Source of the DNA: a virus
Length of the DNA stretch: 36,384 nucleotides
Virus record (IMG/VR): IMGVR_UViG_3300021424_001706
Location: 1-36,384 of that record
Direction: 5' to 3' (one strand)
This document shows, piece by piece, positions 1 through 36,384 of the stretch (positions are counted from its first letter, which is position 1; the number at the start of each line of letters is the position of its first letter). The notes beneath the pieces were generated by a model, which saw only the letters and a list, made by a program, of their open reading frames with translations, searched no databases and had not been told where the DNA came from. The translations under genes and the position numbers were made by a program.

Positions 1-2
1 CA

Positions 3-566
3 GAGGCTTTTGAACAAGTGCTAGATACATTGTTGATTGACCGAGCAACTGATCCCAACAGTAAAGGCACAGCAAGACGTCTTGCCAAAATGTATTACTA
101 TGAATTGATGGCAGGTAGATATGATCCTACACCCAACGCAACTGCATTTCCAAATGACACTGATGGGGCATACGACGGAATGCTTGTAGTTCGAAGCGAA
201 CTTAAAAGTGTTTGTAGCCATCATCATCAACCTGTGTCGGGTGTTGCTTATATTGGTATTATTGCTGGACCCAAACTCATTGGTCTCTCGAAGTACACGC
301 GAATTGCACAATGGTGTGCGCGGCGCGGCACACTTCAAGAAGAACTATGTATGGATATCGCCAGAGAAATTGAGTTTGCAACTGGAAGTAAGGATGTGGC
401 AGTTTATATACAAGCCACGCACGGTTGCTGCGAGAATAGAGGCATTATGGCACATAGCAGTCTTACCCAAACAACAGTGTTGAGAGGCGCATTCAAAGAC
501 GATGCTGCAACCAAAAAAGAATTTTTTGACAACGTTAAACTACAACAAGAATTTGCTCCCAGATAG
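3..566 (+). CDS. folE: GTP cyclohydrolase I, 5'-truncated by window edge
   Basis: Converts GTP to dihydroneopterin triphosphate, the first step of both folate and 7-deazaguanine synthesis. The zinc/active-site pattern is visible as CSHH (family form CEHH), followed by the LIGLSKYTRI segment and then THGCCENRG (family form THxCMxxRG), which supplies the third ligand Cys. A GTG at 18 could start a 182-residue protein, but the frame stays open to base 3 and those residues (EAFEQVLDTLL) fit the helix that precedes the family's RxAKMY motif, so I infer that the true start lies outside the window. QueD and QueE downstream argue that the product feeds 7-deazaguanine synthesis rather than folate. The family call is secure. 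Confidence 0.93.
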   Translation, partial: EAFEQVLDTLLIDRATDPNSKGTARRLAKMYYYELMAGRYDPTPNATAFPNDTDGAYDGMLVVRSELKSVCSHHHQPVSGVAYIGIIAGPKLIGLSKYTRIAQWCARRGTLQEELCMDIAREIEFATGSKDVAVYIQATHGCCENRGIMAHSSLTQTTVLRGAFKDDAATKKEFFDNVKLQQEFAPR

Positions 567-580
567 CGTTAAATACGCTA
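564..580 (+). promoter_or_regulatory. perfect inverted repeat at the folE stop, before the next gene's RBS
   Basis: TAGCGT and ACGCTA are exact reverse complements around a TAAAT loop. The first arm contains the folE stop codon. AAAAGGAG, the ribosome binding site of the next gene, follows directly. It could be an operator or an intercistronic mRNA hairpin; there is no U-tract to make it a terminator. Similar elements sit before other genes at 2111, 8315 and 13094. Confidence 0.4.
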
Positions 581-593
581 AAAGGAGCCCGTC

Positions 594-821
594 ATGTCTG
601 ATGAAGAAAAAGATGTCAAAGCTGAACTCAAGAAATTCAAACCAAAAAAACCAAAAATTACAGTACCTGAAGAATTTCTTGACAACGCAAAAAGTTACGA
701 AGACAAGTTGATGTTGGTAAAGTTTCTCTCTGAAAAGGAGAAAAATAGAGTGGTATTAATTTTTAAAAAAATGATAGCACAAGGCATGAAAGAAGATAAA
801 CTCAAGAAAGGATTAAAATGA
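594..821 (+). CDS. small charged protein, unknown function
   Basis: A 75-residue, Lys/Glu-rich protein with no recognised domain. The start ATG has a good Shine-Dalgarno sequence (AAAGGAG) about 7 bases upstream. It has a Pro/Lys-rich N-terminal third (KPKKPKITVP) and a helical C-terminal part ending in KEDKLKKGLK. Its stop overlaps the next start in an ATGA arrangement, so the two are translationally coupled between folE and the phosphoribosyltransferase. A role in the 7-deazaguanine block is only suggested by position. Confidence 0.7.
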   Translation: MSDEEKDVKAELKKFKPKKPKITVPEEFLDNAKSYEDKLMLVKFLSEKEKNRVVLIFKKMIAQGMKEDKLKKGLK

Positions 822-1006
822 AAATCGAAGACAAATTAAACAAAATCAACGACAGCTTTACTGACAGCATGTATGACAACGGTTTCATGTTTGAAGCTGG
901 TGGTCGCACCGAAGATGGCGATTGGGCCAATGCAAAAATTTTGTGTAACACCTTGGATGAATTGGTAGCACTTATCAAAGAAGCTTCACTTATGGAAAGA
1001 GACTGA
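818..1006 (+). CDS. small acidic protein, unknown function
   Basis: A 62-residue protein, not recognised. It overlaps the previous gene by four bases and its terminal TGA shares one base with the ATG of the phosphoribosyltransferase (TGATG), so it sits inside a coupled chain. AAGGA precedes the start. It contains a Gly/Asp-rich middle (EAGGRTEDGDWANAK) followed by a predicted helix (LDELVALIKEASLM). Compact position and RBS support that it is real; no function can be assigned. Confidence 0.7.
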   Translation: MKIEDKLNKINDSFTDSMYDNGFMFEAGGRTEDGDWANAKILCNTLDELVALIKEASLMERD

Positions 1007-1554
1007 TGAAACAACTAATTATTTCAGATTCTGAATTCAAAGGTTTGGTCAACAAACTGTGCAGAGATATTGCAAATAGTAATTGGCGTCCAGATTATGT
1101 AGTTGGTATAACTCGGGGCGGATTGCAACCTGCTGTAATGATCAGTCATTACTTTGGTGTTCCTTGTGAAACACTTAAAGTGAGCTTGCGTGACGGTGGG
1201 GAATCTGAAAGTAATTTATGGATGGCCGAACAGGCATTTGGTTATGTGCCCAAAGACGAACGTGGTTCAGGTGATGCAGACACTGATCCTGCTTATCGAA
1301 AAAAAATATTGATAGTGGATGACATCAATGACTCAGGTGCTACACTAGAATGGATTAGACAAGATTGGCAGAGCAGTTGCTTGCCCAATCATCCTGCATG
1401 GTCGGCAATCTGGAACCGTAATGTAAGATTCGCAGTTGTTGTAAACAATGAAGCCAGCAGCTACGAAGGTATTAGCTATAGCGGTCGCAACATAAACAAA
1501 CTCGATGATCCTTGTTGGGTTGTTTTTCCTTGGGAAACGTGGTGGGCTCAATGA
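1006..1554 (+). CDS. type I phosphoribosyltransferase (purine PRTase-like)
   Basis: Predicted to transfer a ribose 5-phosphate from PRPP to a base. The PRPP-binding loop is clear at about residues 100-113 (ILIVDDINDSGAT), with two acidic residues and the SGAT turn. The N-terminal part, RPDYVVGITRGGLQP followed by a hydrophobic strand, and the C-terminal WVVFPWE match the hypoxanthine/xanthine-guanine PRTase branch. At 182 residues it is of normal length. Lying between FolE and QueD/QueE, it might act on a deazapurine base instead of, or as well as, guanine or xanthine; that is inference. Alternatives are host purine salvage or a pyrimidine PRTase, which I judge less likely. Confidence 0.85.
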   Translation: MKQLIISDSEFKGLVNKLCRDIANSNWRPDYVVGITRGGLQPAVMISHYFGVPCETLKVSLRDGGESESNLWMAEQAFGYVPKDERGSGDADTDPAYRKKILIVDDINDSGATLEWIRQDWQSSCLPNHPAWSAIWNRNVRFAVVVNNEASSYEGISYSGRNINKLDDPCWVVFPWETWWAQ

Positions 1555-1835
1555 TAGCTTTACCACCAGGTTGCACAGTAACGTATGCGGTCTGGATTGA
1601 TGTAGACGAACTCACTGATGATATGATAGAGTGGTACAAGATGATTGACGGCACTGTAATTGAATCTAAATTTTGGGACAGTCGTGGTCGAGAACAAATT
1701 GTGAAATATGTTAGTTACGGCAAGGCAAAACGTTGTCATCATCACCAAAATGGCACAGGCGGTACTAGACTTCACTTTCACGGGGATGATGCTAGTACTG
1801 CCAGTATGTTACTGCCAACAATATTCAAACTGTAA
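1551..1835 (+). CDS. small His-rich protein, unknown function
   Basis: A 94-residue protein. I chose the ATG at 1551 because it overlaps the PRTase stop as ATGA; an upstream ATG at 1512 would add 13 residues entirely inside the PRTase gene. The C-terminal half has a His cluster (CHHHQNGTGGTRLHFHGDD) that could bind metal, and the N-terminal half reads as short strands (TVTYAVWIDVDEL). I do not recognise a family. Coupling to the PRTase suggests a joint role. Confidence 0.65.
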   Translation: MIALPPGCTVTYAVWIDVDELTDDMIEWYKMIDGTVIESKFWDSRGREQIVKYVSYGKAKRCHHHQNGTGGTRLHFHGDDASTASMLLPTIFKL

Positions 1836-1862
1836 TGGAAAGACATGCCTGGGAAACTGTAG

Positions 1863-1870
1863 TATAAATA
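1863..1870 (+). promoter_or_regulatory. possible T4-type late promoter (TATAAATA)
   Basis: Exact match to the T4 late promoter core TATAAATA. It lies only six bases before the proposed ATG at 1876, too close for a normal leader on that start, so either the next in-frame ATG (1894) is used, the promoter serves queD further on, or the match is chance in AT-rich DNA. Confidence 0.25.
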
Positions 1871-1875
1871 TTTTT

Positions 1876-2055
1876 ATGTGGACTCTAATAATTATGTTGC
1901 ATGCAATTAATCCAAATGTGCCATCATCTCGAGGTTCTATAAGTTTTCCAACTCAAAATTTTGAAGAATGCGAAAAGACAAGAGATTATGTTCGTCAAGC
2001 CTGGAAATCAGATAGATACAGAGTTTCAGCTAACTGCATATACATTAATAAATAA
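1876..2055 (+). CDS. small membrane-associated protein, unknown function
   Basis: A 59-residue protein starting MWTLIIMLHAINPNV, a short hydrophobic segment that may be a membrane anchor or signal. The remainder (FEECEKTRDYVRQAW, then a Cys near the end) resembles small phage proteins with a conserved Cys-containing helix. An open frame extends back to 1708 but overlaps the preceding gene and has no good start there. Start choice is uncertain between 1876 and 1894, and no clear Shine-Dalgarno sequence is present. Confidence 0.5.
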   Translation: MWTLIIMLHAINPNVPSSRGSISFPTQNFEECEKTRDYVRQAWKSDRYRVSANCIYINK

Positions 2056-2110
2056 AACTTTACACAGCGGCCTTCCTGGCTCTTCATCCCGCTTTACAAA
2101 TTCTGCAGGC

Positions 2111-2131
2111 CTATGCTAAAATTTAACATAG
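2111..2131 (+). promoter_or_regulatory. near-perfect 21-bp palindrome overlapping the queD ribosome binding site
   Basis: Outer arms CTATG and CATAG and inner arms TAAA and TTTA are reverse complements, broken only by a C/A mismatch pair and a central A. The right end overlaps the AGGAG of queD (2130-2134). This could be a repressor operator or an RNA hairpin that limits queD translation. The 86-base gap before queD (2056-2141) is one of the longest in the window, and I see no other clear element in it. Confidence 0.45.
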
Positions 2132-2141
2132 GAGAATTAAA

Positions 2142-2666
2142 TTGGCACAATTTTACTCAACAAAAACTTATGGCAACGACCGAGGACTCAGCTGTTGCTT
2201 TAGACAATGGCGTGCCACACACAGCCATTGTTCAACGCTACACGGTTATTCAATTGGCATTCGGCTGGTATTTGAATGTGATACACTAGACGATAAAAAC
2301 TGGTGCATGGACTTTGGAGGTCTCAAAGAATTCAAGTCATGGGCCGACTACATGTTTGATCATACTCTAATTGTGGCCGAAGATGATCCTCACCTAGATT
2401 TTTTTGTACGAATGAGTCATCAGGGCAACATGCCTATGTCTGGTACCGGAAGTTTAGAACAAGTTAAACCATACGAACGAGGTGCATTGTGTGATCTACG
2501 CATTGTTCCGGGTGTAGGGTGCGAAATGTTTGCCAAGATGTGCTATGACAAAATGAGTGAACTGTTAGCCGGTGACGCTTTGCGTTATCCAATCAATCCA
2601 ACTGTGCGTATAAAAAGTGTAGAAGTATTTGAGCACGGTGCTAACAGTGCAACCTACCAAGGATAA
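2142..2666 (+). CDS. queD: 6-carboxy-5,6,7,8-tetrahydropterin synthase (QueD/PTPS family)
   Basis: Converts 7,8-dihydroneopterin triphosphate to 6-carboxytetrahydropterin, the second step to preQ0. Visible: catalytic Cys30 in the C-x3-H-G-x motif (CSTLHGY), upstream His27/His29, the CMDFGGLKEF segment, Asp73-His74 (FDH), and near the C-terminus V-x-E-x5-A-x-Y with Glu164 (VFEHGANSATY). The second His of the usual HGH is Tyr36, so one zinc ligand appears replaced. At 174 residues it is longer than E. coli QueD, mainly through an insert around residues 84-125. The start is TTG at 2142, chosen for its AGGAG 7 bases upstream; no ATG lies near. It is followed by queE after two bases. Confidence 0.87.
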   Translation: MAQFYSTKTYGNDRGLSCCFRQWRATHSHCSTLHGYSIGIRLVFECDTLDDKNWCMDFGGLKEFKSWADYMFDHTLIVAEDDPHLDFFVRMSHQGNMPMSGTGSLEQVKPYERGALCDLRIVPGVGCEMFAKMCYDKMSELLAGDALRYPINPTVRIKSVEVFEHGANSATYQG

Positions 2667-2668
2667 TC

Positions 2669-3517
2669 ATGAGTAAAATCAAAGTAGCTGAACTATTTTA
2701 TTCAATCCAAGGCGAAGGCAGATACATGGGTGTGCCTAGTGTCTTTCTTCGCACATTTGGTTGCAACTTTAAATGTGCAGGATTCGGTATGCCTAGAGGA
2801 AAACTAAGTAGAGAAGTAGAAGATATAGCAGCAAGAGTGCATTATTACAACAAATACGATGATTTACCTTTGGTAAGTACAGGCTGTGACAGTTATGCAA
2901 GCTGGGATCCAAGATTCAAAGATCTTAGTCCTATGCTAACCAGTGATGCAATTGTGGAACAAATTATGGAAATTCTTCCACATAGCAAGTGGAAGGACGA
3001 ACATCTTGTTATTACAGGTGGCGAGCCTCTACTAGGTTGGCAGCGTAGTTACGAAGATCTGCTGAATCATCCTCGTATGCAAAAGTTAAAAGAAATTACT
3101 TTTGAAACTAACGGTACTCAAGAGCTAACCAAAGAGTTCAAACATTATCTAGGCGAATGGACTGCTGCGTCTCGAGATAGAGAAGTTACATTCAGTGTAA
3201 GCGCAAAACTACCTGTCAGTGGAGAGTCATGGGAAGATGCAATCAAACCCAACATTGTGTGCGATTATGCCACTGTTGGTTACACCTATCTCAAGTTTGT
3301 TGTGGCAACCGAAGAAGATGTCACAGATGCTTTAAAAGCCACAGAGCAGTATCGTAATGCAGGATTTAAAGGATCAATTTATCTTATGCCAGTAGGAGGT
3401 ATTGAAAGTGTATATACTTTAAATAACCGCAACGTTGCACTGTTAGCAATGAAACATGGTTTACGATACAGCGATAGACTTCAAGTACCGTTATTTAAAA
3501 ACGAATGGGGAACTTGA
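2669..3517 (+). CDS. queE: 7-carboxy-7-deazaguanine synthase (QueE), radical SAM
   Basis: Radical SAM enzyme converting 6-carboxytetrahydropterin to 7-carboxy-7-deazaguanine (CDG). The N-terminus has the family signature FYSIQGEGRYMGVPSVFLRT, then GCNFKC and, far downstream, TGCDSYASWDP; GGEP at residues 117-120 binds SAM and FETNGT follows. The three cluster cysteines therefore appear to be C32, C36 and C73, with a long insert before the third instead of the standard CX3CX2C. This spacing resembles the phage/cyanobacterial-type QueE as I know it and is probably functional. At 282 residues it is somewhat longer than bacterial QueE (about 220). QueC was not seen in the window and could lie upstream of folE. 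Confidence 0.9.
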   Translation: MSKIKVAELFYSIQGEGRYMGVPSVFLRTFGCNFKCAGFGMPRGKLSREVEDIAARVHYYNKYDDLPLVSTGCDSYASWDPRFKDLSPMLTSDAIVEQIMEILPHSKWKDEHLVITGGEPLLGWQRSYEDLLNHPRMQKLKEITFETNGTQELTKEFKHYLGEWTAASRDREVTFSVSAKLPVSGESWEDAIKPNIVCDYATVGYTYLKFVVATEEDVTDALKATEQYRNAGFKGSIYLMPVGGIESVYTLNNRNVALLAMKHGLRYSDRLQVPLFKNEWGT

Positions 3518-3729
3518 TGACTAAAAATGATATAAACTTTTATTATTGTAAGTCAAGATTTTCTTGTGTTTGGTCTATTCGAATAAACAAAAGGGTAATA
3601 ACTGTAAGGCTAGATAAAACAGCAAGATTTTGGCGTCCTTCCTTTGTAACCTATAGGTTAGAATATTTAGATTTAACTGCACTTTATTACGAATCAGGGT
3701 TATTAAGATATGAACGAAACGAAAACTAG
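3517..3729 (+). CDS. small basic protein, unknown function
   Basis: A 70-residue protein, taken from the ATG at 3517, which overlaps the queE stop by one base (TGATG); an ATG at 3505 would add four residues within queE. It is rich in Arg, Tyr and Phe (YYCKSRFSCVWSIRINK, then VTYRLEYLDL) and looks like a small beta-rich fold. Not recognised. It overlaps the next gene by 20 bases, in keeping with a continuous transcript. Confidence 0.55.
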   Translation: MTKNDINFYYCKSRFSCVWSIRINKRVITVRLDKTARFWRPSFVTYRLEYLDLTALYYESGLLRYERNEN

Positions 3730-3919
3730 AACAATTACAAGAATGCTAACCTATAGAATTACGGCATGGCTATTTACAATTTTTTGGACTTGGTTGTTTA
3801 TTAGCGACGTCGGACGAAGTACTGGTTTTGCTACTGCATTACATGTTTTGTTAAGTATAGATTACTATATTCATGAACGTGTTTGGTTAAAAATTAAATG
3901 GGGAAAAGTAGATGTTTAA
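3710..3919 (+). CDS. DUF2061-type small membrane protein
   Basis: A 69-residue protein that fits the DUF2061 pattern: a basic N-terminus (ETKTRTITRMLTYR), a hydrophobic helix (ITAWLFTIFWTWLFI), a second helix (ATALHVLLSIDYYI) and the family's ending HERVWLKIKWG. Such proteins are predicted two-helix inner membrane proteins of unknown role and are common in marine T4-like phages. It overlaps its neighbours on both sides (20 and 8 bases). The family call is good; the function is unknown. Confidence 0.8.
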   Translation: MNETKTRTITRMLTYRITAWLFTIFWTWLFISDVGRSTGFATALHVLLSIDYYIHERVWLKIKWGKVDV

Positions 3920-4310
3920 TTGGATGAAAAAGAAAGCATCAAGTCAAGCAATAAACGATGAACCAAAAAAACCTGTAGGCAAACGTATAAAGTCGGCCAA
4001 AGAACAGGCCACCGAGGCAGGTGAGCCGTACATCAGTGTATTAAGCATAGAACTTGATGCAGATGATGTCGGGAACGGTTCGTTTGAACTTGACTGGAAC
4101 GAAGTATTTGTTGCTAGATTAGTAAAAGCTGGGTACATGCAGAAAAAGGATGATACCGATGCTGAGATTGTGGATAGATGGTTTCAGAGTGTGTGTCGCA
4201 ATATTCTAAACGAAAATTTTGAACAGTGGGAAGCAAATCAACCAGTTGATGCTAGACCAAGAAGAGTAGACCGCAATGATTTAGGAAATGGAAGAACAGA
4301 AATTTCATGA
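3912..4310 (+). CDS. conserved marine T4-like phage protein, unknown function
   Basis: A 132-residue protein with a charged, disordered N-terminal 35 residues rich in Lys and then a compact domain containing GSFELDWNEVFVARLVKAGY and IVDRWFQSVCRNIL. I recognise this domain from cyanophage and pelagiphage genomes (the 'FELDWN...W FQ..CRN' pattern), where it has no assigned function. It overlaps the gene before by 8 bases and the next by 4. No catalytic motif was seen. Confidence 0.75.
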   Translation: MFNWMKKKASSQAINDEPKKPVGKRIKSAKEQATEAGEPYISVLSIELDADDVGNGSFELDWNEVFVARLVKAGYMQKKDDTDAEIVDRWFQSVCRNILNENFEQWEANQPVDARPRRVDRNDLGNGRTEIS

Positions 4311-4993
4311 TTCTTTATGTAAATGGCGACAGTCACAGTGCCGGTGCAGAAGCCGTAAACAATTATTGCTTTGCCGAAGACGATCCATTTTACTATGCAC
4401 TAGGTCGTATTCCACATCCAGATAATGAACGTGTAAGTTATGGATGCATTATTGCTAATGATATATTTGCAATTTTACATTGCGACGCAGAATCGGCGAG
4501 TTCTAATACTAGAATTATAAGAACAACAAAACAATATCTCGAAAATCACAAACCAGATGCAATAATTATTGGATGGAGTACATGGGAGAGAGAAGAGTGG
4601 TTGCATGATGATGTGTATTGGCAAATTAATGGTGGTGGTATAGGCAATGATTGGCCTGATCCAATAAAAGAACGTTATAAAAATTATATAATTAATTTAG
4701 ACTGGTCCGTGGTTACTTCTAAAGCACACAATGAAATTTACAACTTTCATACCCAGCTATTAGATTTGAAAATTCCTCATTTATTTTTCAATACCTTTAA
4801 TCATTTTAATGACCAATTAAAAAAAGATTGGCATCATTGTTTTATTGATCCATATGATCCAAATCTGACTTATTGGAAATGGCTCACCGACAGTGGTTTT
4901 ACATCAAATTCGTCATATCATTTTGGTCCTGCTGCTCATAGGAAATGGGCTGAATTTTTAACACCTTATCTAAAAAAACTATTACGAATTTAA
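4307..4993 (+). CDS. SGNH/GDSL hydrolase-like protein
   Basis: A 228-residue protein with the SGNH block I motif NGDSHSAG at residues 6-13 (nucleophile Ser9). The middle strand reads IIIGWSTWEREEW, the W-[ST]-x3-R-E motif shared with the other SGNH-like proteins of this window. The C-terminal block is YHFGPAAHRKWA, where His is present but the Asp of the usual DxxH is replaced by Ser. It could be an esterase or O-acyltransferase on glycans; the missing Asp makes activity uncertain. It overlaps the upstream gene by 4 bases. Base composition is more AT-rich than that of the preceding genes. Confidence 0.72.
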   Translation: MILYVNGDSHSAGAEAVNNYCFAEDDPFYYALGRIPHPDNERVSYGCIIANDIFAILHCDAESASSNTRIIRTTKQYLENHKPDAIIIGWSTWEREEWLHDDVYWQINGGGIGNDWPDPIKERYKNYIINLDWSVVTSKAHNEIYNFHTQLLDLKIPHLFFNTFNHFNDQLKKDWHHCFIDPYDPNLTYWKWLTDSGFTSNSSYHFGPAAHRKWAEFLTPYLKKLLRI

Positions 4994-5013
4994 ATTTTTG
5001 GCAATCAAAAATA

Positions 5014-5211
5014 ATGCCATACAGCTGGTATCAAAAAAATAATTTAGAACATTGGTCTGGAACCGATCAACCCGAAAACGTAGATACAAATTGGTCAGTA
5101 CCTATATCTTACAAATTTAATCCACAAGGAGATCTGGCTAGAGACAAAATACATAATGGGTTAAAATCTAATTTAAATTTGGCCAATTTGTTCTTGACTG
5201 GAGTACAATAA
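5014..5211 (+). CDS. small protein, unknown function
   Basis: A 65-residue protein rich in Asn, Trp and Asp (SWYQKNNLEHWSGTDQ). No domain recognised and no Shine-Dalgarno sequence is seen before the ATG, but it fills the gap between the SGNH-like gene and the RNase H gene exactly and has no alternative frame there. The composition looks like an extracellular or virion-associated short protein; that is a guess. Confidence 0.45.
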   Translation: MPYSWYQKNNLEHWSGTDQPENVDTNWSVPISYKFNPQGDLARDKIHNGLKSNLNLANLFLTGVQ

Positions 5212-5228
5212 TATGCTACTATTAACGC

Positions 5229-6218
5229 ATGAGATACCTAATTGTAGACACTGCAAACACATTCTTTCGTGCTCGCCATTCGGCTCACCGTCAGTCGGAC
5301 ACTTGGGATCGGCTAGGATTCGCTATTCATGTTACCCTTGGTTCGGTTAATAAGGCCTGGCGGGATCAGAAAGCCGATCATGTGGTATTCTGTTTGGAGG
5401 GACGGTCATGGCGAAAAGATTATTACGAGCCGTACAAAAAGAATCGTGCAGTCGCTCGTGCAGCCCTTACCAAAACCGAGCAGGAAGAGGACCGACTATT
5501 TTGGGAAGCGTTTGATAACCTTAAAACGTTCCTCACAGAAAAGACTAATTGCACAGTTCTTCAACATCCCAAACTTGAAGCAGATGATCTTATTGCAGGA
5601 TTCATCCACCAACACCCCAATGACCATCATGTTATTATATCCTCGGACACCGATTTCTACCAACTACTTGCGCCGAATGTCGAGCAATATAACGGTGTTG
5701 CCGATGAACTCCACACGCTGAACGGTATCCTTGACAAGAAAGGTAAACTGGTATTTGATAAAAAGACCAAAGCACCCAAAGTCATCCCTGACCCGGCGTG
5801 GATACTGTTTGAGAAGTGTATGCGGGGAGATCCAACAGATAATATCTTTTCCGCATACCCTGGTGTTAGGACGAAGGGTTCCAAAAACAAAGTTGGTCTC
5901 ACTGAAGCTTTTGCTGACCAACATAAAAAAGGATATGCTTGGAATAACCTTATGCTTCAGCGATGGACAGACCATAACGGTGTGGAACATCGAGTGTTAG
6001 ATGATTATGAACGCAATCGAGTGCTAGTGGATCTCTCAGCACAACCTGATGAAATTAAGGCTAAAATTACAGAAACAATTGCCGCTAATGCTGTCAAAAA
6101 AAATCGTCCAATGGTGGGCGCACAGTTTCTTAAGTTTTGCGGCAAGTATGAATTGAATAGATTAAGCGAACAAAGTCAATCGTTTGGTGAATTTCTTAGT
6201 GCAGAGTATCCCGAATGA
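5229..6218 (+). CDS. rnh: T4 RNase H-type 5'-3' exonuclease (FEN family)
   Basis: Removes RNA primers and 5' flaps during phage DNA replication. Metal-binding motifs appear in order: YLIVDTANTFFRAR with Asp7, the SWRKDYYEPYKKNR segment matching the T4 helical arch region, LEADDLIAGF (Asp pair), SSDTDFYQLL (Asp pair), and DPTDNIFSAYPGVRTKGSKNK, the helix-hairpin-helix DNA-binding loop. At 329 residues it is close to T4 RNase H (305). It overlaps the next gene by 4 bases. Codon use is visibly less AT-rich than in the SGNH-like gene two upstream. Confidence 0.9.
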   Translation: MRYLIVDTANTFFRARHSAHRQSDTWDRLGFAIHVTLGSVNKAWRDQKADHVVFCLEGRSWRKDYYEPYKKNRAVARAALTKTEQEEDRLFWEAFDNLKTFLTEKTNCTVLQHPKLEADDLIAGFIHQHPNDHHVIISSDTDFYQLLAPNVEQYNGVADELHTLNGILDKKGKLVFDKKTKAPKVIPDPAWILFEKCMRGDPTDNIFSAYPGVRTKGSKNKVGLTEAFADQHKKGYAWNNLMLQRWTDHNGVEHRVLDDYERNRVLVDLSAQPDEIKAKITETIAANAVKKNRPMVGAQFLKFCGKYELNRLSEQSQSFGEFLSAEYPE

Positions 6219-6589
6219 TCACATGGCTGATATTGGCATTGTTGTTTATTAAACATTTCTTAGCAGACTTTTGCTGGCAAAGTGATCGAATGCTCAAAGA
6301 CAAAGGACACTTTGGTCGATTGGGCGGATTACAACATGCCGGGCTTCACGGTGCTTTGAGTTATGTAATCTTGATGCATTTTTTGACTTTACAAGCTTCG
6401 GTCATGCTGGCTGTATTTGATGCTGTCGTACATTACTTCGTGGATATGGCACATCGTCGACTCACAGTGAGATGGTCCACTGATGCAGATGCTTTTTGGT
6501 TTTGGATTGGGGTTGATCAGCTGATTCATGCCATAACTTATCTGTTAATTGGTTTTATAGTCAGCGTTTTAATGATTGAATACATATGA
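6215..6589 (+). CDS. DUF3307-type integral membrane protein
   Basis: A 124-residue protein of the DUF3307 type: LLFIKHFLADFCWQSDRM near the N-terminus, HAGLHGALSYVILMHF, and the DAVVHYFVDMAHRR helix, all with conserved His/Asp in membrane segments, then a final helix (YLLIGFIVSVLMIEYI). About four hydrophobic helices are visible. Members occur in phages and bacteria without known function. It is coupled by ATGA overlaps to rnh upstream and to a 33-residue gene downstream. Confidence 0.8.
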   Translation: MITWLILALLFIKHFLADFCWQSDRMLKDKGHFGRLGGLQHAGLHGALSYVILMHFLTLQASVMLAVFDAVVHYFVDMAHRRLTVRWSTDADAFWFWIGVDQLIHAITYLLIGFIVSVLMIEYI

Positions 6590-6687
6590 TTAAAAATGAT
6601 GAAGGCACCCTGTACATGATTCACGAGGACGAAGATTTTGCCAAGCAGGTAGCGCAGGCCATCATGCTAGAGCAAATGAAACTATGA
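6586..6687 (+). CDS. 33-residue acidic protein
   Basis: A very short open frame from the ATG at 6586 to the TGA at 6687 that overlaps the stop of the DUF3307 gene and the start of the next gene by four bases each (ATGA at both ends). The product is acidic with a helical second half (DEDFAKQVAQAIMLEQ). The exact fit between two coupled genes is the main support. Function unknown. Confidence 0.6.
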   Translation: MIKNDEGTLYMIHEDEDFAKQVAQAIMLEQMKL

Positions 6688-6959
6688 GCAACTATACAAT
6701 GGCAGGACAGGTGGCACCTATTACAGCAACACAAATATCACAGATAGATTTAACCAGTTCATATGGCTTCGATAATAAAAAACTACCAAACAAAAAAATA
6801 TCATTTGATGTGCATACCGCCAATGGTGGTTATGTGATTAGAGTGGCAAGCGGAATTGGTATTGGAGATCAGGATAATTTATATGTAATTGGCGACAATC
6901 AAGATCTTGGCCAAGAACTTGGAAAAATTGTAACACATCACACATTAGCAAAAACATGA
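6684..6959 (+). CDS. small conserved phage protein, unknown function
   Basis: A 91-residue protein beginning MSNYTMAGQVAPIT, with a Gly-rich strand-forming core (NGGYVIRVASGIGIGDQD, then LYVIGD) and a C-terminal helix. I recall similar proteins in marine T4-like phages, without function. It overlaps both neighbours by four bases, in line with tight translational coupling. No catalytic residues can be named. Confidence 0.65.
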   Translation: MSNYTMAGQVAPITATQISQIDLTSSYGFDNKKLPNKKISFDVHTANGGYVIRVASGIGIGDQDNLYVIGDNQDLGQELGKIVTHHTLAKT

Positions 6960-7429
6960 CTGAACGAGTAGCCAAACCCGTAGTAAAAAATAAATTTTGG
7001 GTAGTAGAAGATCACGGTCAAAAGATTGCTACCATTCAGGCAAGAGAGGATGGTGGATTAGTTTATGTTCATGACGAACAAAGAGAATATTTCCCTAGTG
7101 TTAAAGTTTTAAAACAAAAATATAATATTAAATTTGGCTCGCCAGAACGTGTTAAAAAAGAAAATGCCAAAACTGTATATGGTTATCCTATAAACGGCAA
7201 AGCCTTCAATCAAGTATGGGATGTACATAGACGATTACCAATTTACAGTAAGACAGGCAAAAGTAAAAGTTTATACTGTGCAGGGTATTATGGCATTAAA
7301 CTAAATGGCATATGGACTGAATCATTTTGCCCTAAGAATATAACAATTTCAAGATATGAGTACGTTGGTCCTTTTTTGACCAAGCAACAAATGCAACACA
7401 CCTTACAGGATCTACAATGCAAAAACTAA
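6956..7429 (+). CDS. conserved marine T4-like phage protein, unknown function
   Basis: A 157-residue protein. The N-terminal third (FWVVEDHGQKIATI, then YVHDEQREYFPS) is beta-rich. The centre has VYGYPINGKAFNQVWDVHRRLPIYSKTGKSKSLYCAGYY in two short runs separated by a basic KTGKSKS loop, and the end has FCPKNITISRYEYVGPF. I recognise this pattern from cyanophage T4-like genomes, where it is a widely conserved protein of unknown function. Overlaps: 4 bases upstream and 13 downstream. Confidence 0.78.
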   Translation: MTERVAKPVVKNKFWVVEDHGQKIATIQAREDGGLVYVHDEQREYFPSVKVLKQKYNIKFGSPERVKKENAKTVYGYPINGKAFNQVWDVHRRLPIYSKTGKSKSLYCAGYYGIKLNGIWTESFCPKNITISRYEYVGPFLTKQQMQHTLQDLQCKN

Positions 7430-7626
7430 GTTTAGCAGTTAAAAATTTCAATGAGCGTGTTAAAGTCTTAAATCAAACTGGAAGCAAACAATTAACTCTA
7501 TCAGCCGAAGAAGCAAGAAATTTACACGCAGATATCTTTAATTTATTGGCTAACATTGCCGAACTTCAAACAAAATCAGAAACAACGCAAATACCAGCTA
7601 CTAACTTTGATGGAGGAGGTTTTTAA
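7417..7626 (+). CDS. small helical protein, unknown function
   Basis: A 69-residue protein consisting of two helices (SLAVKNFNERVKVLNQTG and LSAEEARNLHADIFNLLANI) and a flexible Gly-ending tail (FDGGGF). A tail of this kind occurs in several phage small proteins. Its start lies within the end of the previous gene. It is similar in layout to small proteins that follow the same neighbour in marine T4-like phages. Function unknown. Confidence 0.6.
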   Translation: MQKLSLAVKNFNERVKVLNQTGSKQLTLSAEEARNLHADIFNLLANIAELQTKSETTQIPATNFDGGGF

Positions 7627-7647
7627 CTTAAACTACCCAGAAAACTG

Positions 7648-7655
7648 CATAAATA
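7648..7655 (+). promoter_or_regulatory. possible T4-type late promoter (CATAAATA)
   Basis: CATAAATA fits the NATAAATA late-promoter form described for cyanophage T4-like viruses. It is 20 bases before the ATG at 7676, in a 49-base gap, which allows a short leader. No -35 match, as expected for a late promoter. The match is short and may be chance. Confidence 0.35.
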
Positions 7656-7675
7656 CATAGTTCAAGGATTACAAG

Positions 7676-7963
7676 ATGTCTAGACCTAAACCCACAGTAC
7701 TGTTAGAACATGTTAATAAATCTAACTACAAAAGCGATCAAGTTCTCAGCAGCGAAGGAATTTGGGCGGTATTCTACGACAACAAACCCATCAACTTAAA
7801 AAGTTCCAATATGTTGGTTGCTTACCCGGGTCCAAAATATAAGAAGGTTTCATTTAGCAACAGTGGACACGCTATCAATCTAGCAAAAAAACTTAACACC
7901 CTTTTCAAGACCGACAAATTCACTGTGGTCTTAATGAAACAAGGTGACCAAATCTACCCTTAA
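7676..7963 (+). CDS. conserved marine T4-like phage protein, unknown function
   Basis: A 95-residue basic protein with the recognisable sequence features SRPKPTVLLEHVN, EGIWAVFYDNKPINLK and YPGPKYKKVSFSN, followed by a helix (AINLAKKLNTLFKT). I know this pattern from cyanophage and related genomes as a conserved protein of unknown role. A 49-base gap with a late-promoter-like site precedes it. The next gene begins at a GTG inside its last 20 bases. Confidence 0.75.
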   Translation: MSRPKPTVLLEHVNKSNYKSDQVLSSEGIWAVFYDNKPINLKSSNMLVAYPGPKYKKVSFSNSGHAINLAKKLNTLFKTDKFTVVLMKQGDQIYP

Positions 7964-8309
7964 TCAAACTGACTATACCCGACAGTTTTTGACTCAAACG
8001 GGCCTAGACCATGCTAACTTTAATAGATATCACAAAACATGGTGGTGGAATCACACTGATCCCAAAAACTTGAGATTGAGCATGGACGGATTCAAGTTTG
8101 TCCAACTAAACAAAATACCCAAATACGAAATAGTACTGCCCCAACCTTTACGAAATCGCACTCTAATACAAATGAGCCGACTGCTCACTTGTCCTTATTA
8201 CATAAAAAAGTTGGATTGTGTCTATTTGCTTGGCGAACAAGAATCCGTATTACTTGCACTACATGCGGATAACTTGCAACAATACTTAGACAACCTTCAA
8301 ACACAGTAG
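7944..8309 (+). CDS. conserved marine T4-like phage protein, unknown function
   Basis: A 121-residue protein. The start is GTG at 7944, overlapping the previous gene by 20 bases; I chose it because no ATG is near and the homology pattern begins soon after (YTRQFLTQTGLDH). Features: LRLSMDGFKFVQ, YEIVLPQPLRNRTLIQMSRL and SVLLALHADNLQQYLDNL. This arrangement is familiar from marine T4-like phages, unannotated in function. A 56-base gap with an inverted repeat and promoter-like boxes follows. Confidence 0.72.
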   Translation: MTKSTLNQTDYTRQFLTQTGLDHANFNRYHKTWWWNHTDPKNLRLSMDGFKFVQLNKIPKYEIVLPQPLRNRTLIQMSRLLTCPYYIKKLDCVYLLGEQESVLLALHADNLQQYLDNLQTQ

Positions 8310-8310
8310 A

Positions 8311-8340
8311 TTGCGCTAAATTCACGTTTAGCATATACTG
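8311..8340 (+). promoter_or_regulatory. promoter-like boxes with inverted repeat
   Basis: TTGCGC at 8311-8316 and TATACT at 8335-8340 have an 18-base spacer, a weak sigma70-like match. Within it GCTAAA (8315-8320) and TTTAGC (8327-8332) form an exact inverted repeat around a six-base centre, in the place where a repressor could act. The gene at 8366 follows with GGGAGG as its RBS. Confidence 0.35.
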
Positions 8341-8365
8341 TATAGTCTTATACAAGGGAGGCTGT

Positions 8366-8716
8366 ATGCTAGCACAAAGTTACATTAGCAAATATGCAAC
8401 CAAAACTAGTAGCAAAGGTTTTAAAAGTCAATGGCACAAAATACCCGCAACAGAAAAATGGGTAGAATACATGCTAGATAAGCATGATGTTAACAAAATA
8501 CTAATGAATAGCGATTTTGCAACAAAAATGGACTTGTTAGAAGTTTTGCAAGTTCTAGAGCGTAAAATTGACTATATGTACAAGCATCCAAATTTTGAGT
8601 TCAATAAAGCAACATTCTTGTTTAACAGGCTCAAAACAGCAACGAAAGTTGCACCTTTAGTAACACCCAAAACTGTTGTAAAAACACAACAGAAAAAGAA
8701 ACTCAAAAAACGGTAG
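8366..8716 (+). CDS. small basic protein, unknown function
   Basis: A 116-residue protein with strong RBS (AGGGAGG). The N-terminal 90 residues form a helical domain (WVEYMLDKHDVNKILM, then LLEVLQVLERKIDYMY). The last 25 residues are a Lys/Thr/Val-rich tail ending QKKKLKKR, typical of an exposed, possibly nucleic-acid-binding extension. Not recognised. It is likely transcribed from the promoter-like boxes just upstream and is followed by a separate promoter for the next gene. Confidence 0.65.
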   Translation: MLAQSYISKYATKTSSKGFKSQWHKIPATEKWVEYMLDKHDVNKILMNSDFATKMDLLEVLQVLERKIDYMYKHPNFEFNKATFLFNRLKTATKVAPLVTPKTVVKTQQKKKLKKR

Positions 8717-8742
8717 ACTCAAATGACCCATTTTGCTATAAT
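8714..8742 (+). promoter_or_regulatory. sigma70-like promoter TAGACT-N17-TATAAT
   Basis: -35 TAGACT (8714-8719), exact 17-base spacer, consensus -10 TATAAT (8737-8742). The -35 overlaps the stop of the preceding gene. The spacer contains CCATTTTGC, also found in the promoter at 10806. Drives the Ala/Lys-rich gene at 8774. Confidence 0.75.
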
Positions 8743-8773
8743 AGTTGTACATTAACTAGTAAGGAGAACTTGC

Positions 8774-9244
8774 ATGTCTAAATTGTTTGCTTTTGCAGGT
8801 ACCTGCACTGAAAACGGTACTACCGTTTACAAATTTGCTAACGATGCTAATCGTGCCAAGGCACTTGAACGTTTTGGTTGCACTGAAGTTAAGATGATTG
8901 AACTGCCGTTTACAATGGCTAAAGAAGCCGCTGTCGACTATCTTAATGCACAAGGCATGACTGCTACCAAGCCGGCTCGTGCTGCTCGGGCTGCAAAGCC
9001 GGCTACTGTTAAGGTTAAGGCTGCTAAGACTACTAACGTTGTCGCAGCCAAGGCCAAAGCAGTTGATTCGGACGAAGTAACTAAGGAGGCTTATGCTGAG
9101 GCTATGGGTGAGCGTAAAGCTAACGGCATGCCAGTTGTAAGCTTTGCACAATACAAGCGTGATGCAGCCAAGGCTGTAGCATTCTTTGCCAAGTGTGATG
9201 CCAAACTTGCAGTCAAGCGTGAAGCAGGACAAACTTGTTTCTAA
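8774..9244 (+). CDS. Ala/Lys-rich two-domain protein, unknown function
   Basis: A 156-residue protein preceded by a consensus-like promoter and AAGGAG, so it is probably well expressed. Residues 1-58 form a small mixed domain (LFAFAGTCTENGTTVYKFAN); residues about 62-100 are a low-complexity Ala/Lys/Arg linker (KPARAARAAKPATVK) reminiscent of histone-like tails; residues 105-156 form a helical domain (VTKEAYAEAMGERKANG). It ends with a hairpin terminator, making it a single-gene unit. It may bind nucleic acid through the linker; this is inference. Base composition is richer in GC than the genes before it. Confidence 0.75.
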   Translation: MSKLFAFAGTCTENGTTVYKFANDANRAKALERFGCTEVKMIELPFTMAKEAAVDYLNAQGMTATKPARAARAAKPATVKVKAAKTTNVVAAKAKAVDSDEVTKEAYAEAMGERKANGMPVVSFAQYKRDAAKAVAFFAKCDAKLAVKREAGQTCF

Positions 9245-9249
9245 TAATG

Positions 9250-9290
9250 AGCGTCTGTTGTGTAAAAGCCACAGACGCTTATTCTGTTTT
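9250..9290 (+). terminator. rho-independent-type terminator
   Basis: Perfect 9-bp stem AGCGTCTGT (9250-9258) and ACAGACGCT (9271-9279) with a 12-base loop, followed by a T-rich tract (9279-9290, ending in TTTT). It closes the Ala/Lys-rich gene. The right arm also holds the CAGACG box used as -35 by the next promoter. Confidence 0.75.
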
Positions 9291-9300
9291 AAACTATAAT
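9272..9300 (+). promoter_or_regulatory. sigma70-like promoter CAGACG-N17-TATAAT
   Basis: Consensus -10 TATAAT (9295-9300) with CAGACG 17 bases before it. The -35 is embedded in the terminator stem, and keeps the GAC core seen in the two sister promoters (8714 and 10806). Drives the MoxR-type gene. Confidence 0.55.
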
Positions 9301-9331
9301 ATGTATTCACACGTTGACAAGGAGGATGTAA

Positions 9332-10435
9332 ATGGCTGTAACTGAAACTCGTACGGTCACGCCTGAAGAGGCACGTAGCCGTATTTTACGCTCGTTTAAA
9401 CACAAGCGACCCATGTTCCTATGGGGACCGCCCGGTGTTGGCAAAAGTGAAGTGATCGCTGACATTTGTGACGAGCTAGGCGGCTACATGATCGACCTGC
9501 GTCTATCGCAGATGGAGCCCACTGACATGCGTGGTATCCCGTTCTATAACAAGGACAAGGGTCTGATGGATTGGGCACCACCTATTGATTTGCCTGACGC
9601 CGAGCTAGCGGCTCAGTATCCGATTGTAGTATTGCTATTGGATGAGATGAATTCAGCGGCACCGGCTGTACAAGCGGCAGCATATCAGCTGATTCTCAAT
9701 CGCCGAATCGGCAAGTACACACTGCCCGACAATGTAGTGATGGTGGCTGCGGGTAATAGAGATAGCGATAAAGGTGTCACTTATCGTATGCCTAGTCCGC
9801 TAGCCAATCGCTTTGTACACTTGGAGGTCCGTCCGGACTTTGAATCTTGGCAGACGTGGGCTGTTAAAAACAAGATCCATGCAGATGTTGTTGGTTATCT
9901 GTCGTTTGCTAAGGCAGACATGTTTGACTTTGATCCGCGTAGTAATAGCCGCTCGTTTGCTACGCCGCGTTCTTGGACCTTTGCCAGTGAGTTCTGTCAT
10001 GACGAAGGCGTGCCAGCTTCAGAGCTTACGGATCTTGTTGCAGGCTGTGTAGGCGAGGGTATTGCACACAAGTTTATGGCTCACCGCAAGGTTGCTGGTT
10101 CGTTGCCCAAACCCGAAGACATTCTAGCAGGCAAGGTTAAAGAACTCAAGACCAAAGAAGTGTCGGCTATGTATTCGTTGACTACTAGTATGTGTTACGA
10201 GTTGCAAGACTATCACACCAAGAACAAGGACAAGATTGCCGAGTTTCATAAGATGGCGGATAACTTCTTGCGATTCATGATGGATAATTTTACAACCGAA
10301 GTCACTGTCATGGGTGCTAGAGTTGCACTTACTACATACAATCTGCCAATGGTTCCAGGCAAGATGCCAAGCTTTGATGAGTTCCATCAGCGTTTTGGCA
10401 AGTATGTTCTTGCAGCAGCTGGTTCTACCAAGTAA
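9332..10435 (+). CDS. MoxR-type AAA+ ATPase
   Basis: A 367-residue AAA+ ATPase of the MoxR branch, which usually works with a VWA-domain partner to remodel or insert metal into target proteins. Walker A is GPPGVGKS (residues 32-39), Walker B VVLLLDE (99-105), sensor 1 Asn142 in AAGNRDSD, and the arginine finger region PSPLANRF around Arg160. The MRGIPF and QAAAYQLILNRRIG segments are typical of MoxR ATPases that pair with DUF2201 proteins. RBS AAGGAGG is very strong. The VWA partner is two genes on. Codon use is noticeably less AT-rich than in flanking phage genes, hinting at acquisition or strong expression. A cyanophage CobS-like reading is less likely. Confidence 0.9.
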   Translation: MAVTETRTVTPEEARSRILRSFKHKRPMFLWGPPGVGKSEVIADICDELGGYMIDLRLSQMEPTDMRGIPFYNKDKGLMDWAPPIDLPDAELAAQYPIVVLLLDEMNSAAPAVQAAAYQLILNRRIGKYTLPDNVVMVAAGNRDSDKGVTYRMPSPLANRFVHLEVRPDFESWQTWAVKNKIHADVVGYLSFAKADMFDFDPRSNSRSFATPRSWTFASEFCHDEGVPASELTDLVAGCVGEGIAHKFMAHRKVAGSLPKPEDILAGKVKELKTKEVSAMYSLTTSMCYELQDYHTKNKDKIAEFHKMADNFLRFMMDNFTTEVTVMGARVALTTYNLPMVPGKMPSFDEFHQRFGKYVLAAAGSTK

Positions 10436-10453
10436 TTGAGTCGCGTGTGAGGC

Positions 10454-10488
10454 GGAGGCAGGATCTTGATCCGTAAGTCCTCCTTTTT
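10454..10488 (+). terminator. rho-independent-type terminator
   Basis: Outer arms GGAGG (10454-10458) and CCTCC (10479-10483), inner arms GGATC (10461-10465) and GATCC (10468-10472), then TTTTT (10484-10488). It closes the MoxR gene. The next ATG at 10492 lies directly after the T-tract. Confidence 0.75.
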
Positions 10489-10491
10489 ATT

Positions 10492-10809
10492 ATGAAATTT
10501 TTTGTTGAAAAACTTAACAAGAGATATACCGGACATTTACTTTGGCAATACCGCTTGCGTATTGGCCATAGCCCTAATGCATATAAATCAGCCAATAGAA
10601 ATTTTCATACACTTAGGTCGTGGATGATTGAACAATACGCGTTAAGCACAGAGCGAGATAGTTATGCGAATACAGTTTTGGAGTTTAAAGATAACGAATT
10701 GTTCGACCCGCCGTGGTGTTGGCACGTGGATCGAGATTATCCAAATACTCAATACATATATGTGCAGAATCGCAATATCCTAAGCCACATAACATTAAGA
10801 TGGGTTTGA
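10492..10809 (+). CDS. small aromatic-rich protein, unknown function
   Basis: A 105-residue protein, rich in Tyr, Trp, Asn and Arg (GHLLWQYRLRIGHSPNAYK; DPPWCWHVDRDYPNTQYIYV). Not recognised. It begins right after a terminator, without a clear Shine-Dalgarno sequence, and ends on the -35 box of the next promoter, so it seems to be inserted between two expression units and may be poorly or separately expressed. The sequence is protein-like in composition, which supports a real gene. Confidence 0.5.
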   Translation: MKFFVEKLNKRYTGHLLWQYRLRIGHSPNAYKSANRNFHTLRSWMIEQYALSTERDSYANTVLEFKDNELFDPPWCWHVDRDYPNTQYIYVQNRNILSHITLRWV

Positions 10810-10834
10810 CTATAAATCCATTTTGCGCTATAAT
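10806..10834 (+). promoter_or_regulatory. sigma70 promoter TTGACT-N17-TATAAT
   Basis: -35 TTGACT (10806-10811), 17-base spacer and consensus -10 TATAAT (10829-10834). One of the best sigma70-type promoters in the window. The spacer shares CCATTTTGC with the promoter at 8714. RBS AAGGAG (10847-10852) and ATG 10861 follow. Confidence 0.8.
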
Positions 10835-10860
10835 ATACATATAGTTAAGGAGCATAACAA

Positions 10861-12108
10861 ATGGCAGAATCTACAATAATTGACAAAGAAAAAGTTGTAA
10901 CCGTTACGTATCCGCGCACAGATGCTGCGGCTCGTGAGAAACTGACTACTGCACGTATTGGCTTGTTGCTCAAGGCTCCGTTCTTTGGACAGCTGGCTAC
11001 CCGAATGACCCTAACTAATGCGGATGAATGGTGCGGTACCGCTGCAACTGACGGACGCAAGTTCTATTACAACAGCGAGTTTGTGAACAAGATGCCGCTA
11101 AAGCAACTTGAGTTTCTTGTCGGACACGAAATTCTACATGCTGTATATGATCACATGGGCCGACGTGGCGATCGTCAACCGCGTCTCAGTAATATTGCTG
11201 CTGACTATTGTGTGAATCAAGACCTTGTAGAACAGCGCATTGGTGAAAAGATCAGTGTAGTTCCTATCTTGTTTGACAACAAGTTTAAAGGTCAAAGCTA
11301 TGAAGAAGTATATGACTATCTGTACGAGAACGCAGACAAGATAGACTTGGACCAACTTGAGAAGATGATTCTAGACGATCACCTCGAAGAAGATAGCGAC
11401 GGTGAAGGCAAAGACGGTTCGGGTAAGCCTCGACTAAGCAAAGAAGAAGCACAGGCTATCCGCGATGAGATAAAAGGTGCTGTAATTAGTGCGGCGCAGG
11501 CAGCAGGCGCAGGCAACTTGCCAATGGGTGTTAAACGACTGCTCAAAGATATTACTGCACCTGTAATTGGCTGGAAGGAACTGCTACAACAACAAATCAC
11601 AGCCGTAATCAAGAACGACTATACTTGGGCGCGGCCTAGTCGACGAGGTTGGCACATGGATGCTATCATGCCCGGACTCAAGCCTGGCGACATGATTGAT
11701 ATCTGTATTGCTATGGACCAGTCGGGTAGTATTAGTGAAGCCGATAGCAAAGCGTTCCTTGGCGAGATTAAAGGCATTATGGAAGCCTTTGACGAGTACA
11801 AAATCACGCTATGGTGCTTTGACACTGAAATTTACAATGTCAAAACTTATACGTCGGACAATATTGAAGACATTGAAAACTACGAACCAGCAGGTGGTGG
11901 CGGTACCGACTTTATGGCCAATTGGGAGTTCATGAAGCAAGAAAACATTGAACCAAAAAAGTTTATCATGTTTACCGACGGCATGCCGTGCGGTGAGTGG
12001 GGCGAGAAAGAGTATTGCGAAACTGTTTGGATCATTAAAGGCAATCCTGGCTGCGAACCCCCGTGGGGCATCTGGGCTCACTACGAAGAAGCTGCGAGAG
12101 GACGATAA
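10861..12108 (+). CDS. DUF2201-type protein: zincin-like metallopeptidase plus VWA domain
   Basis: A 415-residue two-domain protein. The N-terminal domain has a zincin motif HEILH (residues 89-93, in LVGHEILHAVYDH) and a downstream AADYCVNQDL helix, as in the DUF2201 N-terminal metallopeptidase-like domain. Residues about 130-200 are an acidic linker. The C-terminal VWA-like domain has the MIDAS motif DQSGS (286-290) and a GGGGTDF loop near 344-350, then MFTDGMPCGEW. These proteins pair with MoxR ATPases such as the one at 9332, forming a chaperone or activator whose phage target is unknown. It has its own consensus promoter and AAGGAG. Whether the zincin cleaves anything is unknown. Confidence 0.9.
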   Translation: MAESTIIDKEKVVTVTYPRTDAAAREKLTTARIGLLLKAPFFGQLATRMTLTNADEWCGTAATDGRKFYYNSEFVNKMPLKQLEFLVGHEILHAVYDHMGRRGDRQPRLSNIAADYCVNQDLVEQRIGEKISVVPILFDNKFKGQSYEEVYDYLYENADKIDLDQLEKMILDDHLEEDSDGEGKDGSGKPRLSKEEAQAIRDEIKGAVISAAQAAGAGNLPMGVKRLLKDITAPVIGWKELLQQQITAVIKNDYTWARPSRRGWHMDAIMPGLKPGDMIDICIAMDQSGSISEADSKAFLGEIKGIMEAFDEYKITLWCFDTEIYNVKTYTSDNIEDIENYEPAGGGGTDFMANWEFMKQENIEPKKFIMFTDGMPCGEWGEKEYCETVWIIKGNPGCEPPWGIWAHYEEAARGR

Positions 12109-12281
12109 TGATATCGAAAGAATTTATTTTAGTACTTGTGGCTGTAGCTATCGCAGTTGTAGTGGCCCTGTACAGTTTCCCCGAAGATAGGCGAGTAATT
12201 GATTGCAGCATTGCAGAAATCAGCCCGGACTATACTAACGAAATAAAAGAAGCCTGTAGGAAAGAAAGGATGGCACGATGA
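12108..12281 (+). CDS. small single-pass membrane protein
   Basis: A 57-residue protein starting at ATG 12108, which overlaps the upstream stop by one base (TAATG); an open frame back to 12063 would run into the preceding gene. Residues 5-23 are a clear transmembrane segment (FILVLVAVAIAVVVALYSF), followed by a charged tail with two Cys (DCSIAEIS and EACRKER). Not recognised. Co-transcription with the MoxR partner suggests a membrane link for that module, as inference only. Confidence 0.65.
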   Translation: MISKEFILVLVAVAIAVVVALYSFPEDRRVIDCSIAEISPDYTNEIKEACRKERMAR

Positions 12282-12517
12282 TAGTTGAACTAAACAATGA
12301 AGCGGTAGATGGCTTGATGCGTAGTATTCTTGTACAAGACTATAAAGGCTTGTGTGAGGACATTGGTCGCCTGGAGTCTGCTAAAGAATTAAAGAAATAT
12401 CAAAAAGAAGATCTTGAACATAATTATAGATACCGTAATGCTATGGAAACACTCATGGAGTACTATGTTGGATTTGATTGGAAAGAACGACTAGGGGACA
12501 ACAATGGCACCAATTAA
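12278..12517 (+). CDS. small helical protein, unknown function
   Basis: A 79-residue protein, predicted almost entirely helical (VDGLMRSILVQDYKGLCEDI, then EDLEHNYRYRNAMETLM), perhaps a coiled coil. It overlaps its neighbours by 4 and 14 bases. This type of protein (short, with a YRYRNAME-like stretch) is common in T4-like phages and has no known function. Confidence 0.7.
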   Translation: MIVELNNEAVDGLMRSILVQDYKGLCEDIGRLESAKELKKYQKEDLEHNYRYRNAMETLMEYYVGFDWKERLGDNNGTN

Positions 12518-12791
12518 TTTTGACGAGCTAAAAGCAAGCAAAAAAGTCAAACAACTTATTGCTGACTTGCAAGAACGTTTGTTGCTAACCGAAGACGCAC
12601 TAGAAGATATCACTCGTGCAGCTGAAATTGTTGAAGTAACCGGGCAGCGAGAAATTTTAAGCACTTGGATCGAACAATCAAATGAGTTTCTTAGAAATCG
12701 TATTGTGCGACCAGATACTAGCATATCAGCCGACGAACAAAAAATTCTTGTTGTAACAGATGAGACCAAAGGCAACAAAAATGTTACGTAA
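12504..12791 (+). CDS. small acidic helical protein, unknown function
   Basis: A 95-residue protein with coiled-coil potential (VKQLIADLQERLLLTEDALE) and an acidic composition. Not recognised. It overlaps the previous gene by 14 bases and the next by 11 if that gene starts at 12781. The C-terminus (TDETKGNKNVT) is polar and probably disordered. Confidence 0.65.
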   Translation: MAPINFDELKASKKVKQLIADLQERLLLTEDALEDITRAAEIVEVTGQREILSTWIEQSNEFLRNRIVRPDTSISADEQKILVVTDETKGNKNVT

Positions 12792-13068
12792 CGGAGAAGC
12801 AAATCCGTTAGCAGTACACGGACTACGTGAGTTGGATCGCTGTCCACCACATTTTGTCAAAGTTCAATTTGAACTACAACTTGGAAATCCAAAAAAAATT
12901 ACCGACTGGATCTGGGAAAATTTTGAAGGTAGATTTTGGTTTGGAGATATTTATTATACAAACAAAAACGGACCAATAATTATGTCTACTTGTGCTGCGT
13001 TTGAAATCCCCGGCGAAGCAAGTATGTTTAGTCTTTGCCTAGATCAGATACAACAATCTAACTATTAG
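12781..13068 (+). CDS. conserved phage protein, unknown function
   Basis: A 95-residue protein beginning MLRNGEANP. I preferred the ATG at 12781 to one at 12760 because an AAAGG lies at a usable distance and the longer form adds only MRPKATK. Features: HFVKVQFELQ, KKITDWIWENFEGRFWFGD and IMSTCAAFEIPGEAS. The pattern of an amphipathic helix followed by FWFGD resembles small proteins of marine T4-like phages. No function assigned. Confidence 0.65.
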   Translation: MLRNGEANPLAVHGLRELDRCPPHFVKVQFELQLGNPKKITDWIWENFEGRFWFGDIYYTNKNGPIIMSTCAAFEIPGEASMFSLCLDQIQQSNY

Positions 13069-13093
13069 TAAAAAAAACTATCTAATTGGTCTT

Positions 13094-13117
13094 CATTAAA
13101 TATATATAACTTTAATG
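13094..13117 (+). promoter_or_regulatory. inverted repeat before the RBS of the next gene
   Basis: CATTAAA (13094-13100) and TTTAATG (13111-13117) are exact reverse complements around a ten-base alternating TA centre. GGAG of the RBS begins at the last base of the right arm. Candidate operator or mRNA hairpin; TA-rich, so it could also contain a promoter. Confidence 0.4.
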
Positions 13118-13125
13118 GAGAACAA

Positions 13126-13347
13126 ATGGATCAGAATTCACAATCCCCCGAAGCACCCAGCCTTGCTCTTGCAGATTTAGTTTTAATGTTGAATCTTATA
13201 CGAGTGACTAGCGAACGCGGTGCTATCAAAGCCGAAGAACTCAGCGCAGTCGGCGCAGTTTACGATAAACTTTTAAAATTTTTAGAAGCCAGCGGTGCCA
13301 TAAATAAAACGACACCGCTAGATGCCGCTGCGGATCAGTCCGAATAA
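13126..13347 (+). CDS. conserved marine T4-like phage protein, unknown function
   Basis: A 73-residue acidic, Ala-rich protein with the pattern SLALADLVLMLNLIRVTSERGA and EELSAVGAVYDKLLKFLE, which I recognise from cyanophage T4-like genomes as a small conserved protein next to the gene that follows here. RBS GGAG precedes the ATG. Two amphipathic helices suggest an oligomeric helical bundle. Function unknown. Confidence 0.78.
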   Translation: MDQNSQSPEAPSLALADLVLMLNLIRVTSERGAIKAEELSAVGAVYDKLLKFLEASGAINKTTPLDAAADQSE

Positions 13348-13363
13348 ATCAAGGAGAAATCAA

Positions 13364-14044
13364 ATGTTAAAACACGTTGGTAAACACAACGATAAGCGAT
13401 GTGTAATTGTGTTTCGAAAAATTCCCGAATTAGATCACATGGCACTGGTTTTGTACAGTGACTTGTTACCAAGAATGATTCATGATGAAGTTATGCGAGC
13501 ACTCGAAAGTCCGCAAGGACAAGAAGCCAAAGAACTCAGTGATGTTTTATTTAGGACTATTATGGCTGATGGTGCTAATTGTTTAGAAAGTCTACATCGC
13601 AATGGGCTAATGAAGAAAGTTCCTACTAATCAAGTGTTAGTTACACCAACTTCAAATTCGAGTGTTCGGTTAGATGAGCTAAACGATATTCTTGACGAAA
13701 TGGCCAAAGGCGAAGAAGCATTAAAACGGCTACAGGACATTGATGCCAGCAGAGGCATGACAGGCAAACAGGCACCTAGAAAAGCTACAATTCAGGAAGT
13801 GGGTGAACGTAAAACTCGTGAAGCACAAGGTAATACCAGTGCAGCCGACATGCTGTCAGGACTATTGTCAGATTCTGACCTCGCATCGCAACGGTTAGAG
13901 CAAGCTCAAAAAATGGAAGCAAGTGCTCAACAATTGTTGGCCGAAGCAGAAAGATTAAAACAAGAAGCACAAAGTCTTAGTCCAAAGGTAGATGATGTCG
14001 GAACAAAAACCAAAAAAACCGCGACAAAAAAGCAAGCGGCTTAA
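13364..14044 (+). CDS. conserved phage protein with C-terminal coiled coil
   Basis: A 226-residue protein. The start at 13364 has AAGGAG 10 bases upstream; an earlier ATG at 13322 lies inside the previous gene and lacks an RBS. Residues 1-120 form a conserved domain known from marine T4-like phages (HVGKHNDKRCVIVFRKIP and SSVRLDELNDILDEMAKG). Residues about 165-212 form a long helix or coiled coil (ASQRLEQAQKMEASAQQLL) and the tail is Lys/Thr-rich (KTKKTATKKQAA), perhaps nucleic-acid binding. The next gene starts inside its last 53 bases. Function unknown. Confidence 0.75.
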   Translation: MLKHVGKHNDKRCVIVFRKIPELDHMALVLYSDLLPRMIHDEVMRALESPQGQEAKELSDVLFRTIMADGANCLESLHRNGLMKKVPTNQVLVTPTSNSSVRLDELNDILDEMAKGEEALKRLQDIDASRGMTGKQAPRKATIQEVGERKTREAQGNTSAADMLSGLLSDSDLASQRLEQAQKMEASAQQLLAEAERLKQEAQSLSPKVDDVGTKTKKTATKKQAA

Positions 14045-14336
14045 TTTAAATAGCAAAGTACAATGGGAATCTATTCTAAAGTCAGTTGAGAAAAAAGAGA
14101 TTCCCATTGCTTTACTAGAAAGTGTCTCAGTGAATTTAACAGATGGCACAATTGTAAATATCAATATTAAAGAACTGTTAGACGAAGGTAATGACCCAAA
14201 CGAACTTGAAGAAATGATCAAGGTCAAATTGAGTGCATTGGATCATATTATAAGTGATATTGATTTTTACATAAGTGTCAAGGCAGTTGCAAAAGTTGTT
14301 CAGCCTGCAACAGATAATATTTTAAAAAATTTATGA
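13992..14336 (+). CDS. conserved phage protein, unknown function
   Basis: A 114-residue protein with a basic N-terminus (KPKKPRQKSKRLN) followed by a compact domain (VQWESILKSVEKKEIPIALL; DGTIVNINIKELLDEG). Two adjacent ATGs (13992 and 13995) are possible starts. It shares 53 bases with the end of the previous gene in another frame, so that DNA encodes two Lys-rich termini at once. It resembles small proteins following the same neighbour in marine T4-like phages. Confidence 0.68.
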   Translation: MMSEQKPKKPRQKSKRLNLNSKVQWESILKSVEKKEIPIALLESVSVNLTDGTIVNINIKELLDEGNDPNELEEMIKVKLSALDHIISDIDFYISVKAVAKVVQPATDNILKNL

Positions 14337-15163
14337 AAAGTCGCAAAGGCAATTTATACACCTTTGGTTGTAGTATGACTTCATATAGTTGGCCTACTTG
14401 GGCGGACATACTAGGTAAAGAATATGATTATTTTGAAAACTGGGCTAGACCAGGTGCAGGAAACAACTTTATATTTAATTCAATTATTGAATGTCTTATC
14501 AAAAAAACTTTTACCGAAGACGACACCGTAATTGTAATGTGGTCCGGAATAACTCGAATTGACTATTATCAAATGAATGAATGGAGTCATTATCATTCTA
14601 TATTTGACACTAAGTCACCTGTCAGTTGTCCAAATGGAGCAGAAATTATAAGTTATGCATTATTCACAGCTATAGACAAAATACTTTCATCATCAAAAAG
14701 TAGTTACTCTTTTTTAAGTTTTTTAGATTATGATTTATATTCTAAAGCAGGCTCATTATATAGAGATACCCTAAAGAAAATTCGTAAAATTAATTTTCCG
14801 ATAGTGTCAAAAGAAGTTTCTTTAACAGCACAACATAAATTACAAGATTTATACGATAGACACGCAGGTGTTGATTGGCCAAAACTAATTGATATTTTTT
14901 CTTATGATAGAACTGTTTATAATACATCAATAAATAACGAAGTTGATTCTTTTTTGCAACTTATAGGTAATAATAAACATTTATACTTCACTAATACAGC
15001 ACAAGACAGCCATCCAACCCCATTAGAACATTTAACCGCACTTAAATTTATAACTAACTTAGATATAAATGAATCTACAGTAAATTGGGTGCGGGATATT
15101 GATAAAAAAATTACTCAAAAACAACCTTATTTTTTTGAAAAATTTATCCCAGAAAGATTATAA
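14333..15163 (+). CDS. SGNH/GDSL hydrolase-like protein (GCS type)
   Basis: A 276-residue protein. Block I is FGCSMTSYSWP near residues 11-21, with Cys in place of the Asp of GDS. The central motif is VIVMWSGITRIDYY, the W-S-x3-R-x-D form common to this window's family. The last block is DSHPTPLEHL, with Asp two rather than three residues before the His. It probably belongs to a phage-specific SGNH branch acting on glycan or lipid acyl groups, but the substrate is unknown. Coupled by a four-base overlap to the previous gene; DHFR follows three bases later. Base composition is strongly AT-rich. Confidence 0.72.
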   Translation: MKSRKGNLYTFGCSMTSYSWPTWADILGKEYDYFENWARPGAGNNFIFNSIIECLIKKTFTEDDTVIVMWSGITRIDYYQMNEWSHYHSIFDTKSPVSCPNGAEIISYALFTAIDKILSSSKSSYSFLSFLDYDLYSKAGSLYRDTLKKIRKINFPIVSKEVSLTAQHKLQDLYDRHAGVDWPKLIDIFSYDRTVYNTSINNEVDSFLQLIGNNKHLYFTNTAQDSHPTPLEHLTALKFITNLDINESTVNWVRDIDKKITQKQPYFFEKFIPERL

Positions 15164-15166
15164 AAA

Positions 15167-15667
15167 ATGATTTGCACCATATTCGCCACAGACCAATTGG
15201 GAACATTTGGTAACCGTGGAACCTTGCCATGGCCAATACATTCAGAAGATATGGAATGGTTTCGTGAGCACACCCTCAATCAAATAGTTGTAATGGGCCG
15301 TAACACTTGGGATGATCCTAAAATGAGTAAACCTTTACCTGATAGAATAAATTGTGTTGTTTCTAATCAACCTTTACAGCACTCAGGTGTACGTAGATTA
15401 CATGGTGATTATAAGGACGCAATTAAAAATTTACAAGAATTATATCCAAAGAAAAATGTGTTTATTCTAGGTGGCCCTAGTATCATAATGGAATGCAAGG
15501 ATTTAATTGATTACGCTTATGTAACCCACAGGCGAGGCGCAGCTTTTTCGGATGTTCGTATTGACTTACGATCTTTTATGATGGGTATGCGTATAACAAG
15601 TTCACGCCCTAGTGCCGATAAAACTTTAAACTTTTGCATTTATAAAAATATAGATATTTTTAGATAA
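15167..15667 (+). CDS. dihydrofolate reductase
   Basis: Reduces dihydrofolate to tetrahydrofolate with NADPH, restoring the cofactor consumed by thymidylate synthase. Visible: TLPWPIHSEDMEWFREHT (the LPW loop and acidic substrate-binding Asp), VVMGRNTWDD (cofactor-binding GR-TW motif), and FILGGPSI (the GG motif). The 166 residues match the family. The ThyA gene lies one gene downstream, with an SGNH-like gene between them. Its stop overlaps the next start by one base (TAATG). Confidence 0.92.
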   Translation: MICTIFATDQLGTFGNRGTLPWPIHSEDMEWFREHTLNQIVVMGRNTWDDPKMSKPLPDRINCVVSNQPLQHSGVRRLHGDYKDAIKNLQELYPKKNVFILGGPSIIMECKDLIDYAYVTHRRGAAFSDVRIDLRSFMMGMRITSSRPSADKTLNFCIYKNIDIFR

Positions 15668-16383
15668 TGCCAAGAAAAATTTATATCTTTGGCGATAGTT
15701 GGGGTGCCGGAGTATGGGAAAATCACAAAATAATTCACAAAGGTCTAGAATTCTTTCTAAGTAATTTAGGTTACACCGTTATAAATCTAAGTCGTCCGGC
15801 CAGTTCTAATCTTAATTTAGTACGTTTGTTAAGTAAAGAAATAGTTAATATAGACCGCAGTGACTTTATATTTTTTATAACTACAGACGCAACTAGAGAT
15901 ACATTTTTTACTAAAAATAGTCTCACTAAATGCCTACAAGAGAACCAAAGTCTATCAGGGTTAGTTGACATCTTACTAGATTCAACTTATAATATGCTTA
16001 ACAATCTATGCAAACAATTCAATAGGAAAATTTATATGATTGGAGCACTTAACAATTTAGATTACTCTATTTCTAATTATAATAATCTTATTCCTATAGT
16101 ATCTTCGTGGGTTAATATATTAGTAGGTCATTTTAATGAGTATAGTAACACAATAGATAACAAATTTAGAATATTATCAAATCCAAACTGCAGAATTGAA
16201 TTAGTTGATTTAAAATTGTTTAACGATCTACAGGCAAAGAATGTGATTGAAGATTTTTATTTGTATCAAGAAACGAATTCATTGGTATTTAGAGAAAGTG
16301 TCTTTTACCCAGATGGAGTGCATCCTAATCATAATGGACATAAAATTTTATTTAATCATATTCGAGAAAAATTAAACTTATGA
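15667..16383 (+). CDS. SGNH/GDSL hydrolase-like protein (classical catalytic residues)
   Basis: A 238-residue protein with the most complete SGNH set in the window: block I IFGDSWGAGV (Ser nucleophile), an Asn-rich SRPASSNLNLV block II, and YPDGVHPNHNGH, a regular DxxH catalytic pair. The central motif is IFFITTDATRDTFF, related to the W-[ST]-x3-R motif of its paralogues but lacking the Trp. Probably an esterase or O-acyltransferase; the substrate is unknown. It sits between DHFR and ThyA, overlapping both by one and four bases, an unusual place for such a gene. Confidence 0.82.
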   Translation: MPRKIYIFGDSWGAGVWENHKIIHKGLEFFLSNLGYTVINLSRPASSNLNLVRLLSKEIVNIDRSDFIFFITTDATRDTFFTKNSLTKCLQENQSLSGLVDILLDSTYNMLNNLCKQFNRKIYMIGALNNLDYSISNYNNLIPIVSSWVNILVGHFNEYSNTIDNKFRILSNPNCRIELVDLKLFNDLQAKNVIEDFYLYQETNSLVFRESVFYPDGVHPNHNGHKILFNHIREKLNL

Positions 16384-17294
16384 AAACATACCACAATGTT
16401 CTTAAAGATATATTAGAAACAGGAACACGCAAAGATGATCGCACGGGTGTAGGTACCATAAGCAAGTTTGGTATGCAGCAACGTTATGATTTAAGTCAAG
16501 GTTTTCCTGCTGTAACTACAAAAAAACTAGCATGGAATGCTGTGGTGGGCGAACTATTATGGATGATTGAAGGTTCAGGCGATGAACGTAGATTGGCTGA
16601 GATAACGCATGGCACACGGGATGGTACAGTAACTATATGGACGCCCAATGCACTAGCACCATATTGGCGATCGCGGGCCCAATTTGAAGGAGATCTAGGT
16701 CGTGTGTACGGAGTACAGTGGAGACATTGGCGTACTATCAAAGAACGCGAAACAGAAGGATCTTTCAAAGACGGGTTTGGAAGCACTTACCGAAGAGTAG
16801 GCAATAACGTTGAAATTAAAGAAGTCGATCAACTACGAAATTTAATCGACGGTATTAAGCAAGATCTGCACGGACGACGACACATATTAACTGCATGGAA
16901 TCCTGGAGAATTAGATCAAATGGCCCTGCCACCGTGTCATTGTTTTGCACAGTTTTATGTAGCAGATGGAAGATTGTCGTGCCAGATGTATCAGCGATCC
17001 TGCGATATGTTTTTGGGTGTACCTTTTAATATCGCCAGCTATTCGCTACTAACAGCAATGATTGCACAAGTGTGTGATTTGGATGTAGGAGAGTTTGTTC
17101 ACGTTCTAGGCGACGCACACATATACCTAGATCATGTAGAGCAAGTAAAAGAACAGTTGACACGTGAACCATTGCCTGCACCGCAATTGTGGCTCAATCC
17201 TGAGATAACTGATATTACAAAATTTACCATGTCTGATATTCGACTCGAAGGATATCAAAGCCATGGTGCTATCAAGGCCCGGATGGCTGTATGA
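16380..17294 (+). CDS. thyA: thymidylate synthase (ThyA type)
   Basis: Methylates dUMP to dTMP using methylenetetrahydrofolate. Catalytic Cys186 lies in LPPCHCFAQFY; the QRSCDMFLGVPFNIASY run carries Asn217, the residue that selects dUMP and that is Asp in dCMP hydroxymethylase, and DAHIYLDHVEQ completes the nucleotide pocket. The N-terminal RTGVGTISKFG and C-terminal LEGYQSHGAIKARMAV are typical. At 304 residues it is normal for the longer class. It is coupled by four bases to genes on both sides. A dUMP hydroxymethylase cannot be fully excluded from sequence alone. Confidence 0.93.
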   Translation: MKTYHNVLKDILETGTRKDDRTGVGTISKFGMQQRYDLSQGFPAVTTKKLAWNAVVGELLWMIEGSGDERRLAEITHGTRDGTVTIWTPNALAPYWRSRAQFEGDLGRVYGVQWRHWRTIKERETEGSFKDGFGSTYRRVGNNVEIKEVDQLRNLIDGIKQDLHGRRHILTAWNPGELDQMALPPCHCFAQFYVADGRLSCQMYQRSCDMFLGVPFNIASYSLLTAMIAQVCDLDVGEFVHVLGDAHIYLDHVEQVKEQLTREPLPAPQLWLNPEITDITKFTMSDIRLEGYQSHGAIKARMAV

Positions 17295-18367
17295 CCGCGC
17301 AAATGTGTAGCGTTCCTACATTATTAGATGATTTTAAAATCACCAGCGATAAAGTTTTTGTTTTACAAACGCACGATCCAAATGATGATACTATGAACTC
17401 TTTTGCCGACATAGAAGGCAAAATTATCATCTTACTTTATTTAGAATATCATACTTATGACTGGATCGAAGAAATTTTAGCTAATAGCAAAAGTCATTAT
17501 GAAATGACTGGAAAATTAAAAAATTATTACATTATTGTCCACTCTCACAAATATCCTCAATCTCTTTTCGATGAATATCAAGATTTTTTTTCTTTCTTGT
17601 ATCAACCACTTATCTACAACTATTATACTGACCATTTTCAAAAGGTAGAATTAAAAAAAAATATCAAATTTCATTTTCTTTCTCTTAATAACAGAGCATC
17701 TGTAGCAAGACAATCACTATATTATTTTTTTGTAAAATTTAATTTAATCGAAAAATCATATTTTAGTTATTTAGGAGAGCTTGAAAGATCAAAATATAAG
17801 TCTTACGACGAAATATCCGAAGAAATGCTAAGTAGTCATACCGCATGGTTCTGTAAAAATCTAGATTTACACAAACTGCATAATAATATACCGTTTACAA
17901 TTAAGGGGGACAAATTTGAAATAAATGATTGGTCTATAGGAGATAAAAAATACTATGAAGATACATTTTGTTCTGTAGTATTTGAAACCTATGACGATCA
18001 ACCGTTTCCATATTTTACAGAAAAAATTTTTAAACCTATAGTGTTTGGGCACCCATTTATTTTACACGGCAATCCTGGTTCTCTAAAAATGTTACAAGAT
18101 TTAGGATTTCAAACTTTTGCTAATTTTTGGGATGAAGATTACGATAGTTTAGCAGGAAATTACAGACTAGAAGCTATTTTTCATTTACTTTTAGAAATGT
18201 CAACTTGGTCAGTGAACAAATTAGAAAAATTACATCGTGAAATTTTACCTATACTAGAACATAACCAAAATCTTTTTTGGTCTTGGCCTAGTGCCTATAA
18301 AAGCATAAAGACAGAATTGTTTAATGACATTAATCAAATAATACAAAATAAAATACATTTATTATGA
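17291..18367 (+). CDS. glycosyltransferase-like protein (GT10-like C-terminal motif)
   Basis: A 358-residue protein. The C-terminal half carries the motif set FTEKIFKPIVFGHPFILHG, then MLQDLGFQTFANFWDEDYD, which resembles the nucleotide-sugar-binding half of fucosyltransferase-type (GT10) or related GT-B enzymes found in phages. The middle has FHFLSLNNRASVARQSLYY, the 'N-R' stretch also seen in the second copy at 23121. It likely glycosylates a phage or host surface glycan; donor and acceptor are unknown. It is coupled by four bases to thyA. The DNA is very AT-rich. Confidence 0.7.
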   Translation: MTAQMCSVPTLLDDFKITSDKVFVLQTHDPNDDTMNSFADIEGKIIILLYLEYHTYDWIEEILANSKSHYEMTGKLKNYYIIVHSHKYPQSLFDEYQDFFSFLYQPLIYNYYTDHFQKVELKKNIKFHFLSLNNRASVARQSLYYFFVKFNLIEKSYFSYLGELERSKYKSYDEISEEMLSSHTAWFCKNLDLHKLHNNIPFTIKGDKFEINDWSIGDKKYYEDTFCSVVFETYDDQPFPYFTEKIFKPIVFGHPFILHGNPGSLKMLQDLGFQTFANFWDEDYDSLAGNYRLEAIFHLLLEMSTWSVNKLEKLHREILPILEHNQNLFWSWPSAYKSIKTELFNDINQIIQNKIHLL

Positions 18368-18594
18368 TACTACATAGCTTTCACATGGCAGATGTTGAGG
18401 ATCCTTATCTGTATGCTGCCTTTCCTATTGGAGAATGGCAAGAAACAGAAAAAGGCAAATGGATAATGGAGAACGTGACTTCTGAGCCCACTTTTCATGT
18501 CACGCCCGACCATGACACTCTTGGGTATCGTGTAGTTATTACGGGAAATCTTAATCCAGAAGCAGAAATCTACTTTAGATTAAAATTTTTATGA
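18364..18594 (+). CDS. conserved marine T4-like phage protein, unknown function
   Basis: A 76-residue protein recognisable by LHSFHMADVEDPYLYAAFPI, EWQETEKGKWIMENV and YRVVITGNLNPEAEIYF. I know this pattern from cyanophage and pelagiphage genomes as a short conserved protein of unknown role. It overlaps both neighbours by four bases, between a glycosyltransferase-like gene and a methyltransferase. Confidence 0.78.
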   Translation: MILHSFHMADVEDPYLYAAFPIGEWQETEKGKWIMENVTSEPTFHVTPDHDTLGYRVVITGNLNPEAEIYFRLKFL

Positions 18595-19223
18595 AACGTA
18601 TATTTGATATAGGAGATTTTCAGTTACATTATGAAGATGATGTTGACGGCGGCGGAACATCAATTGGATTAGATTTTAAAAATATTCTAAACACACACTA
18701 TGCTCATCGCGAATTCAAATGCTGCTTAGAATGGTGTTCGGGCCCTGGCTTTATTGGATTTGATTTATTATTAAACAATTACTGCAAAGAATTAACACTA
18801 GTAGATCAACATCAATCTGCTTTGAATTTTGCTACACATAGTTTATCATGTTATAATACTAATTTAAATGTTACCACTTATTGCACAGATAAAATTTCTA
18901 GTTTACCAATAACCAAAAAATTTGATCTGGTGGTGGCAAATCCTCCACACTTTTCTAAGCCAGTAAATTATCAAGAAATTGTGTTAAGAAACGATCCTAG
19001 AATTTATTTAGATCTAGATTGGGTTATACATAAAGAATTTTTTAACAACATTTCCAAACATCTAACCCCGGACGGTGTAATACTGTTACAAGAGAGTTCA
19101 TGGGGGTGTAACCGTGATACCTTTGATAAATTTTTAGTTAACTTACAACGAACTAATTGTTATCAAACCAATTCACCAGTTAACGATTATCCAATTTTTT
19201 ATATAGAATATAAATTACAATGA
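18591..19223 (+). CDS. class I SAM-dependent methyltransferase (NPPH motif)
   Basis: A 210-residue protein. The SAM-binding strand and loop read CLEWCSGPGFIGFDLL near residues 44-60, an acidic strand end follows (LTLVDQ), and NPPH at 117-120 (VVANPPHFSKP) matches the catalytic [DN]PP[YFH] of enzymes methylating amide or exocyclic nitrogen. It is closest in layout to PrmC/HemK-type or small N6-adenine methyltransferases; the target could be protein glutamine, a nucleic acid base, or a sugar/amine in the glycan pathway around it. Genome context (epimerase, aminotransferase) makes a small-molecule or glycan substrate possible. Coupled by four bases on both sides. Confidence 0.78.
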   Translation: MKRIFDIGDFQLHYEDDVDGGGTSIGLDFKNILNTHYAHREFKCCLEWCSGPGFIGFDLLLNNYCKELTLVDQHQSALNFATHSLSCYNTNLNVTTYCTDKISSLPITKKFDLVVANPPHFSKPVNYQEIVLRNDPRIYLDLDWVIHKEFFNNISKHLTPDGVILLQESSWGCNRDTFDKFLVNLQRTNCYQTNSPVNDYPIFYIEYKLQ

Positions 19224-20194
19224 AAGTTTTTATAACAGGTAGTGCGGGCTTTATTGGTCATAATGTAGTACAACAATTAGAAAAACATGGCATTGAATGT
19301 TTTGGAGTCGATAGTCGTACCAACTATGGATTCGTTCCACAAGACGAATTAGATTATTTGATACGAGAAAGATTATCAAGAATACGTGCAACACCGTTAG
19401 TTGGCGATATACGCAATGGTGATGATATTAAAAGTCGTGTTGGTGTTTTTGGCTGTGACACTATTATACATCTGGCTAGTTTTCCTAGACAAAAAGTTGT
19501 TGGTCGAAATCCTGTTGTAGCCAGTGAAGTGATGAGCACCGGATTGATTAATTTACTCGAAGCAGCAGCAACTCATCGAGTAAAACGTTTTGTTTATATT
19601 AGTTCTAGCATGGTATACGGCGACTTTGAAACAGATGTAACAGAAGATGCTGTATGCAATCCAATTGGCCAATATGGCATTATGAAATACATGGGCGAAA
19701 AACTGGTCGAAGATTATGCTCGTCAACACGGTTTTGAATCGGTAATTATTCGTCCTAGTGCAGTTTATGGCGAATGGGATGTAGAGGACCGTGTAGTATC
19801 AAAATTTATGCTAACAGCAATGAAAGGCGAAACTCTCAAAGTTAAAGGTGCCAATGAAGTATTAGATTTCACTTATGTCGAGGATGCTGCTTTGGGAATT
19901 GTTCAAGCAACCTGCAGTAAATATAGTGCAAATAAAATTTATAATATTACTCGAAGTGCAGAACGTCAATATACATTATGCGATGCAGCCGAGTTGGCAA
20001 TTGCAATAGCCGGCAAAGGCTCGATTGAAATACAAGATCGAGATTTGAATTTTCCTAAGCGAGGAAGACTTAATATCGATCGCGCCACACAAGATTTTGG
20101 TTATTCGCCTAGGGTCAACGTTGAAGAAGGATTCCAACGCTATTATGAATGGTTTCAACAATCAGATTATTGGCAGTCTAGATTATGCAAGTAA
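19220..20194 (+). CDS. NAD-dependent sugar epimerase/dehydratase (extended SDR)
   Basis: A 324-residue nucleotide-sugar modifying enzyme. The NAD-binding GSAGFIG is at residues 7-13, DIRNGDD and IIHLASFP follow, SSSMVYG supplies the catalytic Ser region, and Tyr152/Lys156 (YGIMK) complete the SDR pair. IRPSAVYGEWD and DFTYVEDAA are typical of GalE/RmlB relatives. The product of this step is probably a UDP- or dTDP-sugar, which the aminotransferase encoded next (10-base overlap) may aminate. Exact reaction (4-epimerase, 4,6-dehydratase or other) cannot be told. Confidence 0.88.
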   Translation: MKVFITGSAGFIGHNVVQQLEKHGIECFGVDSRTNYGFVPQDELDYLIRERLSRIRATPLVGDIRNGDDIKSRVGVFGCDTIIHLASFPRQKVVGRNPVVASEVMSTGLINLLEAAATHRVKRFVYISSSMVYGDFETDVTEDAVCNPIGQYGIMKYMGEKLVEDYARQHGFESVIIRPSAVYGEWDVEDRVVSKFMLTAMKGETLKVKGANEVLDFTYVEDAALGIVQATCSKYSANKIYNITRSAERQYTLCDAAELAIAIAGKGSIEIQDRDLNFPKRGRLNIDRATQDFGYSPRVNVEEGFQRYYEWFQQSDYWQSRLCK

Positions 20195-21285
20195 TTCCTT
20201 TTTTCGGAATTCATAGACAGTACCAAAATATTCGCGAAGAAATATTAGAAATAACAGATCGGGTGTACTCTACCGGTCGCGTCCTCGATGGCGCTTACAC
20301 AGAACACTTTGAAAATAAAATAGCAAAACGGTGTAACAGAGCATATGCATTAGCAGTCAATTCTGGAACACAAGCATTGATTTTTGCACAAATGGCCGCG
20401 GTGTCCAGACCGCCATATTCAATTTTAATTCCTACTGTGAGTTTTGTGGCTACTATCAATAGTGTGCTAATGAATAATTTTACTCCAGTGTTTTGTGATA
20501 TCGATCACAAAGGACTAATTGATCTTGATAGCTACGAATATAAGCTTGATCAAAGTGTTGGCGCTGTCATGTATGTTAATTTGTTTGGCAACTGTGTAGA
20601 CTGGGACAGGTTTCAAATGCAGACCAGATTCTTTAATGATGATTTAATTATTATCGAAGATGCTGCACAAAGTTTCGGAGCAAGTTATCAGGGCGTTCCT
20701 AGTGGAAAACTCGGCGATATCAGTGTTTTGAGTTTTGATCCAACTAAAAACTTGAACAATTACGGTAGCGGCGGAATGATTCTAACCGACGACTATCATA
20801 TATATGAGACATGTCGAACTCTCAGGGACAATGGTAAAAGTATCCACGACACTCCAGGAACCAATAGCAAAATGAGCGAAAGTGATTGTGCTCAAATGCT
20901 TATCAAATTACAACATTTTGATTCGTGGCAGAGGAGGCGCAAAGAGATAGCTGATTATTATATTAACGAATTATATCAATTTGTTGACATTTCGGTACCA
21001 AACAAGGGCGTCGAACATGCCTGGCACAAATTTGTAATTAGAACTAATAACAGGTCAGCTTTAATGGGTCATCTGGCCAGACAAGGAATAGAAACAAAAA
21101 TACATTATGAATCTGCTCTGTATGATTTAGGTGTAGGATTTAATTACATAGATTACGGAAAAGATTTATTCACAGAAACTGCTGCCTTTACTCGAGAATG
21201 TCTTAGCCTGCCTATCTATCCCGAACTTTTAGATAGCGAAGTTGAAACAATTGTAGAACAAATTAAATTTTATATAGATTCTTAA
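20185..21285 (+). CDS. DegT/DnrJ/EryC1/StrS-type PLP-dependent sugar aminotransferase
   Basis: A 366-residue aminotransferase. The PLP Lys188 sits in SFDPTKNLNNYGSGG, EDAAQSFGA holds the Asp that pairs with the pyridine nitrogen, and NSGTQALIFA binds the phosphate. LRDNGKSIHD and ESDCAQMLIKLQ, then the C-terminal WHKFVIRT, fit the sugar aminotransferase family (normally 370-400 residues). With the epimerase it suggests synthesis of an amino sugar nucleotide used by the glycosyltransferases on either side. It is the last + gene of this block and overlaps the convergent gene on the other strand by 23 bases. Confidence 0.9.
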   Translation: MQVIPFFGIHRQYQNIREEILEITDRVYSTGRVLDGAYTEHFENKIAKRCNRAYALAVNSGTQALIFAQMAAVSRPPYSILIPTVSFVATINSVLMNNFTPVFCDIDHKGLIDLDSYEYKLDQSVGAVMYVNLFGNCVDWDRFQMQTRFFNDDLIIIEDAAQSFGASYQGVPSGKLGDISVLSFDPTKNLNNYGSGGMILTDDYHIYETCRTLRDNGKSIHDTPGTNSKMSESDCAQMLIKLQHFDSWQRRRKEIADYYINELYQFVDISVPNKGVEHAWHKFVIRTNNRSALMGHLARQGIETKIHYESALYDLGVGFNYIDYGKDLFTETAAFTRECLSLPIYPELLDSEVETIVEQIKFYIDS

Positions 21286-23122
21286 ATCTTTGTGACAGCC
21301 AAGGCCAATCAAAACTTAGCATTAACTTATCATACTCGCCATCAACTTCTTTGTAATATTCAACTGCGTCTTGAGCACCACGTAAACACCATTCTGCATT
21401 ATCCCCATTGGCCACATTAAGCCAAGTATCTAGTCTGTATTCTGTTTCTACTGTAGGTTCAGTTTCCATAAACAATTTTAACTTTAGGACTTCTCTGAAT
21501 GCAGTGCGCCAAGTCATCCAAGGATCGGCATTGAAATAAGCAATGGCACTTAGTTCAGGAACTACCGTGTGTTTTTGACTCAGTGTAAAGTCAAGACCAG
21601 ATTCAATTGTTTCCAATACCAATCGCTTATTATAGGCAATCACACCCATATGACCATACTCTAGTCCATTTAGGCAATTACGACTATGGAATATGTAATG
21701 CTTGGGTTCTTGCCAATAATCAGGTTGCCAAATAAAATCAAAACTACCTAATATTTCTAACTTAGCAAAAACAGCGAAGAACCATGGTGATGTGCTTGCT
21801 TGCGCTGCGGTATGATATGCAGCAATACGCCCATTAACGTTTTGCACTCTGTGTATCTTTTGTTGACCATGTGGTATCTGTGCTTCTACTGTTACCTTTA
21901 GATGATTGTACCAGCGTTCTGCATCAGGCTCGCCGTTACTAATATACACGATATCCAGCGGTTGGTCTGTATAAAATGCGTCTGAACGTCTATTAATATA
22001 CGGATAATCATACAATTGTGTCTTGATATGTGCCCTGGCTTCTCTAGGTACAATAGTCGTGCTACCCGACGAATTTAGTGGTTCTGCAATACGATCTTTT
22101 GGATGCCATAAACATGGTGGCACACAGATTGGGCCTATTGGAAATTTTTGAGTCTTAAATATGGCATAAGGAAATTGAAAATTATATGCTTGTACAGCAG
22201 GAATCAAACTGTCATTGTTGTATTCAATGATAGGTGCTTTCACAGGAACAATTTGATCACTACAATAATTAATTACATTAAACCAATCCAATAATTCTAA
22301 TTCGTACAACTGTGTTTTAAGAGACGGTATATGAATGTAAAAGGTATCGCCTCTTTTTTGAAATTTGTATTTAAAATTTTCACATGCTGTAGGAAACACA
22401 TGTATCATTTCTCTCTGTTCAGGAGCAGGATGCCACGTAAAATCAAATTCTCTATAATCACAGAAGCTACTAATAATCCAAACAAACTTTGTAGTTGCCA
22501 AATTGGCAATACGTTTAAAAACGTTTAAATGACTGTCAACATACCTGGTGCTTTTTGCATCGGGATATTGTTTTTGTATACGAGCAAATTGTTCCGGGCT
22601 TTCTTGATTTAGAAAATCCATATAAAATATCTGGGTGGCGCCATTGCGTATATGTTGATCGTTCACATACTTGATGCCTGCGGTACCCGGATATACAGGG
22701 CCACCATCTCGCTGCCATTGCGTTGGAAAATGATATTCATAATCAGGTTCTAATTCATCAGGGTGCCAACTATAATCAAATTGGCTATCATCTATATTGC
22801 CGGGAACAATCCACTTATTTTTCTCAACACAGCGTGTGACTTTTTGCTCTGTTCTAAAATGCCATTCTCTATTGTTTACGGTATCTACATTTGCAAAATA
22901 TGCACCGCCGGTACGTTGCCACTGTGTTCCAAAACAGTGTACATGATGTGCTTCCCAAGGAGCAGGACGCCACGCAAAATCAAAATTTGTATAGTCGTTG
23001 CAGTCATAAATATACCAGTAGAATTTAGTTCTACTTTTTTTAGCAGCATCTTCCAAACAGTCAGCTGGTCTTTCGAACGCAAACAAATTTGGTTTTTCCC
23101 CAGAATAAAAGACATCAAACAT
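21263..23122 (-). CDS. multi-repeat glycosyltransferase-like protein, degenerate GT-A units
   Basis: A 619-residue protein. FDFAWRP (residues 47-53), FDYSWHP (115-121), FDFTWHP (226-232) and FDFIWQP (461-467) mark four repeats. Three full units have a strand start (LDIVYISNGEP at 389-399 is the best), a His/Ala helix, and an aromatic stretch such as KFYWYIYDCNDYTN before FDF, then a His-rich segment. This resembles GT-A-type phage glycosyltransferases in which a DxD lies at the aromatic stretch; here it is DCND or SFCD or KLEI, mostly degraded. It may therefore bind rather than transfer sugars. It starts in CATG shared with the divergent gene at 23121. No clear RBS. Confidence 0.65.
   Translation of the reverse strand: MFDVFYSGEKPNLFAFERPADCLEDAAKKSRTKFYWYIYDCNDYTNFDFAWRPAPWEAHHVHCFGTQWQRTGGAYFANVDTVNNREWHFRTEQKVTRCVEKNKWIVPGNIDDSQFDYSWHPDELEPDYEYHFPTQWQRDGGPVYPGTAGIKYVNDQHIRNGATQIFYMDFLNQESPEQFARIQKQYPDAKSTRYVDSHLNVFKRIANLATTKFVWIISSFCDYREFDFTWHPAPEQREMIHVFPTACENFKYKFQKRGDTFYIHIPSLKTQLYELELLDWFNVINYCSDQIVPVKAPIIEYNNDSLIPAVQAYNFQFPYAIFKTQKFPIGPICVPPCLWHPKDRIAEPLNSSGSTTIVPREARAHIKTQLYDYPYINRRSDAFYTDQPLDIVYISNGEPDAERWYNHLKVTVEAQIPHGQQKIHRVQNVNGRIAAYHTAAQASTSPWFFAVFAKLEILGSFDFIWQPDYWQEPKHYIFHSRNCLNGLEYGHMGVIAYNKRLVLETIESGLDFTLSQKHTVVPELSAIAYFNADPWMTWRTAFREVLKLKLFMETEPTVETEYRLDTWLNVANGDNAEWCLRGAQDAVEYYKEVDGEYDKLMLSFDWPWLSQRFKNLYKI
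21276..21289. terminator. possible weak bidirectional terminator hairpin
   Basis: AGATT (21276-21280) and AATCT (21285-21289) form a 5-bp stem with a CTTA loop, at the convergent ends of the aminotransferase (+) and repeat-protein (-) genes, with T-rich DNA on the right and AAATTTTATAT on the left. The stem is short and AT-rich, so this is weak. Confidence 0.25.
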
Positions 23123-24395
23123 GTATAATATAAACAGCCACTATAATTTTATTCTACAACATGCAAAAATAAACTACGATATATCGCCAAAACTTGCTTA
23201 CTTCTTTCCGTTTGGTGCAACTGCGTTCTCACAGCTTGAAATATTAGGTACAACCGACCCTGATGTATTTTTTCTGTGTTTTGATCAAGAACCTTTAAAC
23301 TACCATTATAACTTTGACACTTTTTCAAAATTTGATAATTTGACTGTAACTTCCAATGGCAGTCAACAAATCAAAGAATCTACACAATATAGTCAATATT
23401 GGAAAAATGATATATCTTTAAAATACAGATCATTAAAATATAAAGACAAAGTTCCTACTATACTACTTAACACAGAAAAAGATAGTGACGAAAAAAATAA
23501 AATTTTAGAAAAATTTAATTATATTGATTGTTACTATTTTTACCATGCCCTAGCAGCAATAGATTGGTACCGAGGTTATCAATTCTGTAGTGAAATTATA
23601 CCAATACGAAAAAGAAAAATAGAAAAAAAATTTATTACATTTAATAGGATAACTGGCAATTCTAGAATTTATAGAGCTTTTTTTGTCGCTAAACTCAGTC
23701 AACAAAATCTATTAGATTATGGCCATATAAGTTTTAGTAATGTTTGTCCAGTTCACGGTAAATTACAGTTCTCAATTGTCAAAACATTAGAACAGTTTGG
23801 GTTAGACAAAAAATTTGTTTTCCAAGAATTAGATTATATAACCAATCTTCCAAGTCTAAGAATTGATAGTGAGCACAATATGCCTATTGACAATTCAAGT
23901 TTTACTCTTGAGCCTATTCCAAAATTGATGCAAAGTTTTGTTCATGTTGTTACAGAAACCTGTTTCTGGGAACGCAAGAAACATTTAACTGAAAAAATTT
24001 TTAAACCTATAGCGTTGAAACAGCCTTTTATATTGTTAGGGTGTGTTGACAATCTTGCATACTTAAAAGAATACGGATTTATAACATTTGACAAATGGTG
24101 GGATGAAAGTTATGATCAATGCCAAGATCCAATTGAGCGAATCGATATGGTCGTTGATATAATAAAAAGTTTAAGCAAACTATCAAATAATGATTTAGAA
24201 AAAATGTTATATGACATGGAGGAAGTTCTTGAGTACAATTACAATTTGTTTTACAGTAAACACTTTGTTGATCAAATATGGAACGAATTACAAACAAATC
24301 TCAATTCAGCAATTGCTCAAGCTCTAGACCAGACTTTTCTAGAAAATTTAAACCGTTTTTATTTCGATACAAATCTCTATATACAACCTTGGTAA
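23121..24395 (+). CDS. glycosyltransferase-like protein (second GT10-like copy)
   Basis: A 424-residue protein with the same C-terminal set as the gene at 17291: LTEKIFKPIALKQPFILLG, then YLKEYGFITFDKWWDESYD, and an RITGNSRIYRAFFVAKL segment in the middle. The N-terminal half (LAYFFPFGATAFSQLEIL) is unlike its paralogue. Probably a glycosyltransferase on a surface glycan. Its ATG overlaps that of the divergent neighbour, and its last 95 bases overlap the dCMP deaminase gene tail-to-tail, so it is the only + gene to the right of 21285. No clear Shine-Dalgarno sequence. Confidence 0.7.
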   Translation: MYNINSHYNFILQHAKINYDISPKLAYFFPFGATAFSQLEILGTTDPDVFFLCFDQEPLNYHYNFDTFSKFDNLTVTSNGSQQIKESTQYSQYWKNDISLKYRSLKYKDKVPTILLNTEKDSDEKNKILEKFNYIDCYYFYHALAAIDWYRGYQFCSEIIPIRKRKIEKKFITFNRITGNSRIYRAFFVAKLSQQNLLDYGHISFSNVCPVHGKLQFSIVKTLEQFGLDKKFVFQELDYITNLPSLRIDSEHNMPIDNSSFTLEPIPKLMQSFVHVVTETCFWERKKHLTEKIFKPIALKQPFILLGCVDNLAYLKEYGFITFDKWWDESYDQCQDPIERIDMVVDIIKSLSKLSNNDLEKMLYDMEEVLEYNYNLFYSKHFVDQIWNELQTNLNSAIAQALDQTFLENLNRFYFDTNLYIQPW

Positions 24396-24774
24396 TACCT
24401 GATTGATATATCAATTTTGCACATTCTAAACAAGGACTATGTGTTACAAACATTGTAGCACCTTGTCCAGATTCTGGCGATTTTGCTAATTTGGCAATAG
24501 CATTGGTTTCAGCATGCAGGACTTCTGGTTTGGTGGTTAGTGTAGAAGTTTTCACTTGTATTGTATTACCGTCCAAATCTTTAGCGTTATTGTATTCAGT
24601 TACCAATTCATCCTCGCAATTGTTATCCCAACCAGCAGGCATTCCATTATAGCCAATTGAAATAATTCTGTCATCTTTGACAATAATAGCTCCAACTTTC
24701 AATCTACGTGCCAAACTAAGTTCTGCAAACGTTTGTGCTGTTTTCATGTAGGCACGTTTAAATTTGTCTTTCAT
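24301..24774 (-). CDS. dCMP deaminase
   Basis: Deaminates dCMP to dUMP, the substrate of the ThyA encoded in this window. Zinc site: HAE at residues 87-89 with Glu89 as proton shuttle, and PCLEC with Cys115 and Cys118. RRLKVGAIIVKDDRIISIGYNG and the WDNNCEDE segment match T4-type dCMP deaminase, which has an extra zinc site. At 157 residues it is slightly shorter than T4 Cd (193). It is the last gene of the minus-strand array, coupled by four bases to the nucleotidyltransferase upstream. Confidence 0.92.
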   Translation of the reverse strand: MKDKFKRAYMKTAQTFAELSLARRLKVGAIIVKDDRIISIGYNGMPAGWDNNCEDELVTEYNNAKDLDGNTIQVKTSTLTTKPEVLHAETNAIAKLAKSPESGQGATMFVTHSPCLECAKLIYQSGITKVVYRDLYRNKNGLNFLEKSGLELEQLLN

Positions 24775-25346
24775 TCGATGCCCATTTGTTTTCGTATAGT
24801 GGTTGCTGATATAGCCTGTGTAACATCGTCAAATGTTTCTTCTTCGATGAGGTAACCAACATCACGACCATATGTAATATTAACTATATTAGGAACAACA
24901 ATGATTTCATATCGTCCTTTATACTCGGGATCAAGATCAGCACGAATATACTTTTTAACTTCTTCAAGATTAAACGGATTACTGTGATTCCATCCTTGGC
25001 AATCTCTTATCATAATACACACTTGTCCGGTTTTCTTTATTGCTCTTTCAAATAATGCACGATGCCCTGCATGCCACGGTTGCCAACGACCTAACATTTG
25101 CACTGTGGGTTTTCGCCAATCAAATGTAGGTACTGATTCTATACAAGCAGTTTGATTTACAATAGACAAATAACCTTCACAATAAACATTCCATTTTTCA
25201 ACACCGTTTTCAACAGTGACATCGTCGCGCATAGGAACACGGATATCTAGGTGTTCAACTAAATGTTCTACTCCATTCTCGAACACACGCCAAACTTTAC
25301 CATTGCTATTATGTTGGTGATTGAATCTTATGTGATATTTGTTCAT
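24771..25346 (-). CDS. HxGH nucleotidyltransferase with unknown N-terminal domain
   Basis: A 191-residue protein from the ATG at 25346; an ATG at 25373 would add nine residues inside the kinase gene. The first 70 residues (YHIRFNHQHNSNGKVWRVFE) form a beta-rich domain I recall from marine phages but cannot name. The C-terminal domain has GRWQPWHAGH (HxGH at 92-95) and ISATTIR at 179-185, the two nucleotide-binding signatures of the cytidylyltransferase/NMNAT/ATP-sulfurylase superfamily. It overlaps the APS-kinase-like gene by 38 bases. The pair may activate a phospho-sugar, choline-like alcohol or sulfate. Which one is not decided by sequence. Confidence 0.8.
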   Translation of the reverse strand: MNKYHIRFNHQHNSNGKVWRVFENGVEHLVEHLDIRVPMRDDVTVENGVEKWNVYCEGYLSIVNQTACIESVPTFDWRKPTVQMLGRWQPWHAGHRALFERAIKKTGQVCIMIRDCQGWNHSNPFNLEEVKKYIRADLDPEYKGRYEIIVVPNIVNITYGRDVGYLIEEETFDDVTQAISATTIRKQMGIE

Positions 25347-25740
25347 ATATTGTCCTTGCCCATCGACCTGCATCTTGCTCGGTCACTCTTACATCGTGTG
25401 TTTCGGGCGGAAGAAACACACGATTAGTATCTTCAAATCTACCCTCTGCTATTGTATCTACCCAAATCAAAAAGTGCGGATCGTAAATGTCGCGCATTTC
25501 TTTTAGGGGACAAACAAAATCTGCAATTACATAATCTTTGTTTGAAACATCTGCTATTTCTCTCATTCGTCGGCTTTGACGAATTCGTCCTTCATAGCTG
25601 AAATCCCAATCATTAAATTTTTTTCTTATTTCATCTGCATTTAACCAGAGAACATCCGGACTAAAATAGTTTAATAAATTTATTGCAAGCGTAGTTTTGC
25701 CTGCTCCGGGCAATCCCATTATAAGAATTCTAGTTGTCAT
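25309..25740 (-). CDS. APS-kinase-like P-loop kinase
   Basis: A 143-residue kinase with Walker A GLPGAGKTT near residue 9 and LWLNADEIRKKFNDWDFS, the nucleotide- and substrate-binding segment of adenylylsulfate kinases (CysC). YVIADFVCPLKEMRD follows the CysC pattern. It is shorter than bacterial CysC (about 200 residues) and its substrate may be a small alcohol or sugar instead of APS; phage 'APS kinases' next to nucleotidyltransferases are often of that kind. No sulfotransferase was seen in the window. Gap of 19 bases to the upstream SGNH-like gene. Confidence 0.78.
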   Translation of the reverse strand: MTTRILIMGLPGAGKTTLAINLLNYFSPDVLWLNADEIRKKFNDWDFSYEGRIRQSRRMREIADVSNKDYVIADFVCPLKEMRDIYDPHFLIWVDTIAEGRFEDTNRVFLPPETHDVRVTEQDAGRWARTIYEQISHKIQSPT

Positions 25741-25759
25741 GAAAAAACCTCACCATTTT

Positions 25760-26464
25760 TTAGAAATCTAATTTTTTATCTTTTATATGTTTTTTAAGTT
25801 CTAGTGCCCATTCATAATGAGCTAATTTGCCTGGATGTATTTTATCTTTATCAAACCAATTATTTTTTTTAGTGATACTGTATATATTATTTGTTGTACA
25901 ACAATTCGTCCAATTGATTAAATTATATAGATTTTCATTTATACTTTTTAAGTCTAAAACATAATCTTGATAAAAAGTAAATATATATAATACCCCCAGC
26001 TGCATTAGTATACTTTGTAAAGAAATTATCTTTATGAGGAAAGAGTCTACCATTTGATTATAACTTACATTCTTATAGTATGAATCAAACAAATTCATAC
26101 ATTCTTTATCGTTATTTAAATACCCACAACCAAAAATCCAATCTTTTTGAACAAAGTCTTGATCATTAACTGGATGTATTATTTTTTCAGGCCAATCGTT
26201 TTGCTTGTGCTGAAAATTTGAAGTAAAAATGGTGTTAAAATTCTTTACGGTTCTGTAATCTATTCTATGTGGTTGAGACCACATAATAATAACTGCATCG
26301 TAATTTCTTAATGATAATTCTGTAACTGTAGATTCAAAAATATAAGTATTACCAGCACCGGACTGTGCGAGATTTATCAATTCAAAATTATACATTGATT
26401 GTAAAGCATGCGGCCAACTATCAGGACCTCTGCTAAAGCTACAGCCATTTGTTAACACTCTCAT
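25760..26464 (-). CDS. SGNH/GDSL hydrolase-like protein (GCS type)
   Basis: A 234-residue protein with block I NGCSFSRGPDSWP at residues 6-18, Cys instead of Asp before the Ser. Central motif VIIMWSQPHRIDYR is of the W-S-x3-R-x-D type. The C-terminal block DKDKIHPGKLAHYEWA keeps a regular DxxH. Ser nucleophile and D/H pair are present, so it may be active. It overlaps the carbamoyltransferase by four bases (ATGA), indicating coupled production. Substrate unknown. Confidence 0.78.
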   Translation of the reverse strand: MRVLTNGCSFSRGPDSWPHALQSMYNFELINLAQSGAGNTYIFESTVTELSLRNYDAVIIMWSQPHRIDYRTVKNFNTIFTSNFQHKQNDWPEKIIHPVNDQDFVQKDWIFGCGYLNNDKECMNLFDSYYKNVSYNQMVDSFLIKIISLQSILMQLGVLYIFTFYQDYVLDLKSINENLYNLINWTNCCTTNNIYSITKKNNWFDKDKIHPGKLAHYEWALELKKHIKDKKLDF

Positions 26465-27942
26465 GAAAATACCTTTACACCGTATTTACTTTCAAATCTA
26501 TCTGCGTCGTCTCGATCATTTACCATTGGCTCACCTTTGATATTTAAACTTGTGTTTAGTAGCATAGGGCAGTCAGTCATTACAAACCATTTTTCCAATA
26601 ATTGTCTGATGCCCGAACCGTCTGCTGGTACCGTTTGTACTCGACTGGTCCCATCAACATGGCAGATAGCAGGAAAACGGCTAGGATACCAACAATGAGC
26701 GACTGACTGCATATAACGGCTATTAGGCCACCCGTTGCGGAAATCAAAGTACTGATCAGCCATCTCCTCCAATATGACAGGGGCAAAAGGTCTGAATTTT
26801 TGTCTGCGTTTAATTTCATTTACTCGATCCTTGATGTTAGGTCCTCTTGGGTCCGCTAATAAACTTCTATTACCTAAAGCACGGGGACCAAACTCTGCAC
26901 GACCACTAGCAACACCGCAAATACCGTCAGATAATAAACTATCAAGTATGGGTGTAACGGGATATGGTCCCGGAATATCGTGGCCCAGATAAGCATCGAC
27001 CCAATTAACACGACGCCCATAAGCGAGAGCGGCAGCGCCAAGACTGCTACCAGCATCACCAGGATTAGGCATAATCCAAATATTTTCAAAGTATTCTCCA
27101 AGGTTTCTATTTGCCAAACAGTTTAATGCTACACCACCCATATAAACAAGATTTGCACTCCACGCAAAATCTCTTGCTCGACGCATCACATTGTATACCA
27201 ATCTTTCTAAAACTTTTTGTGCTGCTGCTGCTAAATCTGCGTCATGCACATCTGTTAAAAAATCATTTGTAATACCAACATGTAAATTTTGTTTAAATGT
27301 AGTTTCCCATTCGTTTACAATCAACTCATCTTGTAGTGTGCTGGCATAACCGTTTCTTCCATATGCGCTCATACCCATTAAAATGTATTCATCTTCGTTA
27401 GGTTTTAATCCTACTCTTTGAGTCATTGCGCTATAAAACAATCCTATACTATGAGGATATCGTTGACCCCATAGTCGTTTATATTGGGCTATTCCACGAC
27501 TGTCGTACTCCGCGCCCCATATGCTAACAGTGTCCCACTCACCACTTGCGTCAATGACTACTACTGTTGCGCGATTGTATGGACTTGTTTGGAAGCCGGC
27601 TGCTGCATGACTCATGTGATGATTATGACTACTGTAACTGGGAATATGTGCCCATCTGCCAAACTGTTCTGTCAAGATCCTTCGAGTAGATAAACGATTC
27701 CACTCTATACCTTCTTCACTGTACAATCTTCGTAATTGTTTCTTCCACGGAGTTTCATAATATGCAACATGAGCAATAGGAAACTGATCCATGATATCAT
27801 CCATCATGGCACGACAAAGATTGGCATCGTTTTTGACCCGGCTGTAACGTTCGCTATGCGCTGCATACAGTATATCGCCTTGGCGATTGATTACTGCGGC
27901 AGCAGCGTCATGAAAGCCAGCACTTATTCCTAATATGTTCAT
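26461..27942 (-). CDS. NodU/CmcH/TobZ-type O-carbamoyltransferase
   Basis: Transfers a carbamoyl group from carbamoyl phosphate, through carbamoyl-adenylate, to a hydroxyl on a sugar or small molecule. The N-terminal Kae1-like domain begins NILGISAGFHDAAAAVI; HNHHMSHAAAGF holds the metal-binding His, VIDASGEWDT and GGVALNCLANRNL bind ATP, and the C-terminal part has GRAEFGPRALGNRSLLADPR, then NTSLNIKGEPMV. At 493 residues it is shorter than the 550-600 usual for the family, and the end after GEPMV is short. It overlaps the SGNH-like gene upstream by 35 bases. The carbamoylated molecule is unknown; a phage glycan or modified base is possible. Confidence 0.9.
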   Translation of the reverse strand: MNILGISAGFHDAAAAVINRQGDILYAAHSERYSRVKNDANLCRAMMDDIMDQFPIAHVAYYETPWKKQLRRLYSEEGIEWNRLSTRRILTEQFGRWAHIPSYSSHNHHMSHAAAGFQTSPYNRATVVVIDASGEWDTVSIWGAEYDSRGIAQYKRLWGQRYPHSIGLFYSAMTQRVGLKPNEDEYILMGMSAYGRNGYASTLQDELIVNEWETTFKQNLHVGITNDFLTDVHDADLAAAAQKVLERLVYNVMRRARDFAWSANLVYMGGVALNCLANRNLGEYFENIWIMPNPGDAGSSLGAAALAYGRRVNWVDAYLGHDIPGPYPVTPILDSLLSDGICGVASGRAEFGPRALGNRSLLADPRGPNIKDRVNEIKRRQKFRPFAPVILEEMADQYFDFRNGWPNSRYMQSVAHCWYPSRFPAICHVDGTSRVQTVPADGSGIRQLLEKWFVMTDCPMLLNTSLNIKGEPMVNDRDDADRFESKYGVKVFS

Positions 27943-28555
27943 AAATTTTTTCTGCTATAATTTCATGGCCTTGTTCAAGTGGATGGCCACCGGGTCCATG
28001 TGGCAAACCGTAGGTCCATTCTCCTACACTTGTAAACATACCATCAACAAACATTGAATGATCTATTGCATCAATCAAGGTTTTGTGCTTGGAATGATAA
28101 ATTTGATGACTTTGATGAGAACCACAAGCAATAAACATAACACAAGGAACATTATGAACTTCACAAAAACTTTGAGCCAATAAAATTTGTCTTAACCAAT
28201 TGGCATAATAGTACTCAGGCACATCGTATGCAGTTATATACTTGATTAAATTAATTCGATGGGTGGGATCATCTAATTGTATGGCTCTGTAATTTCTACC
28301 GGCCCATATATCATACACTCCAATTTCGTCGGCAAATTCCTGTCTATTACAATCTGACCATCCAATAATAACTAAATCACTTTTGTCTAAAACACAGTGA
28401 ATCAATCTTTTAACTATACGTGTATTTCCACTTGCAGGTCTTCCTAAATTGGCCACATGTTTATGTAATTTATTAGACAAGATCGTAGGCCACGCTAAGT
28501 TTTTACACTCAAGTTCGTCACCGTATGTGAAACTATCTCCTATTGCATGGATCAT
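27908..28555 (-). CDS. SGNH/GDSL hydrolase-like protein, tandem copy 1
   Basis: A 215-residue protein from the ATG at 28555, chosen because it overlaps the upstream stop as ATGA and puts block I, AIGDSFTYG, near the start; an ATG at 28573 would add six residues. The central motif is VIIGWSDCNRQEFADE, then VYDIWAG. The last block is GGHPLEQGHEI with no Asp at the DxxH position. It is clearly a paralogue of the next gene (28552-29220): both share GDSFTYG, the GWS-x3-R-x-E-F motif and the Y-D-x-W signature. Possibly duplicated in tandem. Confidence 0.82.
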   Translation of the reverse strand: MIHAIGDSFTYGDELECKNLAWPTILSNKLHKHVANLGRPASGNTRIVKRLIHCVLDKSDLVIIGWSDCNRQEFADEIGVYDIWAGRNYRAIQLDDPTHRINLIKYITAYDVPEYYYANWLRQILLAQSFCEVHNVPCVMFIACGSHQSHQIYHSKHKTLIDAIDHSMFVDGMFTSVGEWTYGLPHGPGGHPLEQGHEIIAEKIYEHIRNKCWLS

Positions 28556-29220
28556 GGTGTCAATGCCCAGCACTGCTGATTTACATAGTTTAACACTTTT
28601 CCAGCTACCAATGTATGGCCGTCTTCAAGGAAATGCCCCCTTGAACCCTGTTTACAATTTTTTGTCCATTCTATCATTCCACTGATATTAAAATCTAAAA
28701 AATTGTCTGTGTTTATTTGATCATGATATTGCTTGATTCCATCAAAATATAATTTTTTATAATAATCATTTTGCATTATGTTCATCATCACATACTTGAT
28801 TTTTTTACTTTCTAAATAGCTTTGCAACAAAATTATTTGTTGAATAAATTTTAAATGTAAAGCTTGTGGATTATGATATTGAGAAACATATTCTATCATG
28901 TTTTTCCGCCAATGGAAATTATTGGAGAGATGTGAATCTACAGTATACCCGGGCCATACATCATAATAACCCAGTTCATCACTGAATTCCATTCTACCAG
29001 GATTAGACCATCCAATTAAAACCAAATCAACATTATTATTTCGTAAGAGATAATCTAAGGTTAATCTTAAAATTTTGTCATTACTAGCAGCTGGTTTGGC
29101 TAAATTAACCACGTCTGCATTTAAAATTTTACCGACTTGATATGGCCATGCATTGTAAATATTTTTAAGCTCTTCGCCATAAGTAAAACTATCGCCAACT
29201 GATAGGATATTTTTAATCAT
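28552..29220 (-). CDS. SGNH/GDSL hydrolase-like protein, tandem copy 2
   Basis: A 222-residue protein with block I SVGDSFTYGEELKN, central motif VLIGWSNPGRMEFSDELGYY, and last block RGHFLEDGHTL, where the regular Asp is again absent. Very similar in layout to copy 1 downstream and more distantly to the gene at 29272. Ser of GDS is present; the acid may be supplied by Glu/Asp in LEDGH. Its ATG overlaps the stop of the 33-residue gene upstream, and its TGA overlaps the ATG of copy 1. Confidence 0.8.
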   Translation of the reverse strand: MIKNILSVGDSFTYGEELKNIYNAWPYQVGKILNADVVNLAKPAASNDKILRLTLDYLLRNNNVDLVLIGWSNPGRMEFSDELGYYDVWPGYTVDSHLSNNFHWRKNMIEYVSQYHNPQALHLKFIQQIILLQSYLESKKIKYVMMNIMQNDYYKKLYFDGIKQYHDQINTDNFLDFNISGMIEWTKNCKQGSRGHFLEDGHTLVAGKVLNYVNQQCWALTP

Positions 29221-29318
29221 TTGTAAATAAATGGATCGCGTTTACGAAGTTCTCGTAGTTTACGTCTATATCTAATTTCTAATTGAACTCTGTTCCAAAG
29301 GTTGCGTAACCAGTTCAT
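29217..29318 (-). CDS. 33-residue highly basic protein
   Basis: A short open frame starting MNWLRNLWNRVQLEIRYRR and ending RKRDPFIYK. The Lys/Arg density and helix propensity suggest a nucleic-acid-binding or membrane-surface peptide. It ends in an ATGA overlap with the SGNH-like gene downstream and overlaps the SGNH-like gene upstream by 47 bases in another frame. I recall a small cyanophage protein with a similar KRDPFIY end. The coupled arrangement and composition support it. Confidence 0.6.
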   Translation of the reverse strand: MNWLRNLWNRVQLEIRYRRKLRELRKRDPFIYK

Positions 29319-30111
29319 TGAATTTGTCCTTTATTAATTCTGCTGCCACTTTATGTGCTTGTTCTAATGGGTGTGTGGTACCTACAGGATATTTATTTTC
29401 AACCGCCCATTGATAAAATCCTCTTGGTGTTTTGGTTTCATTCTGATTGGTTCCGGCTGGAAACCAAAACCAATTATTAAAATCAATTTGCTTTTGCAAA
29501 CTTGTAATATATCCATCTGCCTGCTCTATGGTATAGTTATACAATATGCTATTATCTGCACAGGTAAACAGATACGGAATACTGTTCACTTTTAAATAAT
29601 TTTGCAAGTAAACAATTTCTTTAAGTGTGCTGTAGATTTCCCAATACTCGCTACTACCTACATGTTCGTAAAATGTTTTAGCAAAAAATAATGTGCCAGT
29701 TTGTTTGGCTTTGATATGGTGCTGCTTGAATACTTCTTCGATATATTGATTTTTTTTACTAAATTCTCTAGTAACAACATCAGGATTTTGAATAGTCCAA
29801 CTGTTAAAAGCGTACCACGGACTTTTTTTCTGTCCTGTATCATAACTGAATCTAAATTCGTACCTCCCCGGGAATGTCCAACTTACAATAACTCCACATT
29901 TAGGGTGTTTGCTAGACTCTGCAATAACAGTTCTTGCGATACTGTCATTGGCATATCCAGGCCAAGCTACACATTTGTAATCTGCATTTTTTGATATCAA
30001 TGCCGAAAATGTACTAACACTGTGTCCAAAAATTCCAGCCGGGGTATTATCCTGACAGTCGGCTAATTCGCTGCCGTACACAAAACTGTCACCGCCTGCT
30101 ACTATAATCAT
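29272..30111 (-). CDS. SGNH/GDSL hydrolase-like protein, third copy
   Basis: A 279-residue protein with block I AGGDSFVYGSEL at residues 5-16. Central motif VIVSWTFPGRYEF is the W-T-x3-R-x-E-F form, and the last block is TTHPLEQAHKVAAEL, akin to GHPLEQGH in copy 1. A longer middle region (about 60 residues more) separates it from the tandem pair. Likely Ser-dependent esterase or acyltransferase, substrate unknown. It overlaps the unknown gene upstream by 23 bases. Confidence 0.78.
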   Translation of the reverse strand: MIIVAGGDSFVYGSELADCQDNTPAGIFGHSVSTFSALISKNADYKCVAWPGYANDSIARTVIAESSKHPKCGVIVSWTFPGRYEFRFSYDTGQKKSPWYAFNSWTIQNPDVVTREFSKKNQYIEEVFKQHHIKAKQTGTLFFAKTFYEHVGSSEYWEIYSTLKEIVYLQNYLKVNSIPYLFTCADNSILYNYTIEQADGYITSLQKQIDFNNWFWFPAGTNQNETKTPRGFYQWAVENKYPVGTTHPLEQAHKVAAELIKDKFNELVTQPLEQSSIRN

Positions 30112-31189
30112 ATCCCGGTCTCATCATATCTATTTGCATCTGTTTATAATTGGCATCAGCCCATGAATAATCAAAGGTACTAGCTGTTCCGTCTACTTCA
30201 ATTTTATAGATGTCAAGGTGTCCTCCTAGCATTTCCCAAATTTTTCGATAATCTAACGTTCCAAAACTCCCTTGTAAATCCACTTGTGCTATAGGAAGAT
30301 ATCCACAACTTAATTTTGGATCAAGAGCATCTTTGCCGTTATTTCTCATCCAGGCTCTAAATAAATCTTGATCTTGATTATACCAAGGTACATTTGCACT
30401 GCCATAAATCATATCATTACCCCATTCTATATCAAACTCGCCACTGTAATATTTCAAATCTGTGATTGCTTCACACACAGTATCGGTCAAATTAGGAGCA
30501 CCTTCATCTCGAAAAACTTCATAGTACGTTTTGCCAATTTGTGTCCAATGCATGTAAACGCCGCCTAATACACGATCGTAGCCATTATTTGCAAATAATT
30601 TCCTATGTTCGTCTTTTAGATCATATCTAGCGGCATTTATAAATGTTGTGATTTGACTAGGACGCACCCATTGAGGCACAGTAACCAATTTTCTTCGACT
30701 TAAAATTAAAGTTTCCAGTTCGTGACAAATATTGTTTAATTGTCTAATAGCATATTTTGTTTCATAATTGGCTCGTTTATAATAATCACTGAGTTCCCAT
30801 ACTGTGCCTTGTAACACTTCAAAATGATTATGTAGTTTATTTAATTTTTCGTGATTAGGACCATCAGGCGCATAGTCATCGGCAATTACATTGGATGGTG
30901 TGTAAAAATCATCAATATAATAATCACTAAAAAAATCATTAATTGTTGCTACCGCTTCATCGAGTTGTTGGCACAAATATTCTACTGTTCTTGCTGTATT
31001 AGGAAATCCTAAAAAACAAAAGTTTTTTTCTAATAGATTTTTATTTTGTAGTAATTCTTTAAGAGCAACAATCCAATCTTCGGCCAATTGATTATCGTAA
31101 GGTACAATATTATAATCAATTTGATCTGCATAATTTAACGGATTACGCAATACTATTTTAACCAATGGCAGTCCACCACTCATACACAT
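30089..31189 (-). CDS. unknown protein associated with the radical SAM array
   Basis: A 366-residue protein that I do not recognise. The conserved-looking N-terminus is VKIVLRNPLNYADQIDYNIV; ATGs at 31189 and 31183 and a TTG at 31165, which gives MVKIVLRNP, are all possible starts. Further features: KNFCFLGFPNTARTVEYLC, then a long helical region (ELETLILSRRKLVTVP), and a W/Y-rich C-terminal half (EFDIEWGND; FDYSWADANYKQM). No Cys cluster. I have a vague memory of similar proteins beside such radical SAM genes in marine phages. It may be a substrate or partner protein; this is inference. Confidence 0.7.
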   Translation of the reverse strand: MCMSGGLPLVKIVLRNPLNYADQIDYNIVPYDNQLAEDWIVALKELLQNKNLLEKNFCFLGFPNTARTVEYLCQQLDEAVATINDFFSDYYIDDFYTPSNVIADDYAPDGPNHEKLNKLHNHFEVLQGTVWELSDYYKRANYETKYAIRQLNNICHELETLILSRRKLVTVPQWVRPSQITTFINAARYDLKDEHRKLFANNGYDRVLGGVYMHWTQIGKTYYEVFRDEGAPNLTDTVCEAITDLKYYSGEFDIEWGNDMIYGSANVPWYNQDQDLFRAWMRNNGKDALDPKLSCGYLPIAQVDLQGSFGTLDYRKIWEMLGGHLDIYKIEVDGTASTFDYSWADANYKQMQIDMMRPGYDYSSRR

Positions 31190-32447
31190 CTGCTCTCTTT
31201 GAAAGTATTTGATCCATAGTAATAGATTGGCTACGAATAGCTTCTAATTTTAACACACGAGCTCGGCCTTGCACAAGACCAATGCGGTAAGCTTGTTCGC
31301 CATATTGCTCTTGAAAGGTAGGGCGTGTTCGTAACTGAACTAGTGTATCCTTTAATGGTCCGGCTACTCCGGCGTTTATGATTTCATCTACCCAGGGATC
31401 TAAAATGGATCTAGGTAGGGCTAAAGGTGACATAACTATGTCCGGCGAGAAACTAAAGACAACCTTACTAAGGATGTCAACGCCCAAATCATTACCCAAC
31501 TGCTGTATATTAACGACTTCAAACATGCCCGGTAGGGTAAGTGTAAAGTCCAATCTCATTTGCCTACAGTGCGTAGAGAATCTAATTCCTGTCTTAAAAT
31601 TTGCAAGCCATGCTTCATAATCAAGACCTGTTCGGATATATTCTCCAATTTGGCCTGTGCCGTCGATACTGGCACAAATTTGCCAATCGCGCAAATGAGC
31701 AAGTACATCTTTATAAAGATTACAACCTCTATAATCAACGCGACTAAGATTAGTGTTGTATCTGGCGTAAACACGTGGTCCATCTCCTAGTTCTATAATG
31801 CGCTGCATATACCGCCAATGCTGTTCATACATTAACGGTTCTCCTCCCACCCAATAAACTTCCTCTACACGGTGGTCCTCTACTGCTGCTGCAAACTCTG
31901 CTTCAATCTGAGTTGTCTGGAACTGTTCAATTTGTTTTTTAATTTCAGGTCGCATCCACGAATTCTTGGGATCAGACCAATCGATCATTTCGTGTTGTCG
32001 TTGTTCGCTTTCCCACGAACTACTTAACATGTCGCCGCACATACGACATTTGAAATTGCAAAGATTACTGAATCTGTAATCCCATGAAACAGGCTCCATT
32101 GTTGTGTGTCCCGAAGCGTCTGTTGTTTCTACTACTTGTTTGTACTTATGGGCAAATAAATTGTTAAAATAACTGCGGTAAACATCTGTGTTTAACAATC
32201 GATCGTTACATACTTCACACTCGGGTAATACTTCTCCGGCCATCATGCGTCGGCGTACACTACGCATATGATCACTGTTCCAATGCTCTTCAAGTGTTAT
32301 AGGAATATACTTGCCTGTGCCCACGGCACTATCAATATACTGTTTAAAATTTTGTGCGGGTTCTCTACTGGCACAACACATGCGTCGTTCAGTTTGTGGA
32401 CTCAAATAAGTATGAGTCCAAGGTGCCATACATAAATTATGCTGCAT
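31158..32447 (-). CDS. radical SAM protein with N-terminal SPASM/twitch-like Cys cluster, copy A
   Basis: A 429-residue radical SAM enzyme. The cluster motif CNFKCRMC is at C130, C134 and C137, and VGGEPLMY (GGEP) binds SAM. Before the core lies C6, a CC pair at 24-25 and C77-x2-C80, resembling the auxiliary [4Fe-4S] pattern of SPASM/twitch domains (CMAPW...CC...CxxC) that normally lies after the core. It overlaps the unknown gene downstream by 32 bases and the SGNH-like gene upstream by 11. It has no Trp-rich or peptide-binding (RRE) motif I can see. Substrate unknown. Confidence 0.85.
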   Translation of the reverse strand: MQHNLCMAPWTHTYLSPQTERRMCCASREPAQNFKQYIDSAVGTGKYIPITLEEHWNSDHMRSVRRRMMAGEVLPECEVCNDRLLNTDVYRSYFNNLFAHKYKQVVETTDASGHTTMEPVSWDYRFSNLCNFKCRMCGDMLSSSWESEQRQHEMIDWSDPKNSWMRPEIKKQIEQFQTTQIEAEFAAAVEDHRVEEVYWVGGEPLMYEQHWRYMQRIIELGDGPRVYARYNTNLSRVDYRGCNLYKDVLAHLRDWQICASIDGTGQIGEYIRTGLDYEAWLANFKTGIRFSTHCRQMRLDFTLTLPGMFEVVNIQQLGNDLGVDILSKVVFSFSPDIVMSPLALPRSILDPWVDEIINAGVAGPLKDTLVQLRTRPTFQEQYGEQAYRIGLVQGRARVLKLEAIRSQSITMDQILSKRADVYEWWTAIG

Positions 32448-33162
32448 AATTGTCTAAATAATTTTTGCAATTATTTTTAATATACTCGATCACAAATTCA
32501 CTAATTCTTTTATGCCGATCTGTAGTTGGATGCCCATCTTCTGTTACTTGATTTAGATTGCGAACAAATTCAAACATGCCTATATGTTTATTGAATGTTA
32601 TCCAGTTGGATTTTCTTATATCTAAAGCCTGTTGAAACCATTCTGGAGAATAATCATAAATTGCATTATTCATTAACATAAAAAAATAATTAAATTTACG
32701 CAATTCTAGATACGATAGACCTTGAATAATAGTGACGGCTGATAAAATATCGACTTTTTGATTACCAAAATGTTTGCCAGTGATCCAACCAAATCCTAAA
32801 GTATCACTAATGTGTGTTATGCCATCGATATCAATACAACACAAATTTTTGTTCACTTGAACATTTGCAGAATCACTAATTGCGTCATATCGATGCATTC
32901 CAGTTAAATTTATACCTATGAGCGTATTGTCAGGTGTAAATGTTTTATTATTTTCTAACACATAGATTAAATTGGTAAATGCAGCTATGTTGCCACCGCC
33001 AGGTATAGCCAAATTAACAAATTTATCTTGTGCAGGATTCATTTCAGCAAAACAAAAGTGTGGCCATACGCTACCTCGATTTTTCCAAGCTATTTTGTTT
33101 TCGTGAGGCAACGGAATCACGCCTGCTGTAAAGCTACATCCTGTTGTTATTAAATTTTTCAC
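32437..33162 (-). CDS. SGNH/GDSL hydrolase-like protein (GCS type) within the radical SAM array
   Basis: A 241-residue protein with block I TTGCSFTAGVIP at residues 6-17, central motif IGINLTGMHRYDAI (a variant of W-[ST]-x3-R-x-D without the Trp), an AIPGGGN block II with an extra Gly, and last block EDGHPTTDRHKRI. Ser, Asp and His are all present. It lies exactly between two radical SAM genes: its stop overlaps copy A by 11 bases and copy B's stop lies at the base before its start. The tight fit suggests a joint function, such as transfer of a group formed by the radical SAM enzyme. Confidence 0.75.
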   Translation of the reverse strand: MKNLITTGCSFTAGVIPLPHENKIAWKNRGSVWPHFCFAEMNPAQDKFVNLAIPGGGNIAAFTNLIYVLENNKTFTPDNTLIGINLTGMHRYDAISDSANVQVNKNLCCIDIDGITHISDTLGFGWITGKHFGNQKVDILSAVTIIQGLSYLELRKFNYFFMLMNNAIYDYSPEWFQQALDIRKSNWITFNKHIGMFEFVRNLNQVTEDGHPTTDRHKRISEFVIEYIKNNCKNYLDNYAA

Positions 33163-34377
33163 TTAATACCCCATTGCCAATGCTATTTCTGAATGTGTAT
33201 TTTTAAAATTTTGTTTTCTATAAGTATCTGTTCTTTGCATTTTTTCTCGAAATTCGGAGCCGTCACTACCTGGGCCTTGTTCGATAAATTTTATTACATT
33301 GTCAACTTCTTTCAAATAATTTTTATTTTGCCAAAAATGAGTTTTTAATTTATTTAAAACCAAGTCTTGAGCCTGTGGCGTCATATGCTGTACACTCATA
33401 TGATCTGGGCTATGCATCATGTTAAAATACACGCTGCCAAACGGTTTGGTATCTGCCCACGCTAATAATTCATCAAGATAGTAAACATTTTGCACATTTA
33501 TGGTAAAACAAAGTTGTGTAGTAATGTTTGGCATCGTGACTTGGCTGTAATGTACATAATCAATAATTTCATTTGCCAATTCCCATTTAGCGCCGTACCG
33601 TTCGTATTCAAATCTGGCACCCACATTGTCAATACTAAATGCAATATCTACACGACCAAACTCTTGCCAAATGACAGCATCAAACTCTCCGGGCATCTGG
33701 GTAGCATTTGTATTATAATGTATATCAATATTTTTACTGTATCCTTGTGCAACTGCGTATTTTAATAAATCAAAGTGTTCTTCAATTAACCAAGGTTCGC
33801 CACCAGTGAATTCAAGATACTTGATATTAGGCAATAGTGTTTTTAGATTATCCCAAAAATTTGTATCTTTGTTTCTTGGCCACGCACCTTGCCGTAGCCA
33901 CTGATAGGCAATATGCGACTTTTTATCAAAATCTTTTGGCATATAATCTAGTTCTTCTGCTGCCCATTTACTGCTAGACCAAGATCCGCATATTCTACAT
34001 TTAAGATTACAAATATTTCCCAACTTTAAATCCAGAAACCAAAGTTGATCCGGATCGTCATTTGCCCAATCAACTAACTCATATAATTCTTTTAATCTTA
34101 CCCTACTGTGTATTCTTTTACTTGTTCTACCGGCTGCCTCTTCGTCCCAACACAATTTACAAGTGCTAGGCTTTTCTCCGGCTCTAAATTGTCTACGAAG
34201 ATTTTGCATGTATTCACTGTGATAAATGTTTTCTAAATTGTCTTTGTTAAGATCAAACTTGTTACCATCACTGTTTGTGATTTCGTTTCTGGCCAAGCAG
34301 CAAGGTCTAGCAGTACCAATAGGACTGGTTTCAATGCTTACCCATGGAAGCATACATATTGTTTTAGGCAAGATCAT
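33163..34377 (-). CDS. radical SAM protein with N-terminal SPASM/twitch-like Cys cluster, copy B
   Basis: A 404-residue protein. N-terminal C8 (CMLPW), CC at 26-27 (ARPCCLAR) and C73-x2-C76 precede the radical SAM motif CNLKCRIC at C123, C127 and C130. TGGEPWLIEEH binds SAM and YNTNATQMPG follows. The layout equals that of copies A and C. The N-terminal part resembles the SPASM pattern 'C-x2-PW...G...CC...IY' with a helix carrying EYMQNLRRQFRAG. It overlaps copy C by 14 bases. Substrate unknown. Confidence 0.85.
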   Translation of the reverse strand: MILPKTICMLPWVSIETSPIGTARPCCLARNEITNSDGNKFDLNKDNLENIYHSEYMQNLRRQFRAGEKPSTCKLCWDEEAAGRTSKRIHSRVRLKELYELVDWANDDPDQLWFLDLKLGNICNLKCRICGSWSSSKWAAEELDYMPKDFDKKSHIAYQWLRQGAWPRNKDTNFWDNLKTLLPNIKYLEFTGGEPWLIEEHFDLLKYAVAQGYSKNIDIHYNTNATQMPGEFDAVIWQEFGRVDIAFSIDNVGARFEYERYGAKWELANEIIDYVHYSQVTMPNITTQLCFTINVQNVYYLDELLAWADTKPFGSVYFNMMHSPDHMSVQHMTPQAQDLVLNKLKTHFWQNKNYLKEVDNVIKFIEQGPGSDGSEFREKMQRTDTYRKQNFKNTHSEIALAMGY

Positions 34378-35830
34378 TTAATTCAGGAAATGTGTTCCAA
34401 AAGTTTTCATTTCTAACACTGTCTAGTTTTTTGATTTGTGCTTTAAAGCTTTCAAATTCAATAGTTTGTTTTTTTTCTTTTACAAATTCTTCAATTTCTC
34501 TGTTTATTTCTTCATCATCAGTTCTTTTTCCTTTTTGAAAATCTTCCCAGTCTGGCCACGACGAACTTTTTTGAGTTTCATACTCAAATTCCTGTAGGTT
34601 AACCTGTATATCTGAATTGTTTGTTTGAATAAAATTTAATAGTGATTCGTATCCATTTGTAGCTCGTTTAAGTGAATCAACTGGTCGTAGCCAGTCAAGA
34701 TGCCGTTTATAGGCAGGCACAATTACTTGATCTTTAAATTCTTTAGGAAAAATATTTGCACGATACCAGTTAGGACTCTGACACAAGTTAATATTAAAAT
34801 CTTTAGCTTGAATTAATCCTAGTTCTGTCCATTCACGATGAAAATCTAATACATGTAATACGTTCATAGCACTTACAGTGGCACTGACGTAAAAATCAAC
34901 ATGCGGAACTTCTTGCATCATGTGTCGTCGATTCTCTAGTGTTTGAGACCAATCTGTGCCTTTACGCATGAGTTCAGCACGCTCTCCGCTGGCATCCAAG
35001 CTGGCACCTACGCTGACGTTTTTGAAGTGCTTCCAATAGTCAAACACATGTTTATCTTTGTATCTCAATTCACTAAAATTTGTATTGTATTGAATCCTGA
35101 TATCTGTCTTGCCATGTTCAATTAACTTTTCTAATAAGAAATAATGTTCCTTCATAATTAAAGGTTCACCGCCGGCGAAATAAACTTGTTCAAGATATGG
35201 AATATGGGGGAGCATTTGCTCGAGCATGGCGTCTTCATCGCCGGCGGTGTATTCAACTCGTGCCATGTCTCTGCCAAGTACATCGGGCTTACGATTATAA
35301 AGTTTAACATGATCATTATACCAGTTGCTACTAAAAATTGGACCGCAACTGCGACAACTAAAATTACAAAGATTGCTAAATCTGACATCCCAATACCTTA
35401 TCTTGAATTCTGGATGAGTACCATCTGGCAGTGTTTGATCTATTTCTGCTATATGATGTCCATAATTACGATTACTATCGTATCGCATACTAAAGAAACC
35501 ATTTGCTTCTTGTTCATAACACTTGGTACATTCTTTGCACGATTTGTCCTCTAACATGTTTTGACGCATGGTTTTGTATGCGTCTTGGTTCCAAACTTCT
35601 TCCATGGTATTTTTTCTTAAATCTCCAACTGGATGCCAGTAATCTGCAAGACAACACGGATAGGCACGGCCATCTGGAAATGCATGCATATGAACCCAGG
35701 GCATCATACAGAATGTTTTGCTTTCAGTTAGACGTTGCCAATGTTGGTTTGACAGTTTTTCTTTTTCTATAAAATAAGGAGAACGGGCATTATACACATA
35801 GCCTTTATTGTAAAAATCTTTTACACTCAT
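34364..35830 (-). CDS. radical SAM protein with N-terminal SPASM/twitch-like Cys cluster, copy C
   Basis: The longest copy at 488 residues. After a 38-residue leader come C41 (CMMPWVHMHAFPDG), CC at 59-60, and C98-x2-C101 plus C104, then the radical SAM motif CNFSCRSC at C155, C159 and C162 and AGGEPLIMKEH. The C-terminal 50 residues are a charged helix ending DSVRNENFWNTFPEL, a motif that recurs in the incomplete copy D. The extra length may hold a substrate-recognition part. It overlaps copy D's end by four bases and copy B's start by 14. Substrate unknown. Confidence 0.85.
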   Translation of the reverse strand: MSVKDFYNKGYVYNARSPYFIEKEKLSNQHWQRLTESKTFCMMPWVHMHAFPDGRAYPCCLADYWHPVGDLRKNTMEEVWNQDAYKTMRQNMLEDKSCKECTKCYEQEANGFFSMRYDSNRNYGHHIAEIDQTLPDGTHPEFKIRYWDVRFSNLCNFSCRSCGPIFSSNWYNDHVKLYNRKPDVLGRDMARVEYTAGDEDAMLEQMLPHIPYLEQVYFAGGEPLIMKEHYFLLEKLIEHGKTDIRIQYNTNFSELRYKDKHVFDYWKHFKNVSVGASLDASGERAELMRKGTDWSQTLENRRHMMQEVPHVDFYVSATVSAMNVLHVLDFHREWTELGLIQAKDFNINLCQSPNWYRANIFPKEFKDQVIVPAYKRHLDWLRPVDSLKRATNGYESLLNFIQTNNSDIQVNLQEFEYETQKSSSWPDWEDFQKGKRTDDEEINREIEEFVKEKKQTIEFESFKAQIKKLDSVRNENFWNTFPELNDLA

Positions 35831-36384
35831 ATGTTAATGAACCAATCAGCTAAATTAGGAAAAGTTTTACAAAAATCTTTTTTCCTTCTTATATCGTATT
35901 GTGTATAAAAATTTTTGAAATCTTTTTGTAATACATCTTGTTCTGCTGCTCCGGTATGAGAAGTTTTAACCACGTCAAGATAATCAATCAAACGTTGTAG
36001 CTGATTCCATTCATATTCGTGTACAAACTCTGAACCTTGGTGTCTAGCCATAAAGTCTATAAGTTGATCTTTATACTTGGTGCGTATTTGGCTAGGTAGT
36101 ACTAGGGCAGATTGAAAACTTGGAAAACGTAGGATATTTAAAGAAAAGTTCACCGCTTCTCGACCATAGCATAGTTTTAAATTAATTACCCATTCCAAGA
36201 AGTCTGTTAAACTGTCTAAACACAGTGCATTGATAGTACACATGATGTGCAAAGCACGTAGTTTATGATCAATTTGATGGTCTAAGATTAATTCTACAGT
36301 ATTAGCCCAATCGTCCCAGGCCAATCCGTCTCTAATATACTCTGAGTGTAGGCCGATGCTTTCATTACTAGTGTATAGGTCCCC
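35827..36384 (-). CDS. radical SAM-family protein, copy D, N-terminal part beyond window
   Basis: The open frame continues to the right edge without a stop, so 185 C-terminal residues are visible and the gene starts outside; a TTG at 36324 is not a likely start. The visible part (NESIGLHSEYIRDG, then LAWDDWANTVELILD, HIMCTINALCLDSL) matches the post-GGEP half of copies A to C, with the Asp-x-x-W repeat and the SATVSAMNVL-like segment of copy C. The end RRKKDFCKTFPNL corresponds to RNENFWNTFPEL in copy C. Catalytic cysteines are outside the window. Family membership is inferred from this alignment. Confidence 0.7.
   Translation of the reverse strand, partial: GDLYTSNESIGLHSEYIRDGLAWDDWANTVELILDHQIDHKLRALHIMCTINALCLDSLTDFLEWVINLKLCYGREAVNFSLNILRFPSFQSALVLPSQIRTKYKDQLIDFMARHQGSEFVHEYEWNQLQRLIDYLDVVKTSHTGAAEQDVLQKDFKNFYTQYDIRRKKDFCKTFPNLADWFINI

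Follow-up and report, generated by a model that had tools for sequence, protein, structure and literature searches.

Why would a phage carry a purine phosphoribosyltransferase (PRTase) inside a block of 7-deazaguanine genes? The question is raised by IMG/VR record IMGVR_UViG_3300021424_001706, a fragment of 36,384 bases that opens inside folE and stems from a freshwater T4-like phage; this whole stretch of DNA is referred to here as the window. The combination of a folE-queD-queE block with an enzyme of the TGT superfamily in one phage is known from the DpdA-type systems of 9g, CAjan and nt-1 (PMC6884629) and exists here as well, but the T4-like family differs from those systems in that queC is mostly not found, the TGT-type enzyme measures about 515 amino acids (aa), and the gene set is extended by a PRTase and a His-rich protein. 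The original prediction held that the PRTase, acting with the polymerase, might stand in for DpdA, or else raise the GTP supply of FolE by salvage.

Gene Block and Its Conservation

The genes of the block are collected in Table 1, together with those of related loci; the complete folE of this phage is found at 3176-3868 of the overlapping contig L003. Between folE and queD the original prediction had placed a PRPP-dependent PRTase coupled to a small His-rich protein, and both statements hold. The PRTase matches PF00156 and its neighbors are matched as folE, queD and queE; the start codon of the His-rich reading frame (ATG at 1551) overlaps the PRTase stop as ATGA. Homologues of the His-rich protein occur in about 20 contigs and each of them adjoins the PRTase, some downstream and others upstream. 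This constant adjacency indicates that the reading frame is a real gene, and its persistence on either side argues for a functional pair formed by the PRTase and the His-rich protein. A Pfam search of the latter gave no match, and its AlphaFold model (pLDDT 79) had no significant match in the PDB and matched only an uncharacterized phage homologue in BFVD.

Table 1. Location of the genes of the block in the window and of TGT-type or TGT-like genes in related contigs and phages.
Feature	Position	Strand	Evidence and remarks
folE, GTP cyclohydrolase I	window 3..566	+	PF01227 4.8e-38; phrog_2197; 5' end cut off by contig start
Small conserved 75-aa protein, no assigned function	window 594..821	+	Many related loci have a homologue immediately 5' of the PRTase
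Small conserved 62-aa protein, no assigned function	window 818..1006	+	Overlaps PRTase start; homologues in 35 related loci
6-oxopurine-type phosphoribosyltransferase, 182 aa	window 1006..1554	+	PF00156 7.5e-12; phrog_8995 1.4e-10; PDB profile matches
His-rich 94-aa protein	window 1551..1835	+	ATGA overlap with PRTase; homologues in about 20 contigs
Small conserved 59-aa protein, no assigned function	window 1876..2055	+	Homologues in 11 loci
queD, 6-carboxytetrahydropterin synthase	window 2142..2666	+	PF01242 2.3e-15; phrog_2389 1.8e-36
queE, 7-carboxy-7-deazaguanine synthase (radical SAM)	window 2669..3517	+	phrog_2076 3.6e-52; NCBIfam QueE models
TGT-type family members	L220 6258-7808; L014 680-2257; G005 42206-43741
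Short (259-266 aa) TGT-like candidates	CP220 54660-55448; phiST 45603-46379; MaInes 57864-58661

A sequence resembling a T4-type late promoter, TATAAATA, lies at window 1863-1870, directly ahead of the gene for the 59-aa protein. Elsewhere the window encodes a thymidylate synthase (16380-17294) and a pair consisting of an epimerase and a DegT-type aminotransferase (19220-21285).

Relatives of the PRTase are encoded in 511 viral contigs. Among the best 81 of these 511 loci, queE is present in 77, folE in 66 and queD in 54, and the usual order among the loci examined is folE ... PRTase ... queE; the linkage of the PRTase with these genes is far beyond chance. One relative (MT835497, titled 'Bacteriophage sp.') was set aside, as it is GC-rich and no que gene was detected around its PRTase; the record resembles a bacterial chromosome. 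Other features recur near the que genes. About 29 related loci encode a HIT-domain protein (PF01230) close to queD and queE (e.g., L066 7357-7791), and queD-like genes are paired side by side in L046, L057, L066, L069 and L071, where the second copy may differ in function. A small conserved family also accompanies the que genes in phiST (46841-47185), in BUCT-ZZ01 (66859-67218; phrog_17812) and in T4-like phages.

QueC (PF06508) scored above its cut-off in 2 of the 28 related records and was not found in the other 26; queries for queC also found none in five genomes read whole or nearly whole. Since queC is mostly not found, the phage pathway may stop at 7-carboxy-7-deazaguanine (CDG), unless the host provides QueC. 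Such an end point would suit a PRTase that acts on CDG itself. The precedent is TubE, a purine PRTase of the tubercidin cluster of Streptomyces tubercidicus, whose gene accompanies homologues of folE, queD and queE and which is specific for PRPP and CDG (PMC6112128). That context, with CDG available, is mirrored by the FolE, QueD and QueE homologues of the window block and by the rarity of QueC among its relatives. Because TubE makes the CDG nucleotide from PRPP and CDG (PMC6112128), formation of a deazapurine nucleotide by a PRTase is chemically plausible. In the phage, the CDG ribonucleotide would be turned into a modified dNTP for the phage polymerase, in parallel to or upstream of the TGT-type enzyme, and a modified-dGTP route of this kind was formerly proposed for Campylobacter phages (PMC6884629). 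The likeness of the phage PRTase to TubE considered here is one of gene context, and the published tub cluster differs from the phage block in adding TubD (a reductase), TubF (a UbiD-type decarboxylase), TubG (a Nudix protein) and TubH (a kinase), with no TGT (PMC6112128). We regard this route as rather unlikely, also in view of the enzymes described below.

Family and Base Pocket of the Phosphoribosyltransferase

The PRTase reading frame opens with ATG, and its PF00156 score (45.3 bits) stands well above the curated cut-off of 26.3. Conservation across the family extends to the PRPP motif ILIVDDINDSGAT, to the TRGG loop and to W..FPWE at the C terminus; the general form of the PRPP motif, DDxxD[ST]G, is present as IVDDINDSGAT with D105, D106 and D109 invariant. 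W171 is likewise invariant and aligns with the C-terminal base-stacking Trp of E. coli Gpt. A profile built from 25 family members matched in the PDB almost only purine PRTases, namely those of P. horikoshii and Sulfolobus and other 6-oxopurine PRTases, and the best NCBIfam score of the MaInes and phiST enzymes was to the xanthine PRTase model, below its cut-off. By family, as judged from these sequence features, the product of window 1006-1554 is a 6-oxopurine-type phosphoribosyltransferase.

The phage enzymes thus share the PF00156 fold, the PRPP motif, the RGG loop and the C-terminal Trp with E. coli Gpt and the archaeal purine PRTases (PDB 1vdm, 4z1o, 4trb), but the T4-like members differ from these in two respects. 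They have an invariant Asn148 in the place of the Lys of E. coli Gpt (K115) that binds the purine O6, and they contain two conserved insertions (residues ~63-98 and 121-138), which could shift specificity and are absent from the bacterial, Cellulophaga, Campylobacter and Synechococcus phage homologues. At the O6-Lys position BUCT-ZZ01 has Asn, phiST and MaInes have Lys, and CP220 has Arg. Asn148 was considered as a mark of a deazapurine pocket and rejected, as chromosomal homologues of Sphingomonadales and Bacteroidetes, outside any que context, have Asn there too. The base-pocket evidence on the substrate is therefore mixed.

Membership in the 6-oxopurine family would also agree with general purine salvage apart from any base exchange, in which guanine, xanthine or hypoxanthine from the breakdown of host nucleic acids would feed phage dGTP and GTP; genes for ribonucleotide reductase (RNR), dNMP kinase or thymidylate synthase in some PRTase phages point the same way. 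Salvage of this kind does not predict the steady placement of the PRTase with folE, queD and queE in several unrelated lineages, and we consider it improbable.

The window enzyme also matches phrog_8995 ('phosphoribosyl transferase', the Campylobacter CP220 group), as do the PRTases of Cellulophaga, Brevundimonas and Synechococcus phages, and the phages examined carry que genes. It shares little sequence identity with these members (27% with BUCT-ZZ01 in tblastn), and gene order and insertions differ as well. In a PRTase tree, the long branches of which support little except the T4-like cluster and the placement of BUCT-ZZ01, the latter groups with bacterial chromosomal PRTases and not with the T4-like ones (94/81). 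This grouping hints that ordinary purine PRTases have been recruited repeatedly by phages.

A Divergent TGT-Type Enzyme Upstream of the Window

Whether the PRTase could take the place of DpdA depends on the remainder of the genome, in which conventional searches were of little help. PF01702 (TGT) gave no match in 28 records, but it failed equally on the DpdA of six control phages and viruses, including 9g, CAjan, nt-1, HVTV-1 and Dp-1, and this null result was therefore discarded as evidence. HMMER and single-sequence hhalign with DpdA1 gave nothing useful among 1,125 proteins. Among the models of DpdA1 and DpdA2, phrog_887 and phrog_7068 found 9g, CAjan and Dp-1 only, phrog_10773 found nt-1 and BUCT-ZZ01, and none of the three matched in the T4-like contigs.

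A search for DSGG-type motifs, followed by clustering and fold prediction, exposed a family of ~510-540 aa that is encoded upstream of the PRTase. In its alignment, DSGG[FY]Q, LD.P, NVLQG, GW..GG, HFLGT and FDCASPF follow one another as the active-site motifs of TGTs do, and the motifs from DSGG[FY]Q to FDC are invariant or nearly so among 18 sequences; hhalign aligned the FDC region too, with a low probability of 12.6%. For the L014 member, the AlphaFold model (pLDDT 82, pTM 0.83) had TGTs as its top PDB matches in Foldseek (1q63 at 2.7e-7, 6yry and 1s38; probability 1.00), with a TM-score to the target of ~0.5. PHROGs and NCBIfam gave no match to the family. It is seen neither by PF01702 nor by NCBIfam or the DpdA1/DpdA2 PHROGs, a comparison that covers these two known DpdA types.

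The gene is also present in the phage under study. None was found within the 36,384 bases of the window, but contig L003 is 99.9% identical to window 1-8687, and contig L220 is 100% identical to L003 over 3,429 bases and to window 1-127. The TGT-type protein of L220 (~515 aa; profile E 2e-271) maps outside the window, about 5.3 kb beyond its left edge and 6.3 kb to the left of the PRTase. The family is encoded in 28 of the 39 PRTase contigs of the T4-like group; the remaining 11 are uninformative because each breaks off within 7.3 kb upstream of the PRTase, so that none of the 28 sufficiently long related contigs lacks the gene. Overall it occurs in at least 596 viral contigs. In G013 (67658-69090) two open frames share the gene between them, and in G007 (121890-123413) it has an in-frame TGA; these copies are either broken or the result of sequencing errors.

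From its predicted fold and its motifs, the upstream enzyme of the window's phage is assigned to the TGT/DpdA superfamily, and it presumably acts on DNA. A different target was nevertheless considered, namely that the que genes and the TGT-type enzyme modify host or phage tRNA and that the PRTase recycles the guanine released from it. The TGT fold would permit this, and Hutinet et al. suggest queuosine boosting for que phages without a recognized DpdA (PMC6884629). Exchange in tRNA, however, frees little guanine, from which a dedicated PRTase would gain little, and the zinc-binding Cys/His cluster of tRNA TGTs was not found in the invariant columns of the family, where C307 (of FDC) is the only invariant Cys. 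Phage TGT homologues for which experimental data exist act on DNA (PMC6884629), which also counts against a role in tRNA, and we give this explanation little credence.

Recurrence in Other Phage Lineages

GenBank relatives of the PRTase are found in Synechococcus phage BUCT-ZZ01, in Campylobacter phages of the CP220 type, in Cellulophaga phages of the phiST type, in the Brevundimonas phages MaInes and StAshley and in unannotated records; with deazaguanine genes, the PRTase recurs in four further lineages (BUCT-ZZ01, CP220, phiST and MaInes). A comparison of eight genomes found FolE, QueE and the PRTase as the que-related families present in all eight. Gene order varies, from queE-PRTase-x-queD-folE in BUCT-ZZ01 to queE ... 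DNA polymerase ... RNR beta - RNR alpha - dNMP kinase - folE - PRTase in MaInes; the phiST PRTase gene has a dNMP kinase gene as its neighbor and RNR close by, and folE, queE and queD are grouped elsewhere in the genome.

Each of these four lineages likely encodes a DpdA-type enzyme as well. The PRTase cluster of BUCT-ZZ01 includes a phrog_10773 protein, of the same family as nt-1 ORF390, which we identify as the putative DpdA2 of nt-1 because of its HVDSGGLQ motif and its position between folE and queC. The short candidates of CP220, phiST and MaInes display a TGT-like motif order with LDN, QG and hLLG/hFLG, and those of CP220 and MaInes have a 'PD.lGD'-like site. CP220 and phiST share the protein (259-263 aa; 1.8e-5), and the likeness of the MaInes member is weaker (0.026-0.056). 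The phiST and MaInes genes lie near que genes, and the CP220 member belongs to phrog_19058, which has no assigned function and is distinct from the TGT-type family of the T4-like phages. Judging from motifs and position, all three are probably DpdA-type enzymes.

These lineages bear on the polymerase route in both directions. In phiST and MaInes the PRTase has RNR and/or dNMP kinase as neighbors, as a supply of modified dNTP would suggest, and RNR is present in CP220, phiST, MaInes and BUCT-ZZ01. RNR was found, however, in 1 of 27 T4-like contigs only, and its adjacency was therefore rejected as proof of a nucleotide route. A TGT-type enzyme exists wherever this could be tested in the T4-like group, DpdA-like enzymes exist in the other PRTase phages, and CP220, a Campylobacter phage, has a candidate of its own. 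Because such enzymes are present in PRTase phages, a nucleotide route is not needed. Cui et al. (2023) reportedly found transglycosylases in every virus known to contain 7-deazaguanines. A CDG-specific enzyme like TubE could still provide a polymerase substrate beside base exchange, or a small-molecule nucleotide directed against the host, but we hold this to be doubtful.

Guanine Recycling as the Probable Function

The idea that the PRTase and the polymerase replace DpdA is not supported by the search of the rest of the genome, which revealed the divergent TGT/DpdA-type gene upstream of the window and in every informative relative. The converse dependence is also informative. Among 21 contigs chosen for the TGT-type enzyme, some of which are fragments so that the true fraction may be higher, the PRTase is present in 10; it is absent from the 149-kb contig G051, and was found in none of the five classical DpdA viruses 9g, CAjan, nt-1, HVTV-1 and Dp-1. 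No PRTase without a TGT-type enzyme was seen among the testable contigs. Because the TGT-type enzyme is commonly found without the PRTase and the reverse was not seen where testable, the PRTase fits the role of an accessory of base exchange. The other half of the original prediction, salvage that raises GTP for FolE, is compatible with these sequence data and leads in a sharper form.

In this form, which we consider somewhat better than an even chance, the PRTase would recycle guanine that base exchange sets free. By the established chemistry of TGT and of FolE, QueD and QueE, each modification liberates one guanine, and each new base costs one GTP. FolE, QueD and QueE would convert GTP to CDG, to be used directly or after the action of host QueC, and the upstream TGT/DpdA-type enzyme would exchange guanine in phage DNA for the deazaguanine base, with one free guanine resulting from each swap. 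The PRTase would couple this guanine with PRPP to form GMP, which kinases and ribonucleotide reductase would return to GTP for FolE and to dGTP. As one GTP is spent and one guanine freed per modification, the loop would balance, and the removal of guanine would take away the competing base and should thereby pull the exchange forward. The analysis shows the gene identities, the PRTase motifs, the co-occurrence, and the TGT fold and motifs of the upstream enzyme; we infer that DNA is the target, which base is used, that the PRTase acts on guanine and that the two reactions are coupled. The intact catalytic motifs of the PRTase and its profile matches to 6-oxopurine PRTases support recycling, as do its place directly after folE beside RNR and dNMP kinase genes in MaInes, its dNMP kinase and RNR neighbors in phiST and the hint at repeated recruitment of ordinary purine PRTases. 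Hosts usually own purine PRTases, which speaks against it, as do Asn148 in place of the O6-binding Lys, the two insertions and the CDG-specific precedent of TubE.

The DpdA-type deazaguanine system itself is known; the form described here has a divergent TGT-type enzyme, a PRTase and its His-rich partner. Numerous freshwater T4-like phages encode this divergent enzyme, which PF01702, NCBIfam and PHROGs do not see, and because such models miss it, counts of 'deazaguanine phages without DpdA' that depend on them will come out too high. If guanine recycling is true, phages that replace guanine would close a stoichiometric loop, in which the GTP spent on the new base is matched by guanine that comes back as GMP, and the PRTase may permit dense replacement of guanine in their DNA.

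Follow-up and report, generated by a model that had tools for sequence, protein, structure and literature searches.

What could a virus make with several radical SAM (rSAM) enzymes encoded beside SGNH-like proteins, an O-carbamoyltransferase, a kinase and a nucleotidyltransferase, and do these proteins act together? The question arises from a stretch of viral DNA of 36,384 nt (positions 1–36,384, hereafter the window), the end of which cuts the R4 gene. A preliminary description had placed a minus-strand gene array at 24301–36384 and, indeed, 14 co-directional genes fill this interval in the order R4, R3, R2, S5, R1, U, S4, S3, S2, CT, S1, KIN, NT and dCD (Table 1). Overlaps, which had been given as 4–47 bases throughout, are found at 10 of the 13 junctions and span 4–65 bases, whereas at the other three junctions the genes either abut (one) or are separated by 19 and 51 bases (two). 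Terminator-like sites within 23100–36384 occur at chance level (6 found versus 7.2 expected), and it is plausible that the array forms one transcript. The dCMP deaminase, nucleotidyltransferase, kinase, carbamoyltransferase and radical SAM families named earlier agree with Pfam and NF033640 profile matches, that of NT being just under the PF01467 cut-off. The window also has the reported four rSAM genes; the identity of the truncated R4 is confirmed by the complete gene (L005:8649–10004) on contig L005, which overlaps the window end over 4298 bp at 100% identity and carries the Cys motif located beyond it. By contrast, the SGNH-like genes number five (S1–S5) rather than four, and the observed gene order rules out their strict alternation with rSAM genes. 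Nor does the locus stop at 24301, as the genes for GTa, X619, DegT and the epimerase (19220–24395) belong to the same conserved neighbourhood.

Table 1. Genes of the array and of the adjoining conserved neighbourhood (window coordinates)
Gene	Position	Strand	Assignment	Basis or remark
R4	35827..36384	-	N-terminal-twitch radical SAM	C-terminal 185 aa only
R3	34364..35830	-	N-terminal-twitch radical SAM, 488 aa	NF033640 387 bits
R2	33163..34377	-	N-terminal-twitch radical SAM, 404 aa	NF033640 336 bits
S5	32437..33162	-	SGNH-like, GCS replacing GDS	motif by eye; sits in R2–R1 slot
R1	31158..32447	-	N-terminal-twitch radical SAM, 429 aa	NF033640 280 bits
U	30089..31189	-	366 aa, family unknown	R1 neighbour; structure model
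S4	29272..30111	-	SGNH-like, 279 aa	conserved residues
S3	28552..29220	-	SGNH-like (DUF6071), 222 aa	PF19547 5e-14
S2	27908..28573	-	SGNH-like (DUF6071), 221 aa, GTG start	PF19547 1.1e-7
CT	26461..27942	-	NodU/Nol-like O-carbamoyltransferase, 493 aa	PF16861 3.5e-46, PF02543 8.6e-38
S1	25760..26464	-	SGNH-like (GCS), 234 aa	motif by eye
KIN	25309..25740	-	small P-loop kinase, APS-kinase-like	PF01583 8.4e-8
NT	24771..25373	-	nucleotidyltransferase (HxGH-type), GRWQPWHAGH motif	PF01467 9e-4
dCD	24301..24774	-	dCMP deaminase, last array gene	PF00383 8e-24; phrog_174
GTa	23121..24395	+	glycosyltransferase-like, GT10-like by eye	cluster conserved near U
X619	21263..23122	-	619 aa, tandem GT-A-like	structure model
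DegT	20185..21285	+	DegT/DnrJ/EryC1 sugar aminotransferase	PF01041 8.7e-79
Epimerase	19220..20194	+	nucleotide-sugar epimerase/dehydratase	PF01370 3e-41; phrog_540

A fifth rSAM gene, R5, comes after R4 on L005. R1–R5 all score above the curated cut-off of the NF033640 N_Twi_rSAM profile (170 bits), R4 and R5 reaching 285 and 307 bits as whole genes on L005. The likeness to this family lies in a SPASM-type Cys set ahead of the radical SAM domain; in R3, for example, Pfam places SPASM at 41–104 and the following Radical_SAM domain at 150–314. For R2, the invariant residues in A3 are C8, C26, C73 and C76 plus C123xxxC127xxC130. The set of four N-terminal Cys, CxxxCxxC and GGE, residues regarded as catalytic, are invariant across 39 aligned proteins (R1/R2/R3 and other array types), and the R4 and R5 sequences, read by eye, display the same Cys set followed by CxxxCxxC and GGE. 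In the phylogenetic tree, R1 forms a separate lineage (support 100) and R4 likewise a lineage of its own. R1–R5 are old lineages that have been kept across phages, including marine contigs L170 and L171, and are also found in Bdellovibrionota, the phylum to which predators of the Bdellovibrio type belong. NF033640 is a family named by domain only, whereas here five of its lineages are lined up alongside U, CT and SGNH genes; the literature searched yielded no product or phenotype for any NF033640 protein. Genes for Fe–S assembly are common in nine of the phage records (G002–G010), with IscU in six and A-type carriers in eight. NF033640 proteins abound in these phages as well as in the bacteria examined, and further genes of this family are scattered among replication and structural genes, the functions of which were assigned by eye.

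Looking for the same linkage in other phages, as had been suggested, supports a system, although most of the phages concerned are mutually related. Roughly a hundred related phage sequences contain the conserved gene set. Among the 58 R3-centred loci with 9 kb available downstream, R2, R1 and U are found in all 58, CT in 54, KIN/NT in 45, S4 in 43, S2/S3 in 41 and dCMP deaminase in 27. Loci centred on U have R1 (64/64) and R3 (62/64); out of 59 such loci, X619 is found in 58, CT in 51, epimerase in 45 and DegT in 43, and the GTa cluster is downstream of U in 32. R1 and U are adjacent in 93 of 95 non-redundant phage loci. The slot between R2 and R1 is occupied in 62 of these 95, by 30 cargo families, and we propose that it is an exchange site through which decorating enzymes are swapped between phages. 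Minimal phage versions (L160–L164) are devoid of CT, SGNH and KIN/NT genes, and in 8 of 80 R3 loci (38–42% identity) the rSAM genes reside in a different cluster without U. Since synteny within the phage family runs past the array, to ThyA and DHFR, conserved order alone is weak evidence.

The CT protein has both O-carbamoyltransferase domains, PF02543 and PF16861, above cut-off (131 and 157 bits) and matches phrog_1601 (3.3e-88). Its best solved relatives in PDB are decarbamoylnovobiocin carbamoyltransferase, GdmN and TobZ, O-carbamoyltransferases which have both domains in common with the phage protein and act on antibiotics. KIN and NT correspond, respectively, to the N- and C-terminal halves of phrog_10255, and the PDB match of NT is NMN adenylyltransferase (7.9e-4). 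Judging by sequence, S2 and S3 are putative SGNH hydrolases, having the Ser of GDS, the Asn, the His and a GDSL match: S11, N47, H196 and H202, which we take to belong to the SGNH blocks, are invariant in 23 proteins, and the family profile matches a solved GDSL lipase (4.4e-6 over residues 2–46), the Pfam GDSL match of S2 being under cut-off. In S4, S9, G52, N55, H247 and H253 are invariant among 23 aligned proteins, with neither a Pfam match nor a solved structural relative found. S5 has no match in Pfam or PHROGs; S1 has none in PHROGs and only a chance-level one in Pfam, and its relatives occur in 20 of 168 scanned sources. Outside the array, the window has three additional SGNH-like genes (at 4307, 14333 and 15667), recognized by motif only.

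The predicted structure of X619 (pLDDT 90) looks like the GT-A (nucleotide-sugar transferase) fold, suggesting a putative glycosyltransferase. Its best Foldseek match is chondroitin polymerase K4CP (4.5e-7), and 38 matches fall below 0.001, mostly glycosyltransferases. The domains, at ~387–531 and 162–297, align with Z of ~9–10 over 126–218 residues to glycosyltransferases and nucleotidyltransferases alike, the second domain matching nucleotidyltransferases rather than glycosyltransferases. The top Foldseek matches, K4CP and heparosan synthase 2, have two GT-A domains per chain, although identity to X619 is only 7–9% and the TM-score only 0.15–0.20. GTa has no Pfam or PHROG match. U is globular and conserved throughout, and its model (pLDDT 92) suggests a cyclophilin-like barrel with a helical insertion. 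In VIA, the model aligns with cyclophilins at Z of 8.0–9.8 and rmsd of 3.3–4.0 over 130–152 residues, although the top row (Z 10.5) is a trypanosome mitoribosomal protein; Foldseek returned no match at 0.001.

The array is frequently located downstream of a tail-fibre-like gene. On L005 this gene has a Peptidase_G2 match, and its cluster (c21) is found in 37 of 55 loci. Six of ten phage records (G001–G010) have a weak Peptidase_G2 match 4–8 kb upstream on the array strand and a seventh has an S74 match at 10 kb; near the array of the other three (G002, G003 and G007) no fibre-chaperone match was found, those of G002 and G003 being far from it. Related arrangements occur in bacteria. In 10 of 17 G011-class genomes, PqqD, an NF033640 rSAM, CT and a small S74 protein are encoded within 20 kb; PqqD lies within 20 kb of CT in 11 (0.6 expected), and an NF033640 rSAM is at most 2 kb away from PqqD/RRE in 7 (0.18 expected). 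The PqqD-side rSAM is R4- or R5-like in the eight bacterial regions read, and two regions checked with Pfam contain GT4-type, DegT, CT or ABC-2 exporter genes. The small S74 proteins are open frames of 151–173 aa without a fibre part, and the three read have a conserved N-terminal stretch in common. Bdellovibrio MAT fibres carry a phage-type S74 chaperone, S74 genes being found here also in the R4/R5–CT clusters, whereas the words ‘radical’ and ‘glycosyl’ are absent from the main text of that study (PMC10769870). In the Bacteriovoracaceae-class regions L173 and L273–L277 (8.5–20.5 kb each), R1–R5 relatives lie amid mostly housekeeping genes, and BLAST found no CT, S4, X619 or U relative. These regions count only partly against a glycan, because CTs are located 12–14 kb away on the same contig in three such genomes (G011, G058 and G126) and L277 has a GT2-like gene, recognized by eye.

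We tentatively favour the reading that the locus builds and decorates a glycan, probably for the tail fibres of the virion itself. The epimerase and DegT, possibly with the KIN/NT pair, would provide activated sugars, which X619 and its 309-aa relative would assemble into a chain as GT-A-type glycosyltransferases. R1–R5 would perform five different radical steps with U as a partner, the candidates being dehydrogenation, epimerization and deoxygenation of sugar or linker carbons, while CT would add carbamoyl groups and the SGNH proteins would add or remove acyl groups. The preliminary description had left the product as a glycan, nucleotide or peptide. X619, DegT and the epimerase, together with the bacterial GT4-type/CT/DegT clusters, argue for the first, and the thymidylate synthase (TS) pattern described below argues against DNA; peptide modification stays a candidate because an RRE is encoded beside bacterial R4/R5 relatives. 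A broader proposal, which we consider rather speculative, is that phages and Bdellovibrionota use a common machine to decorate the adhesive fibres that grip bacteria. Together with carbamoyl-, glycosyl- and aminotransferases, the five old rSAM lineages would place radical-derived marks on the fibre itself or on a glycan bound to it. An RRE would serve as the guide in bacteria and the cyclophilin-like protein in phages, and the swappable slot would allow each phage to vary its decoration.

A RiPP-like pathway, unlikely in our judgement, would have R1–R5 introduce C–C, C–S or epimer marks into a peptide or fibre protein, with an RRE (bacteria) or U (phages) as the guide; the side chains altered in this way would then be substrates of the GT, CT and SGNH proteins. 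Peptides are the targets of many SPASM/twitch rSAMs, and the proximity of PqqD/RRE to NF033640 rSAMs, the barrel of U, the conserved N-terminal stretch of the small S74 proteins and the presence in L173 (20.5 kb) of R1–R5 relatives without recognized glycan genes are all consistent with such a pathway. However, PF05402 (RRE/PqqD) is found in 0 of 12 phage records, some of which are fragments, no precursor gene was recognized in the phage loci, and U is not precursor-like. Likewise doubtful is a role in altering the surface polysaccharide (O-chain) of the infected host, which might serve, for instance, to exclude competing phages; the fibre neighbourhood would then reflect co-exchange within a host-recognition region. 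The R4/R5-like bacterial clusters do include ABC-2 exporter and GT4-type genes, which are typical of surface polysaccharide. Moreover, pelagimyophages carry glycosyltransferase and rSAM cassettes in their tail-fibre region, for which the authors propose O-chain modification (PMC7029224). Nevertheless, the scan of the locus genes brought up neither an O-unit flippase or polymerase nor a GtrA/B-like membrane protein, and the bacterial clusters pair the gene set with S74 fibre-type proteins.

Still less probable is the absence of any joint pathway, with unconnected accessory genes accumulating in the locus and keeping their order solely through the common ancestry of the phages. The synteny past the array, the highly variable cargo and the scattered NF033640 genes elsewhere would fit this explanation, but random cargo would not be expected to keep R1 next to U, to retain the rSAM lineages or to show the R4/R5–CT linkage seen in bacteria. 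Finally, DNA hypermodification, in which CT would carbamoylate 5-hydroxymethylcytosine with dCMP deaminase and a TS-like dCMP hydroxymethylase as partners, is very improbable. The window does encode CT, TS and a deaminase matching both deaminase models, as in the MetaGPA system, where CT, dCMP deaminase, MafB19-like deaminase and TS domains co-occur on modified contigs according to the text available (PMC8670742). There, dCMP hydroxymethylases are recognized by Asp at TS position 177 (E. coli numbering), whereas among the TS genes of the loci studied here this position is Asn in 22 of 24, including that of the window (the other two are unreadable), and position 147 is His in all 24, together the pattern of unmodified contigs. 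With such a canonical TS, DNA carbamoylation is unlikely; the company of CT, namely GT-like, SGNH, rSAM and kinase genes, also differs from that system.

The earlier statement that no phage pathway with this exact set has been described holds against the literature searched, in which no phage module of this composition was found, although rSAM-rich phages and rSAM cassettes in tail-fibre/glycosyltransferase regions are already in print (PMC5332604, PMC7029224). The hypervariable host-recognition region of pelagimyophages combines tail fibres, glycosyltransferases and rSAM genes, as here, but these phages infect SAR11, and the text available names no fixed rSAM core, the word ‘carbamoyltransferase’ being absent from the main text (PMC7029224). 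A T4-like environmental genome with 12 rSAM genes and an A-type Fe–S carrier resembles our phages in rSAM expansion and phage-borne Fe–S assembly genes, although the available text gives no module or function for its rSAM genes (PMC5332604). Because the present locus has a fixed core (R1–R5 and U) and a variable slot, and because bacteria have a counterpart that includes CT, RRE and S74, the target of NF033640 enzymes becomes testable. If fibres are that target, radical chemistry would be a further way for phages and predatory bacteria to diversify or shield their adhesins.

In the 36,384-base IMG/VR virus record, 14 minus-strand genes fill the array (see the table). They comprise N-terminal-twitch radical SAM (rSAM) proteins (R1–R4), SGNH-like genes (S1–S5), a 366-aa protein (U), an O-carbamoyltransferase (CT), an APS-kinase-like kinase (KIN), a nucleotidyltransferase (NT) and a dCMP deaminase (dCD). 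The preliminary description held that all of these genes are co-directional and overlapping; the common strand stands, but overlap (4–65 bases) is confined to 10 of the 13 junctions, one further pair abutting and two being separated by 19 and 51 bases. R1–R3 belong to NCBIfam NF033640, 'twitch domain-containing radical SAM protein', with scores well above the cut-off, and in each the SPASM-type cysteine region precedes the radical SAM domain instead of following it. The overlapping contig IMGVR_UViG_3300021093_000034 (L005), 100% identical to the window end across 4298 bases, supplies the complete R4 and, before it, a fifth rSAM (R5), a glycosyltransferase (GT)-like gene, a 309-aa relative of the 619-aa protein X619, three conserved genes (c12, c11 and c13), c16, c19, and c21, a tail-fibre-like gene with a match to Peptidase_G2, an intramolecular chaperone. 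KIN and NT correspond to a single protein in phrog_10255. At the opposite end of the window, the FolE-, QueD- and QueE-like genes, judged by sequence, could possibly form a 7-deazaguanine pathway for phage DNA. No tRNA genes were found in the window.

Positions of the array and of other features in the window
Feature	Coordinates	Strand	Remarks
Array	24301-36384	minus	order R4, R3, R2, S5, R1, U, S4, S3, S2, CT, S1, KIN, NT, dCD; R4 cut at window end
U	30089-31189	minus
KIN and NT	24771-25740	minus	separate overlapping frames
X619	21263-23122
FolE-, QueD- and QueE-like genes	1-3517		by eye
Radical SAM match	2885-3121
SGNH-like gene outside array	4307-4993		by motif
SGNH-like gene outside array	14333-15163		by motif
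SGNH-like gene outside array	15667-16383		by motif

Viral contigs were scanned separately for R3 and for U, genes being called with a simple ORF caller. Among the best 80 of 95 R3 loci, all 58 with at least 9 kb downstream contain R2, R1 and U, and 54 contain CT; KIN/NT is present in 45 of these 58, S4 in 43, S2/S3 in 41 and dCMP deaminase in 27. In the same set, an R4/R5-type gene and a 309-aa X619 relative accompany every one of the 55 loci with 9 kb upstream, together with c11 and c13 (51), c19 (40) and the tail-fibre-like c21 (37). The best 80 of 111 U loci have R1 (64/64) and both R2 and R3 (62/64) on the upstream side, and X619 (58/59), CT (51/59), an epimerase (45/59) and DegT (43/59) on the downstream side. 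Once near-copies had been dropped (R1 kept at <95% identity), 95 of 140 loci holding R2, R1 and U were retained, and R1 adjoins U in 93 of them. The gap between R2 and R1 acts as a slot: it is empty in 33 of the 95 loci and filled elsewhere, with 30 gene families in all. Genes carried elsewhere in the locus include additional radical SAM subfamilies, of which one has a sub-cut-off B12-binding match, as well as an oxidoreductase and a DegT fragment. Other cargo was read by eye as 2-oxoglutarate oxygenase-, sulfotransferase- or amidinotransferase-like, Pfam giving no match where tested. Minimal loci (L160–L164) hold only rSAMs, U, X619 and sugar genes. The array is a unit in other phages too, and the co-occurrence by which the preliminary description proposed to judge linkage is indeed found; however, these phages are relatives and the synteny continues into ThyA and DHFR, so the conserved order partly reflects ancestry.

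The R3 counts exclude eight loci of 38–42% identity (L075, L076, L078–L080 and L082–L084), which lack U and form a different cluster. In this second cluster, a GT-like gene is joined by two to four rSAMs resembling R3, one further rSAM and an R2-like gene; a 720-aa gene is often present as well. Named phage genomes yield very little: R3 is found in Vibrio phages K566/K567, of which K566 has a related rSAM array, and in a single-cell marine contig, where CT adjoins an rSAM; U has no match in named phages, even at E 10. The contigs L168–L172, L205 and L212 are filed in bacterial or archaeal MAGs (Pacearchaeota, Pelagibacter, Rickettsiales and others), and resemble phage contigs with the module; misbinning is the probable explanation. 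Nine phage records (G002–G010, 157–374 kb) each contain 9–16 NF033640 matches at E 0.001, 6–13 of them above the cut-off and many outside the array; six of the nine encode IscU (split across two frames in G004) and eight encode A-type Fe–S carriers. In one locus (L250:16590-18509), an rSAM of this family is flanked by IscU and an A-type Fe–S carrier.

In a tree of 125 rSAMs, R1 to R5 fall into separate lineages, each kept across phages, including the MAG-filed marine contigs L170 and L171. The tree was built with a quick method and has long branches, which leaves the deep joins unsure and several deep forks open, and a few extra copies (L012_R2, L126_R2 and L153_R3) lie outside the lineage of their label. 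A Bacteriovoracaceae chromosome (L173) has copies beside R1 (support 100), R3 (97), R4 (100) and R5 (99), set within a run of eight genes of this family. Neighbouring genes read as SpeD-, Obg- and Lgt-like, and Pfam identifies ribosomal protein L21 among them; BLAST of 20.5 kb of this region revealed no relative of CT, SGNH, X619 or U, and a CT lies 13 kb away on the same contig. Across 129 genomes of the same class, R1-like matches at 1e-30 occur in 25, and in five of these, besides that of L173, the match reaches 38–49% identity. In these five regions, R1 occurs alone or with R2, R3 or R4, among neighbours that by reading are mostly housekeeping genes. In one of the five (L277), judged by eye, a PqqD-like gene directly precedes R4 and a GT2-like gene follows it. 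The rSAM set may thus exist independently, and this argues to some extent against the glycan genes being strictly required. A Pfam tally of bacterial neighbours, leaving out seven phage-like loci, gave 10 radical SAM, three GDSL, three GT2 and two CT matches near the rSAMs (among 124 of 136 proteins), and two GT2 and no radical SAM, GDSL or CT among the 25 families listed for the far set of 97 proteins; it was dropped as evidence because it is too diffuse.

Another bacterial context points the opposite way. It was surveyed in 17 of the 25 genomes with an R1-like match, a subset not representative of the whole phylum, by counting matches above the cut-off against expectations that assume uniform gene placement. 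PqqD (RRE) lies within 2 kb of an NF033640 gene in 7/17 genomes (expected 0.18), within 20 kb of CT in 11/17 (expected 0.6) and within 20 kb of a small S74-domain protein in 11/17 (expected 0.24), the 12 'small' S74 places having been chosen out of 49 after open-frame length was seen. All four (PqqD, rSAM, CT and S74) occur together in 10/17 genomes; two of the 17 lack an S74 match and two lack CT. In eight such regions (L278–L285), the rSAM on the PqqD side is R5-like (36–40%) or R4-like (46–48%). Ten genes of L278, L280 and L282 were assigned by Pfam to GT4-type glycosyltransferases, CT, DegT, an ABC-2 exporter with its ATPase, and the S74 domain, and three regions encode, by motif, a long prepilin-like protein. 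The small S74 proteins, of which three were read, have a conserved N-terminal stretch. The RRE beside bacterial R4/R5 relatives makes action of R1–R5 on a peptide a serious alternative. Phage fibres rely on S74 as their chaperone-protease. Bdellovibrio is reported to employ S74 fibres in predation (PMC10769870). Among ten phage records, six have a weak Peptidase_G2 match 4–8 kb upstream of the array on the array strand and a seventh has an S74 match at 10 kb upstream; such matches lie far from the array in G002 and G003, and none was found in G007.

The predicted model of U (pLDDT 92) appears to contain a cyclophilin-like barrel interrupted by helices. Among the matches listed, cyclophilins reach VIA Z 8.0–9.8 and the top row, at 10.5, is a mitoribosomal protein; Foldseek against the PDB gave no significant match. 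Ten viral proteins match U at E < 0.001, including one from Agrobacterium phage Atu_ph07. A 768-aa phage protein (BFVD A0A6J5T9P3) matches U over its whole length, and thus U may be fused there to a second domain. The X619 sequence matched no solved structure, and its fold proved informative later: Foldseek with the predicted model (pLDDT 90) found chondroitin polymerase and heparosan synthase most alike, with low whole-chain TM-scores. Among the matches listed, domain 387–531 resembles GTs and nucleotidyltransferases at Z 9–10, and domain 162–297 GDP-mannose pyrophosphorylase at Z 9. Profiles of the 309-aa relative (A7) and of c13 (A8) yielded nothing convincing among solved structures. X619 repeats an FD[FY]xW motif about four times; kinship of U and X619 through a common FDYSW motif was rejected (profile comparison probability 0.2%).

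Of the five SGNH-like genes in the array, S2/S3 and S4 have invariant Ser, Asn and His in alignments, as SGNH enzymes require, at positions that we take to be the named SGNH blocks. Against solved structures, the S2/S3 family profile matched a GDSL lipase (4.4e-6) and the S4 profile (A11) gave no convincing match; S1 and S5 are assigned by motif alone. S3 has no match in named phages at 1e-5. Together with the three genes outside the array, the phage would have at least eight, going by sequence.

Published work already covers phages that carry numerous radical SAM genes together with genes for Fe–S assembly (PMC5332604), and tail-fibre/GT regions that contain rSAM cassettes (PMC7029224). No description of the module was found in literature on N-terminal-twitch rSAMs in phages, or on rSAMs with CT, SGNH or GT in phages.

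The thymidylate synthase carries Asn177 and His147, as unmodified contigs do, which makes DNA carbamoylation unlikely. Glycan-building loci typically combine glycosyltransferases, an epimerase, DegT, a carbamoyltransferase and SGNH proteins. As the array has this gene mix, and bacteria repeatedly combine R4/R5 relatives with CT, GT and DegT, we read it as a locus for building and tailoring a glycan, in which R1–R5 would carry out the radical steps. Its target is most likely the fibre, given that proteins of fibre type are found alongside it in phages and in bacteria. A phage glycan-modifying locus is, as a kind, known already; what appears to be new is the module with its slot, and its counterpart in bacteria.
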